64,000 nt of DNA, taken from NCBI GenBank assembly GCA_019915015.1, contig JAHBBC010000017.1:186001-250000 (forward strand). Reading direction: 5' to 3'. The notes beneath the pieces are model-generated. The model was given only the letters and a program-made list of their open reading frames with translations. It was not told the DNA's origin and ran no database searches. Numbering within the stretch: the first letter of the stretch is position 1; every line of letters starts with the position of its first letter. Below, piece after piece: positions 1-64,000 of the stretch. A program made the translations under genes and the position numbers. The stretch comes from Auriscalpium vulgare. Taxonomy: Eukaryota > Basidiomycota > Agaricomycetes > Russulales > Auriscalpiaceae.

Positions 1-1296
1 AACAATGGACTCCACACGGGAAATGTGCAACGTGAGGTGCAGGAGATCAACAGGCGCGTCCGCATCTCATACTGTACTTTTCGTTTGTCGCATAAACAGA
101 GATCGCAGACAGGGAAGCTTTGACTGATCTCGGTGCCGGGTGCGCAGGCGTCTGCGCTGACCTCTCCGCGGCATGTGAGTACAGCGTGCTCCCGTCTTTT
201 CGTTCACGTTCGCATATTGATAGACCTGTCAGATAGAATACACGACTGCCTGGAATGGCAGGCATCATCCGCGGCTTTCGACGACGCGCGTGCTCGCAGA
301 TCAGATGATTTGCGAGCGGAGCTTTCAATTAGGGAGCCGAAGGCGACGGCAGGACCTGCGCTCGAGGTTGACGCGAACTGGCGCCGGAAGAAGGACCGAG
401 GCACGTCGAAGCCGTCTCCCTCCACAAGCCTCCATCCCCGATCTCGGTCCCGACTGACATTAGCATGTGCATTGCAAGCCTTCATAATTCCATCATGTAC
501 GTTAGCTCGCCTATGTCTCGAGGGCTCAAGCAAGGCTCAAGCGCTCAATAAAGGTGTACTCGGAAGGATTACCGCCGGTCATCACGTGGATTCGGAATTG
601 GCTTCCCCTTCTTTGAAGTTCTCATGTTGACGAGATCTCCTACTTGTGGTCGTCGCTACATACTCTGCGCTGGACATGTATTTGCTCCGACTGCTAGCGG
701 TTCATGGCACTGCGGCGAGGCGGTATGTTACTGCTTGAATTCTCCGCCACATCTATGATGATCGCATCATGCTCTAGCGCGAGTCGTTCCGTATTCGTCG
801 GCCGACCACTCACGGCCTACTGAAAGGGTCTATAAAGGTGCTTCTAAGGATTGCGGGCCATGCGCAGAAGGTGAGATAAGATCAAGTAGTATGGAGCTCG
901 CCTCCTCCAGAACGGCCTGCCAACGGCGCAGGCAACGGTAGCATCGCAATATCCCTCACAGCAGCTTGGCAATTATTATTTCCGGACGCACACTCACATG
1001 TAGCTCTTATCAGAAGTCCCTGTTTCTCACAACGTCATCATGCTAGGAAACTGGTTGCGTCTCCCTCGGACGCTAGGACAGCTGTGGACGGGGCCATTCC
1101 ATCAGCCGGAGGAGGTCGCCCCTCGCGTTATCCCGGAAGGTACCAATTTCTCTCCCCATGAGGGTCTAACATGCGTTTGGCACGCACCAACGAGAGCCTC
1201 CTGCTCTGCCGATGTTCATTCGAGCGCAGATGGCGACGCTGCGATGTCGCCGCGCATCGCCAAAGGGATGAACTGGTCTCCAGGTGCCCGCACAGG
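1..1296. other. upstream region of first eqolisin unit, no gene seen
   Basis: No credible coding exon is seen. From about 700 the sequence resembles the DNA upstream of the other two eqolisin genes, for example the words around 712-800 (gcggcgaggcgg, then ctctagcg), so this is the 5' flank of the first repeat unit. Open frames here overlap on both strands and lack protein-like composition. Confidence 0.5.
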
Positions 1297-1304
1297 TATA
1301 AAGG
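1297..1304 (+). promoter_or_regulatory. TATA box of eqolisin gene 1
   Basis: The sequence TATAAAGG lies 89 nt upstream of the ATG at 1386. The equivalent position is occupied by TATAAAAG in the two tandem paralogues, which supports a real core promoter. Confidence 0.7.
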
Positions 1305-1385
1305 CTACCATTGCGCTTCCCTCTTTCACCAGGTTCCCTCCGGTACCGTCAGCCTTAGCCAGCTCACTCTAACAAGCTCACCGCC

Positions 1386-2308
1386 ATGTTTGCTTCCGCC
1401 CTACTCAGCATCGCGCTCTTGGCCACCACTGCGTTTGCCGCCCCTCCGTCGCGCAGCGCTCGCATGGAGAGCCGCCTCGCCCGCCGTCGCGAGGGCGCGC
1501 ACTTCTCGCGTCCCAACCAGCGTCTGGAGTCGGCGAACTTGATCGGCGGCAACGTCACCCACGTCGATTACAGCTCGAACTGGGCCGGCGCTGTGTTGAG
1601 TTCCGCGTCGGTAAGCAACGGCCTGCGCTCGTGGGAATCGCATATGCTCACGACAGTCGCTGTCACGCTCAGGGCACGTACAAGTCCGTCACCGGGACGT
1701 TCGTGGTGCCCACGCCCAAGGCGCCCTCGAGCGGCTCGGGTTCCTACTCCGCCTCGGCGTGGGTCGGCATTGACGGCGACAGCTGCGAGACGGCCATCCT
1801 GCAGACCGGCGTAGACTTCACGATCTCAGGCGGTAGCGTCTCGTACGACGGTGCGTCTTCACTGCAGCCTTGGCGGTTTTCCTGCACTCACAGTCGTTTT
1901 CTCTGCCCAGCTTGGTACGAGTGGTACCCCGATTCTGCCCACGACTTCTCCGGCATCCCGATCAAGGCTGGCGACACGATCACGGTGACCGTGACGGCCA
2001 CGAGCACCAAGGCCGGCTCGGCCGTCATCGAGAACGTGACGACGGGCAAGACCGTGAGCAAGTCGCTCAGCTCGTCTGCCGCGCTCTGCGAGAAGGATGC
2101 CGAGTGGATCGTCGAGGACTTCGATGAGGGCGGCTCCCAAGTTCCCTTCGCCAACTTCGGCACCGTCACCTTCACCGGTGCCTCCGCCACCACCGGCTCG
2201 GGCAGCGTCGGCCCCTCCGGCTCAGACATCCTCGATATCAAGCAGAGCGGCACGGTCCTGACGTCCGTCTCCACAGGTTCGTCCAGCGTCACGATCTCAT
2301 ACGTTTGA
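1386..2308 (+). CDS. eqolisin-family (G1) glutamic peptidase, copy 1
   Basis: Secreted acid endopeptidase of the peptidase G1 family (scytalidoglutamic peptidase/aspergillopepsin II type), which uses a Gln/Glu dyad. Exons read 1386-1610, 1673-1850 and 1911-2308 and join in frame to 266 residues. Residues 1-19 form a signal peptide ending AFAA; a basic propeptide follows (LARRREGAH), then SSNWAGAV, the start of the mature domain. The catalytic Gln is Q119 in DSCETAILQTG and the catalytic Glu is E199 in AEWIVED; the DAWYEWYPD block and the cysteines C113 and C194 are also typical. Both introns have GT-AG ends (62 and 60 nt). It is the first of three tandem copies with the same exon sizes. Each has its own TATA box, so they are separate transcripts. 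A role in extracellular protein digestion at low pH is family knowledge, not shown here. Confidence 0.95.
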
Positions 2309-4099
2309 GAATCAGAAGGAAAGGGAGGTGGCGGATGGATGGGTAGAATGGTGGAATGGGTAGAATGATGAAATGATGAAATGATGTATTTGGTCTTACT
2401 TACTGGTATCGGGCGCAATTCAGTGCAAGATTTACTGGTCAGCTTGAGCTTTAGATGAGATCGGCTTTATGCATCTAAAAGGGGTATAACTTCCTTATCT
2501 ACTAGGTCAGGCGCAAGCTAATCTATCAGCTCCCGACGCACAGCCTCTTCGTTCACTACCCCCATCTTGTCACGATGTCCTCTTCCGCTCTGGCTTTACA
2601 CCGACCCGAAGGCGCTGAGACAAAACTCAGAGGCGAATTATGTACCCTGTCGGGCGTCCATCGGTCAAATCGCGTGGTCCATCTTCCACGTTGACGGCAG
2701 AGCGAGGCACAATGAGTAGACTGTAGTGGACATCGCGGTCTACTGTACACCTGTGAGGCAGAACAAGGTGGTGAGCGATGCAAATATATTACCGCAGGGT
2801 TTTGCAGGCTAACTATTCTGACAGCGATTTGCGTCTTCAACTTCGCGAAGAAACGAATCCGGCCTTATAGTACGGCGCGGCAGCCGCGCTCCTAGGACGG
2901 TACCCATGTCCACCCTCAGGGCCTTACGCCTTGATGCGCTTTACGGTGAGCTTCGGTGATGGCCTTCCCACTGGGAAAATGCATTATGACGACGACGAGG
3001 CATCATGTAGCGTGATAGATCGGTCTCGACGTAGCTGCAAGTTGTCGACTATGCGTGGTTGTTCATTGAAGACAGCGGCGACATCCGGTGGAAAAGCCAA
3101 GGTTCTCTTTGTGAGTTGTTCCCCCTGTGGGATGGCAGGAGCACACAACGGACGTTGCAGGATTATTGTGTCGGACGGAAAATGGTCGGTCGGTGTCAGA
3201 CGCCGTGGCGGTGCAGCATTAGAAGACACGTCCTCCCTCGTGGCACGCGCGGCCAGCAGCCTCGGTCGATGTAGATGCCCGAGCTCGTTGAAGGTCAATA
3301 TTTGACGCCATCACTGAGCTCACGCACGCTTTACAGACGATGAACACTGCGCGGAATTCAATGCGATTGAGCTGCGCGGCATCATTTGTTGCCGAAACGC
3401 GCATGGAGCAACGGCCTCCGCGATATCGAAGGACGCCCTCCATGCCACATGGTCAACGTAGCCCCAGACGGACCCATGATTTTTGATTCTTCTCAACGCT
3501 GCGAATCCTGCAGTACGTCGGACAATCCCCTACTACGCCTTGCTGGTGATTGGACTGCGGCGAGGCGGTGATTGACTGTTTACTAGTTCGGATTTTTTTG
3601 GGCAAATGCCTGCCACGATTGCCTCTACATATGACGCTCTAGCGTGAATCTTTCCGTCTGACCACCTACGAAGTAACCTTCGACGGATCGCCTGCCACGC
3701 GCACAAGATTAGATGCGATGGAACAGTAAAGAGAGTCAGACTGACGCCCGTAACGTGAGTGCATCACATTTCTCATCGTCCAGCTCCACAGAGGTCCGGG
3801 CGCACTCACATGGGCCCCTTATCAGAAGTCTCACAAGATTCTCGTGCTAAGAACCTGTAGTGCGTTTCCGCCAGACGTCGGGGACGCTATGTGTGTAACG
3901 GCGCTCATCAATCGAACTTCCGCCGCGTGTTCCAGAATCACAAAAAGTGCTATTCTTATGACGATCTAGCGTGCGTTGGACCATATCCGAGCGTTGCCTG
4001 CACAGTGGTCCCTTCGACGAGAAAGTCCACAGCAGATGGCAACGACACGATATTGCGCACCACCGCATGGACAGGTCCGTCTTCAGGTGCTCGCACATG
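2309..4099. repeat. spacer of eqolisin repeat unit
   Basis: The spacer holds the 3' flank of copy 1 and the promoter region of copy 2. The 3' flank has a short simple repeat of the gaatgatgaaatgatg type (2345-2390), then a block (2405-2490 and on) repeated almost word for word after copy 2 (5206 on) and partly after copy 3 (7926 on). The 2890-3300 block is repeated at 5650-6060 before copy 3 and, more diverged, near 10960-11300. No gene is seen. This shows the duplicated unit is about 2.7-2.8 kb and includes promoter, gene and 3' flank. Confidence 0.75.
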
Positions 4100-4107
4100 T
4101 ATAAAAG
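4100..4107 (+). promoter_or_regulatory. TATA box of eqolisin gene 2
   Basis: TATAAAAG lies 88 nt before the ATG at 4188. The context acaggtccgtcttcaggtgc just upstream is nearly identical before copy 3. Confidence 0.75.
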
Positions 4108-4187
4108 CTCAAGCAACGCTACCCTTGTTCTACAGGTTCTCCCCAGCACCTGCAGCTCTCCACAGCTTCACCCGCCAGCTCTCAATC

Positions 4188-5108
4188 ATGCTCGCTTCCG
4201 CCCTCCTCAGCATTGCGCTCCTGGCCACTACCGCGTTCGCCGCCCCTCCGTCGCGCAGCGCTCGCATGGAGAGCCGCCTCGCCCGCCGTCGCGAGGGCGC
4301 GCACCTGTCGCGTCCCAACCAGCGTCTCGAGTCGTCGAACTTGGTGGGCGGCAACGTCTCCCACGTCGACTACAGCTCGAACTGGTCCGGCGCCGTGTTG
4401 AGTTCCGGGGCGGTAAGCGACGGCCTGCGCGCTCATGGAAACCGCATATGCTCACGACTTGCCGTCTCATCCAGGGCACGTACAAGGCCGTCACCGCGTC
4501 GTTCGTTGTGCCCACGCCGAAGGCGCCCTCGGGCGGCTCGGGCACCTACTCCGCCTCGGCGTGGGTCGGCATTGACGGCGACAGCTGCGAGACGGCCATC
4601 CTGCAGACCGGCGTCGACTTCACGGTCGATGGTGGTAGCGTTTCCTACGATGGTGCGTCTCCACTGCAGCCTTGGTGGTTTTCCTTCGCTCACAGTCGTG
4701 CCTCGTACAGCGTGGTATGAGTGGTACCCCGACTATGCCTACGACTTCTCCGGCATCCCGATCAGCGCCGGCGACACGATCACGGTGACCGTGACGGCGT
4801 CGAGCACGAAGGCCGGCAAAGCCGTCATCGAGAACGTGACGACGGGCAAGACCGTGACCAAGTCGCTCACGTCCTCTTCCGCGCTCTGCGAGCAGGATGC
4901 CGAGTGGATTGTCGAGGACTACGAGGAGGGCAGCTCCCTGGTGCCTTTCGCCAACTTCGGCAGCGTCACCTTCAGTGGTGCCTCCGCCACCACCAGCTCG
5001 GGCAGCGTCGGCCCCTCCGGCTCGGACATCATCGACCTCAGGCAGAGCGGCACGGTTCTGACGTCCGTCTCCACGACCTCGTCCAGCGTCACGGTTTCAT
5101 ACGTTTGA
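4188..5108 (+). CDS. eqolisin-family (G1) glutamic peptidase, copy 2
   Basis: Second tandem copy. Exons 4188-4412, 4475-4652 and 4711-5108 give 266 residues with exactly the exon lengths of copy 1 (225, 178 and 398 nt). The signal peptide (MLASALLSIALL...AFAA), basic propeptide, catalytic Q119 (CETAILQTG) and E199 (AEWIVED) are all present. Exon 3 starts with the conserved AWYEWYPDYAYDFSGIP block. The start is the ATG after the TATA box; a longer open frame upstream runs through the promoter and is not coding. No break is seen, so the gene should be functional. Differences from copy 1 are mainly surface substitutions and a slightly different propeptide. Confidence 0.95.
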   Translation: MLASALLSIALLATTAFAAPPSRSARMESRLARRREGAHLSRPNQRLESSNLVGGNVSHVDYSSNWSGAVLSSGAVSDGLRAHGNRICSRLAVSSRARTRPSPRRSLCPRRRRPRAARAPTPPRRGSALTATAARRPSCRPASTSRSMVVAFPTMVRLHCSLGGFPSLTVVPRTAWYEWYPDYAYDFSGIPISAGDTITVTVTASSTKAGKAVIENVTTGKTVTKSLTSSSALCEQDAEWIVEDYEEGSSLVPFANFGSVTFSGASATTSSGSVGPSGSDIIDLRQSGTVLTSVSTTSSSVTVSYV

Positions 5109-6840
5109 GAATGGGAAGGAAAGGAGGTGGCGGAAGAATGGATAGAATGATGGAATGGGTAGAATGATGAAATGATGAAATGTTGTATTTGGTCTTACTT
5201 ACTGGTATCGGGCGCAATTCAGTGCAAGATTTACTGGTCAGCTTGAGCTTTAGATGAGATCGGCTTTATGCATCTAAAAGGGGTAAACCTTCCTTATCTA
5301 CTAGGTAAGGCGCAAGCTAATCTATCAGCTCCCGACGCACAGCCTCTTCGTTCACTACCCCCATCTTGTCACGATGTCCTCTTCCGCTCTCGCTCTACAC
5401 TGACCCGAAAGGGACGAAACAGTGCTCAGAGGCGACTGGTATGCCCTGTGGAGCGCTTTTCGTGTGGAATCGCGTGGTCCGGCACGGGCAATGACAGCGC
5501 AGTCTAGTGAGAATTATGAGGCAGAGGCGGTGGTGAGTGCTGCAGCGATACAATTCTAGGGTTTTGCAGGCTGTCTGAGTATACTGACAACGTTTTGTGT
5601 CTCGGACTCTGCGAAGAAACAAATTAAAACCACGAACCACTTGCGGGCTATACTACTACGGCGTCGCCCCGGACGTCTGCACCCATGTCGCTGCCTTGGC
5701 CCTGCGCTTCAATGCGCTTCACGGCGAGCTTCGGTGATGGCTTGCCCGGGGAAAGGCATGCTGACGACGGCGTAGCGTGATAGATACGGGGCTTCTCGAC
5801 GTGGCTGCCTGCCTATGCGTGGTTGTTCTGAACGGCGGCGGCATCCGATGGAGAGCGTTGAAGGTCCTCTCTGTGAGTCGTTCCCCCTGTGGTATGGGAG
5901 GAGCGCACAACGAACGTTGCAGGATTATCATTGTATCGGACGGAAATTGGTCGGTCGACTGTGGAGTCAGATACCGTGGCGGTGCAGCATTAGAAGACGC
6001 GGCCGATTCGTGGCGCGCAGCAGCCTCAGTCGACGTAGATCCGCGAGCTCGTTGAAGGTCAGTCTTCAAGAAACTCTTGGTTACTGTAACTCTTCAGTGT
6101 GCTCCCGCACGCTCTACAGACGATGAATACTGCGCGAGAACGTCAATGCGAGCGAGCTGCGCGGCATCATTTGCGGCTGCCATGCCACGTATGGACCAAC
6201 GGCCTCCGCGATAATCGAAGGACGACCTCCAGGCCGGACACATGATATTTTGATTCTTCTCAATGCTGCGGATGCTGGAGTGCGTCGGATAATCATCTCC
6301 TACGTCCTGCTGGTGATTGGATTGCGGCGAGGCGTTAGATGATTGTGCAGTTCCTTGCACAATGCCTGCCACGACTGCCTCATACATATGGTGCTCTAGC
6401 CCGAATCGCCCCGGCTGACCACTCGCACAAGGCGAGACACGATTGAACAGTAAAGAGGGTCAGACCGGAGCGGTAACGTGAACGCTGCGCTATGCTCTAT
6501 TGCCATCGTCCTGCTCCACAGATGGTCCGGGCGCATTCGCATGGCGCCCTTATCCGAAGTCTCACAAAATCCTCGTGCCAAGAACCGAAAGTGCGTTTCC
6601 GCCAGACGTCGGGGACGCTATGTATAACAGCGCTCATCAAGCGGAGGAACTTAGCTTCGGCGACGCGTTTTCCCGGTAACTTCCAGAAGTGCTCTTATGA
6701 CGATTTATGTGTAAGGCCCACCCCGATTCTTGCTGCACAAAGGTCCCTTTGAGAAAGCCCATAGCTGATGGCGACTTCGCGATGTTGCGCACCACCCCAC
6801 CGACCGCATGGACAGGTCCGTCTTCAGGTGCCCGTACATG
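5109..6840. repeat. spacer of eqolisin repeat unit, second copy
   Basis: This carries the same elements as the spacer at 2309-4099: the gaatgatgaaatg simple repeat, the ggtatcgggcgcaattcagt block, and the promoter-distal block that ends before the TATA box. No gene is seen. It confirms that the duplication covers whole units. Confidence 0.75.
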
Positions 6841-6848
6841 TATAAAAG
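6841..6848 (+). promoter_or_regulatory. TATA box of eqolisin gene 3
   Basis: TATAAAAG lies 88 nt before the ATG at 6929, as for copy 2. Confidence 0.75.
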
Positions 6849-6928
6849 CTCAAGCAACGCTGCACTTGTTTACCAGGTTCTCTCCAGTACCTTCATCCCT
6901 CCACAGCTCCCCCCGCCAGCTCGCAGTC

Positions 6929-7852
6929 ATGCTCGCTTCCGCCCTCCTCAGCATTGCGCTGCTGGCTACGTCCGCGTTCGCTGCCCCCCCGTCGCGCGGC
7001 GCTCGCATGGAGAGCCGCCTCTCACGCCGTCGCGAGGGTGCGCACCTGTCGCGTCCCATCCAGCGCGAGGACTCGTCGAACTTGATCGGCGGCAACGCCA
7101 CTCAGGTTTCGTACAGCTCGAACTGGGCTGGTGCCGTGTGGGAATCCGCGTCGGTAAGCAACAGTCTGCGCACTCGTGGGAACCGTATATGCTCACGACT
7201 CGCTGTTTCGCTGCAGGGCACATACAAGTCGGTCACCGGGACGTTCGTTGTGCCCACGCCTAAGGCGCCATCAGGCGGCTCGGGCACCTACTCCGCCTCG
7301 GCGTGGGTCGGCATTGACGGCGACACTTGCGACACCGCGATCCTGCAGACCGGCATCGACTTCACGATCTCGGGTAGTAGCGTCTCGTACGATGGTGCGT
7401 CTCCACTGCAGCCTTGGCGGTCTCCCCGCGCTCACAGTCGTTATCATTTTACAGCTTGGTACGAGTGGTACCCCGACTATGCCTACGACTTCTCCGGCAT
7501 CCCGATCAGCGCCGGCAACACGATCAAACTGACCGTGACGGCCACGAGCACCAAGGCCGGCTCGGCCGTCATTGAGAACGTGACGACGGGCAAGACCGTG
7601 ACCAAGTCGCTCACGTCGTCTGCCGCGCTCTGCGAGGAGAACGCCGAATGGATCGTCGAGGACTACGACGAGAACAACTCTGAAGTTCCCTTCGCGAACT
7701 TTGGCAGCGTCACCTTCACCAGTGCCTCGGCCACCACTGGCTCAGGCAGTGTCGGCCCCTCCGGCGCCACGATCATCGATATTCGCCAGAACAACCAGGT
7801 CCTGACGTCCGTCTCGACGAGTTCTTCTGGCGTCACGATCTCGTACGTGTGA
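6929..7852 (+). CDS. eqolisin-family (G1) glutamic peptidase, copy 3
   Basis: Third tandem copy. Exons 6929-7153, 7217-7394 and 7455-7852 give 266 residues, with the same splice phases as copies 1 and 2. The signal peptide ends SAFAA. The catalytic Gln is in DTCDTAILQTG (Q119) and the Glu in ENAEWIVED (E199). It is the most diverged copy in the second half: for example NTIKLTV replaces DTITVTV, and YDENNSEVPF replaces the Gly/Ser-rich loop. No frameshift or stop is seen. Confidence 0.95.
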   Translation: MLASALLSIALLATSAFAAPPSRGARMESRLSRRREGAHLSRPIQREDSSNLIGGNATQVSYSSNWAGAVWESASVSNSLRTRGNRICSRLAVSLQGTYKSVTGTFVVPTPKAPSGGSGTYSASAWVGIDGDTCDTAILQTGIDFTISGSSVSYDGASPLQPWRSPRAHSRYHFTAWYEWYPDYAYDFSGIPISAGNTIKLTVTATSTKAGSAVIENVTTGKTVTKSLTSSAALCEENAEWIVEDYDENNSEVPFANFGSVTFTSASATTGSGSVGPSGATIIDIRQNNQVLTSVSTSSSGVTISYV

Positions 7853-8906
7853 GAGTTGGAAGGAAAGAAGGCGGCGGGAGGATGGAGGAGTGATGAATTA
7901 ACGAAATGTTGTGTTTGTTTTTACTGGTATCGGGCGCAATTTAGTGCAAGATTTACTGGTCAGGGATGCGGCGTTCTAAGGGTGCATCTAAAGGCTTCAG
8001 CTTATCTATAACGCCAACCGCTAATCAATCTATAACTTAAGCTAGTGGTGCACAGCCACTTCGTCACGGTTGGCCCCGGGGGCGACTTCACCCGGGCCTC
8101 CACCGTAGCAATAAGCCTAACAGCTACACCGTAGCGCCGAGCGGATGTCCGTCTGCCGCCCCAGCAGCCAGTTATCCCTGTCACGCAAGTCAATCACGAC
8201 CTGGAAGAGACACCGCCGAGGAAGACTGCGAGTCCCTGTCCATGGCCAGAGGCTGAGACGGGTCCGATAGGTGCATGAAGCGCTCCTGCCTTGCCTCTGT
8301 CATTCTCTTCCCAGCATCCACTCTCTCAGCTTGTATCACTGGACAGGATACCACAGGTGACGCTTGTGGGGGCGAGGGAGGAGATCGGCAGTAAGTGCCT
8401 CATAGTTTTCGTCGGTGCGTGTCCCGTCGTGATATTCTTTCCTGATCTAACACTCGATATCTTGTGCAGTGAATTTCTACCATACGACGACGATGACGGA
8501 CACACCTCTTCAGGCGCGTTTCGCGGAGTACGGTACGCGCCGCACGTCCGTCTCACAGATTCCGCACCAATTCCGCACTCATGCCTCACAGACCCCCGCC
8601 TTTCGCCCGCCAGCTCATACCCAGTTAAAGACCACCATGTCAGACTGCTGCGCCCTGCTTGAGCTCACTGCGCCCCGTCATCCTCCGCCTGCCTTCTGCA
8701 CCATCTCGCGCATCAGCAAAAGGGCCGAAGTCGCGCGAAGGCGCCTATGCCTTCCCGATCGGGACACGCCTCGGATGGCCTCCCGTGGGGCTCACATGGG
8801 ACACCCCGGTCTGGGATCGGACCCAGGTTTGTACTATCGGTACTGGAGGCGTAGCACGTAGATAGCCGTATACTACAGTACAGGGCTGCGATAATTTGAC
8901 TAAAAA
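7853..8906. other. intergenic, no gene recognised
   Basis: The first 130 bases repeat part of the eqolisin 3' flank. The rest has several overlapping open frames (for example 8469-8861 and 8659-8865, plus strand) without recognisable domains, signal peptide or convincing splice pairs. Confidence 0.4.
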
Positions 8907-8946
8907 TTAGAGAAAATGGGGCTGCACGAGCCCGGCACTGTCATTA

Positions 8947-9480
8947 CTACACAAAGCCTTTGTGCTTGTCGTCGCACTCGCTCTCGCCATCCTCCGGCCC
9001 CAAATCACCGTCCGCGGGCGTCGCGGCAAACCAGCCCGCAAGCACTGCGTCCTCGCTGCTTCCCACGATGCGCGGCTCCGCGCGCCGTGACTTCTCCACA
9101 GCGAACACGGGCGCGGGGCGAAACGACGCCGACGGCGGGCAGGCCCAACCCAGTTGCGCAGGCGCTGCACGAGCCCGCGGCGCGGCGGGTTGCCGAGCGA
9201 CGGCGTCGCGATGCTCGCGCTGTCCGCGGTCGTCGTGAGCGTCGCCGCGTCGTCCTGCGGCGGCGCGTGCGTGTGGTGGTGGTGGTGGTGGTGGTGCGCG
9301 TGCGGGTGCGGCGCGAGGATGAGCTGCGCGGGCGATGCAGGCGCGGGCGAGGGGCACGCGGGCGCGGGCGTGGGCGAGGTGAGCGACACGGAGAGCGACG
9401 GCGGGAGCGGCGCGCGGCGGAGGGTGAGGAGCTTCGGGCGCGAGGGCGTGGTGGAGTGTGATGACGCGGGCGAGCGCGAG
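8947..9480 (-). pseudogene. His-rich low-complexity reading frame, broken or mis-modelled
   Basis: Not a recognised family. On the minus strand a protein-like frame runs through PLPPSLSVSLTSP, a run of eight His (the gtg repeat near 9271-9297 on the plus strand), and GLVQRLRNWVG. Just after that the protein-like composition moves to the next frame, which reads FRPAPVFAVEK... and ends in DGESECDDKHKGFV with a stop at 8947. No good donor/acceptor pair explains the frame change near 9150, so it may be a frameshifted gene, a sequencing error in a very GC-rich stretch, or chance. The His run is a slippage-prone repeat. Confidence 0.35.
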
Positions 9481-9726
9481 CATGCGGGGGCGTGACGGTG
9501 ACTCGACTCCGCGTCGCGTCGCGCTTTCAAACTCCGCTCCTTGCTCATATATATAGAGCGGTGGAGCGTGCTTGCCGTGTCGTTGCCCCTTCCCTCCCTC
9601 CCTCATCCTGCCAAGGCACATCTGCCCGTCTCTCCGCTGCTTTCTTCGCCGACGGGTGGCCGGGCCTCTCTTTGAGCGCTGAATATTGCAAGTGAGCTCC
9701 CTTCCGCTCGCATCCTCGCGTGTCAA

Positions 9727-10914
9727 CTAACAATGATTCCAGGTTGGTTGAACATTCACTGCGGCGGTGAAGACCGCGCGCGCCTGCCATTGTTTAGCAT
9801 AGCTCACGACCGCTGTGAGTAGTACAATGACTAGTTGATGTTGCTAGCCCCGGGCTAGCTTCCCAGGTACGTGACGTCTACCTCCCGGCTTTCCGCATCT
9901 CACAACACGTCTGCAGGACTATCTTGATGACCATGACGACCTCCACATGCATACAAGGTACGCTCACCCGTCGCGACTTGGTTTCTTGGGTTGCCTAACA
10001 TCCGTTCCAGTGCATTGGGCGCGCATATACTCGTCCTATCCCACGTCCCACCCTTCCTCGACATTGCTTTCTGGGTGCATATATACACTGCTTGTGCGTG
10101 AGGGGCTCCAAGGGCGGTGCTGCCCCGGGATACAAGGTGAAGGGTTTGCCCGACGTCATCCAGGCATCGGCGTGTCTCTAGTGTACTATACAGTGTATAA
10201 TTTACTGTAATGTCAATATAATATCTATTTTGTTCATGAACTTCTATGACCGAAAGATAATTACCAGACTCCAGCCATGGCTAGGTCCCGAGTCTCGCGT
10301 CGGCTCGTATGGCCTCGGATAGCCATGTGTGGCTATCCCAGTCTTGCAGCCATGGGAAGGTCCCGAGACTAGTGAACTCAACCATTCGACGTGAGCTTAT
10401 CCGAGGTCGACCCCGGACCGGCGACCGTGCCAGGGCCTGCCCATGCTGGAGACCCGTCCAAGGTCCATCTGAGATCACGTGAGTCTATCTGAGACCACAG
10501 CCCTTTTGCTGATGCGAACGTCAGTGTCGACGGTCACGTGACGCCTTCGCCGGACGCGTCTTCATCACCCACAAGCAGCTTCAGGAGCGGGCCTAGTCTC
10601 ACCAGCTAAGCCCGATGCGCATGCGCCGTTGTCTTAGGAACGGTGTTGATTGTTTTCGTCGCCATCTTGGAGCTAAGCCAAATTCCCAGCTGACGACCAG
10701 CGGCATATCGGCTGCCCTGCGGTGCGAAGTAACACGGCAGTCTGTTCACGCAGTCGATATGATGCTGAGCTCGGAGCTCGTTCCCAATTCTCTTGGACAT
10801 GATTGTCAGGCTGTGGCCAGGAGTGAAGCGCGGCGAGGCAGTACTACGAGGTACGGTCGAACACTCTTGTTCTTCCTTGACCACAGCCAATAATGACTAC
10901 TCCTCCAAGGCCAC
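9727..10914. other. intergenic, no gene recognised
   Basis: A tatatata box at about 9547 on the plus strand, a possible small intron near 9690-9743, and another near 9958-10011 hint at a short transcript, but the joined frames are too short to name. An AT-rich stretch lies around 10180-10270. Confidence 0.3.
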
Positions 10915-11745
10915 AACATTACTTGCGGCCTCGTACGGCGTACATGGCGGTCGCGCTCTCCCGGACGTCTGTGCCCACGCCACACGTCGCCGCCCTGGAT
11001 GAATTGATGCCTCGAAGTCCGCCGTCCGGTAAATCACTTGCCAGGCCGGGCGATTGACACGCACTGACGTTGCGTGATAGATACGGGAGGATGCTGGAGG
11101 ATGCCGTTGACGCGGCTGCATTTGTTTGGGTGGTTCTAAACGGCGGCGTGCGCCAGGGTCCCTGAGTATCACCTTGTAGTATGCAAGGAGCGCACAACGG
11201 ACTCCATCACAGGACCTTGTTTTGTCGGACGGCGCCGGACGAAGGTGCAGCATTGGAAGAAGCCGGATTTTACGTGGCACGCAAGCGGCCTCAACCTGCG
11301 AGCTCGTTGTAGGTCTGGTTTCATGAGACCCTTAGCGCAACATTCATCGCCGTCACTGTGCTCACTCACACTTCCCCAGGAGGCCGACGACAAGTGTTGA
11401 TTCAATGCGACGGCGTCATATGCGGTTGCCGAGGCGCGCATGGACTGACGGCTCCGCATTATCGCACGTCCGCAAACCCCGTCGATATCCAGGTTTCATG
11501 ATCGATGATCAACGGTTGTTTAAAATTTGGCCTGGCAATATGGCCTTTCAAGCCGAACTAGAACCACCTGCGCCCGCAGTACTGTCGGTCCATCATCTCC
11601 AACAACCGCTGGCGGCGGCCGGACTTTGGTGGGGCGGTGAGTGACTGCTTAACTGTCCCTGCAGTCACGCCACAATGCTTGTCCTGATCGCGTCATGCTC
11701 TAGCGTGATTCCTCGCAGTTGACTACCGACGCTCATTTGCTGAAA
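10915..11745 (+). repeat. fourth, gene-less copy of eqolisin upstream region
   Basis: Blocks in this stretch match, in the same order, the DNA upstream of the eqolisin genes: acttgcgg...tacggcg and cggacgtctg (10930-10975, compare 5640-5675), gcgtgatagatacggg (11073-11088, compare 5774-5790), the ggagcgcacaacg block (11188 on, compare 5909 on), and the ctctagcgtgatt block (11698-11712, compare 3650-3665). No TATA box or peptidase exon follows. It is therefore a relic unit that has lost its gene, or a promoter-only duplicate. Confidence 0.65.
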
Positions 11746-13035
11746 GAATGTTCTATTCAATGGACGCACATTATCCCTCACTTGTCTTAAATCATTTACT
11801 GTTGACTGTAACCTATCACGGAAACCATATGATATTTACCTGCTCTCATCTTCTCAAACACTACTGATGTCGCTGCAAGACTGATCATGATATCTCGAAT
11901 CATCCAATATCATCAAATGCGGAGAAAAGCGGCCAGTGTAACGCGTGCATCTCTTCCCTCTCCCTCGCGCTGTTCTCAGACTCAAATCCTGCCGAACACC
12001 TGGCACATGCTTGATAAGGTTCTATGGATTTTGCACATAAGGAATGAATAAATTATCGCGTCGCTACCGTGATCGAAGCGATCGTTCTATTATTCGCCGG
12101 CATACTGTGCGCCCCGTCATCCAGTCCTCACAGCCCAAATCTCACAGTGGGAAGTCCCCGTGTCGGCTGAAGTCCCGCGAGAGCACGAGACAGAGGGCCG
12201 AGCAAAAGAGCCCCGGAAGCGCGAAGACTGTTGTAGCGCCCACTCGTTCGCGAATTCATAATCCTGTCATGGTCGAAGCCCAGGGGGGGGCTGCCCAGCA
12301 TGCGGGCTATCCTAATAGCGCCAGGAGAGGAAGAAAGTCCCACTGTCGGTTCAATCAGACAGCGTGCGCCGATCTTGACCGGAGGCGAAGCACTGGATCC
12401 GAGTTTGCGACGCGGACATCGACGTCCGCGATGGAAGCCGTGCCGCCTCCATCCAAGTGGCATCACACCCTACATCGAACAGGCGGACGCTGAACACCAC
12501 TTGGGGGAGGCGAGAGCACCTCCCGCGGCGGCACGGGAGCCTACCCCATAATCAGAGCGCCCGCAGCCGTGTCCTCCCATATGCGGCTCGCGCCCGAGCT
12601 TGGGAGTCGGCCAGATGCCCCGCACGGTGAACAACGCGGGAGGAATGCGCGCAGGTGTGCGGCCACTGAATCTGCGTGGTGCGCGCTCGGCGCTCGGGGA
12701 GGCGCGCAGGCGCCGCTGGCCTGGGTATGCGCCGATGAGACCCGATGGGATGGGGACGCCGATGTTCGAGCAATGCGACGGAGGACGAATGTGCGGGGAA
12801 CACATAGAGTGAAACGCGGACGGCTTTGTGAGACGCATATGATGGCGCATGGGCGAGTGTGGAAGAGCAGATTCAGGCCCTGGACGTGGCCTGTTTCACG
12901 AGCGATACCGGACAAAAATACAGGACACAGACGTCGCAGGCTTGGCACTGCGCGTCCATGTGGGCGAAATCAAATCCAGTCGACGGTGCGAGGATCCTGC
13001 GAGGCGATTCGTCAACACCACGTTGCACGGTCCTG
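11746..13035. other. intergenic, no gene recognised
   Basis: The region is AT-richer to about 12060, then GC-rich. Overlapping open frames occur on both strands between 12128 and 12948, but none shows a domain, signal sequence or splice pattern. Confidence 0.35.
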
Positions 13036-14100
13036 TCATGCAAAACTCACCGGCAACGCGCGCGCATTTTTGTACACCACAAATTCGACACCGCGGTCAC
13101 GGCACGTTCGCTCGAGCACTGCGAGCTGGGCCGCTGGGGCGTCGCGTGTGCAGGTGACGAGCGTGAGATTCGGCAATGCAGGCAGCGCGGCGGCAATGTA
13201 GCCAGCGTCCGCTAATTTGTTGAACCAGCCCCAGGGCCAGTATCCCAGATGTCGTAGCGTCAGCGGAAGCGAGACAGCTTCATTGGGCAAGGAATCGAAT
13301 TCGAGGCTCTCGAGCTGCGGACAGTGGTTCAGAAGGTCTGGCGGGGGGAACGGGCCTGATAGGTTGAGTGTGCGGATCCGGAGGAGCATGCCGGATGCAG
13401 AGAGTTCTTGACACCACCGCGGGTCCGTGGGCAGGAAGCGCAGCTCGAGACATCGGAGAGCGCGAATGTTCTCCTCCTTGGCGGTCCACGGGAGGCCATC
13501 TGGGCAAAAGCACAGGGCTTCTACTCCACGCGGGATGGGAATCGGTTGAACTGGCCGGCCGCCATTCAAGAAATCGAATTCGAGCACACGTACGCTCGGC
13601 CAAAATTGCGATATACGGAGGAGAAGGGGGCTGTCGCCTCGCGCTTTGACGAACACGGGGCGTAGGGGGATGGCGCGCAGGCGGGCCTCCAGCGCGTCGG
13701 TTCGGGCTGCGCTGTGGATGTGTCGCGCAAAGACGATTCCCTTGACGGCTGTGCAGAGTTCGAGCAGCGAGACGCTGTTCGTGCCGAGGTCGATGTCGCC
13801 GCCAAGCCACAGGTCGAGCCACAGGTTGAGGTAGACGTAACGCACGTGTTTGGCGAGGTGCGGGCTGGTGCGGAGGGCGCGGAGGAGCTGCTCGTAGACG
13901 GTGGAGAGGGAGCCTTGATGCTCGCCGTCGGGGTAGGGCACGCGGCGGAAGAGCAGGCGCTGTGCGATGGGCCGCCAATTGCGGCAGACGCGTGCGCACG
14001 CACGAAGGGTGCGATAGTCTATGCGGTCGTGTTGCGAGGACCTGTAGACCCATTCTACGACGAGCATTTGCACGTCCAGCGGAAGAGAGGCGGCCTGCAT
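13036..14100 (-). CDS. F-box/LRR-like protein A1
   Basis: 354 residues from the ATG at 14100. The N-terminus (LPLDVQMLVVEWVYRSS, then LRACARVCRNWRPIAQRLLFRRV) is the F-box-like fold typical of large Agaricomycete F-box families, whose members recruit targets to SCF ubiquitin ligases through Skp1. The rest is Leu-rich and repeat-like (TLRHLGYWPWG, LRIRTLNLSGPF), fitting a degenerate LRR substrate-binding region. It is a paralogue of the gene at 24800-25978. Near the end the coding sequence contains ggtgagt (donor-like, donor base at 13050); the paralogue has the same motif at the same place. The real gene could therefore continue into another exon instead of stopping at 13036. Confidence 0.8.
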   Translation of the reverse strand: MQAASLPLDVQMLVVEWVYRSSQHDRIDYRTLRACARVCRNWRPIAQRLLFRRVPYPDGEHQGSLSTVYEQLLRALRTSPHLAKHVRYVYLNLWLDLWLGGDIDLGTNSVSLLELCTAVKGIVFARHIHSAARTDALEARLRAIPLRPVFVKARGDSPLLLRISQFWPSVRVLEFDFLNGGRPVQPIPIPRGVEALCFCPDGLPWTAKEENIRALRCLELRFLPTDPRWCQELSASGMLLRIRTLNLSGPFPPPDLLNHCPQLESLEFDSLPNEAVSLPLTLRHLGYWPWGWFNKLADAGYIAAALPALPNLTLVTCTRDAPAAQLAVLERTCRDRGVEFVVYKNARALPVSFA

Positions 14101-14555
14101 GGTGTCGCGAGGTTCGGCTTTCTGGACAGAAAGTAAATAACAGAACGCGAAGAGGTGTTAGAATACGCACCTGAGGCCCTCACTACAGAGTCTTTCTGAA
14201 GGTTTTCCAATGAAAAGGATGCTGGCAACGGTGGCATGCAAAGAACAAACTTGGCGGTTTCCCACGGCCCCGACTTGTCGGCCTAAAGACTTTACTAAAG
14301 TTTTTCGCATCTTCCTTCCTGCCCTTCACTACACCGTTCGACCATCATCTCGAGACGTATCAATCGGGCTTTGACACTGAGCTACTCTTACGAAGTGCCC
14401 ACTTGGGGCGGTCCGCCGGCTTCGACACCTCGGCGGTGGCGACCAGGTGCTTCCCAGACCGGGTGTCAAAGTACACTTTAAAATCGTCACATTTATTTGC
14501 GTCATTGCACCCTTGACCTATCGCACATATTGTGTCCAGAACTGCGCCTCCGAGG

Positions 14556-16269
14556 ATGCCTCATATCGAGTTAGGCCAGGAAACCCCTCCCAGCTCCACT
14601 TACCTGAAGTTCGACAGCGTTGCGGTCGCGACTGGCGATGCACAGTCCGTTATCGCAGCCCAGTCAGAAGCCGAAGATGTACGTAGCACCCCGTCGCCAA
14701 TGCGCCCTTTGACTGACAGTGCACGCGAAACAATTCCAGAACGTAACCGGACCATGCTTGCTCATTGACCAGCAGCCACCTCCCCATAACGACCTCATCC
14801 CCATCGCGCGCCTACCGCCCGAAATCCTCAACGCCATTTTCACAATCCTCTGCTCAATCGACCGCCCTAAACGCCGCAAGACATCGCAATACCATCCCGG
14901 TTGGCTGTCGATCACATACGTATGTCAGCGATGGCGGCACATCGCTCTCCATCAGCCGACCCTTTGGGCCTCCAGCATCGTCATCCCATTCGCATTTGGC
15001 AGCCGCTGGGCGGACGCCTTCCTCTTGCGCTCGCAAAGCGCACCTCTTACATTAATCCAGAAACGCCATGCCGTACATCCCTTGCGGTTGACCCGTGCGG
15101 AGCTCCTGGTCATCAAAGAAAACCTCGCACGAACCCGCATCCTGCGCCTCTCCATCAGCGGCGCCGGGCTCCCCACCCTCTGCGCCCCCGCCCCCCTCCT
15201 ACACACCCTCGATCTCTCATTGACCACTTCTGTGCGGCTCCCAACACGCCTGCTTGGCGGCCGCACTGGCGCACCGGCGCTGCGGCACCTGCGCGTCACT
15301 GCGTCATACGGCACCCGGCTATGGACGTCGCCGCTGCTCGCGCAGCTCGTGTCGCTCAAGGTCGTGCTAAAAGGCAACGTTACTGCACACAACGGCGAGT
15401 GTGCGGCAATTCTTGACGCGCTGAGGGGTATGCATGTACTCGAGCGGCTCGTGCTGCTCGGGCTCCAGGAGGACATCGCCACGGAACGTCCCGTGGTCGC
15501 ACCTGCGGCGCTACGATACCTCGAGCTGTACGGAGATACAGCGTCTGCGAGCTACCTCCTGGTACACATCGCGCTCCCTGCGGGTGCCCGCGTCCGATGC
15601 ACCTTGTACTTCCCCATCGACCGCGTCACGGAGTTTGCGGACCTCTTCTCCGCCATGGCGGCTTGCGTTGACCCGCGTGGGCATCCGATGAGGCGCATCC
15701 TCATCGCATCGGCTGTGAGGGACTACCGGCACAACGACTGCGGTGAGCAACTTGTGACCGCCTGGCGTACCGAGGACGGACACGATGAGCCCGCCTTTGC
15801 TCTCAGGTGTTTGGACATCGATCATACGGACTTGATTCGACGCGCGTTCAAGGCCCTTGCGTCGGAGCATCTCGAGGAGCTGGATGTGTGCATCGATGAG
15901 CCCTTCGTGTGGCCGGACGGACTCGGGCATGCGTCCAGGCTGCGATGCATCACGGTTCGAGGCAGTGCGGTGCCCGCGCTCTGCCTCTCGCTAGAGAAAA
16001 TTGCGGGTTTCTTACCTGGGCTGTCTACCTTCACTGTGAAAGGCGACCCCTACGATCAACCCTGGGCCGGAATCCGCGACCTGGCGGATGTGGCGCGGTG
16101 TCTGGAAAAGCGCGCACGCGCCGGACATGCACTGAAGGAGCTAGACGTGATGGGGTGGCGGTGCGGCGGTGTGACCAGCACGTTTGTGCGCAGAGTGCGG
16201 GATGCGGTGCCGGGGCTAGTGGTTCGGTGGGGTCAGGAGGATGGTGTTTCTGAGAATGCGAATCGGTGA
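14556..16269 (+). CDS. F-box-like protein B
   Basis: Two exons, 14556-14678 and 14740-16269, join in phase 0 to 550 residues. The intron is 61 nt, with gtacgt at the donor, ctgac as a likely branch site, and ttccag at the acceptor. The F-box lies at about residues 60-115: PIARLPPEILNAIF, then SITYVCQRWRHIALHQPTLW, the hallmark order in Agaricomycete F-box-like proteins. The C-terminal part is Leu-rich (LLHTLDLSL, LRYLELYGD, LEELDVCI) and probably forms LRR-like repeats. It sits divergently next to F-box gene A1. Without the intron, no ATG starts the frame ahead of the F-box, which supports the splice. The target protein is unknown. Confidence 0.85.
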
Positions 16270-16483
16270 CTAGCAGGCTGGCTGTGTAAGAGGTGGCAGA
16301 AAACGATCTTATTAAATTTCGGTTCCATGACATAGTGCATCAGGCCGGCCGCGCGTAGGTGTACGAAACAGCAACTGGTTGACTGGACCACGGGCCGGAG
16401 GATTGTGTGGTGCTGTCTCACGAATAAATCCGCTCAAGTGGATGATGAAGCAACAGTATATTGCTCATACGAGAAGATCATGA

Positions 16484-18160
16484 TCACTGAGACATAGAGA
16501 CGAGCTCGCCGTCGGAATCAGTCCACAGCATATCAACAGAGTCCTTTACACTGCTCCTCCATGCCTGATCCACCTCAAAATCTAGCTCCAGCTTCTTCAG
16601 GGGATATCCAGCGTTCGCTCGCTGCGCCAGCCAGTACGGCAGCATCGCGAGGTGCTTCACAAATGTCTTGTTAGCGGGCTTCCCATTTGGCTTCGACAGG
16701 CAGAGCGACACGAGCGATGGCTGGGAAAGCAGTGAGGCTACCGTGTCACGCGGCTCACACACCCGCCAAAAGGACAGCAGCTCGGTGGCGGCAGCGCGAA
16801 GCGCGACGACGCGCCAGAAGGCCGCGGCGGCGGGCGCCCCCAAGATCTCCCGCCACGCGTCCTGCTGCCACTCGTCGGCGCAGAGCGAGAGCTGTCGGAG
16901 CTGCATCGAGGCACAGACACCGTAGCAAGCCTTGATCATCTGGATGCTGTCCCACGCGAGGGGCACATCTTTCGGGCCCTGCTCGAACCAGATGGTCAGG
17001 TCCGCCGCGGGAACGTCATCGTCATCATCGTCGTGAAACGGGGAGTCGACCTCGATGTCGACCGCGTGCCAAGCGAGCAGCTTGATGTACTTGTTGGCAA
17101 CTGCGACGCCCTCTTCCTTCACAGTTGATATGGACACAGCGGACGGCGAGAATGGCGCGTGCCGCGACAGCCAAGAAGTGGTATGGTGGAAGAAAGTCGC
17201 CAGGTCCGCCTCGGAGGATGTGAGACAAAGCGGTAGGAATGTGATGCGCGTTGTCGATGGAACGTCGATATGACGGAGTAGTTGCGCGCACGCGGCCAAT
17301 TCACCGCCGAAGCTGAGGTGGGTTAGCCCTGGCAGCGATACCACCGTCCGCACCGGGCTGTCCTGGTAGAGCGCGCATCCTTTCAAGAGCGGCGAGGACG
17401 TCGTCGAGGTTGGGCAGGGGTGTTGAGAATGACGCTTCGGCGGTGACGGTGCAATTGATGTCCAATGTTGCCACATTATCGAGCACACGCGATGCCCAAG
17501 CCCAAAATCAAACGTGTCCGAGTAGAAGGAACGCAACCGAGGCGCGCATCCGCCAAGGAAGTTGGCGGGATAGCACAGATCGGCCTCGTCGGCGTTGTCC
17601 TCGCTGTCGACGATCTGGAAGACCTCCAAGCTCGGCGCGGGGCGGGTGAGCATCCGCAGGAGGAAACCAAATGCGCGGAGAGCTTTGGCGCTTGTCAGGT
17701 CGATACACAGGACGCGTGTGCGTGGCAGGTTCTCAGCGATGAGGCGGCAGAGGCCGATAGAGGGCGGGCTCGTGACATAGACTGTCAGCAACGCGTCGCG
17801 CGAGCGAGCAAAGAGCTCCTTGATCCCGGTGTCTCCATGTGCGGTGTCGATCTCCGTCCATAAAATCGGGCAGCCGAGCGCGGTGTTGCGCCAGCGCTGG
17901 CAGACGTGCGTGGCGCGGATCCATCCGAGCTTGTCGTCTATCGTACGTGGCGGCGAAATGCTCGGCTTCCTCTCCGTGCTCCAACGTGGCGAGTAGAGAG
18001 AAGATGTATGTGAGAATGTCAGCTGGGAGACTGACAGCGCCGAGGATGGCATTTCGTCTGGCGCGCACGGTGCTGATTTGTCGCCGGATGGCCTCCTCCT
18101 CCTCATCGAAGCGGGATAGGAGTTCTGAGCGGTGGGTGGGGCTGTATGTTGAAAACGGGG
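16484..18160 (-). pseudogene. F-box-like protein C1, frameshifted copy
   Basis: A decayed paralogue of the intact gene at 28571-30279. Reading from the 5' side, ARRNAILGAVSLPADILTYI (F-box start) lies in one frame. Near 17940, just before LGWIRATHVCQRWRN, the matching protein moves to another frame. Near 17490 it moves again (LDNVATLDINCTV matches LDNVENLSINN in the paralogue). It returns near 17365, where about 13 codons are missing compared with the paralogue. The longest open frame, ending in DGELVSMSQ, is therefore a mosaic of correct and wrong frames. From about 17350 to 16484 the match to the paralogue is continuous (ACYGVCAS, DAWREILGAPAAAA, FVKHLAMLPYWLAQRANAGYPL). It is most likely a pseudogene; two or three sequencing indels are a less likely alternative. 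Confidence 0.75.
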
Positions 18161-18584
18161 CTGTGGGTTGACAGGCTTCTAATCGAGATGCTGCGATGCC
18201 GTCTCAAAATGCGTTGGCTCCAGAGTCTCTGGGAGAGTGAACGATAAAGCGGTGGGATTTGTTGGCTAACGATGCACATCCGAGTCTGGAAAGCTGACAC
18301 TGACCTCGGCGAAGCTACCAGTTTCTGGCTGTCTCCGTCCATGGTGGCAAACCAGCGATCAAAAGCTTCAAGCTCAAGTCTTCCGAGCGACTGAAGCTAA
18401 TGATGGTGAAAACAAAAATCGACGCCACGGGCCGTTTCAGTGCCGTTCCCGAGGAACACTCACGTGATCATTTCGCATCTATGTAATTTTTTCAACTTTT
18501 AGCTCATATATTCGCTGCGACGCTGGCAAGGCGCAGTTTCGCAAATATAGTCAAAACCATGATCGTAAGAAGTGAGGTAAATTT

Positions 18585-21200
18585 TTATTGATCCACTGGC
18601 AGCTCTGCGTCGCCAAAGGTCTTCGGTGGCTTGGTGCTCCCTACGTTCTCCTCTCTCCCCATGCTCTCTGTATCAGAACCGCCGTTATCTTGCGGGACGG
18701 GCGGCCCAACATAATGATGCCTTCCGTCTGTCAACACAAAGTCAGCTCCCATCCAAAAGGAGGCAACCACAAGGGCTGCACACACCGATCCAGTACCACA
18801 CCGCGCTGAACAGCGCAAACCCCACGAATACCACCGACGCATAATCTGCAGGCGAGCGCGTGAGCTAGAGCCAGACCCGGGAGTGATAAGACAATCGCGC
18901 ACTCATTGAATCCGCAGTGGCCGGCAGCGCCGTGGGCATGCAGAACAGCACGATCGAAAACGCGATCCAGAGCACCGCAATGGCGTTAATCGGGGCGCCA
19001 CAGCGCCCAAGGCTGTACGGCGCATCCACGAGCGCACGTCGGCCGCGGGCGAGCGACACCGCGACGGGCAGAGCGTTCGACGCGCCGAGGCAGACGACCG
19101 CGACCCCGACGAACCCGTTGAACGCCGCGGAGGACCCGAGGTAGATGAGTCCGAGGAGGAGCTGGATGGTGGTGGAGAGCAGGAACGCGTACAGCGGGAT
19201 CGCATCGACGCCGGCGGGACGGGAGAGGCGCGAAAAGAGGGACGGGTACGGGAGCGCTTTGTCGCGGGCGAAGGCCCAGGTGGCGCGCGAGGCGGCGCAT
19301 GAGATGGAGATGGCACAGAACATGCCGATCATAAAAACTGGAAGCAGACTTGTGAGTAGAGGGAGAAGATGAGGTCGAAAGTATGCGTACTGATGAACCA
19401 CTATACGTCATGAAAGCATCAGAAGAGACAAATGTATACGTGAAGTATAGAAATGCTGACTAGGGCGAATCCACCAGCTTTGTTGCCCATGATGAGTGTG
19501 AACATGACTGCGATCGGTTGGCCGGATGACACTACGCCGCACGCGCTGGTCAGTACACAGTATCACTGTCTCTGCGAAGTTGAGTCGGACTTGCCTGATA
19601 GCAGCATCCCGATGTCCGGCAGCGTGAAGACAATAGGGAGCAAGAAGACCAGTCCCATGACCATTCCGATGGGAACCGTGTACACCATCGCGCGAGGAAG
19701 CTCGTAGGCAGGATTGCGAACTTCCTCGGCCATGCTAGCGACTGCGATTCACATATCCATAAGCTTGGAGACTGAGATCCATGCTATTTTGAGGCGACGT
19801 ACTCATACCAACCGCAGAGAACGTGTATGCTGTTTCAGGACCGTGTCAAACAGCGCATTGGAGGTTCACAATTCTGTACTGCACCTGCCTACATACCGGA
19901 ATGAGCATGGGGATACCTATCAGCGGAACAAACGCCACGCGTACCGGTAGCAAGCCGATGAAGAACGCCCAGCCGGACGTCCATCCCGCTTGCGAGGCGT
20001 CGAAGTGACCGAGAGCGTATGCGGCATTGTGGCGCCCAGCGGCAGCCTTTACGGATGCACAAATCAGGATGACTACGGCATAGGAAGGTCAGAACAAGTC
20101 CAAACTGCGACGCGGTAAAACGATGACGTATACCTATGATTCCGATCGCGGTCCAATATGCGCAGATAGTCTATGAAAACGATATCAGACCACGCGGAGT
20201 GTCGAGGATGTGGTGCACTGACGTCGAGCAACGGCAAGTAGCGGTTGAAGAAAATACAGACCACGCTCGAAACAGTGATCACGGCCAGGAATATCATATC
20301 TGCAAGAGGACGGTCAGCGGGGTTCTCGACGAGACGCACAGCACGAGCATCCTACATGTCTGCCATGCCGAGGCCTCCCATTCAGGGTGAAAGATGCCGG
20401 CAGCTGCGACGATGAGCTGCCCTGTACCTTCACAGCAGGTTAGAAAAGGCGAAAAAGGCGGAAACAAAATGCGCGCACCGAAGTTCACGCTCAGCGCGAT
20501 CGTCCACACGCCTACCAGCGTCAGCCACCCCGTCATCCAGGATAAAAGCACGCGTGCGCGCGGAGGGCTGAGGCGGAACGTCCAGTAGTACGCGCCGGCG
20601 GATGTGGGATATTGCGAGCAGATCTCCGCGAGGGAGAGAACGAGGGAGAGCGTGAGCAGAGAGACGAGGACCCATCTGGGGGTGGGAGCACAGCAGAAAA
20701 TGGTTCGCGACCCGGTGTGCATGGAGGATGTGTCATGAGTACATACCCCCAAATCATAGTTACGGGGCCGCCGCCTATGAGGAAGGTCGAGATGGGAGCA
20801 GAGATACCGTACGCTGTGGCGCAGGTCGTTAGTATCCGTCCAATTTTCATAGAGTGCGAGGAACGTACGGACGGCCATGATTGCTGGGTGTGCCGACTGC
20901 GTCAGCACGTGTCGCTTTCCAAACTTGTTGCTCGCAGATTACCTAGGGACACTGCGAGTACGGCTTATCAGACAGCAGAGGATCAATACGAAGATGCCCA
21001 CTCACTAAACAAAACATGGAACAATCCTCGGGACTAGGAGAGACGCAATTGTTCAGTAATGTCGCGTCCGTCGCAAGGAAAAGCAGGCGCACCCTTGAAA
21101 GCTCCTCTTGGTAGCCCATCTGCTGGAGGCCATGACTCGCATCTGCGCGCGCATTCTCCACGCGACGCTCTGAAGACTGGGGTTTCGGTTGCAACATCAT
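18585..21200 (-). CDS. GABA/amino-acid permease (APC superfamily)
   Basis: Multi-exon transporter of the fungal amino-acid/choline/GABA permease group in the plasma membrane or vacuole. About 15 exons run from the ATG at 21200 (MMLQPKPQSSERR...LQQMGYQEELSR) to a stop at 18585. Diagnostic segments, all in phase when spliced, are: ISAPISTFLIGGGPVTMIWG, SLAEICSQYPTSAGAYYWTF, SWMTGWLTLVGVW, AYWTAIGI, AYTFSAVGM(IAS)MAEEVRNP, SSGQPIAVMFTLIMG, FCAISISCAASRATWAFARD, and GSSAAFNGFVGVAVVCLGAS. The C-terminal tail is hydrophilic (GGSDTESMG...). The model includes a 9-nt exon (20943-20951) and one GC-AG intron (19532-19594). Two junctions are uncertain: the donor after GLLP (19917 or 19945) and the donor before FMIGMF (near 19430). 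A TATA box lies about 45 nt upstream. The substrate cannot be told from sequence. Confidence 0.9.
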
Positions 21201-21244
21201 GAGCGGTCTTAGCCCGCCCGCCCGCAAGCTGGGCTGGCCCCGGC

Positions 21245-21255
21245 TTTATATAAAG
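21245..21255 (-). promoter_or_regulatory. TATA box of the permease gene
   Basis: On the minus strand CTTTATATAAA lies about 45 nt upstream of the ATG at 21200, a usual position for a short-leader fungal gene. Confidence 0.55.
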
Positions 21256-21559
21256 GCATGCGGCGATGCCCGATGTTGCCTGAGGAGCCACCTCCGCGCT
21301 GCGCCTGCGTTGGGAAAGCGATTTCCTGTGAGTGCAAAGAGCCAAGAGATCATGAAGGGCAATGAATGGAAGGCAGTCAGTGCGCCAACGTAGACGTAAC
21401 AGCCGGGCGGCCGTTGAACGAGACACTGTGCTGGTATGTCGATGTTCGCAGCAGGTGTCGATCCGCAGCCATCGTATACCTTAGACACGTCGTAGCTTCG
21501 CGATGATGGACGGGGTATTGTTTTGAGAAACTTCAAAATTACAAGGCTGAAGTCTTCAA

Positions 21560-22500
21560 CGTACGTGTACATGCATAGAGCTAGCGGCGCGGCCGGAAGA
21601 GGAATCAGGAATGCGGATGCTCGGTAGTGGGAAGATAAATGACAAAATGTGGAGAGTCCTCACGAGGAGCACGGTGGGGGAAAAATTGGCCACGACAGCC
21701 GAAGAGTAGTCTGAATCGAGATTCATGCCTGCGAGAGGCACGAGCCGCGAAGTAAACTGAAGGGCGCACCCGGCACCGCCAACCCATCCACATATTCCTC
21801 GTACGCCAGTCGGTCACCCTGGACGCTTTGCCACCACACCGATCACCCGTTAACGTTGAACGTTGAACGTTGACCACACGCAGGCGGGCGGCGCGACGCC
21901 GAAAGCAGCCGAAGGCTCGCCGAACGAATGTGCTCAGTGGGCATGTAGGCATGTATCATGCATGCACTGCATCCGAAGGGCGTAGAGCCACAAGACAAAG
22001 CCCCCCGATACCGAGGTCCACGACATTCTGTCGTAACAGGAATGCCAGTGGCCACTCGTACGCGGTGCTACGCCGCACCAGCTCGATATGGCGCGGGAGT
22101 TGGCGGGATAGACAAAGGATGGGGAGGAGGAAGCGCGAGCCGCCCTGCCCCCTGCAACAGTACCAGCCCAATCGTCAAGTACGCCCTCCCCGGTATGACG
22201 TGGCACGACCCGGATCTCTGGGATAATGCTGGTACGTTGCGCCAGTGGATCATACTGGAGCTCTGCGAGAGCCGATGAACCAACGATGAACGCCGAACAG
22301 GGGCGAATGCTCAGACCTTGGCCCGCTCACGAAGAGGGATGCACAGGACATCGCATGCGGGATGAGCGTCGCGGCTTTGGGCTGTCGTGGGTGGAAGACG
22401 GACGAACGATGCAGACAAAATGTGCCAGCAGCGCACGGAGCGGGATTCCCACGCTCTGGCTATGGCCGCAACCATTAACCAACCCCGGCCACCCTCAGAC
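21560..22500 (+). repeat. interspersed repeat, copy 1
   Basis: This is a non-coding unit repeated in the same orientation at 22560-23440. Shared blocks are: gagagtcctcacgaggagca with the gggggaaaaattgg that follows, gagtagtctgaatcgag, ggcacgagccgcgaagt (about 21650-21760), and near the far end tgctcagacctt..cccgctcacgaagaggg (about 22310-22340). Inner parts differ more. The length and lack of any coding frame suggest a non-autonomous element. Confidence 0.7.
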
Positions 22501-22559
22501 ATATCGCGGGTATCGTCATTTGCAAAAACATTGGATTTACATAAAGGCAGATTTTTTTT

Positions 22560-23440
22560 TCTACATACGTACGTGTACACATAGAAGCTCTCCATGAAAG
22601 AGGACCGAAACGAAGTAGGGATGTGGATCGGCGGGAGCTGGAAGACATATGACAAAATGCGGAGAGTCCTCACGAGGAGCACGTTGGGGGAAAAATTGGG
22701 CACGACAGCCAAAGAGTAGTCTGAATCGAGTTTCATGCCTGCAAGAGGCACGAGCCGCGAAGTGAACTGAAGGACGCACCCTACAGCGACACAATCCAAC
22801 CATCCGCTTATACCGGTGGGCGTCGAGCTGCAGAGCATCCCGCTTTCGCGAACCGCCTGACAGGGAGCTCAGAGAACTGCACTGACCAGGAGCTCCTACT
22901 GACGCGGTGCCCCGCCGCAGAGCATCCCGCTTTCGAAAGTTACCTGACAGGGAGCTCTGAGAACTGCCCTGACTGGATCTCCTACCGGCGCGGTGCCCCG
23001 CCGCGCCATGCGACGCGGACCTCGGTGCGCTGGACGGAAGAGGCGGCAGAGGAAAGAACGTGCAGGGCGCGCCCCGCCCCCGCAACAATGCCAGCCTGCG
23101 TGTCACGCCCTCCCCGTGTTTCGCATGGGACAAAATCCACTGTACTACGCAACGGATCTCCGGGAGATAACTTGAGTACACGGCAAGGTGTTTCTGGTAC
23201 GTCGCACCAAGCGCGATAGTCTGGGGCTCGGCGAGAGCCGATGAATGGGGGCGGATGCTCAGACCTTAGCCCGCTCACGAAGAGGGATGCATGGAACATC
23301 GCGTGGGGGGTGAGCGTCGCGGCCTTTGAGCTTGTCGTGGGTGGGTGGAAGAGACGCAGAGAACAACTGTCAACAACCTTGGCGAAGCGGGATTCCCACG
23401 CTGCGACAATCCTCCCACGAATAATAATAAGGCCACAGTG
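22560..23440 (+). repeat. interspersed repeat, copy 2
   Basis: This is the second direct copy, about 1 kb downstream of copy 1, with the same order of blocks. It carries an extra internal 87-bp tandem duplication. Together the two copies look like a local tandem duplication of one element. Confidence 0.7.
22833..23006 (+). repeat. 87-bp tandem duplication
   Basis: Two adjacent units start gagcatcccgctttcg at 22833 and 22920. Both contain acctgacagggagct-like and gcggtgccccgccgc blocks. They lie inside the second interspersed repeat and are absent from the first. Confidence 0.75.
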
Positions 23441-23644
23441 TGTCACGTACACAATTGGCGATACATCGAGAGAACATGTCCGCCGAGGGCACGGTCATAC
23501 GAAAGTGCGCAGCTAAGAGAGCCGAATCGAAACGGAGGCGGGGCGACCAGCATGAAGCGCCGCAAGCGCCATGGTACTCACATCAGCTCCCCGCTCCTTC
23601 ATCGCCGACGTCCGACCGCCGAGCGCTCGGGGTGGTGTGTTCGG

Positions 23645-24425
23645 CTAGCCGACGTTCCACATTGATTTCTGCCGTCGGCTGGTAAGCTGCATACCCGCTT
23701 TAGATGAAGAAAACATACCGAGTTGACCCAGTCGTTTCTCCAGCCGCCCCAGCAACGCCTCTGTTGAAGCCTTCGTGCGGCGGAGCGAGGCGAGGTCGGC
23801 CGCGAGCCGCCCTTCCTCTGAGAGGCGGGCATTTCGTACTTGAAGCCGTCGCCGCGCGTCTCGGACTTGTTGCGCCATGCGAGGCAGGTTTGCGTGCTGT
23901 GCAGCGCGGCCGATGCGGTAGGGTTTGACGCGCACAATTCGCGGTTTAATTCGGTCTGCCGGGCTCTTTTGCGCGAGCCGCTGCTCGGTGACCAACAGCG
24001 CGCTCGGAGGTGGCGACGGTGGTCTATATGTTTCGAGCGCTGCAGTTGCAATCGTCACCTTCATCCCATGCGAGATTCTGAGGACGCGACGTACTGTCAT
24101 TGCTCTCCCAATCTCGTTTCAGTGCGCCTGGCTTCTTCGCCTTCAAGTTCGCTGCCGGCCTCGTGACCACTCGCTCGCTCTCGCGCTTCAGCTCTCCGCT
24201 GCCGAACTCCTGGTACCATGTGCATGTTTTTTCATGCCGGCGCAACTCGTCCTTTCTTGCGTACACCTTCGGGCAGCCTGGCACGCACGCGTACGCTGTT
24301 AGGGTGCCGGCGGCGCCACGATGCGCATCGGCCGACTGGAGATGCCGTTTCAAGTCCGGCAGGCGGTTGAAGGTCTCTTGACACATTTCGCATCTCGGGT
24401 AGTTCCGAGAAACGATTGCTGGCAT
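23645..24425 (-). CDS. C2H2 zinc-finger protein
   Basis: Exons 24425-24095 and 24039-23645 (intron of 55 nt, gtacgt to ctgcag) join in frame to 241 residues. Finger 1 is CEMCQETFNRLPDLKRHLQ..H at about residues 12-35; finger 2 is CVPGCPKVYARKDELRRHEKTC at about 47-68. A Lys/Arg-rich and Pro-rich region follows, then a helical C-terminus (VRDARRRLQVRNARLSEE...LLGRLEKRLGQLG) that looks like a coiled coil and could dimerise. It is probably a nuclear DNA-binding regulator of the type expanded in Agaricomycetes. A second small intron near 23680 would give a different last 30 residues, so the C-terminal end is uncertain. Targets are unknown. Confidence 0.8.
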
Positions 24426-24799
24426 TTATTGAATGATTCGGAGGGCTGAGACGTCGACGGTGGTGTAGTGGATTGGGCGCGGATTCCGATTGAGTTGTTG
24501 AGCCGCAGCGAGGTTTATATGCTCTGTGGCACGCGACCGTGCGCTGTACGTCTGAGAAAACAACACAGAACTTGCGGGCGGCCGTGTGAGGGTATTGAGG
24601 TCTGCGCTATTGTGAGCGGGCGAACTCCTTGAATTACGGAATAAGTAATGTCATAGGGGCGAGGGTCTGACTTTCTACTTACTTGATGGCGACCCTCCGG
24701 GAAGCGGTGCGGGCAGGCCGGTCCTTTTGTCGACAACATCGATAAGCCACCGGGGAATGATCGTCAAAGTTCGAAATGATGAGCCCGCGCGATGCTCGT

Positions 24800-25978
24800 T
24801 TAGGAAGCTTGAATACCAGTCGCATGTGCGGTCCATCCGCCGGACTGCGAGCAGGACATGACCAAGGCATATATCAAACCCAGTCGACGTGGTGGGCACT
24901 CTATATGCCGACTGTCAATATGCGCCGCCGGATAAGCAACTGCGAGACTCACCGGGAAACAATAAGGCGATTGATAAAGCGCCAGGTCAATGCCGCCGTC
25001 GCGGCATGCGTCCTCCATCTTCTTGAGCAGCCGCATGGATGTGCATGTGAACAGCTGCAGACCATCCGCCGTGCGCAACGCCAGATCAAGAAAGCTCGTG
25101 TCCTCCCAGACATCGTCAAATGAGTGGTGCCCGAAGTGGCGTAGAGTTAGCGGAAGCACGACGGAGTCCCGGGGCAGATCGTCGCATACGAGGCTCTCGA
25201 GTTGCCTGAGCTCGGTCAAAATCCCCTGCGGCGGAAACAGTCCACATATAGACAGCGTCTTGAGCGAAGAAAACGCGAAGACTGTGTGGAGGCTTCCTGG
25301 ATCCTCCCAAACAGGCCTGGCCAGCTCGAGATGGATCAGCGCGGGGAATCCGTTCTCAGGGATAAGGAGGTTTTGGGCGTCGGCTGCCATCAACGACAGG
25401 GATTCGATGGACGAGGGCACCTGAGGGAGCAGCCATGCATCATTTGGTTTGGACATATTCCACACGTGCACATCCAGCATGCGTACGGATGGCCACATCT
25501 GGACGATGCTGCTGACCAGCCTCTCCTCGCCCCACACTTTCAGGCTAAGAGGACGCAAAGGGATTGCGCGCAGGCGGGCTTCCACATAGGAGAACGCGGA
25601 GTGGAGAATCAGGCTCTCTGTGAAGTAGATGCCCGTAACATGCGGACAGAGCTTGAGCAGAGCAATGTCGTTGTCGTCGTCGGTGTCCCCACCACGACAA
25701 AGGCGGAGGTGGATGACACGTACATGCGCAGCAAGGTGTGGGCTCGTGCGGAGGGTGCGGAGGAGTAGATGCATGGTGGTGGGTCGATCCGGCTTCCAAT
25801 GATAAAAACCGGCGGGGGATGGAACCCGTCGGAACAGGAAGTGCTGCGCGATGCCTCGCCACGCACGGCAGACCAGCGCACACGCGAGGAGGACGGGGTA
25901 GTCAACGGCGGCGTGTTGGGACGATCTGTAAACCGACTCGATGATCATAATCTGGATGTCCAGAGGAAGGGTCGTCAT
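24800..25978 (-). CDS. F-box/LRR-like protein A2
   Basis: Up to 392 residues from the ATG at 25978. The F-box-like N-terminus (LPLDIQIMIIESVYRSSQH, LLACALVCRAWRGIAQHFLFRRV) and Leu-rich body match gene A1 at 13036-14100 along their length, for example LTLRHFGHHSF here and LTLRHLGYWPW there. The match ends at FPVSLA (about residue 346). The last 46 residues have no counterpart in A1 and look like read-through. The sequence ggtgagt at that point (donor base at 24952) may be a real splice site, in which case the true C-terminus differs. It likely acts as an SCF substrate adaptor by family. Confidence 0.78.
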   Translation of the reverse strand: MTTLPLDIQIMIIESVYRSSQHAAVDYPVLLACALVCRAWRGIAQHFLFRRVPSPAGFYHWKPDRPTTMHLLLRTLRTSPHLAAHVRVIHLRLCRGGDTDDDNDIALLKLCPHVTGIYFTESLILHSAFSYVEARLRAIPLRPLSLKVWGEERLVSSIVQMWPSVRMLDVHVWNMSKPNDAWLLPQVPSSIESLSLMAADAQNLLIPENGFPALIHLELARPVWEDPGSLHTVFAFSSLKTLSICGLFPPQGILTELRQLESLVCDDLPRDSVVLPLTLRHFGHHSFDDVWEDTSFLDLALRTADGLQLFTCTSMRLLKKMEDACRDGGIDLALYQSPYCFPVSLAVAYPAAHIDSRHIECPPRRLGLIYALVMSCSQSGGWTAHATGIQAS

Positions 25979-26149
25979 GGTCGGGGACTCTCTGCTTCCA
26001 GCTTCGTCTGCGTTGAATGCAAAGAGAAAGATTGGGCAAGAGCGCTCGCGTCGTCACCGGCGAAAGGGGGGCGGCTCAGCCGGCCCGGAATTCGTGGGAA
26101 CTTCCCAGTGGCCGCCTCCGACTCCGAGTTCTCAGTTACTGTCAGGTTT

Positions 26150-26790
26150 CTTCCAAACACAACGGCCTGACGGCCGCGACACTCGTCTCGCACGATGCGC
26201 CACAGCGCATCCTCTTCGCGAGTGGGCTAACGTCTGAGCAGCTCCCCCTCGATCAGCCCTCGCCGGGCTACCGGCCTAACCGCTGGCGCAACGCACTTCC
26301 GTACCACGCCTGCGACAACCTCGAGATCCGCCGGCGCGGGGAGGGTTATGGCGGAATACGGAATTGACATCGCTGCGGGGATCGGGACGCCCCAGGCCCT
26401 TCAATTTCATCACACATGTCCGTCTCTCGCGCCAACCGCTGCCATCGCGTGCAGTGGCCCACCTGAGGATGTCTGCCCAGCCTTTATAGGCTGGGCGGCA
26501 GTGCATCTGCGGGTGCCCGTTGGCTGCTGGTGGACGCCAGGCCTCCGTTGGGGTGACTTCCAGTTGCTCTGCGTGCTTGGCTCGTCTGCCGGACGGCGTA
26601 CGAGGACTACTGGGCGGGATATGTGATGGAGTAGGCGCTGGGATGCTCCCTTGAGTGCACTTCGCGGCTCGTGCCAATAGCGGGCACGACACTCGATTCA
26701 GACTACTCTCGGGCCGTTGTGCCAATTTTTCCCTTCCCCTTGCTCCTCGAGAGCAATATGTGTCGCATGGCCGGAATCGTCTGAAAGTTC
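26150..26790 (-). repeat. interspersed repeat, copy 3, inverted
   Basis: On the minus strand this stretch carries blocks of the repeat at 21560-23440 in the same order: gagtagtctgaatcgag, ggcacgagccgcgaagt, ttgcgccag, and tgctcagacgttagcccact with the cgcgaagagg that follows. The middle is diverged and the copy is shorter. The inverted position shows the element is interspersed as well as tandemly duplicated. Confidence 0.65.
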
Positions 26791-28525
26791 TGGTCGTGCA
26801 CAAGATGAGTGTCATGTCCCTGAATCCCTCTGTCCCTGACTGATCTTCAACAGGCTACAGCTGTCTGAATCTATGTCTGAATCTACATCCCAGCATATCT
26901 CTCCGCGTGCGGGCAGGGATTGAGAACTCCATGATGGTGGGTGACAGGTCATACTTACAGCCAAAGACTGAGTTCCTCATTAGTCTGCAATAAGCATTCA
27001 TTATCCCTCGCATCGCGCGTGAGCTACTCGGATAGTAAGTAAGTAGCACTCTGCCCGTGGCTTCGCTCGACGCTGTGGCGGAGCATCAGGTACATATCGA
27101 TATAGGCTGCGTCCATCTGCACCTATCGCTATCAGTGCGAGCAACTGCGGGTCATAAATTTATAGAGTGGTAGCTATATTGTAGCCCAATATTACTGCCA
27201 GGTGATATCTGGGCCAGGCAATACGATTCGAGATCTCGACGTCACCGTCGTGCCGTGAACCGGCTCCCTCGGCACCTCTCGTTTACTTCAATCGGAGCTG
27301 GAACACGGCTTGCCCCGCCTGCGCAGCGCCGAGTCGTTCTCCTCACCACAACTGTCCGCCAGCCGCGCTGCTCGCCCCGCACTCGATGCCCCGTGCATCG
27401 TCCCTCGCGAGCCAGCTACGGTCCGAGTCTCTCCCACACGAACTGGCCGTCGCACGGTCGCTGGCTGAACGCCACCCGACGGCTCTCCAGTTCTCTCGTG
27501 ACACAGCGAACTCCGTCCCCGTTGTTTCTTGATGTGTCTTCCTTGACATACATATTTCCGTACTTTGGATCCGGTACGGGGAGGCAGCAGGACGGCAAGG
27601 CACATCCGGGCGGCGGGTCGTGGGCATGGGCACAGCGTTTAGCGGTGCATGGGCGCCTCTATCGCACCGCGCGCATGGACGCGTTTCAACACACAGGCTT
27701 CGGCCGCATGCGCTCGTCAGGATGTACGAGGAGGCTGCCTGGCATGCACGGTGCGTTTGTCCTTGAGACCTCACATGCGCGGCACGCGTCCTCGACGCGA
27801 GCGTCATTCGGGCCTTTGGCGGGCTGTTGTGCCGTCAATTTTTTGACGTGGCTCTCTTCGCGAGAGCGTGGTTGGACATGGTCTGGTGGCGCTGTCGGGA
27901 GACATCGAGCTTGTGGGTGTCGGTTGCCTGGTGGGGGTCTCGGACGTCCCCGCATAGTTTCCACGATAACACTTGCTTGTCTGAATTCAATCTAGGATTT
28001 TTGAGTACCAGGATATTCAACCGTGTGTTGCGGCTCGTATGTGCAGGTAAATCGAGAGAGGGTGGGCAAAGAATTTTCCGCGCTACAGACCGTCACTAGT
28101 GTTAGCACAGACCAGGCCCTCGTCCACACCAACGTCACGTTCCCACGGTTGAACACCCCTCTACCTCCACCTCCTATCACTCGCGCAACACTGAAAGTGA
28201 ATAGTCAACAGCCAAGGTTCACGAAGGCGAGCCGCCCGCCTATACGTCTGCACCAACTACATCTCTTCTTGATATTCACACCTCCAAGGAGACGTACAAA
28301 GTTGTCATAGAAAGGTGCATCATTTGTCTCGTCAGGGGAACTTTGCATCACAACACAAATCGACGCCCCTGCTGCCGATATTTCTACGGGCTCTTCTGCT
28401 GCCATGCTAAACGATAGAGCGCCGTCAGACTTGAGGTGCGTGCTTCTCACATTAGCAAGCGCATGAATACCAATGTTTATTCCTGTTTTATGCTCGTAGC
28501 CGTTTAGAGGCCTTCACTTTCTGGG
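26791..28525. other. intergenic, no gene recognised
   Basis: The longest frame (27255-27995, plus) starts without ATG, is Arg/Ser-rich and is overlapped by equally long frames on the other strand. A short minus frame at 28205-28450 (MAAEEPVEISAAG...) is mildly protein-like but has no homology I can name. Confidence 0.35.
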
Positions 28526-28570
28526 ATGAAGCGGCCGTATCTCGACTCAAGGCTGTCTGTCACTCGGCAG

Positions 28571-30279
28571 TGGCCCCTTCACCCGAATCGACTCCCGCCC
28601 TCGCAGACATACTTTCCGGCATCGACCATGCAATTCTCTACCAAGTAAGCGTCGCGCGCGCGCGACGGAATGCCCTCCTCGCCCCGGTCAGCCTTCCGGT
28701 CGAGCTTCTCACCAAGATCTTCGCCATGGTCGCGATGACGGAGCACGGTGGCGCTGCGGATGACTTTGCGCGCACAGAAGACAGCGCGCTTGGATGGATC
28801 CGCGTCACGCACGTTTGCCAACGTTGGCGCAGCGCGGCGCTGGCCTGTCCGACTTTGTGGACCGAAGTTGATACGGTGCTCGGCGGAGAAGGCATCGCGG
28901 AGCTGCTCGCGCGCTCGTGCAATGCACCGCTGTCTGTGTACGTGACGCATCGGCCGACGCCGGGCCAAAGCCGCCTCATCGTGGAGAATATGCACCGCAT
29001 CAAACGGCTATCCCTCCACCGATCGGAATGCAACCGCGCATTTGGCTTCCTCATGCAGATGCTCACGCGTCCGGCGCCTCAGCTCGAGGTGTTTTCGGTT
29101 GAGGACTGCAAAAATATCACTGATCCTGACTTGGACTATCCGGAAGACTTGCTTGGCGGATGTGCACCCAATTTGCGGTATTTCCACTCGGATACCTTAT
29201 CCTTCGATCTCTGGAAGTCGAGGCTCCTGGACAACGTGGAGAATTTATCTATCAACAATATCTCTGGTATGGAAAGGTTCAAACCATTGCCCAAAATTGA
29301 AGATGTTCTTGCGTGTCTAGAGGCAATGCACGGTCTGCGGGAACTCACTTGGCTCTACGGATTACCCCGGGATTCCCTCTTCGACGATGCACAGCGCAAA
29401 GTAGTCTCACTGCCCAAGTTAACTAAACTCTCCATCGCCGGCTCACCGCTGGCGTGTGCTTATCTCCTCCACCATATCAATGTTCCATCGACTGCGACCT
29501 TCATGATCCACTCACAGTACACTACCCATTCCTCCGAACAATTCACAATGTTCTTTCACCAAATCAAATCATGGTTAGACTCCCATTATGCGCCCTTCGC
29601 GCCTTCCGCAGTATGGATATCCGAAAAGTGCACCCTCGACATTGCTGCCTCTGATAACACGAGCAATGCGAGCAGTGACGATATTGTCGTACATGTGTGG
29701 CATTCTCCCAGAACCGATTTCAAGGCCCACGCACTGGCACCTGCACTTGGCCACCGGGACCTGCGCATCTCCTTCGAGAAGTGCAAGCCCTCTGCCTCCG
29801 AATGGACCCAAGAGCAAATTGTTGAAGCGTGCTATGGCTTGTGCGCGTCACCGCGGCTCCAGCAACTAGTCCTCTCGGTCAAGGCATGGCGCTTAGATGC
29901 GTGGCGGGACGTTTTCGACGCGCCCGCCGCCGCGGGCCTGCGGCGGCTGCTCGCCCGTGGTCCCGTAGGTATCAGCCTCCTGCGCCATTGGAACGTGTGC
30001 GAGCCGCAGAAAGCCAGCGCTGTGCTGCGACGCCCACCTGCGCTCGCGTCGCTTGCCCTGTCGGTGTCGAAGAAGGACTGCAAGAGCGAGGAGGTTGTGA
30101 AGCACTTGAAGATGTTGCCGCACTGGCTGGCGCTTCGCGCGAGCGCGGGTCATCCGTTGAAGGTGGATCTCCAATTGGACAAGGCGGATGAAGGGTGGTG
30201 GAACAGCATCAAAGACGCCGTCGATGAAGCACGCAAAAGCTGCGAGGATGATTTACTTCACATAAGCACTCGACCGTGA
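28571..30279 (+). CDS. F-box-like protein C2, intact copy
   Basis: A single long coding exon of about 569 codons ends at 30279. It contains a helical lead (ILYQVSVARARRNALL), the F-box (APVSLPVELLTKIF ... LGWIRVTHVCQRWRSAALACPTLW, about residues 40-100) and a Leu-rich remainder. It is the intact paralogue of the frameshifted copy at 16484-18160. The start is unresolved. No in-frame ATG occurs between the upstream stop (near 28495) and one inside the F-box at 28726. The sequence ctcggcag ending at 28569 is a possible acceptor, and the pseudogene has a similar acceptor at the same place, so a small upstream first exon is likely. It is probably an SCF adaptor by family. Confidence 0.8.
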
Positions 30280-33200
30280 TTATTTCGATATTGCAGTGCA
30301 TAGCCTAGATACAACTAACTGTCTAGCAATCAATATGTGGGCCACAATACGAGTCCGAATCTCCTCCATGCCCGTGATCTTGCGTTTGTTATGCTTCGTC
30401 TCCTTGCCGACCTACTAGTCCTTGCGCGGGTGTGGCCGGAGGTTGCTCTTCACGGGGCGCGCAGGCGACAGCGTTTTCTTTAGGTCCGAGTCGTGGTGAC
30501 GGGAAGTGGCCGAGCGCGAGGCCAAGCTGAGGGACCATTGACCGTAAACTGTGCTCCCTGTACTCCATCAACGTCAGCGCGCATGGAACAAGGCCACTTA
30601 CGCTCATAAGTTATGCTTGAATGTGGACCCGCGATCGTTGATAAGCGCGCCGAAAGAATCAAATCACGGATTTTGAGGTGGTCCTTGGAGTTGTGGCACA
30701 TCAACGGCCTGACTTCTGGGAGCACATTCAGGGCGGGGGTGGGACAAAAGGCGCTGACGACGTACCACGGTGAACGATATGGTCCATAGATGGATGATCC
30801 GGCGCCCTTCATAGAGAAAAAGTCGATGTCGATGGCGCCGGTTCTCATTTAGGTCGCGCGAGCCAGTGTCCATGAGTTCGACGCGCACACAGATAATTCC
30901 TCGGCGGCATGCCCCGAAGGACATTGAGTGATAGTGGTACATGAGCAGGAGCTCGCGGAGAATCTGGTTCCGGGCGTGAATGAGCACAACAGGCAGGCAT
31001 GTAAGTATGACACTGAGGACGATGTGCAGCGGGCGCACCTTCCCGTTATGCGTCGGCACACGCTCGACCACCCTGACGCTCCCGCCATGCCCCGCGCATA
31101 ACTCCCCAAGTCCTTCAAAACCCCCTCGTGCGCAAGGCGTATGTGCGTAATTTGTGTCGAGGTTCGCTGGCGTGTTGGAGAACGTCTCGTGGAACGACAT
31201 GCGCTTCGCGGACGTGCACGTCACCGTGGACGTGGGCGCCGATGTCGGAACATCAGCGCACCCTGCAGCAGCATCGTTGCCTGCCAAAGGGGCGTGGGCT
31301 TAAGCTGTAGGTTCATCGGCGGGGTTGATCATGGGCACGGGCTTCGGCCCAGAAGTGGGCGCGGGGGGGAACATTGACCTGGGGTGACCTGGGGCGCTTT
31401 GAATTTGTCATTCGTGCGGATGGTACGCTCATTGCGCGCCCAGAGGGGGCTGGCGGTGGCCTAATGGACGCAATTTTGGTAGTCAGGACAGCGTGCGCCG
31501 CAGGGGCAAGGACTCTGCGAGATCTACCTGGAAAGTTCTCGTCAATCGAGAAGTCGAGACTAAGAGGCTGGCAGCTGCGTTGAGAGCTCTGGATGGCAAA
31601 CGAAGAGTAGCCTAGTCAGGCCAGCGAGAGCTATGCAGAACGTGTAAGGGAAAAGTACTTCACACCGTCATCGTGACACTGAACGGCGGTTGAGCACGCG
31701 TGTTTGGTTCCCGCCCGCGCCCCCGCAGCATTCTCGCACACCGCGTCCACGATGTCTTACACACTTCTTTGCCGCGATGCTCGCCATGTTGCTCTCGGTC
31801 GTCTTTGCAGCAGCGAGCCGATCACGGCAGCGCCGCGGTGGGCGAGGCAAGGGCGAGGTGCGCGATTGGTTGTGTTGGGAATGCGGGGGTTGCCCTGCAG
31901 GTGCGAGGATTGCGGATTATACCACGAGTTTGAGGATTGCGCTGTGCTCCGGAGGTCGGACGCAGAGGAATTCGAATGTATCATTGTATGTCCTGCCGAG
32001 AGATGAAAAATCTTGAAAAGAGAGGTCGTGGGCAAGCCGCGGAGCTGCAAGCGTTGCCAGTGACGCATTGTAGATTAGCATAATCTCCTCCCAGATAACG
32101 GAGATCTTCAAGGATGCTAATGGCCCGTTGCAATGCCATAGCCGCACTCCCCTTCTCCACCTTTTCATTCGGACAGACCCTTGCCCTCACAACGACCTCC
32201 TCGCTCTCAATTGAATTCTTCAGGACGATTGTGTAGACCATACAAGACCGCGCACAACAGAGCCCTCTCGGTTGCTAAGTGAGCATCAGCGAACTTCAAG
32301 CCTGGAGTCACAGTCAAGTTTTCTCGCTGTCGCGTCCACGTTCTACAACTTTACAGTTCCTTACCAGTGGTCTGATGCATACCTACCGAACGATAGAGTC
32401 TAATTTGAGTCTACGAACCCTCGAGATACGACAAAAGAAGTGCTCGACAAGCTCGTAACTGCCCGGCGTTCGCGGTGACTTCACAGTGACACGAGTGCAT
32501 AACCCCCGTCAGTTCACCAACTCAGCTCCCCAACTCATCACGATCTCTCATGAAGCCATATAAAGGTATGTCTAGCGATGGAACACTACTCTTGCAGCGC
32601 TTAACGCATGTCTGTCACGTTCATCAGTGATGCTGGGACTTTCTACTCCTTGGACACCAGTCGTGAATACCAGGACAAACATTGCATCCTACGCTAACCT
32701 AGGCCTCATCGCGGCGACAGACATGCCCTGCGACGACATGCCCTGCAATGTGTCGCGGATTTAGCTGGCAGGTGCGCGCGACCTCTCCCTGACGTTCCAG
32801 ACTGCTTGTGCTTACGGCGTCCTTCGGTCCGACACCTGTAGCTTCGATGACGTGCCCGTATATGCGAACGCATCTGTTGCCCTGGCCCTGGTGGTTGCCG
32901 CTTCCCAGGATTCAGCGCTTCGCCCGTCTGTCTGATCATGTCTGACCCTAGTACCCTGTCGCTTCTATTTTGCTCTTGCATCGCTATTCCTACACCTCCC
33001 TCAAACCCGTCACCGCGTTACTCGATCTCTCTCCTGTCCGTGACAGAAATCCGTTGCTGTATCATCGGAAAACATTCTAGGCACGGCAACATTTCGAAGC
33101 GTACACCAGCTGCCAGACCGACATATTACTCCGGACAGCTTATCTCTTTGTTGCTTACTATGGCCGCATTATCACACTGCGGACGTGAAGGTATGCATTG

Positions 33201-33337
33201 TCGTGATGTGCATGCCCTGCTGCGGCTAATAGGTGACCTAATTCGGTACAATGGCTCCGAAGACGCGTTGGCGCTGAAGTATATCTATCTGCGTTGCGAC
33301 GCGGTGCCGATCGTGATGTCCTGTCCATCCGCCCACA
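30280..33337. other. long stretch without a recognised gene
   Basis: Minus-strand frames at 30480-31287 include one hydrophobic stretch (LHIVLSVILTCLPVVLIHA), but the frames overlap and no splice model gives a known protein. A pair of short minus frames at 31917-32241 (starting MVYTIVLKNSIESEEVVV) looks somewhat protein-like but changes frame part-way. A tataaagg-type box on the plus strand near 32559 has no clear gene behind it, unless the membrane-protein gene at 33338 has 5' non-coding exons. Confidence 0.35.
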
Positions 33338-34969
33338 ATGCCCTTGCTATCATACCTCCTGCACACCGTCCTCGCGCAGGGCGTATCCGGCTCGCCCGTC
33401 TCCGACCTCCCTCCCCTGACCAACTCTACCGTTGCAGCCGATCCCTCGCCCGGATGTTTGGATATCAATAACTGTCGGACCACATCGAACATCGTGCTCA
33501 GCTGTCTGGCCACCATCTTCGCGTGCGTCTGGACTGCGGTCCATCGGAACATCCCCCGGCCCTCGACAGACGCGCGCTCGCAGATCCTGAACTTCTTGGA
33601 CATGGGGAAGGTCGTCCTGGTGACCTTGCTCGTGCCGGAGTGGGTCCTCGCATGGGCGGTTCGCCAATATCAGAACGCGCGTAACATCACGCAAGAGCTG
33701 GAGCTTGTTCGGGGCAGTGCGCAGCACGCGTGGATGAAGAAGAGGCAGTTGACGGTGTGGCCAGGCGATGGAACTCCCAAAGTCTCCGAGACGTCAATGC
33801 GCGTTGGTATGGATGCGTCGGAGACGGACTACGGCCTACCGTCGGTTTCCGTTCGCTTTCCTGCCGACGCTGCTGCGGATGAACCTTCAGGTGAGCCCAA
33901 GTCAATCAGACTAGAATTGTCTTCTGATGGTCACGAGCAGTGTCTGTAGACAAGATCGGCACCTGGCCGTCGAAAGAGGATGAGGTCAACAAGTTGTCCG
34001 ACCGTGAGCTGGACGAAGTCAGCCGCTTGTCTGGCGGTGAGCTCGTCGCCATCCATCGATATAAAGAGGTGCTTACCAACGCGCATCGCAGAGTGGACCC
34101 TCCGACACGGTTTCTTCATATCCATGGGGGGGTTCCACTACTACAAGAATGGGCGGCCCATCCATCCGCTCACCGCCTACGATGTTCTCGGCCATGTGCT
34201 CGATGGAGAGATCATCCCGCCTACGGATGACGAGATCCAGGCGATGGCACAGGCCGACGGACTGTCCAAGGGCCTTGCCGTCCTGCAGACGCTTTGGTTC
34301 GTTATCCAGTGCGCCGCGCGGCGAGCAGAAAACATTCCGATCACGCAGATCGAGGTCATGACGCTCGCGTATACGAGCATCACCCTCGCGATGTACATGG
34401 CGTGGTGGAGCAAGTCGCTCAACGTCGGCGGCCCCATCCGTTTCGCTGGCCAGCTCTCCGAAGGATGGGTTGGGCACCGCGAGAAGGGGTTTCTGCATTA
34501 TGTGAACCTGGTCATCGGAGACCAAGACTACGAAGTCGACATGCGGTCGGTCCCGCGCGTCCCGGCATTCTACGGTGGGCCCACCGACTTCGAACACATC
34601 CGCGCCGACGCTGTCTCCCTGTTTGCCGCGATGATCTTCGGCGCCATTCACTGTATTGCTTGGCGGTATGCCTTCCCCTCGCACACGGAGGCCATTGTCT
34701 GGCGTGTGTCCTCGGTCGCGATTACAGCCTTCCCTGGACTGGTGTGTCTGTATCTCGTATGGGAGCTCTCGCCATACGGTGATATCAATAGGGTCTTCTA
34801 TGTGAAAGACAACATTATCCTCATGATTGCTGTGACTATTCCCTTCGCTGCGGTGTACGTGCTTAGTCGACTGATCCTTCTGACACTCGCATTCACTACG
34901 CTTCGGGCACTACCTGCTACGGCGTATCAATCCATACAATGGACTCACTTCATTCCTCACTTGACGTAG
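33338..34969 (+). CDS. multi-pass membrane protein, family T copy 1
   Basis: Exons 33338-33890, 33941-34036 and 34092-34969 join to 508 residues. The N-terminus (MPLLSYLLHTVLAQGVSG) is a likely signal peptide. Predicted membrane segments are near SNIVLSCLATIFACVWTAV (50-68), VVLVTLLVPEWVLAWAV, MTLAYTSITLAMYMAWW, FAAMIFGAIHCIAW, ITAFPGLVCLYLVW, and IAVTIPFAAVYVLSRLILL. The family order, a LLxPEWVLAWA segment, then WTLRHGFFISMGGFHYY, DGLSKGLAVLQTLWFVIQCAAR and a C-terminal WTHFIPHL, is that of a large uncharacterised Agaricomycete membrane-protein family. Function is unknown. The second intron (55 nt, gtgagc to cgcag) is supported by the same junction in three paralogues. Confidence 0.85.
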
Positions 34970-35171
34970 ACCGGTATTCTTTACTTCGACGTGTCCGTCT
35001 CGCTCTCGCTATATTGGTATTTTATTATATTTATCCGTTCTCGTCTTGCAGATTAGTTGATATTTACATCTGAGGTGGATGGACTCGCTCAGGCAGGGTA
35101 CGCATTGGGGCGAAGGAAGGTCAGGTTCTGCTGGCGAAACTGACAGGGCATCAGCGATCTGACTCTATATT

Positions 35172-35647
35172 TTAACATATTGTGAACACACCTAAGTAGT
35201 CGCATTTGCAATACGTCGATGCTTGACTGTGTTCCGAGATGATGCGGAGAGCCTCGGACACAACTGAACCTACGGGGTCGTTTATCAACCAGATTGTGAA
35301 GCAGTTTAGTGCTGCGGGGAGTTCGGGTAGGCAGGAGGTTGAAAAGTGCCAGCGAATGCTGTGACATGCCGATCAACGTACAGAACATGGGAAGGATGAC
35401 ACTACTTACTGCCAACACACGCGCCTCCGCTGAACTTGAGCGAGGCCCTACCGCCTGCCGCGCCGGCCCCGCCTCCGTCTGGAAAGTTGAGCCATCTGAC
35501 TCGGCCGAGCTCTTCACGTATAATTGCTTGATGCTCGCGGATATTGCCAGCGCGTTGCATCAGCAGGTCGTCGAATTGCTGCCGTGGCGTCTCACACAGT
35601 GGGGTCCTCATCAGAGTGACTGTTGATGACTCGGAGTGAGCAAACAT
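35172..35647 (-). CDS. possible small hypothetical protein
   Basis: Not recognised. Exons 35647-35410 and 35311-35172 join in frame (intron of 98 nt, gtaagt to ccgcag) to 125 residues. The first part is helical and charged (FDDLLMQRAGNIREHQAIIREELGRV), then Gly/Ala-rich, then VVSEALRIISEHSQ. The perfect donor and protein-like composition are in favour; no family match and no promoter are against. Confidence 0.3.
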
Positions 35648-36367
35648 AACATCTAAAATCTCAGAGGTTTGTCTTTCTGGCCGGCGGACTGAATTGAAAG
35701 CAGAAACCTAGCGCTGCCGTAGGCGATGCAAACGGCCCACTCGCCACGTTCGCTGCATGCCCGCCATCTGACGTCGCCCCAGATGTTAAACAGAGTCCGC
35801 CCACCGTAAAGAGAGCGTCCCGAGCGCGATCGCGCGAGGAATAAGATACAAAAAACTGCTTACTCAAATGCTACGGAAACTACCGCATTATGTAAGCGGC
35901 CGAACGGACGGGAGCGCCGCCCCGGCCCGGCGTGCGCGCTCACTTCCAAGTTCCTCAGGCTGATCAGCTCGCACTGTCCAAGTCACTTCCGAGTCCAACA
36001 CCAGACTCGTCTCACTGTCGCAGGAAGACGTTGTGCCGCACCTGACGACGGAGACGCGTGGTTTTCCTCGCATAACAGGTATTGGGTGGGCCCAGTGTAG
36101 GTGCCAGTTCCTTATCATCTCTTTCATCTTGTTTCGATTGAAAACTCACACCTCGTATAGCATTCATTGTGCTAGTCGCTCAGATACATTTATGTAAAGC
36201 GATGACTTGGTGCGCAGTTCAGAGACAGAGCTTGCCAGATTGATGTTGAGGAACGTGTCATCATTGTTCTCAAGGTTCAATATGTAAACGATACCCTCAA
36301 CTCACGCCAGCGACAAGGCCCTACGCTCGACATTTGTGCGTCCCCTCCAAACAAGACGGCCCGCAAC

Positions 36368-38551
36368 ATGGACACGACGCCCGACCTCGGCCAGTCCCAC
36401 AATTTTCAAATGCCCGTCCGGCATAAGACATCATTCGTTCGGCCGGAGATCCCCACCGCGCTGGACGGACAACAAACCCTCAAACTCGTGGACGGAAACG
36501 ACCTTGTTCTGCAGCACACTGTCCGTAGCAGCTTTCCTCTACACCATTCCACTCACACGGATACCGCCAGATCACTTCATTGTATGTCGTCGCGGGCGCG
36601 CTGGACCCGGTGCGCTTCTGCGCCGCGCTCTCTCGCACCCTTCAAAGCTTCCCTACCGTAGCTGGCCGCCTCAAAAGGAATGGCGATGAATGGCAGGTAC
36701 GTCCGCCCAGCTCCTGCCCTATATCTTTACTGCTCTAATTACGCCTTTCGTCTTCATCGCCCCCCGCTCGCCGCAGATTGACCTTTGCAACGGCCCCGTC
36801 CCCGTACACGTTGCGTCCTCTCCATCGTATCATGTCCTCCCCCACCCCCCCTCCGCAGCTGGCCTAGCGCTCTATGAGGATCCGCCAGCTGCAGCCCATG
36901 TTGTCCAGCCGTTCACGCACATCGCACCGTACGTTGATGAGGTCGACGTAGTCGCCGCTATGAACGGACAGCCCGAAGCGTACTTGTGCAGCTTTGTGCT
37001 GACGCTCATGGGCGACGGGCGAACTGCAATTGGTATCTCGTTGGATCATGTTTTGGGTGCGCATCTCACCACACTGTGTTTGACTCGATGTTGACATATG
37101 GCGGACACAAAGGCGACGAAACCACCGTCGGCCTTTTCATGCACACACTCTCTGCTTCATATATTGATATTGAGGCTGCCCTTGACGGTCCCCGCGCAGT
37201 CAGCTCACAGACTGCACCTGTTCCCGGTTCATGTGCGTTCTTTCGTTTTATACACCAGGTGTACCAGAGTAGTCTCACGCCGCCACTAGATGTCTCGAAT
37301 TCGCCTCCCATGCCGCTTTTTCAGAGCCGCTACTTTCCTCGATTACCGCCTGACCCGCTCAGCCTGGCGCACGAAGCGCTAGTCCGCGGCACAGCCCCCC
37401 ACCTACTGTGCTGCCATCCATTCGACAAATTCATCCAGGCCATCCGCGAGGAGTGCGACGAGACGGAGGCCGTTACGCTGCACTTTGAACAACGGACGGT
37501 CGAAGCTCTGTGGGAGCGCGCAAGAGCGGCCGTGCACCACGGCGCCGGAGAGTTGGGCCAAGAGAAGGTGACGCGCCACGACGCGCTCATCGCGTACCTC
37601 GTGACGCTGCAGAATGACTGCTCAGGCGAACCGCCAATACACACCATCCAGCACGTTATGAATGTATGTTCGTCTCACTGCCCATTGTCCAGCCCGTTCG
37701 CTTACCCCGCCTATGCAGGTGCGCCTCCGTCAGCCGCCCGCGGGATCCTCGCCGCACATGCTCCATCGCCATCCGCACGTCGTTGGGAACCGCCTGCAGA
37801 CGCCGAACATCCCTCTGCACTGCAAGCGCAGGAATGATGCGCTCGTTGGTGCAGAGCGCGGCGCGTGGTTCTCGGAAAGCTTGTATGAGATTGCAGAGGG
37901 CGCGCCTGCATGGCCCGCGTGGGCAGATGAGCCACAGCGCGCTGCGTCGTCCTTCCCAGAACCTGAAGATATAGAGCGACACGGACCTCAGCAATCAGAA
38001 GTGCAGGATCTATCCTTGGAGATGCCGTTAGAGGAAGGTGCTTCGCCGATCGCCCCGTATACCTCGCTCGGCCTTATTGCTCGGGCGTTCCGGCGCGGCA
38101 ACCGCCTCTATCGCCTCGACAACTGGACGGAGCGCTACCTCCGGCTCAACAGCGCGCGATACAAGGAGGGTGCACGCCGCGGTCGCTTCTCCAAGTACCC
38201 TGCTCCGGGTATGGTGGCCGTCAATTCGCTTATGGGGTGCGTCTCCCTGCTGTGTCCTCTCAGAGCCGCACTGACAGCCGTCCGGCGTACCGTAGGGTGG
38301 ACATCAAGGACAAAGCGCACTTTGGCTTTGGACCCGTGCAGTACTACTCAAACTGGTCGGCTCTGCGCATCTTTCGTGTGCACAATGCGAATCCCACGCT
38401 GAGTGCGTCGCCGGGGGCAAGCAAGGAGCAGAAGTGGCAGGACCCGGAAAGCGCTGTAGTGGTGTGCTTCAGGATGAAGATTGGCATGAGAAAAATGGTA
38501 GAGGATACGAAAGCGCGAGACGAAGAGGAGCTGAAGGCGGGTTTGGCGTAA
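36368..38551 (+). CDS. HXXXD (BAHD-like) acyltransferase, copy 1
   Basis: Seven exons (36368-36520, 36571-36696, 36777-37056, 37113-37232, 37290-37663, 37719-38236 and 38296-38551) join to 608 residues with no break. After splicing, exons 3 and 4 create H184-V-L-G-D188. This is the HXXXD catalytic motif of the PF02458-type transferases, in the context ISLDHVLGDETTVGLFMHTLS. A C-terminal HFGFG (about 532-536) sits where plant and fungal members have DFGWG. Other family-like blocks are FPTVAGRLKRNGDEW near the N-terminus and FPAPG..AVNSL before the last exon. The reaction expected from the family is acyl transfer from an acyl-CoA to an alcohol or amine; the substrate is unknown. It lies next to the repeat-peptide gene at 38954-39782. 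Confidence 0.85.
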
Positions 38552-38689
38552 TCGAGGCGGCTGGCTGACTTTGGGTTAGATAGAAGTCGCGTTCAATTGG
38601 AGTAGCGCGTCGAAGCATTCGTGCGGTCACATATCTCGCTGGGTTGTGAGTCTTTGCGCTGTCCCACATATGCGGCATCGTCAGAAGGG

Positions 38690-38895
38690 TACGGAGGACT
38701 CGAAGTTCACGTAGGCGCGAGGCAGGAAGGTCGGGGTCGGCTGGCAAAACTTTGGGGCGCTTCCTTGCCGATTAGTCGTCCGGATATGTGACCCTCATAA
38801 CACTCTTTACGATTTCCGTTGCCAACGAAATACACAATAACGAAAGACGCTACACTCGACACGATAAACCTATGCAGGTCGTGAGTGGTCCACGC
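38690..38895 (+). repeat. 3' flank repeat shared by the two repeat-peptide genes
   Basis: The blocks aggaaggtcggg, gattagtcgtccg, ccgttgccaacgaa, cgctacactcgaca and atgcaggtcgtgag recur in the same order at 44950-45190, just beyond the 3' end of the second repeat-peptide gene. A shorter match lies at 35085-35130. It shows that these genes were duplicated together with their flanks. Confidence 0.7.
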
Positions 38896-38953
38896 ATCAT
38901 GCACCAATCAAGCGACGCAAGCGGAACGCCCGGAGAGCCCAGAAACCACTTAA

Positions 38954-39782
38954 TCAGCTACTCACATCTATCAGCATCGTTAGAAAGAAATTAAAGGGAG
39001 CCTGACTGACTTGTGCGAGATGATGTTGGGGTTGCCGTTGGGAGAGGTGGTGGTTCCCGAATTATCGGAAGAGCTGGATGTTCCCGAATTATTGGAAGAG
39101 CTGGAGGTTCCCCCACGCTTGCTGCTCACATGAATCAGTATTCGCGAACTAAAAAAATTCAGGGAGCTCGACTGACTTGTGCGAGATGATGTTGGGATTG
39201 CCGTTGGGAGAGGTGGTGGTTCCCGAATTATTGGAAGAGCTGGATGTTCCCGAATTATTGGAAGAGCTGGAGGTTCCCCCACGCTTGCTGCTCACATGAA
39301 TCAGTATTCGTGAACCAAAAAAGTTCAGGGAGCTCGACTTACTTGTGCGAGATGATGTTGGGGTTGCCGTTGGGAGCGGTGGTGGTTCCCGAATTATCGG
39401 AGGAGCTGGATGTTCCCGAATTATTGGAAGAGCTGGAGGTTCCCCCGCGCTTGCTGCTCACATGTGTCAGTATCCGTGAACCAGAAAAAGTCGAGCTCGA
39501 CTTACTTGTGCAAAATGATGTTCGCGCCGGAGCCGTTGGGGGCGATGATGTTCGCGCCCGAGCCACCACGCCTGCTCACATGTGTCAGTAAGAATCAAAC
39601 GAAACAATAATGAGAGTTAGACTGACTTGTAGAGCTCGCCCCCGTTGGTGCTGCAAACATGAACGATTGAATGGTCAAATGACCGGCGGGCGGGGAAAAT
39701 GGCCCCAAACGCACCTCAGGGGAGCCGCGATGATAGGGAACGCGGCCGTGGTGACCAGCAGGATAACAGCGAGGAAGCGCAT
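38954..39782 (-). CDS. secreted repeat protein with Lys-Arg sites (KEP-like), copy 1
   Basis: Seven exons on the minus strand (39782-39715, 39650-39627, 39571-39506, 39453-39343, 39287-39177, 39121-39011 and 38957-38954) join in frame to 164 residues. Exon 1 is a signal peptide (MRFLAVILLV ... FPIIAAPL). Exon 3 encodes KRGGSGANIIAPNGSGANI. Exons 4-6 are three near-identical 111-nt repeats of 37 residues, each starting KRGGTSSSSNNSG and ending PNGNPNIISHN. Every repeat begins with Lys-Arg right after a splice acceptor, a Kex2 protease site. The introns contain in-frame stops, so splicing is required. This fits a Kex2-processed repeat protein that would release Ser/Thr/Asn/Gly-rich peptides of about 35 residues in the secretory pathway. 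Peptide function is unknown; a cell-surface or RiPP-like role is possible. Confidence 0.8.
39011..39453 (-). repeat. exon-intron tandem array, three units
   Basis: There are three 111-nt exon repeats with two 55-nt introns between them, period about 166 bp, over 90% alike by eye. Introns end gtgagcag and start gtaagt or gtcagt. Confidence 0.85.
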
Positions 39783-39831
39783 TTTATGCAAGCGTCGAGT
39801 TTGAGTGCAAAAGAACGGCTTGAAGAGACGT

Positions 39832-39876
39832 CTTGCATGTCAGAAGCGCATTCGGATGAGGTTTGTGATCACTTAC
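39832..39876 (-). other. possible 5'UTR intron of repeat-peptide gene 1
   Basis: On the minus strand gtaagtgatc... ends in catgcaag between the TATA box and the ATG. The second gene has gtaagt at the equivalent place (46377). This would explain the unusually long 180-190 nt from TATA box to ATG in both. Confidence 0.35.
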
Positions 39877-39964
39877 CACTGACAGCAGGTAGCGACCCTT
39901 AGATGAGATCCCGGGACTTTACTGGCGGCCAGAAAAGTCTGAGGAGTTCTCAACATCGACCGAG

Positions 39965-39974
39965 CCTTTTTATA
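39965..39974 (-). promoter_or_regulatory. TATA box of repeat-peptide gene 1
   Basis: Minus-strand TATAAAAAGG lies about 183 nt before the ATG at 39782. It sits in a block (about 39890-39990) nearly identical to the one before the second gene, which has the same box at the same distance. Confidence 0.6.
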
Positions 39975-40289
39975 CATAGAACGGCCGCTACACCAAGCTC
40001 TGGACACGGCCCTTCTCGCTAAACAATGTCAGCCATGGAGACCGGGGGTGACTATACTCCGCCAGAGAACTTTGAGAAGGTGTACCACGATCAAGAATTG
40101 CGACTCACATACCCTGTTCCGAGGCGATAGCCGAGAGGCGTCGCGCGCAAAACATCATTGATGGACAGGGTGACGGAGATGTGACTGAAGCCGTTCGCCT
40201 GCCGCCGGGGAGGGGAGGAGATCGTGTTATAGTAGGTCGTTATTTGGCTATTAGAATGTTGCTTTCCATCATCCTCGACTTGCAAACCA

Positions 40290-40450
40290 GACACTCACCG
40301 CTGTCGGTTGAACGAGACGACCGAGGGCCGAGGCGGGCCGGCGATCACGGCGGCTTCCGGCTTCCGTCACCTCGCGCAGCTCGCAGTCGCTCTGCCGCAC
40401 TGACCAAGGGGTGCCGCCGTCCCAGTCACCCCGCAGCTGCCCGTCGTCTG
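40290..40450. repeat. duplicated upstream block
   Basis: The blocks cgaggcgggccgg, cggcttccgtcac, cgcagtcgctctgccgcact and cagctgcccgt match 46790-46945 in order. They belong to the duplicated region upstream of the two repeat-peptide genes. Confidence 0.65.
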
Positions 40451-40715
40451 ACGAGTCAGAGGAACCTCGCGCTCGCAGCGTACACTTGGCTTGGACGCCT
40501 TCGGAGTACAAGTCAACTGGACCTGGTAACGCACTGACGCCGGACAGCGCGCGCCTCCACCGGGACGGATATATCATACTTGTACACCCTCGCAACAGTC
40601 GCGGCCTCGCTGCACTCTCATGCATTTATACGAACGTCCTAGTCTTGTGATCGTCGGGAATGTCAAGCGGGTGATCGAACTCTTGCGACCTCGACGCGTC
40701 CTCTGCATCAAGGCC

Positions 40716-42900
40716 TCAATTACGCCAACCCGCCTTCAGCTCCTCCTCGTCTCGCGCTTTCGTATCCTCTACCATTTTTCTCATGCCAATCTTCACCCTG
40801 AAGCACACCACTACAGCGCTTTCCGGGTCCTGCCACTTCTGCTCCTTGCTTGCCCCCGTCCGAATCGACGACGCATTCAGCGTGGGGTTCGCGTTGTGCA
40901 CACGAAACATGCGCAGGGCCGACCAGTTCGAGTAGTACTGCACAGGTCCAAAGCCGAAGTGTGCTTTGTCCTTGATGTCCACCCTGCGGGCAGCTGTCAG
41001 AGCGGCTCCGAGACGACAAGGTAGAGAGACACACACCCCACAAGCGAATTGACGGCCACCGCACCCGGAGCAGGGAATTTGTAGGCACGACCGCGGCGTG
41101 CGGCCTCCTTATATCGCGCGCTGTTGAGCTGGAGGTAGCGCTCCGTCCAATTGTCGAGGCGAGAGAGGCGGGTGCCGCGCCGAAATGCGCGAGCGATGAG
41201 ACCGAGCGAGGTATACGGGTCAAGGGGCGAAGCACCATCCTCCAATGGTGTCCTCAAGGACAGATCCTGCACTGCTAATTCTTGAGGACGAGGCGGGCGT
41301 ATATCTTCTGGCTCTGGGGAGGGTGAAGCAGCGGGCTGTGACTCGTCTGCCCACGCGGGCCATGCAGGGGCGCCCTCCGCGATCTCGTACAGACTTTGCG
41401 AGAACCACGCGCCGCGCTCTGCACCAACGAGCGCATCGTTGCTGCGCTTGCCATGCAGAGGGATGTTCGGGATTTGCAAGCAGTTCCCCGCGACGTGCGG
41501 GTGGCGATGGAGCAGGTGCGGCGATGATCCCGCGGGCGGCTGGCGGAGGCGCGCCTGCATACGCGGGGTAAGCCAAGATGAACGTCCGGAATGGGCAGTG
41601 AGCAGGACGAACATTCATGATGTGCTGGATGGTGTGTATTGGCGGCTCGCCTGAGCAGCGGTTCTGCAGCGTCACGAGGTACGCGATGAGCGCATCTTGG
41701 CGTGTCACCTTCTCTTGACCCAACTCTCCAGCGTCGACTGCTTCATCGCGCACGAAAGCCCGTGCTCGCTCCCACAGAGCTTCGACCGCCCATTTCTCGA
41801 AGTGCAGTGCAACGACCTCCGTCTTGGCCGACTCCTCGCGGTGAATCTGGATGAACTTGTCGAACGGATGGGAGCACAGTACGTGTGGTGATGTGCCGCG
41901 GACAAGCGCATCATGCGCCAGGCTGAGCGGGTCAGGCGGGAGCCGAGGAAAGGAGCGGCTATGAAAAAGCGGTGTGGGAGGCGAGTCCGAGACATCTGGT
42001 GATGGCGTGAGATACACGGGGTGCATAGGGGAAAAAAACGCACTGGAATGAGGAACACGTGTGTTCTGTGAGTTGGGTCCGCGGGAGCCGTCAAGGGTGG
42101 CCTCGATATATGAAGCGGAGAGTGTATGCATGAAGAGGCCGAAGGTGGGGCGGTCGCCTTTGTGTTCGCCATACGTAAACTTTAAGTCAACATCGGCATC
42201 GGGTGATGAGCTGCGCACCCAAAACATGATTCCACGAGATACCAATTGCAGTTCGCCCGTCGCCCATGAGCGTCAGCACAAAGCTGCACAAGTACGCTTC
42301 GGGCTGTTCCTTCATGGCGGCTACTACATCGACCTCATCAACGTACGGTGCGATGTGCGTGGGCGGCTGGACAACATGGGCTGCAGCTGGCGGGTCCTCA
42401 TAGAGCGCTCGGCCGGCTGCGGAGGGGGGGTGGGGGAGGACATGGTACGATGTTGAGGAAGCGACGTGTACAGGGACGGGGCCGTTGCAAAGGTTGATCT
42501 GTGGCGAGCGGGGTAGATGACGCCGAGATTGGGTATGGCATGACCCTGAGAGGACGCACCTGCCATTCGTCACCGTTCCTTTTGAGGCGGCCAGCTACGG
42601 TAGGGAAGCTTTGAAGAGTGCAAGAGAGCGCGACGCAGAAGTGCACTGGGTCCAGCGCGCCTGCGACGACATACAATGAAGTGACCTAGCCACGCGGCAG
42701 GGTATCCGTGTGAGTGGGATGGCATGGAGAGGAAAGCTGCTACGCACAGCATGGTGCAGGAGAAGATCGTTCCCGTCAACAAGTTCGAGTGTTTCTTGCC
42801 CATCCAACGCGGTTGGGATTGCGGGGCGAACGAATGATGTCTTTTGCCGGACAGGCAGTTGGAAACGATGTGGCTGGCCGAGACTGGGCGTCGTGTCCAT
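40716..42900 (-). CDS. HXXXD (BAHD-like) acyltransferase, copy 2
   Basis: Seven exons on the minus strand (42900-42748, 42685-42560, 42498-42219, 42157-42044, 41995-41613, 41554-41037 and 40983-40716) join to 613 residues. Every splice phase equals copy 1, and five of seven exon lengths are equal or within 9 nt. Splicing exon 3 to exon 4 gives HVLGD (184-188), the HXXXD motif, followed by RPTFGLFMHTLS. HFGFG is kept near the C-terminus (about 533). It starts MDTTPSLGQPHRF. It is convergent with copy 1 across the repeat-peptide gene. No stop or frameshift is seen, so it should be functional; the substrate is unknown. Confidence 0.85.
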
Positions 42901-44949
42901 GTCGCAAGCGATCTTGTTTGGAGAGGACGCACAGATGTCGCGAGTACTTGTCGCTGGCGTGAGTTGAGGGTAAGTAGTAACCATCGTAGTCCGTCTAAAT
43001 ATCAAACCTTGAGTACAATGATGACACATTCCTCAGCATCAATCTAGCAAGCTCTGTCTCTGAAATGCGCACCAAATCTTTGCTTTTACATAACTATGGC
43101 TGAGCGACTAGCACAGTAGCAGGATGAATGCTATATGGGGTGTGGATGTGAGATCCAAAACAAGACGAAAGAGAGGATAAGGGAATCGCACCGATGCAAC
43201 AGGCCCGCCCAGTACTTGTTACACACGCCTCCGTCGTCAGGTGCAGCACAACTGGTAGGATTGGCATTCTTCCTGCGACAGAAAGTCATCGATTTGCTTG
43301 GGGAAAGGCTGGGCGCGAACGAGAGCCCGAGGTGCCCGAGTTGAATAGCGAGCGGCTTGAATGAGACGAGTTCAAGGGGCGACGTCACGGCATACGGCGT
43401 TGTGTTCGAGAGGGAGGCACGGAACTTACTGCGGCGGGCAGCGACAAGGCAGCGGGCAGGCAGCAGCAGGCTTAAAGTGCGGCCAAAGTACAGGCGCTCA
43501 TCTTGACCAGGAATCCCTGAATCTGAGTTTGCTACGCGGACGTCGACCTACGCGATAGTAGAAGCCGTGAGTACATACGCATCGGGGTGGGAGGCCAGAG
43601 AGAAAACGCGATGGAGCCAGTACCTGTGCATAGTGAGCAATTACAAATCATCACAGATCAGCGTACAAACCTGAGGCAGACGGAGTCCTGACGCACCATC
43701 CGATGCTTTGCTATCTTCGAATATTTCCACCATCCTGAGGCAGCTGCAGTTGTCAGGCGAGAAAGAAAGGAAATGGGTAGGAGCCTACCTCGTACTGGCG
43801 CTATCATGAGACACATTAGCTCGATTCAGGATTTGGCTAACGTGAATGCGGAGCGGAGGGCTGAATCATTCTGTGCTACATGATGAGGAATGGTCAGATA
43901 AATCAGATATGTGGCGGCCGAAACGCACAATCCGGGCCTTCGCAATCACGGATGCTGCTTGCCTCCTTCCTCATGCTGGAAGGACCGCCGCTGTCTAACT
44001 TTAACATGGTCCTGTATGGCAAGGTAGTCGCTACCTCGATGCAACACGTGCGTGCGACGGTATTTGCAGGCACTGACGACCGGTGTGCATTTTTATCATC
44101 AGTACCGAGTCATTGGAAGTTATACAGGACGCACACTGTGGTCGGCACCTGAGACTGCCCCGCTCGCCAAAGCATCAAAGACCCTGCCAATCATAATCAG
44201 AGTGTCGCAATCAGCACCCCACCACCGGCATCCTCCAACTTACGTGGTCCTGAATGTTCAACTTTGGTTCAACTAGAACGGACGAACCCGACTGGATGTT
44301 GAGCTCAAAGTCGAGTCTCGAGGACAGTCACTGATCCAATGCGCACAAACTAGCGCAGCGAAGCGCGTTGAGTTCATGTGGGAGAGGAAGTAGCATGTAA
44401 TTCACGTCGCTGTCGTCCAGAGCAGAGTCGGCAGCAGACCGATGGTCTTTGGCCAGGAGCACCGGGCGGCGGGCGGCGCAGCCGAAGGCGGGCTGGCCGG
44501 CCGTGGGCGCCTACGTAGCGGCGCGCGCGGCGCCTCTCACTCACTGTTTTCCATATTCCGCATCGCGCTGTCGGCCATTCACTCGCCGAGCTTACAGTAC
44601 CAGGACGTTCGACATCAACCTGGAAAGGTCGGACTGTGTCTGCAAGTTGCCTGGTCAGGGCGACGGCGCTTCTAGCCGGTCAACGTGCAACCTTCATATA
44701 TGAAGGCGATACTACTGTACCATTTCGGTCGTAGACTCGCGTGTCGCATAACGGGGCCCTGCGAGCCGAGCCTATAGGTGACTTGGTCACGCATAACGGC
44801 GACCTGCGAGCCAATTTCCCCGTGATACTGAACAAAATGTCACGCAGCTAGTCAAGGATGGACGTCGATCACCTTCGACGCGTCCGTCTCCCTCTCGCTT
44901 CATGGGAATTATATCATATATATTTGTTCCCTTCGTGGGAGTTGGTAGT
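42901..44949. other. intergenic, no gene recognised
   Basis: The part just upstream of the acyltransferase (43150-43260: caagacgaaagagagg, agtacttgttac, cgtcgtcaggtgcag) is shared with 55660-55715 upstream of copy 3, so flanks were duplicated with the genes. The rest has only short overlapping frames. Confidence 0.45.
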
Positions 44950-45190
44950 CACATCTGAGGTGGATGGACTCGCACTGCGGCCCAGGGTACGGAGGCGTGC
45001 GTGCAGGTGCGAGGAGAGGAAGGTCGGGTTCTGCTGGCGCTTCCGTGCTCTCCTTGCTGATTCGTCGTCCGTATAAGTAGTATGAGACCCTCAAAACACT
45101 TTGTATGGTTTCCGCTGCCAACGAACTACACAACAGGACGTCGACGCTACACTCGACAGAATATGTCCAACTATGCAGGTCGTGAGCGAC
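44950..45190 (+). repeat. 3' flank repeat of repeat-peptide gene 2
   Basis: Second copy of the block at 38690-38895: aggaaggtcgggttctgctgg, gattcgtcgtccg, ccgctgccaacgaa and cgctacactcgacag appear in the same order and distance. Confidence 0.7.
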
Positions 45191-45215
45191 GGTCACGCAT
45201 CATAAAAGGCACTAC

Positions 45216-46276
45216 TTAATCAAGCGACGCCAGCTGACGCCCGGAAAACACAGACAAATCACGCCTGCTGTTCACATGTGTCAATATCCGTGATCCAAAA
45301 GAACAGCGAGCTCGACTGACTTGGGCTCAATGACGTTCGGGGGCCCGTTAGGAGAGCTAGTGGTTCCGGGCCCGTCGGGAGAGCTGGTCGTTCCCTGACG
45401 CTTGCTGCTCACATATGTGTCAATATCCGCGCGAACCAAAATAACAGCGAGCTCGACTGACTTGGGCTCAATGACGTTCGGGGGCCCGTTGGGAGAGCTG
45501 GTGGTTCCGGGCCCGTCCGGAGAGCTGGTCGTTCCCTGACGCTTGCTGCTCACATATGTGTCAATATCCGCGCGAACCAAAATAACAGCGAGCTCGACTG
45601 ACTTGGGCTCAATGACGTTCGGGGGCCCGTTGGGAGAGCTGGTGGTTCCGGGCCCGTCGGGAGAGCTGGTGGTTCCCTGACGCTTGCTGCTCACATACGT
45701 GTCAATATCCGTGAACCAAAATAACAGCGAGCTCGACTGACTTGGGCTCAATGACGTTCGGGGGCCCGTTGGGAGAGCTGGTGGTTCCGGGCCCGTGCCA
45801 AGAGTTGGTGGTTCCGTCTCCCGGACCCTGACGCTTGCTGCTCACATATGTGTCAATATCCGCGCGAACCAAAATAACAGCGAGCTCGACAGACTTGGGT
45901 TCAATGACGTTCGGGGGCCCGTTGGGAGAGCTGGTGGTTCCGGGCCCGTCGGGAGAGCTGGTGGTTCCCTGACGCTTGCTGCTCACATACGTGTCAATAT
46001 CCGTGAACCAAAATAACAGCGAGCTCGACTGACTTGGGCTCAATGACGTTCGGGGGCCCGTTGGGAGAGCTGGTGGTTCCGGGCCCGTCGGGAGAGCTGG
46101 TGGTTCCCTGACGCTCGCTGCTCACATACGTGTCAATATCCGTGAACCAAAATAACAGCGAGCTCGACTGAGATAGATGCGGGCGGGGAGGATGGCCCGG
46201 GAACGCACCTCAGGGGAGCCGCGATGATAGGAAACGCGGCCGAGGTGACCAGGAGGATAACAGTGAGGAAGCGCAT
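45216..46276 (-). CDS. secreted repeat protein with Lys-Arg sites (KEP-like), copy 2
   Basis: Eight exons on the minus strand (46276-46209, 46117-46034, 45978-45895, 45837-45742, 45686-45603, 45545-45462, 45404-45321 and 45267-45216) join in frame to 211 residues. Exon 1 is a signal peptide (MRFLTVILLV ... FPIIAAPL) alike to copy 1. Six middle exons each encode one repeat: QGTTSSPDGPG, then TTSSPNGPPNVIEPN, then KR at the next exon start. The third is 12 nt longer and varied (QGPGDGTTNSWHGPG). The first has Glu-Arg instead of Lys-Arg. The last exon adds RRDLSVFSGRQLASLD. Expected Kex2 cleavage gives several copies of a 26-residue Cys- and Tyr-free peptide. Introns are 53-57 nt; those of 57 nt contain no in-frame stop, so retention could fuse neighbouring repeats. 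Confidence 0.82.
45321..46117 (-). repeat. exon-intron tandem array, six units
   Basis: Six units of an 84-nt exon (one of 96 nt) plus an intron of 55 or 57 nt give a period of about 139-141 bp and near-identity by eye. The intron variants differ by a cgcg/gt change (cgcgcgaacc versus cgtgaacc). They alternate along the array, which suggests duplication of pairs as well as single units. Confidence 0.88.
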
Positions 46277-46462
46277 CTTATGCAAGCGTCGAGGTTGAGT
46301 GTAAAAGAACAGCTTGTGATGAGCAGAGAATTATTGCACGTCAGAAGCGCATTCAGATGAAGACTGTGAAGACTTACCAACAACACGTAGCGACTCTTAG
46401 ATGAGATCCCGGGACTTTACTGATGGCCAGCAAAGTCTGAGGACTTCTCGACATCGACCGAG

Positions 46463-46472
46463 CCTTTTTATA
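46463..46472 (-). promoter_or_regulatory. TATA box of repeat-peptide gene 2
   Basis: Minus-strand TATAAAAAGG lies about 190 nt before the ATG at 46276, in a block shared with the first gene (cgaccgagcctttttata on the plus strand). Confidence 0.6.
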
Positions 46473-46789
46473 CGTAGAATGGTCGCGACACCGGAAGTCT
46501 GGACACGGCCCTCTCGTTGAACACGGTCGGACATGGAGACCGGGGGAGATTGTACTCCGACATAGAGTGCAATGACTCGAAAGGCGTACAACGATCAAGA
46601 ATTGCGACTCACATGCCTGTTCCGAGTCGAATGCCGAGAGTAAAAATAGAGAAGTGAGTAAAGCCGTTCGCCTACCAATTCCTGCCGCCGGGGAGGGGAG
46701 GAGATCGTGTTGAAATTTGGCACTTACCATGTCAGCGGAGCAAAGGCTACTAGTACTGGTACTGAAACCGGACGCTCACCGCCGTCGGG

Positions 46790-46945
46790 ACGACCGGCCG
46801 AGGCGGGCCGGCCATCGGCACGGCGGCTTCCGTCACGCGGTCACCGCCTCCTCAGACTCGCGCAGTCAGACACACTGTCGCAGTCGCTCTGCCGCACTGG
46901 CCAAAGGGTGCCGCCCTCCCATTCACCCCACAGCTGCCCGTGAAC
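46790..46945. repeat. duplicated upstream block, second copy
   Basis: Matches 40290-40450 in order of blocks. It marks the outer part of the duplicated segment carrying the repeat-peptide gene. Confidence 0.65.
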
Positions 46946-48253
46946 GGCGCTTGCATGCGGCCCCGAACGGCGTCCTGCGCGACTCCAGCGCGATCCAGCG
47001 GTCCAGAACTAGCACTGTTACTGGCGACACGCACGCGGCCCACACGGCCAGTTGCGACGCTGTGCAACTGGCGTGTGGGGTGGTAGGCTGGGCACGTAAG
47101 AATTAGAAAGCATGACGCGGTTGGTCGGGGAGGCATGCGAGGCCGAGCTGGCAAATGCAGGTGCGCACCACGCTAGTGCCCTGCTGGCACATGCCTCGCC
47201 CTCCAACATCCTGCAGCTATGAGCCGCCTGCGGGCTTTTTTCTCCTTCCGTTGGCGCGTTGCTGAGCTCCATCCCAGAAGAAAGCATGCCTTTCACTCTA
47301 ATCTAAAACACTCGCAGCACGGCGTCAGACACCAGTGCATCCGCGTCGCCCGATGATGCTAGAATTCAAACTTCACTGAAAGAGTTCGACGTGGGCTCTT
47401 TCCATGGTGCGCGGCCTTCTTCCCTGTGTCAGCATGTCTGGCAGATCACTGATTTGAATAGGTCTAGCATCCTGATCGAGGCATCAGGCCGGCTACGACG
47501 ACACATCACAGGCTCTTATGCGGCATAATTGCGCTCCTGCCATACACCGCGGGGAATGGGAACACGTACGCCCATATCTTCAAGCTCGCGAGCATCCTCG
47601 TGGGGGAGGGCCTCCTGACAACGACGGTTGCGCGTACTTATTGCCGGTTAGTGGACAAAAAAACCGCACAGTGAGCGACGCTGCTTCGGAGCGCTTGCTC
47701 TTCATAGGGCTATATCTGTGTCAGCGGAGACGGTACTGATCGCAGCAGCTGCCCGGTGTATCGCATGCTACGCTCATACGCTGACGCTGTGACATTGCGT
47801 TCGCAGGGTGTGCCCTTCGGCGTAAAATGGAGGCCACGATTGCGGTAACATACGCTTTGTTGCCATCTTGGTTCGTTAGGGAAATAAAGAAGGTTACTTT
47901 GATGCTCATTGATTCGTTGATGACCGCAGCTTGACCGACTCTGTCCCAGCGTTCTCCCTCACCTCACATGCATCCGTCAACCTCGTCGCCTCTGCTAGAC
48001 ATGTACCGTGCGTCGCCCCCGAAAACATATTACACTCAGTCCGGTCGCCACGTCTTGCTCGACGTATCGGCGAGGTGTGTGCAGCGTTCGGCGCTGTCTG
48101 CGTGTGTTCTGTGCCTGACGAGGGCGCTGTTGGTGGCACAGCCGCCGACAGACAAGAATAGCTTCGAGATGGATGCATCGCAGAACAATACATGTCAACT
48201 TCCTGTCAAGAGGTATATCAGGCAGCTCATAGGGGCGATGCATTCTACCCACC
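46946..48253. other. intergenic, no gene recognised
   Basis: Only short frames are seen. The last 60 bases (aggcagctcataggggcgatgc...) resemble the DNA before family T copy 3 (51150-51185) and are its promoter-proximal flank. Confidence 0.4.
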
Positions 48254-49931
48254 ATGCCCCTTCTCCATTACCTGGTACATGCGCTGGTCGCTCAACGCGT
48301 GGGTGGCTCTCCCGTTTCCAAACTCACTGTCCCCGCCAACTCCACCGATACTACCCTGGCCGCCGCCTCAGCGTCCGCAGCGTCCGGCTGCCGGGACATC
48401 GACTCCTGCAGGACTCTCTCGAACATCGTGCTCAGCTCCCTGGCCACCATCTTCGCATGCGTTTGGACCGCTGTCCACCGGAACATCGCACGACCCTCCC
48501 GTGACCGGCGCTCGCGCATCCTGAATATCGTGGACATGATGAAGGTCATTGTCGTGACGCTGCTCGTCCCGGAGTGGGTTTTTGCGTGGGCGGCTCGCCA
48601 GTTCCTGGTTGCGCGTCTGGTTGCCCAAAATTTGGAGGACGTCCGGGGAGATGCACAGGGCGCATGGATGAAGAAGAGAGGGTTGGCATCGTGGCCAGGT
48701 AATTCAACGGCCGCCTCACCGAGCAAAAAGGAAAACCTGACTGGTAGGTGTTCTGATACAGAATATGTCGTATCACTGATTCCTACACCCCGATACTTGT
48801 TGTAGAGGTACCATCGGGTGCGTTACGGTTTCATGTCTTAGATGCGAATGTCGCTTGACAGCCGTGGACAGTGTCTGGAGAAGACGCAGTGCACCTCCTG
48901 TCCGCCTCTCAGCCGTCGCGAAAAGACGGGGCCGACCTTTTGTCCGACAGTGACTGGGACGAGGTTGATCGCTTGGACGCCAGTACGTTCGGCACCGTCT
49001 ATGGTGATTTACAGCGTGCTCACCAACGCGCATCACAGAGTGGACGGCCCGGCACGGGTTTTTCATCATCATGGGGGGATTCCATTTCTACGAGAAGGGA
49101 AAACCAAAGCACCCGCTGGACCCAGACAACGTCATTACTCTCCTGCGAGATGGAGAGCTCATCCTGCCGACGGAAGATGAGATCCAAGCACTCGGGCATT
49201 CCGACTCTCTGTCCAAGGGCCTCGCCGTCCTCCAGACCATGTGGTTCATCGTGCAGTGCATTGCGCGACGAGCGGAAGGCCTTCCGATCACGCAGCTGGA
49301 GCTCATGACGCTCGCGTATACGAGCGTCACGGTCGCAATGTACGCAGCGTGGTGGAGCAAGCCGCTCAACGTTGGTTTCCCTATCCGCTTCGATGGGAAG
49401 CTCTCTGGCGGACATGCGGGAAAGTCCAAGACGCGCATGAAGCACTATGTGAGAGTGGCCATGGGATACCAAGACGGTGAAGTCGATATTCGATCATTAT
49501 CTCACGTCCCAGCATTCTATGGTGGGGACTGGACAGACGACCAAGCGACTAGTGCCTCCATCACTTCTATATTCACTATGCTTGTTTTTGGTGCGATTCA
49601 CTGTATCGCCTGGCATAATATCTTCCCTTCGCACGCAGAGGCCGCTGTGTGGCGTGTATCTTCCGTGACCATTACAGCCTTACCAGGATTGTTTTGCCTT
49701 GCTTTACTGCTAGCGTGGGCTCTCGATTCTGCTCCTGATGGGTGGCATATTGTCAAGGCTGCTCTTAAAGTCTGTGGCGCGGTGATAGTAGCTATGCCAC
49801 TGCCGTTTGCTGCGGTCTATGTTCTTACTCGACTTGCCCTTTTTATACTGGCCTTTTCTACACTTCGGGCCCTGCCCGCTGCGGCGTACCGATCTGTCCA
49901 ATGGACTCACTTCATCCCTCACTTGACGTAG
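48254..49931 (+). CDS. multi-pass membrane protein, family T copy 2
   Basis: Exons 48254-48743, 48806-48817, 48872-48982 and 49039-49931 join to 501 residues. The 12-nt second exon (encoding part of EVPSV) is inferred because it restores the frame and matches the uninterrupted KVPSE of copy 3. An N-terminal signal-like segment (MPLLHYLVHALVA), about six membrane segments, a DWDEVDRLDAKWTARHGFF junction, DSLSKGLAVLQTMWFIVQCIARRAEGLPITQLELMTLAYTS-type core, and C-terminal WTHFIPHL match copies 1 and 3. Function is unknown. It is the nearest neighbour of repeat-peptide gene 2, divergent from it. Confidence 0.82.
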
Positions 49932-50199
49932 GCCGTTTGATACCAGCACTCTTGACTTCGTGTTTTGACACATATCAATTTGCGCATACCTCGGTACTCT
50001 ATCTTATCATCACTGTCCCATGAAATTTGATCATCCTCGTATTTGCGAACAACTACTGGTAATACCGGTGCAGGTAGAAGACGCTTTGGTACAGATACGC
50101 GCGGGGATACGCCTGTGACGCGGCGGTGCGGTGCTGAGACTGGCATACATAAGTGCCAGGCCCATTTCTCCATGAGCGTTGCTGTCTGTGCGCTGATTA

Positions 50200-50606
50200 C
50201 GAAAGGGCTTGAATGCGAAATGATGGAGGGCAGCGTGAAGTCGGGCACGGAGTCGAGTGCCATTTGAGAGCGTGATCGTGAGCTTCAAGTGCGTGACGAG
50301 ACGGCCGTGTTGCCCCGAGTCGGCAGACAGCTGCTTGTAGCTTTCGATGATGAACGTGGCGACAGTTGCGGATGATAGACCGATCTTCAAGATTGGACGA
50401 ACGAGAGAAGCCCGGTCGGCTGAGGTGAATGGACGTACGAATACGATTTCGCCATCTGCGTCGCCTTTCGAGCTCTCCGGAGCGACTTGGGACTGGACTA
50501 GTTGAGGTAAGTCGTCCACAGAGAGACAATCAAGATCATGCTGCACGGATATCGACTGTCTTCGCACCTTTGCTCCGATTCGTCCCTTGGTTGCAATAGA
50601 AGTCAA
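50200..50606 (-). pseudogene. fragment resembling a DUF6535-type membrane protein
   Basis: The minus-strand frame contains PQLVQSQVAPESSKGD, then ASLVRPILKIGLSSATVATF, then IIESYKQLSADSG. The last part (ATFIIESYKQLSADSG) is the signature at the end of the first membrane segment in DUF6535 proteins, a family common in Agaricomycetes. The rest of that protein (further membrane segments) is not found downstream, and the frame soon becomes Arg-rich. It is best read as a truncated remnant between two family T genes. Confidence 0.45.
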
Positions 50607-51185
50607 AAGTATGACGGAAGCAGTTGATCACAAACCGCGTAACGCCTCTGGTGCGACATTTCTCGAGGTCATGCTGCATGATTTTGGTCGCGATTGAACC
50701 AACCGAGGCTGGGGTCATATACACGCACGCCCATCAAACCTGCAGGCAGAGTGCAAGTTGAAGGCTGCATAGTATTGACGTCGGAGGAGGCTTGAATCCG
50801 TCATGATACAAATGGTGGGATGGTAACCGGTCGATGCAGCACTACTGACGATCAATCGTTTGCGAGGGGTGCGCGGACTCGAAAGGTGACGTACGTGTTC
50901 TTGTTAGTCCGCGACGCCGCGGTGACTAGGTGGATTGTGCGATACATTAGCGCACGGAGCAGAGCAGGATCTCACTTCACGGTGAGCTGGCAATGGCGCG
51001 TACTGTCGATCAGTCGTCGAGACTCGACTGCGGATGGGAAGGGATGCCGGGAGCCGGCGGGAGGGCCGGGGGTGCCGAGGTGCACAGCTTTTTGCAAGAT
51101 CCAACGGCGATTGCGCACTACAAGCCCCGTAGAGATGATCGATGATCAGGCAGCCTACGGTGGCGATGCACCCTACTTACCCGCC

Positions 51186-52784
51186 ATGCTCCTTCTCTCT
51201 TACCTGACCCACACCCTGGTCGCTCACTTCGCGGGTGGCTCTCCCGTTTCCACCCTCACCAGCACCGTCCCCGCCAACTCCACCGATACTACCATGGCCG
51301 CCGCCGAGTCAGCGTCCGGCTGCCGGGACATCGACTCCTGCAGGACACTCTCGAACATCCTGCTCAGTTCCCTAGCCACTATCTTCGCATGCGTTTGGAC
51401 TGCTGTCCACCGGAACGTTGCACGGCCCTCCCGTGACCGGCGCTCGCGCATCCTGAACATTGTGGACATGGTGAAGGTCATTGTCGTGACGCTGCTCGTC
51501 CCGGAGTGGGTCCTCGCGTGGGCGGCTCGCCAGTACCTGGTCGCGCGTCTGGTCGCCCAAAAACTGGAGGACGTACGGGGAGATGCGCAGGGCGCATGGA
51601 TGGAGAAGAGAGGGTTGGCGTCGTGGCCAGGTGATTCGAAGGTCGCCTCACCGAGCAAAAAGGCAAAGGTGCCATCCGAGGGTGCGTTGTGGCTTAAGTC
51701 TACCGTTTAGATGCGAATCTCGCTTGACAGCCGTGGGCAGAAGACGAAGTGCATCTCCTGTTAGCCGCTCAGCCGTCGCGGAAAGATGAGGCCGACCTTT
51801 TGTCCGACAGTGACTGGGACGAAGTTGATCGCTTGGACGCCAGTAAGTTCGGCACCGTCTATGGTGATTTACAGCAAGCGCTCACCAACGCACATCCCAG
51901 AGTGGACGACCCGGCACGGGTTCTTTATTATCATGGGGGGATTCCATTTCTACGAGAAGGGAAAACCAAAGCACCCGCTAGACTCAGACAACGTCATCAC
52001 TCTCCTGCGAGACGGAGAGCTCATCCTGCCGACGGAAGATGAGATCCAAGCACTCGGGCATGCCGACTCACTATCCAAGGGCCTCGCCGTGCTCCAGACC
52101 ATGTGGTTCATCGTGCAGTGCATTGCGCGACGAGCGGAAGGCCTCCCGATCACGCAGCTGGAGATCATGACGCTCGCGTATACGAGCATCACGGTCGCAA
52201 TGTACGCAGCGTGGTGGAGCAAGCCGCTCAACGTTGGTATCCCCATCCGCTTCGATGGGAAGCTCTCTGGCGGACATACGGGAGTAGTGGCAACGCGCAT
52301 GAGACACTTTGCGAAAGTGGTCATGGGAGCCCAAGACGATGAAGTCAATATGCGATCAGTCTCGCACGTCCCAGCATTCTATGGTGGGGACTGGACAGAT
52401 GACCAATTCGTTAATGCCGGTGGCATTTCTATCTCGGCCATGCTGATTTTCGGTGCGATTCACTGTATTGCCTGGAATTATATCTTCCCTTCGCACGCAG
52501 AGGCCACTGCGTGGCGTGTATCTTCCGTGACAATCACAGCCTTGCCAGGATTGTTTTTCCTTATATTCTTGCCACTACTGTTTGCTTTCAATTATGCTCC
52601 TGATAGCTGGCATCACAAGGCTATAGGTCGCGCCCTGTTGTCAGCTATGCCGCTGCCATTTTCTATAGTCTATGTTCTTACTCGGCTTGTCCTTTTTGTA
52701 CTGGCTTTTTCTACACTTCGAGCCCTGCCCACTGCGGCGTACCAATCTGTCCAATGGACCCACTTCATCCCTCACTTGACGTAG
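51186..52784 (+). CDS. multi-pass membrane protein, family T copy 3
   Basis: Exons 51186-51681, 51741-51842 and 51901-52784 join to 493 residues. It is the closest relative of copy 2: both share RNVARPSRDRRSRILNIVDM-like and LVPEWV.AWAARQ..VARLVAQ blocks and GMNPLL-free, DWDEVDRLDAKWT junctions. The segment after the junction (RHGFFIIMGGFHFYEKGKPK) is nearly identical to copy 2, whereas the last two membrane segments differ more (FLIFLPLLFAFNYAPDSW). The ATG at 51186 is preferred over an upstream frame that has no signal-like start. No break is seen. Unknown function; plasma-membrane or endomembrane protein by its segments. Confidence 0.84.
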
Positions 52785-53235
52785 CGGCCTAAGCTGTTTT
52801 GTAGCAGCACCGTGGTCTTCTCTGTATTTCACATCTACGTATCCCTCGCTCCTTTACTCGAGTATACTATCATCGCATCGTCAGACATATCATCATGAAG
52901 GAGCATCCGGACTCATTTGCCGGTAAGTGAAATTCTCCGAAACTCCCTTTACATAATGGCAGCGGGCGTCAGCTACATTCATTTAGGTTTGACTCTCAAG
53001 GTCACCACGCGCGAAGACAGGAACCTAACGCTCGCAGCGTACACTGGATTCTCGGAGTATGGCTGGACTACAGTGACGCCGGACAGCGCGCGCCTCCACC
53101 GGCGGAACCGATATATACACCTTCGCACCTTCGCGGCCTCGCTGCACTCTCATGCATTTATCTGAGCGTCCTAGGCCTGTGGCCATCGGGAATGTCAAGC
53201 GCGTGAAATCTTCCGACCTCGACGCGTCCTCTGCC

Positions 53236-55424
53236 TCAATTACGCCAACCCGCCTTCAGCTCCTCGTCTCGCGCTTTCGTCTCCTCTACCCTTTCTCTCA
53301 TGCCAATCTTCACCCTGAAGCACACCACCACAGCGCTTTCCGGGTCCTTCCACTTCTGCTCGTTGCTTGCCCCCGTCCGAATCGACGACGCATTCAGCGT
53401 GGGGTTCGCGTTGTGCACACGAAACATGCGCAGGGACGACCAGTTCGAGTAGTACTGCACAGGTCCAAAGCCGAAGTGCGCTTTGTTCTGGATGTGCATC
53501 CTGCGGGCAGCTGTCAGAGCGGCGGCTCCGAGACGACACGGTAGAGAGACGCACCCCACAAGCGAATTGACGGCCACCGCACCCGGAGCAGGGATATGGT
53601 AGACGCGACCGAGGCGTGCGGCCTCCTTGAATCTCGCGCTGTTTAGCCGGAGGTAGCGCTCCGTCCAATCGTCGAGGCGAGAGAGGCGGGTGCCGCGCCG
53701 AAATGCGCGAGCGATGAGGCCGAGCGAGGTATACGGGGCGAGGGGCGAAGGACCTTCCTCCAATGGTGTCCCCAAGGACAGATCCTCCACTGCTAAGTCT
53801 TGAAGACCACGCGGACGTTTATCTTCTGAATCGGTAGAGGATGAAGCAGCGGGCTGTGGCTTGTCTGCCCACGCGGGCCATGCAGGGGCGCCCTCCGCGA
53901 TCTCGTACAGACTTTCCGAGAACCACGCGCCGCGCTCTGCACCAACGAGCGCATCATTGCTGCGCTTGCCATGCAGAGGGATGTTTGGTATTTGCACGCA
54001 GTTCCCAGCGACGTGCGGGTGGCGATGGAGCAGGGGCGGCGATATTCCCGCCGGCGGCTGACGGAGGCGCGCCTGCGTGTGGGGTGTCAGCCAAGATGAA
54101 CGTCCGCGATGGGCAGTGACTCTGAGACAGACGTACATTCATGACGTGCAGGATGGTGTGTATTGGCGGCTCGCCTGAGCAGCGATTCTGCAGCGTCACG
54201 AGGTACGCGATGAGCGCATCGTGGCGTGTCACCTTCTCTTGATCCAATTTTCCAGCCCCGACTGGTTCGTCGCGCACGGCCGCCTTTGCGCGCTCCCACA
54301 GAGCTTCGATCGTCACACTTTCAAAGTGCAGCGCAACGACCTCCGTCCGGGCGGACTCCTCACGGACTCCCTGGATGAACCTTTCGAACGGATGGCTGCG
54401 TAGCACGTGTGGTGATGTGCCGCGGACGAGCGCTTCGTGTGCCGGGCTGAGCGGGTCATGCGGGAGCAGAGGAAAAAAGCGACTCTGAAAAAGCGGTATG
54501 GGAGGTGAGTCCGAGACAGCTAGTGGTGTGAAATTACTCGTTGTACACCGGGTGTACAGATATACAGAACGCACTTGGACCAGGACGACGTGTATAGTCG
54601 ACCCCGCGGAAGGCGCCAAGGGCGGCCTCGATATATGAAGCAGAGAGCGCGTGCATGAAGAGGGCGAAGGTAGTTTCGTCGCCTTTGTGTCCAACGTAAG
54701 TCAAATTTGAGGAAACATCGGGTGATGAGATGCGCACCCAAAACATGACTCAACGAGACACCAATAACAGTTCGCCCGTCGCCCATGTGTGTCAGCACGA
54801 AGCTGCACAAGTACGCTTCGGGCTGTCCATTCATGGCAGCTACTACGTCGACCTCATCAACGTAAGGTGTGATGTGCGTGGGCGGCTGGACGACATGGGC
54901 TGCAACTGGCGGATCCTCATGGAGCGCTAGGCCAGCTGCGGAGGGTGGGTGGGGGAGGACATGGTACGATGGGGAGGACGCAACGTGTACGGGGACGGGG
55001 CTGTTGCAAAGGGCAATCTGCGGCGAGCGGAAGAAAGGCGTAATCAAAGCTGCGGAGAAGATAGAGGGCATGAGCGGGTGGACGTACCTGCCATTCGTCG
55101 CCATTCCTTTTCAGGCGGCCAGCTATGGTGGGAAAGTTTTGAAGAGTGCGAGAAAGCGCGGCGCAGAAGTGCACTGCGTCCAGCGCGCCCGCGACAACAT
55201 ACAATGAAGTGACCTAGCCACGCAGCAGGGTATCCGTGTGAGTGGGATGATGCGAGAGGAAAGCTGCTACGCACAGCATATTGCAGAACAAGATCGTTTC
55301 CGTCGACGAGTTCTAGGGTTTCTTGTCCGGCCAGAGCAGTTGGGATCTCCGGACGAACAGATAATGTCTTATGCCGGACAGGCTGTTGAGGAGTATGTGA
55401 CTTGTCGAGGTTGGGCGTCTGCAT
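53236..55424 (-). CDS. HXXXD (BAHD-like) acyltransferase, copy 3
   Basis: Seven exons on the minus strand (55424-55275, 55213-55088, 55017-54738, 54682-54575, 54519-54137, 54072-53555 and 53500-53236) join to 609 residues, with the same phases as copies 1 and 2. HVLGD (183-187) is again assembled across the exon 3/4 junction in GVSLSHVLGDETTFALFMHALS. HFGFG follows near residue 530. The intron after exon 4 is essential: without it the frame meets a stop after HPVYNE. The N-terminus is diverged (MQTPNLDKSH). No repeat-peptide gene lies beside this copy. Confidence 0.85.
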
Positions 55425-57099
55425 GCCGCTGGCGGTCTTGTTTGGAGGGATAACCCGAGTACTTGTCGCTGACGTGAGCTGAGGTATCGCGGGTTTGACC
55501 ATGGCAGTCCGTCTACATATTGAACCTTAAGGACACGTTCTCGGGAATCTGGAAACTCCGTCTAAAGTGCGCACCGATGCATTGTTATAACGTCACTGCG
55601 GCTGAGAGATGGGCACAGTAGCAGAATGAGTTCTATACGAGGCGCGGATGTCAGATCAAAATCAAGACGAAAGAGAGGATAGTACTTGTTACGCGAGGAA
55701 CCGTCGTCAGGTGCAGGTCACCCGGTAGGATTGGAAGTCCTCCTGCGCCAGAAAGGCATCGATTAGGCTGGGCACGAACGAGAGCCGAAGTTGAATAGCG
55801 AGCGTCGTACAATCGATGGGACGAATCTGGGGCGATGATATGGCATGCAGCGAATGTGGTGGTGTTCGAGAGGGACGGAGTCAGGTGGTGGCCCCGTTGG
55901 AGAGCTTCGACGCGCGCAGAAGGTTCTACTCGTGTGCTGGCTTCTCTGCCAGGAAGAAGCTCGGAGAACAGACATGCGCGTGGGGGAGCTCTCGACAGGT
56001 TGAAGGTCTGAGATGCTGGCAGTGCGACTCTGGGCACTGCCAAGTGGCAAGCTAGCAAGACCGTGGGAACTACGTAAATCCACAGTGCCGCCCAACTCAA
56101 GTGCGGCCAATCCATTCCTTGGCCATTCCAAATGATATTTATGTATCGTCGCCCTCCTGCCCACGCGCCCACCGTCCCACCGACATCTCGGACGCCGGAC
56201 AACGCGACGTCTTTGGCTACCTGGCGTCGACAAAAGCAATAGTCGCGCATCGATCTCCAGCGCGTCGCTACTGTCTACAGTAGCATACCTGGCCAGACCT
56301 GAATACAAACGGCCTTCTATGGCCGTCAACATCTTTTTCTGCCTGTGTGCGTCTCTGAACAACTGGAGTTCTGTGAATCCGTGCGTCGCAGTGCCGTTTC
56401 ACTACGACGCTGGAAGCTAACCTACACCAACTAAGATGCATTGTCCCTCAACTCGCTCACGCCCATCCTAAGTAAGTATCTGCAACATTACGGACATCCT
56501 TAGTTAATCACGTCCTCCATTGAGTTCGCGATCGACATGTAGGGTTTCTGTACTCTTCTCGTATGAGCCCACGCTGACCGTTCACGTCCCCAGAAACGGG
56601 AGCATCTCTTTCATGAATGGTACGTGCTCTCAGCTCTGCCTGCATATTGCTGATCCGTTGTAAACGCTGGGGAAGAGCGGCAGTTTCGAGTCGGTATCAG
56701 AGGTTTGCCGCCTCACTATCGTGCGTGTCTATGTAGTTATTCTCTCACAGCCGCTCGTTATAGATCATTGCCAGGCAACACGAACTTCATCCATGTGGCG
56801 GTGCTCCCTCGGCCTTCGGCGATGTCTGTCAACTTCATCGTACTCGCTCCACTTCGCTCCTTTGCATTTTTGTGGTGGCTGCGTGCCGTACGATCCGACG
56901 GCACATGCAATTGTTCGCTTTCGTTCAATGTGCGACCCGGTACGTCGACGCGGCCGCCAATGTCAAGATATGCTGACAAGCGTCTAAAGGGTTGACATGG
57001 ACCATGCAGGCAAGACGTCAAATATAAGACTCGGTACCTCGTCTAATGTCGCGCAGCTCGGGCTCGGAGATGTACCTACTTAATCACAAAGCTTCAAGC
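55425..57099. other. intergenic, no gene recognised
   Basis: The first 300 bases share blocks with the flank of acyltransferase copy 2. Overlapping minus-strand frames at 55651-56362 have no recognisable domain. Confidence 0.4.
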
Positions 57100-58726
57100 T
57101 TCAGTTCGTCCCTTCTTCCCTCCTTATACGCGCAGGAGCAGCCCTTCCATGCCTATCAACTCCACCGGCGCAGCCTTCGACGCTCTCCCTCCCTCGTCCA
57201 GGGCCTGCGCGGATATCCATTCATGCAGGACTTTATTGAACATCGTGCTGAGTTGCCTGGGCACGATCTTCGCGTGCGGTGGACGGCGGTACATCGGAAC
57301 ATCTCGCGACCCTCCCGCGACACGCGATCCCGGCTCCTGAACCTAGTGGACATGGTCAAGGTTGTCGGCATGACTCTTCTTGGGCCGGAGTGGGTCCTTG
57401 CGTGGGCGGTTCGCCATTTCATGAGCGCCCATCGCATCGCCGGGTTGTTGGAGATCTCCCGGGTGGATGCACAGCGCTCATGGTTGAATAGGAGGCAATT
57501 GACGTCGTGGCCGGGCGACTCCAAGGGCCTGCATAGTGGAGACCCTAGTGGAGAAGTTCCTATCGGATATGGTGCTGGCATTCGCTCTGACGTTGTGTCA
57601 GTCGAACATACGGGTGAGTTCAGGTAGCGTGGATGAGAAGCTTCCTTCGCTGATACATATGAGCAGAAGAGGATGTTGGAGTCGTATCTGTCGCTGAGTC
57701 GTTGCCCCGGCACCCAGAGGACTTGGTAAACTACACCCATTTGTCCATCAGTGAGTCCGACGAGGTCAGCCGTTTGTCTAGCAGTGAGTCCGGCATCGTC
57801 CATGGTGATACACGATGCAGCAAACTTATCAACGCGTATTGCAGAGTGGACCATCCGCCACGGGTTCATCATCATCATGGGAGGATTCCACTACTACTTC
57901 GATGGAAAGCCCGTCCATCTGCTAGGCGATCGTGAAGTCATCCACTTTGTCAAGTCTGGGGAGATTATCCTACCCACGGAAGACGAAATCCGATGGGCCA
58001 GGCGGACGCGCTGTCCAAGGGCTTCGCGATCCTCCAGACGCTGTGGTTCGTCATCCAGTGCATCGCACGACGCGCCTCTGGGCTCCTGATCACACAACTG
58101 GAGGTCATGACGCTCGCGTATACCACCATCACCGTTGCGATGTACGTGGCGTGGTGGAGCAAGCCGCTCAACATCAGCGGCCCTACCCGATTCGCCGGGC
58201 AGCTCCCTGCTTCCGATCACTGGACATCGGGCCAGGGAGATGTCTGAGAGCGCTTCTTGAAGTTGGTCATTGGGGGCCAAGACTACGCACTCGATATGCG
58301 GTCAGTCCCGCGTGTCCCCGCGTTCTATGGCGGGGGCAGGATAGGCTACGATAACATCACTGCCGATATTGTCTCCCTTGTTGCGGCCATGATATTCGGG
58401 GCCATTCATTGTGTCGCCTGGCATCATGCCTTCCCTTCGCACACGGAGGTCATTGTGTGGCGTGTCTCATCGCTCGCGATTACAACCTTTCCCGGACTGG
58501 TGCTTCTCTATGTTCTCTGGGAGTTGTCACCTTGGGGCAACATGTATAGGCTTTACATTCCGGGAAAACACAGGAGCAGTGCCCGATAACTGTCATACCG
58601 TTCGCTGTAGTGTACGTCCTAACTCGATGTATCCTTCTGACTCTCGCATTTTCTACGCTTCGGAACCTGCCTGCTGCGGCGTATTTATTCATCACCTGGA
58701 CTCGTTTCACTCCACACTTGTCGTAG
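57100..58726 (+). pseudogene. family T copy 4, multiply broken
   Basis: The whole length aligns with copy 1, but it is interrupted. There is a 1-nt loss near 57277 (GTIFAC then a shift to WTAVHRNISRPSRD) and a 4-nt loss near 57990 (DEI then a shift before QADALSKG). A TGA stop lies at 58246 inside the segment that reads GHREKGFLHYV in copy 1, and another shift occurs near 58570 (after YIPGKHR) before FAVVYVLTRCILLTLAFSTL and the end WTRFTPHLS. Introns corresponding to copy 1 are still visible (gtgagttc at 57612; gtgagtcc at 57784). This is a pseudogene. Confidence 0.85.
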
Positions 58727-61700
58727 ATTAGATTTAGATTTCTGGAGGTAGTACTTGTGGTCCCACGTGACGAGCACGCCTGACATTGCCGGTTGGTCGG
58801 TTGGTACCCCGCCGCCCGGCCCGGACGAACCGCTTTACTAGTAGTTGCAGGAGGAGTCCGCGACTGCCTTCGTCCTCTGCTGCCGACCTTGTGCGGAAGA
58901 CAGTACTTCGTTCCGCCACAGCCGCATCGAAATCATCACCAAGCTGCCCTGTCGACTCACTCAAACTCAATTTTCCCGTGTGGGGCCATTTGCCCTCGGC
59001 GCTCATCTAGTGATGACGAGTGGACCGTATACGCTGCGCTTGACCGCTCGGAGGTTTCATTCATTGAAGGCACTGCGGAGGCTCATACGGACAGTCAGGT
59101 GCGTACTACTTGTCTCTTACTTTCCAGGCCGCGTTCTTACTTCTCTTGCGTCATTCAGGCGACTCATTTTTCTGTCGGCTCACGCACACTCCCCTTCTCA
59201 CGGACTGAGTGCTCTTTGAGCATCAATACAGCTCCTCTACTCCCCTTGCATGCCGCGCCGCACCATTTTTGCATCGCTACTTTCAGCTAAGGACGCCAAG
59301 CAAGCTCGAAAGCTCAAGCAGCCGGTGCCAGACGACAATTGCGGCTAGCAAACGTTGCATCCGCCGATCTTCGTGCAGAGAGACGCCACGCCGAGCTCAA
59401 GCCCTTTGAGGAGAGTCAGAGCTACCAACGTAGCAGGACGGACACGCGCATAACTCTGGCGCTGCTCGACCAGGTGCGCATATATCCGATCGTCCTGTCC
59501 CATCTTAGCTGATTGTCGTGTAGGTTCTCCATTCCCGTATGCGTGCACACCGGACACCAGCCACGACCCATCTTGATGAATTGATGGTCAATTTGTGAGT
59601 TGCGCCGTTCGTCCTTCGTTGCTCGTTCTGACGGTTCCTTGTTAGTAGGACAGTTCGGGCTATACCCGCGCCGCATCGGAGATGGGAAAAATTAAACATT
59701 TGCCGTATGTTTGCTCCCCCGACCCAGCTGCAGCCCGCTCCGCTGCCGCCGCAAGCTGTTTCGAAGACGTCCGTCACAAGCACTGCGCAGAGCTGTCAAG
59801 GCGAAGAACAGCAGAGAGTAGAACAATGATGATTCTGGAAAACCACGTTGATTGCTTAAATTGAAGGGTACGCCCGTTTTTTCGTGCTAGGTACACTGTT
59901 TATGGACGTCGTGTTTGCAGATCTGCAGGAGCTCAATATAATCGCTGGCCCTTCATGCCTCGTGCGACTCCGGGACCCGGTATGCGGCGTCACTCACCCA
60001 AGCTTGTCGCCTTCCACGTGGCGATGAAGGCATACGATGATGATCATGACGTGCTTGTAATGTCTGCAAGGCTCTGGTACGTCCCCTCCAGGTTCCCAGC
60101 TGCCAGCAGGCCGACTTAAACCTAGGACCTGAATTGGCCCAGACGCTATGTATCGACGCATAGTTCGGCGATCGCCAGGTACGCCCCAAGCAGTTTAAAT
60201 CAAGATTCTTGAGGCTTGACTTCCATGTGTTTTCTAGGTTAAGGCAAGACTCTGGATCTTTTGAAGCCACGCAGTCTGCTCGCTAGACGATGACGAGGCT
60301 CATCGCGCGCAAATTCAACGCGTCAAGACTGCTTGAGACCGGCCCGGCTCGGCGTCCCGTGCGCAAGGACGGACTTGAAGTTCGAAGACACACATTGTGC
60401 CCCTTGCCTAAATTTCATCGCGACAGCTGGCGTCCTCACTTCAGAAGACGGCAATGTGGATCCCATCGCGAATAAAGACACTGTGACAGCTCCTGTGGCC
60501 TTCTCCGATCAGCGTATGTGGATCCCATCACGAAGTATCACATATGCAGATGCTGTGACTGCTCCTCTGGCTTTCTCAGACGAGCGTACCGGTGGACCGT
60601 CTTTCAACGCGCCCGTGTCCACGTACTTCACGTATAACGGCACTGCCTTCGCCGAACTGCCATAATCCATCTCCCATCCCATTCGCTTATTTCGTGAACA
60701 GGTCCAGAACGCCCATATGTCTCGAGTGCCTTGCATAGCCGATCTCGTCGTGCCGCATCTCGCTATCCCCATGCTCCTAGCCGCGAGTGCCGTCTGCTCA
60801 AAGAATACATGAAGCGCGCGCCCTCCGAAGCGTCGGATGGAACAACGGATGACGTTAGGAATAGCCGGGGAACGAAGATTCCTGAAGACCCGCACGGGTG
60901 AAACCCGGACGAGAGTAATAGGAAGCTATTGTGCGCGGCTGACGCACCGTTCATCGCACGCGCGTGCGGCGAGGCAGGTTGTCCTTGGATAAAGAAGAAG
61001 GGTTGATGAGTGCGACGCGGGTAGAGTGGGATTAATGGGGATACCCAGCAGGTGAGTAGGTTATAAGGTTTTACAGCCCCATTCAAAACAGTTTCCAGAG
61101 AAGCAAATTGTTGTTGTTCCGACGAACTTTGAAGTTCAAGTTCAGCTTTGCTCGAGATAGCCCTTGCTTCATATTGGTGGGTACCAACTGCTCGGTCTTT
61201 GCTTTCCGTTTCTGAACTCTCCTAGGGTCGTCGATTCGTATAGCCTTTCCTCGCTCTATATCATCGCCGGACAAAACGCTCAGCAAGCGGCCCGACGATG
61301 AGCTGCTACACTGCCACCATATTCGCCCTCTCGCAGTGCCCTATTTTTCTCCTGCAGGGAGCTGAGCCCTCGACCCTATGCTGCCAAGGCACGGGTGGCG
61401 GCTCTTGCTTTGTGTGGTCCGTCCGACAGATCACCTTCCTGATAAATCACACACGCTCACGAAATGCATAAGGAAGGCTTTTCGAGCGTCAGATGGCTCC
61501 GATACACGCATCGCTGATCCGGCCGGCCGTCATGGAAGGCCTTCGAGCTGTGCCGTTTAGACCCCGCCACTTGCGCAGATCTGGGCGCGCGCGCTTTGGA
61601 TATTCCACATTTCTTCCCATTCACGGAACCCCATCATCAATATGCCCAAAAGCGTTTCCAGACACGGAGACTGGCACAGCGTGGACCCATCATCACCCAC

Positions 61701-61785
61701 AACTCGACTCCTCCCCCCCCACGTGGCCGACGCGCCGTCCCTGCCAACCGCCCTGAGCGCCTCCCAGCCCGTCGTCCTGGAAGTG
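58727..61785. other. long stretch without a recognised gene
   Basis: Only short, overlapping frames are seen. One plus-strand frame at 60333-60665 contains an imperfect tandem repeat. Nothing else supports a gene. Confidence 0.35.
60456..60588 (+). repeat. imperfect 62/71-bp tandem repeat
   Basis: Two units begin gtggatcccatc (60456 and 60518) and continue with ctgtgacagctcctgtggcc- and ctgtgactgctcctctggct-like blocks. The second unit carries a 9-nt insertion, so both stay in one reading frame (VTAPVAFSD and VTAPLAFSD). Confidence 0.6.
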
Positions 61786-61793
61786 TATAAAGC
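61786..61793 (+). promoter_or_regulatory. TATA box of zinc-finger gene 2
   Basis: TATAAAGC lies 47 nt before the ATG at 61833. Confidence 0.55.
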
Positions 61794-61832
61794 CACCCCG
61801 TCAGACGCCACGCTATTTCTCCCCACGTCCTG

Positions 61833-62721
61833 ATGGACTCGGGTCGCCTGCACGGACTCGTCGGCGGCGCTCGGGCCGGAGAGCGGGGGCCGTTTGACGC
61901 CGTCGACCCGGATAACGCGCTAGGGCTGTACTTCGACGACGTCGACGGGCACTCAGCGTCGCCGTCCGCGTCCCCACCGCCACTCGCATTTCAGCACGCA
62001 ATCCCAATTCCCGACCTGGAGCTTGCCGATGCGTGGGATCGCTTTCGCGATCCAGTCGGCGAACTCGACTCGCCCTCTGGCGCAGCCCCACCATTGTATG
62101 TGTTTCATCCTCATACCGCCGACACTTGTCTTCGAGCTCTGGGTTGTCCTCAATGCTGATGACATGCACTCGTATACCAGGTCCGATGATGCCACCCTCC
62201 CGCCGCTCCTTTTCGACGACCTCTTCACTTTCGACCTCGATGATCAGCATGCCCCCAACCAGTCTGCAGCGCAGGCCCTTCTATCCCCACTCCTATTCCC
62301 TCGTCACCTTCCGGGTTCAGTCCATACCGACGTAGGATCGAGTGGCGACCTTCGCGGCATCTGCACGGTCGTGCCATCGCCGCCCTCTGCGCAGGACCCG
62401 CCGACGCCCGCCCTGCAGGAATTTGCGCCTCCCACCGTCGCTTGTTCCGACAGTCAGCCGTTGATCTGTTCGAACTCTTGCGACTCGCGCTGCATCCGTC
62501 TCAACGAATGGCATCTCCACATCACCTCATGTGGCGCCATGAATACTTTCGGCGGCTGGCGCTGTGAGTGCCCCTGCGGTCGCCAGTTCGCGACGCAAAA
62601 GTGGCTGGAGGACCATCTCACGAGATGTCCGTTCTCCGACGAGGATCCAGGGTTGCGCCTTGACTATTGGGGTGAGGAAAACACGGAATGGGTCGGCGAG
62701 GTAGGCGGATCGAGGAGGTGA
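61833..62721 (+). CDS. C2H2-type zinc-finger protein 2
   Basis: Exons 61833-62095 and 62181-62721 (intron of 85 nt, gtatgt to taccag) join in frame to 267 residues. The N-terminal two thirds are acidic and Pro/Ser-rich (NALGLYFDDVDG, LLFDDLFTFDLDDQ), suggesting an activation-like region. The C-terminus has a Cys/His-rich pair: CDSRCIRLNEWHLHITSC followed by CECPCGRQFATQKWLEDHLTRC, the latter a C2HC/C2H2-like finger. It is likely a transcriptional regulator; targets are unknown. It is unlike the finger gene at 23645-24425 outside the fingers. Confidence 0.75.
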
Positions 62722-63148
62722 GCGTATGTCAAGGTGGGTTGTGAGTACTCTGTCAGTACGCTCTCCTAGTCACTGACTTGGCTTTATTAGTATGCACGTA
62801 CGGAATATGTCCCCTTATGGAACGAATATGATACATGCCACTAGTCCTGAGTCCGCTTGCATGCATCAGGGAACGCGAAAAACTCAGGACTGAGACAGCT
62901 GTCTCTGCGGCTCATCCGGCGTCACTATTGATGAGTTATCTCGTCCTCGGGTGGGCTTGAGAGGGGAAATGCAGTTGAGAGGCAAGCACCTCTGAGCGCG
63001 CGCGGAAAGAGACGTCGTCTCAGAAAAGAGACAGCCGTTCCTGACTGAGACAGTTTCTCGGTCGCGTGTCATACTGACATCGCATCTCACAGCGGCCCAT
63101 TACGTAGCGAGTGCCGATATCGCTGCAGAGGTAGATAAGATGGCCGAA
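62722..63148. other. intergenic, no gene recognised
   Basis: No coding frame of note between the zinc-finger gene and the 3' end of the transposon-like protein. Confidence 0.5.
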
Positions 63149-64000
63149 TCATACAAATAAATACATATGGTGATCAGAGAAGGAGTTAAGATAGAATGTA
63201 CTACTAGTATCGCACTGCTCGAGAACGTCCCGAGACACCCAACTACGATCCGCACAAGAGCCAAAGGCAGGAATCAAGTGACAGCTACGGTAGATGCGGT
63301 CTATAGGAATGACGACGGCTCGCCGTTGCATGGCAAGCAGCGATCGCGAGACTTTGTAGAGCTTGCTGTACCGCTCAGGCGCAGGGGTAAACGGTGTGAA
63401 CAGCTCGAGGTATGCAAGATGTGTTTCCTTGAGCGCGCTGGCACGCGGCCGTAGTGCTTGGATATCAGCAGGCAATTCGAAGATTGCTCGAACTTGTCCA
63501 ATTCAAGATATCCTTGGGCGGCGTGTCAGCGAGCCTTCGAGATAGATGAAGCAACGACTTACACGTACCTTCTAGGCCCAGACTTCCGACAACATCCATG
63601 TTCTCCGCATATAGCACCGTGCTAAACATCGAGCCCCGTGTCGTCCGTGTGCCGGGCACCGCATAAGTATACGACATCCTGTAGAACATTGGAATCGAGT
63701 CCTCGAAGCGACGACAGTGTCCGCTTGAATTGAGTATACAGTGCGTAGAGCGATCCAGGAAGGGCCTGCAGGGCACGTTGGTCAAGCTCGGGCTGCTCAG
63801 CACACAAGAATGTATTCAAAGCTTGCTCTAAATTGGTTGCACCAGTCGTCTCTTCGATATCGGGAATGGAGCGATAACCAAGAGCTGGCTGCTTGCGGAT
63901 GCTGTATGAGCCAAACAAACGTGTCTACAAGCCGAAGTAAGAACATGCACAATGGATAAGCGGCTCAGGACATACCTTCACGACGCAGTCATCTTCAGCA
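63149..64000 (-). mobile_element. 3' part of a DNA-transposon protein (KDZ/Plavaka-like), runs off the window
   Basis: Minus-strand frames end in RRAVVIPIDRIYRSCHLIPAFG, then DRSWVSRDVLEQCDTSSTFYLNSFSDHHMYLFV and a stop at 63149. The pattern RSCHLIP-FG ... W-S-NVL-C--F-LN-FSDHH is the C-terminal signature of large fungal class II transposon proteins (Plavaka/KDZ type). Upstream segments (LGYRSIPDIEETTGATNLEQALNTF and RGSMFSTVLYAENMDVVG) are in other frames, joined either by introns near 63470-63660 or by frameshifts. The catalytic domain would lie beyond the right edge. It could be a degenerate copy. Confidence 0.55.

Follow-up and report, generated by a model that had tools for sequence, protein, structure and literature searches.

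KEX2-processed repeat proteins (KEPs) occur widely in fungi, and for most of them no function is known. In the passages that describe them (PMC6339444, PMC7329392, PMC9769878) they have an N-terminal secretion signal and at least three near-identical repeats with Lys-Arg between, and the criteria set out in part of the first of these papers are three or more repeated motifs with KEX2 sites between them, and repeats forming at least 15% of the protein. For Coprinopsis cinerea, the relevant sections of PMC9769878 report peptides with pyroglutamate detected by mass spectrometry, six kep knockouts without phenotype and synthetic peptides without antibacterial activity; KEP 497993 of that fungus has Gln-starting peptides, like those of gene 2 below. 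The two Auriscalpium vulgare genes considered here lie in the window (the whole stretch of 64,000 nucleotides that was analysed) and have a putative signal, repeats and intervening Lys-Arg of the same kind. They differ from the described KEPs in that each repeat has a symmetric exon to itself and the Kex2 site coincides with the splice junction, and in that introns and gene frame are conserved although the cargo is unlike. The main texts of the three KEP papers contain no passage on gene structure under intron or exon. Our literature search found nothing on A. vulgare together with Kex2 or with small secreted proteins and, by titles and the starts of abstracts, no match to the same gene arrangement.

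Two other systems invite comparison. The SP7-like effectors of arbuscular mycorrhizal fungi are, in the sections of PMC11333574 concerned, a secreted tandem-repeat family recognised partly by a conserved intron; they act in the plant nucleus, Kex2 is absent from the main text of that paper, and they are likened here by description only. The nearest proteins are the hypothetical proteins P0001-P0012 of A. vulgare, Artomyces pyxidatus and Gloeopeniophorella convolvens (the most similar with 96% identity over 91% of the query), which carry Gly/Ala-rich modules as do paralogs of genes 1 and 2, and in 10 of 12 cases the family tail; their cargo is Gly/Ala-rich, whereas the peptides of genes 1 and 2 are rich in Ser, Thr, Asn and Pro. 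On the sequence evidence, genes 1 and 2 are probably intron-rich KEP genes and belong, as divergent members, to a Russulales family in which the frame is fixed and the cargo changes.

Structure of genes 1 and 2

The predicted features, all on the minus strand, are as follows.

38954..39782, minus: gene 1 coding region, 7 exons, 164 aa (splice model and phases); exons 39782-39715, 39650-39627, 39571-39506, 39453-39343, 39287-39177, 39121-39011, 38957-38954
39783..40000, minus: gene 1 TATA-type promoter, 5'UTR and 5'UTR intron, common to the family by alignment
39715..39782, minus: gene 1 signal-peptide exon MRFLAVILLVTTAAFPIIAAPL (splice model; homologous to exon 1 of paralogs)
39627..39650, minus: gene 1 24-nt exon STNGGELYK (splice model; alignment to paralog C33:357k)
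39011..39453, minus: gene 1 three 111-nt repeat exons, one 35-residue peptide GGTSSSSNN...NIISHN each, Lys-Arg between (splice model)
45216..46276, minus: gene 2 coding region, 8 exons, 211 aa (splice model, stop codon read from the sequence); exons 46276-46209, 46117-46034, 45978-45895, 45837-45742, 45686-45603, 45545-45462, 45404-45321, 45267-45216
46277..46500, minus: gene 2 TATA-type promoter, 5'UTR and 5'UTR intron, common to the family by alignment
46118..46208, minus: gene 2 hybrid intron 1, its 5' part from family intron 1, its final 53 nt the same as in the inter-repeat intron (intron pattern match)
45321..46117, minus: gene 2 set of six repeat exons, all of 84 nt except one of 96 nt, one peptide each, QGTTSSPDG...NVIEPN or a 30-residue variant (splice model)
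45216..45267, minus: gene 2 tail exon ...RRDLSVFSGRQLASLD (splice model; by eye like the family tail ...LLSGRSFNDLD)

In these splice models the stop codons at 38956-38954 and 45218-45216 close proteins of 164 and 211 aa, and all introns are GT..AG, of 52-64 nt in gene 1 and 53-91 nt in gene 2. Spliced, secreted minus-strand repeat proteins of the same lengths had been proposed in the initial annotation; the intron borders, the excess of synonymous changes and matches at other loci bear this out. Its view of the two genes as paralogous Kex2-cut repeat precursors hidden by short exons is likewise supported by the gene structure, and its exon range of 24-111 nt holds for all exons except the last of gene 1, which has 4 nt. 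All 13 introns are in phase 2 and all internal exons are multiples of three in length, with intron lengths falling in all three classes. Lys-Arg lies at or beside most of the splice junctions, 10 of the 13 introns having a dibasic site no more than two residues away; the claim that every repeat starts with Lys-Arg is correct between repeats but not ahead of the first repeat of gene 2, where Glu-Arg is found (Arg-Arg follows the last).

Gene 1 has three 35-residue units, separated by alike 55-nt introns, and one divergent unit of 21 residues; gene 2 has five of 26 residues and one variant of 30. None contains Cys or Tyr, as had been said of the peptides of 26-35 residues expected here, and one repeat variant has Trp. 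With KEX2 sites between three such 35-residue units in gene 1 and six units in gene 2, repeats make up 64% and 76% of the two proteins. In a count over the 84-nt exons of gene 2 (five) and the 111-nt exons of gene 1 (three), from which the 96-nt and 66-nt exons of the respective genes were excluded, 9 of 12 differences are synonymous against 26% expected (p 6e-4), or 8 of 11 (p 2e-3) if a change common to two exons is counted once.

Both proteins have a hydrophobic N-terminus ending IIA-AP, encoded by an exon homologous to exon 1 of the paralogs, and on these grounds it is taken as a putative signal peptide. At C33:357k, gene 1 exon 1, intron 1 and only the first 6 nt of the 24-nt exon are aligned, with 75% identity over 138 nt, and the counterpart of that exon begins STNQAREL; the 24-nt exon may perhaps be a shortened propeptide exon. 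Intron 7 and the tail exon of gene 2 match C85 and C36 at 75%, and gene 1 is without the family tail.

A family with a common gene frame

The 5' frame of genes 1 and 2 occurs at about 21 places in the genome (23 matches, with two places split in two, one match of only 43 nt, and the alleles C85 and C36 among them). The TATA region, 5'UTR intron and signal exon are common to the 16 of the 21 that were aligned, 14 of which have the TATA-type motif by exact pattern; promoter, signal exon and 3' region match loci outside the window with E values down to 5e-26. The peptide cargo differs widely among these loci, and other members carry Gly/Ala-rich hydrophobic modules. Genes 1 and 2 are members of a family, at about 21 places and out of sight for the initial annotation, with the gene frame in common and not the peptides.

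Across eight gene models of the family (C4a, C33e, C33a, C33c and C52b as predicted, the last with a doubtful 2-nt exon, and genes 1, 2 and C36 as read by hand), 48 of 49 introns are in phase 2, and 25 of the 49 have a dibasic site at a distance of two residues or less, compared with 7% of positions; the other 24 are not at dibasic sites. The predictions came from a simple gene-model script run on 12 loci, on 5 of these again with laxer settings, and on 4 more loci; C85, being the allele of C36, and C4c, nearly a copy of C52b, were excluded before counting, as were C37, C29, C4b, C2a, C4d and C33b, whose models overran the expected end or looked wrong. C85 and C36 are 99.2% identical over 5573 nt and differ in the order of their intron types.

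The protein collection searched lists nine other family members of A. vulgare. Among the 7992 best-sharing candidates for each query there was no relative of the gene 2 protein, which is weak evidence of absence given its low-complexity words, and no match to the spliced C85 paralog. For three family proteins no Pfam family scored above cut-off, and an AlphaFold model of relative P0009 from ten sequences had a mean pLDDT of 45, too low for the model to be of use.

Introns and peptide exons compared between paralogs

When all inter-exon introns after the first are compared, introns of different genes are 0.68-0.78 identical, against 0.57 for shuffled sequence: 0.78 for genes 1 and 2, 0.78 for gene 2 and C36, 0.74 for gene 1 and C36, and 0.68, 0.70 and 0.68 for C4a with gene 1, gene 2 and C36. 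A narrower choice (i3-i5 of gene 1, i2-i3 of C4a) gave 0.72-0.82 and favoured our reading, the all-intron comparison being the more trustworthy; introns i4 and i5 of C4a show little likeness to the inter-repeat type. The repeat exons lie near the shuffled level between gene 2 and C36 (0.59 vs 0.56) and between gene 1 and C36 (0.54 vs 0.50), while those of genes 1 and 2 are related (0.60 vs 0.52), so variation within this pair is divergence and not swapping. Introner-type mobile introns place the same intron sequence in unrelated genes. An intron pattern allowing up to 3 mismatches found all 10 of its matches inside the family (gene 2 and two C4 family genes; none with the reversed control), by which such introns are rejected for close copies; introns of gene 1 and C36 fall outside the pattern, so more divergent copies could exist elsewhere.

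The hybrid intron 1 of gene 2 is evidence of recombination inside an intron. Every cargo exon is symmetric and lies between alike introns, so that the number and kind of peptides can change through unequal crossing-over or exon skipping with the frame and cleavage sites left intact. One possibility, which we put forward tentatively, is a cassette system in Russulales mushrooms: a fixed frame of promoter, 5'UTR intron, signal exon and tail, within which recombination inside introns would copy, delete and exchange peptide exons bounded by alike phase-2 introns at the Kex2 site. The peptides would diversify as in venom gene families and the introns would stay alike. It is also plausible, short of being probable, that these are ordinary KEP genes whose repeats arose by local tandem duplication and gene conversion only, the frame being spread by gene duplication and the peptides representing old divergence of weakly constrained linkers, with no cassette exchange. 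The near identity of repeats and introns within each gene is what concerted evolution would give, and the differing order of intron types in the two alleles and the relatedness of the gene 1 and gene 2 peptide exons fit as well; against this, between paralogs neutral exons would be expected to be at least as conserved as introns, changes within the repeats are mostly synonymous, and the hybrid intron points to recombination within introns.

The cassette reading has a counterpart in the conotoxin superfamilies as treated in parts of PMC3862624, with conserved introns and a most variable mature-peptide exon, and with rare recombination and alternative splicing proposed there. This likeness is analogy only and no homology. 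Conotoxin genes are animal venom genes and, to our knowledge, are without tandem cargo exons such as those of genes 1 and 2. A family with introns more alike than its peptide exons would offer a concrete mechanism for the renewal of mushroom secreted peptides. Genes with exons of 24-111 nt may also escape the protein catalogues on which the KEP surveys considered here are based, and fungi may therefore secrete more peptides, and more diverse ones, than is estimated.

Peptide class, processing and possible role

Dikaritin RiPPs have Tyr in the core peptide for cross-linking and UstYa/UstYb (PF11807) genes beside the precursor, and Rep1-type repellents are amphipathic peptides affecting surface hydrophobicity. 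The initial annotation had named both types, and neither model fits: the genome has at least 14 UstYa matches, none of those found lying on contig C17, that of the two genes, the repeat peptides lack Tyr, and their composition is Gly/Ser/Thr/Asn/Pro-rich and hydrophilic (mean hydropathy about -1.1; -1.08 in gene 1, -1.13 in gene 2), at odds with amphipathic surface assembly.

As intron-rich KEP genes, the two would be expressed as spliced transcripts whose precursors enter the secretory pathway, are cut by Kex2 after Lys-Arg and have their basic ends trimmed by Kex1, with peptides of about 26 and 35 residues being secreted. The predicted gene 2 peptide is QGTTSSPDGPGTTSSPNGPPNVIEPN; because it starts with Gln it probably takes the pyroglutamate form, the candidate being (pyro)QGTTSSPDGPGTTSSPNGPPNVIEPN. 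One partial match to the proprotein-convertase P domain (P_proprotein) was found in the genome; it covers positions 1-59 of 86 and is interrupted by one stop when read unspliced. The most likely role, and the weakest step in our reading of the sequence, would be that of a diversified set of peptides, secreted and directed at other organisms in the surroundings of the fungus.

That they are instead surface or cell-wall peptides, hydrophilic, Ser/Thr/Asn-rich and possibly glycosylated, coating hyphae and serving neither as signals nor as weapons, seems to us rather unlikely. Ser and Thr do account for 16 of 35 residues in the gene 1 peptide and 8 of 26 in that of gene 2, with net charges of -1 and -2 and one N-glycosylation sequon in the gene 1 peptide examined, but the composition is unsuited to amphipathic Rep1-type assembly, and the Gly/Ala-rich hydrophobic modules of other members make one shared surface role unlikely.

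The units of the main products could also be longer than predicted, with an extra hydrophobic stretch and still with a dibasic end, if the in-frame open introns of gene 2 (57 nt) and C85/C36 (54 nt) were often retained. Gene 2 has three such 57-nt introns without a frame break, and in C36 this holds for four of its five 54-nt introns; these could be retained, and C85/C36 have a weak donor, GTCGTT. For neither gene did the gene-model script choose the model given above: in gene 2 it kept the three 57-nt introns unspliced and ran past the tail exon, and in gene 1 it placed two acceptors 21 nt further downstream, losing Lys-Arg there, and chose a different last exon. Frequent retention is nevertheless improbable in our view; similar introns of 52, 53 and 55 nt contain stops or shift the frame, which means that intron length is not under frame constraint, and donor and acceptor signals are kept.

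Least probable of all is that the genes are decaying, satellite-like remnants without product, as the missing tail of gene 1, the early end of C36 (and, by eye, of C85) and the failure to find a gene 2 relative among the candidates could indicate, for splice sites, frame and promoter are intact in both genes and synonymous changes are in excess.

Rfam gave nothing in the window at gathering scores, and ten neighbouring open frames had no Pfam family above cut-off, six of them also at a laxer limit. The region 50031-50627 comes near the cut-off for DUF6535, at 22.1 vs 23.9 bits.

Gene structure and predicted products

As the initial annotation had proposed, two minus-strand genes with short exons are predicted to encode secreted Lys-Arg repeat proteins in this region, and hand splicing yields products of exactly 164 and 211 residues:

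Gene 1: 39782-38954, minus strand, seven exons of 68, 24, 66, 111, 111, 111 and 4 nt (hand splice model)
Gene 2: 46276-45216, minus strand, eight exons of 68, 84, 84, 96, 84, 84, 84 and 52 nt (hand splice model)

The hand models are based on the regular repeats and on a common TGTGAGCAG-like acceptor. The length of every internal exon is divisible by three, and all 13 introns are in phase 2; introns of the same type range from 52 to 57 nt, irrespective of reading frame. Lys-Arg, which had been described as starting each repeat, is indeed found there except at the first unit of gene 2, which is preceded by Glu-Arg. Cleavage is predicted to release one 21-residue and three 35-residue units from gene 1, and five 26-residue units and one of 30 residues from gene 2. 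The peptide ends NGNPNIISHN and NGPPNVIEPN (39011-39453 and 45321-46117) loosely resemble the NGNIEPY end of a KEX2-processed repeat peptide of C. cinerea confirmed by mass spectrometry (PMC9769878, in the part available), though they are too short to judge.

A simple gene-model script did not recover the hand model of either gene: in gene 2 it kept open 57-nt introns unspliced, and in two introns of gene 1 it chose acceptors 21 nt downstream, which would lose the Lys-Arg there. Among the five 84-nt exons of gene 2 and the three 111-nt exons of gene 1 (the count omits the 96-nt exon of gene 2 and the 66-nt exon of gene 1), 9 of 12 differences from consensus are synonymous, with 26% expected (p = 6e-4); when a change common to two repeat exons is counted once, the figure is 8 of 11 (p = 2e-3). 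Genes 1 and 2 are likely to be a real pair of genes for KEX2-processed repeat proteins (KEPs).

Splice junctions, introns and cargo exons

Eight models were compared: genes 1 and 2 and the paralogs C4a, C33e, C33a, C33c, C52b and C36, named after their contigs in the same genome. In these, 25 of 49 introns lie no more than two residues from a dibasic site, versus 7% of all positions in the same proteins, and 48 of the 49 are in phase 2. Wherever intron and Lys-Arg coincide in C4a, C33e, C33a and C36, the intron splits the Lys codon; in genes 1 and 2 the split codon is that of the Asn ahead of the dibasic pair, except at intron 2 of gene 1, where a Lys codon is split.

When every inter-exon intron after the first is included, mean identity between genes is 0.78 for genes 1 and 2, 0.78 for gene 2 and C36, 0.74 for gene 1 and C36, 0.70 for gene 2 and C4a, and 0.68 both for gene 1 and C4a and for C36 and C4a, against 0.57 for shuffled sequence; a smaller, selected set of introns gave 0.72-0.82. 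For the repeat exons the values (shuffled in brackets) are 0.59 (0.56) for gene 2 and C36, 0.54 (0.50) for gene 1 and C36, and 0.60 (0.52) for genes 1 and 2. Even with the full set, the introns are more alike than the repeat exons, the opposite of usual coding genes; conserved introns with fast-changing mature exons have been described in conotoxins (PMC3862624, in the part available). One intron pattern, allowed up to 3 mismatches, occurred seven times in gene 2 and three times in two C4 genes, 10 matches in all, and never in the reversed control, though it misses the introns of gene 1 and C36 and distant copies elsewhere may exist.

In the 91-nt intron 1 of gene 2, the opening 25-30 nt score 21 against intron 1 of C85 and 19 against that of gene 1, where 2000 shuffles gave at best 13 and 14, respectively; the closing 53 nt show full identity with intron 2 of the same gene, an inter-repeat intron. 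This is most simply read as a fusion of intron 1 with a repeat intron, in which a propeptide exon resembling the one in C85 was lost. In gene 1, an alignment to C33:357k (75% over 138 nt) takes in exon 1, intron 1 and the initial 6 nt of exon 2, which hints that the 24-nt exon may be a shortened propeptide exon. Cargo exons, the exons encoding the peptides, may be exchanged, one recombinant intron being the sign of this found so far.

The exon design of genes 1 and 2 is unusual. Neither introns nor exons are mentioned in the main texts, as far as available, of two KEP surveys (PMC7329392 and PMC6339444), and the available part of the C. cinerea study (PMC9769878) uses these terms in one methods passage only. 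A literature search by title and abstract start found no match for fungal proteins built one exon per repeat.

The wider family

Genes 1 and 2 are part of a larger Russulales family, for which no family name was found. A profile of four paralog proteins detected 14 relatives among 7997 scored candidates, the closest with 96% identity over 91% of the query. Twelve are from named species (nine from Auriscalpium vulgare, two from Artomyces pyxidatus and one from Gloeopeniophorella convolvens); all twelve are hypothetical proteins, with a precomputed Pfam domain for P0006 only. These relatives place the window in Auriscalpium, in A. vulgare itself or a species close to it. No paper linking Auriscalpium to Kex2 or to small secreted proteins turned up by title and abstract start, though supplementary tables may list some family members.

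Outside the window, gene 2 DNA matches contigs C85/C36, C37, C33 and C4. With its 5' part as query, the C4 gene has 23 matches, one of just 43 nt, at about 21 places including both window genes. Sixteen of the 21 were aligned, and these have in common a TATA-type element, the start region, a 5'UTR intron and the signal exon, the exact TATA-type motif being present in 14 of the 16. A composite tail query gave 36 matches with E up to 0.1. The cargo is DMWSDIEGLLSELTPKTGDTNSNII in C85/C36, Gly/Ala-rich modules in C4, C33, C29 and C2, units containing Cys in C37 and C33:357k, and RRDQLAFDRLQ units in C52. In genome searches the gene 1 repeat region matched itself and gene 2 only, and the gene 2 protein the two window genes only, besides a weak C37 place (E 0.3). 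Members also lie at C33:221k, 315k, 338k, 357k and 399-402k and at C24:253-312k, a grouping that suggests family clusters.

C85 and C36 are alleles (99.2% identity over 5573 nt), and the order of two intron types differs between them:

L017 (extracted DNA of C85), 4200-4950: repeated cargo exons
L018 (extracted DNA of C36), 4430-5130: repeated cargo exons, five in number

Five introns, each of 54 nt, have a weak donor, and the reading frame stays open through four of the five; an early stop removes the family tail.

Proposed processing and neighbouring repeats

The transcripts would be spliced and the precursors secreted, with processing presumably by Kex2 and then Kex1; the genome has a partial match to the P domain of proprotein convertases. 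The Gln of gene 2 peptides may become pyroglutamate, by analogy with C. cinerea (PMC9769878, in the part available). Since the repeat peptides are hydrophilic, with net charges of -1 and -2, neither lysis of membranes by cationic helices nor assembly of the Rep1 type is likely; a genome search found no UstYa match on contig C17, which carries the two genes. The peptides might act outside the fungus, a role unsupported by the C. cinerea study, in the available part of which none of six kep knockouts showed a visible phenotype and the synthetic KEP peptides lacked antibacterial activity.

The window also contains other repeats. One gene region occurs in three copies of about 81% identity, at 36030-38558 (plus strand), 40460-43415 (minus) and 53019-55875 (minus); the first two are inverted relative to each other with gene 1 between them, the third lies downstream, and the scanned frames of the first two had no Pfam match above cut-off. 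Four related gene copies with hydrophobic, membrane-like stretches lie at 33317-34969, 48217-49931, 50796-52784 and 57205-58727 (DNA pieces 68-87% identical), the first and third of which, when scanned, matched no Pfam family above cut-off. A tandem repeat at 1276-7963 has an offset of about 2.8 kb and a 4-kb match at 79% identity.
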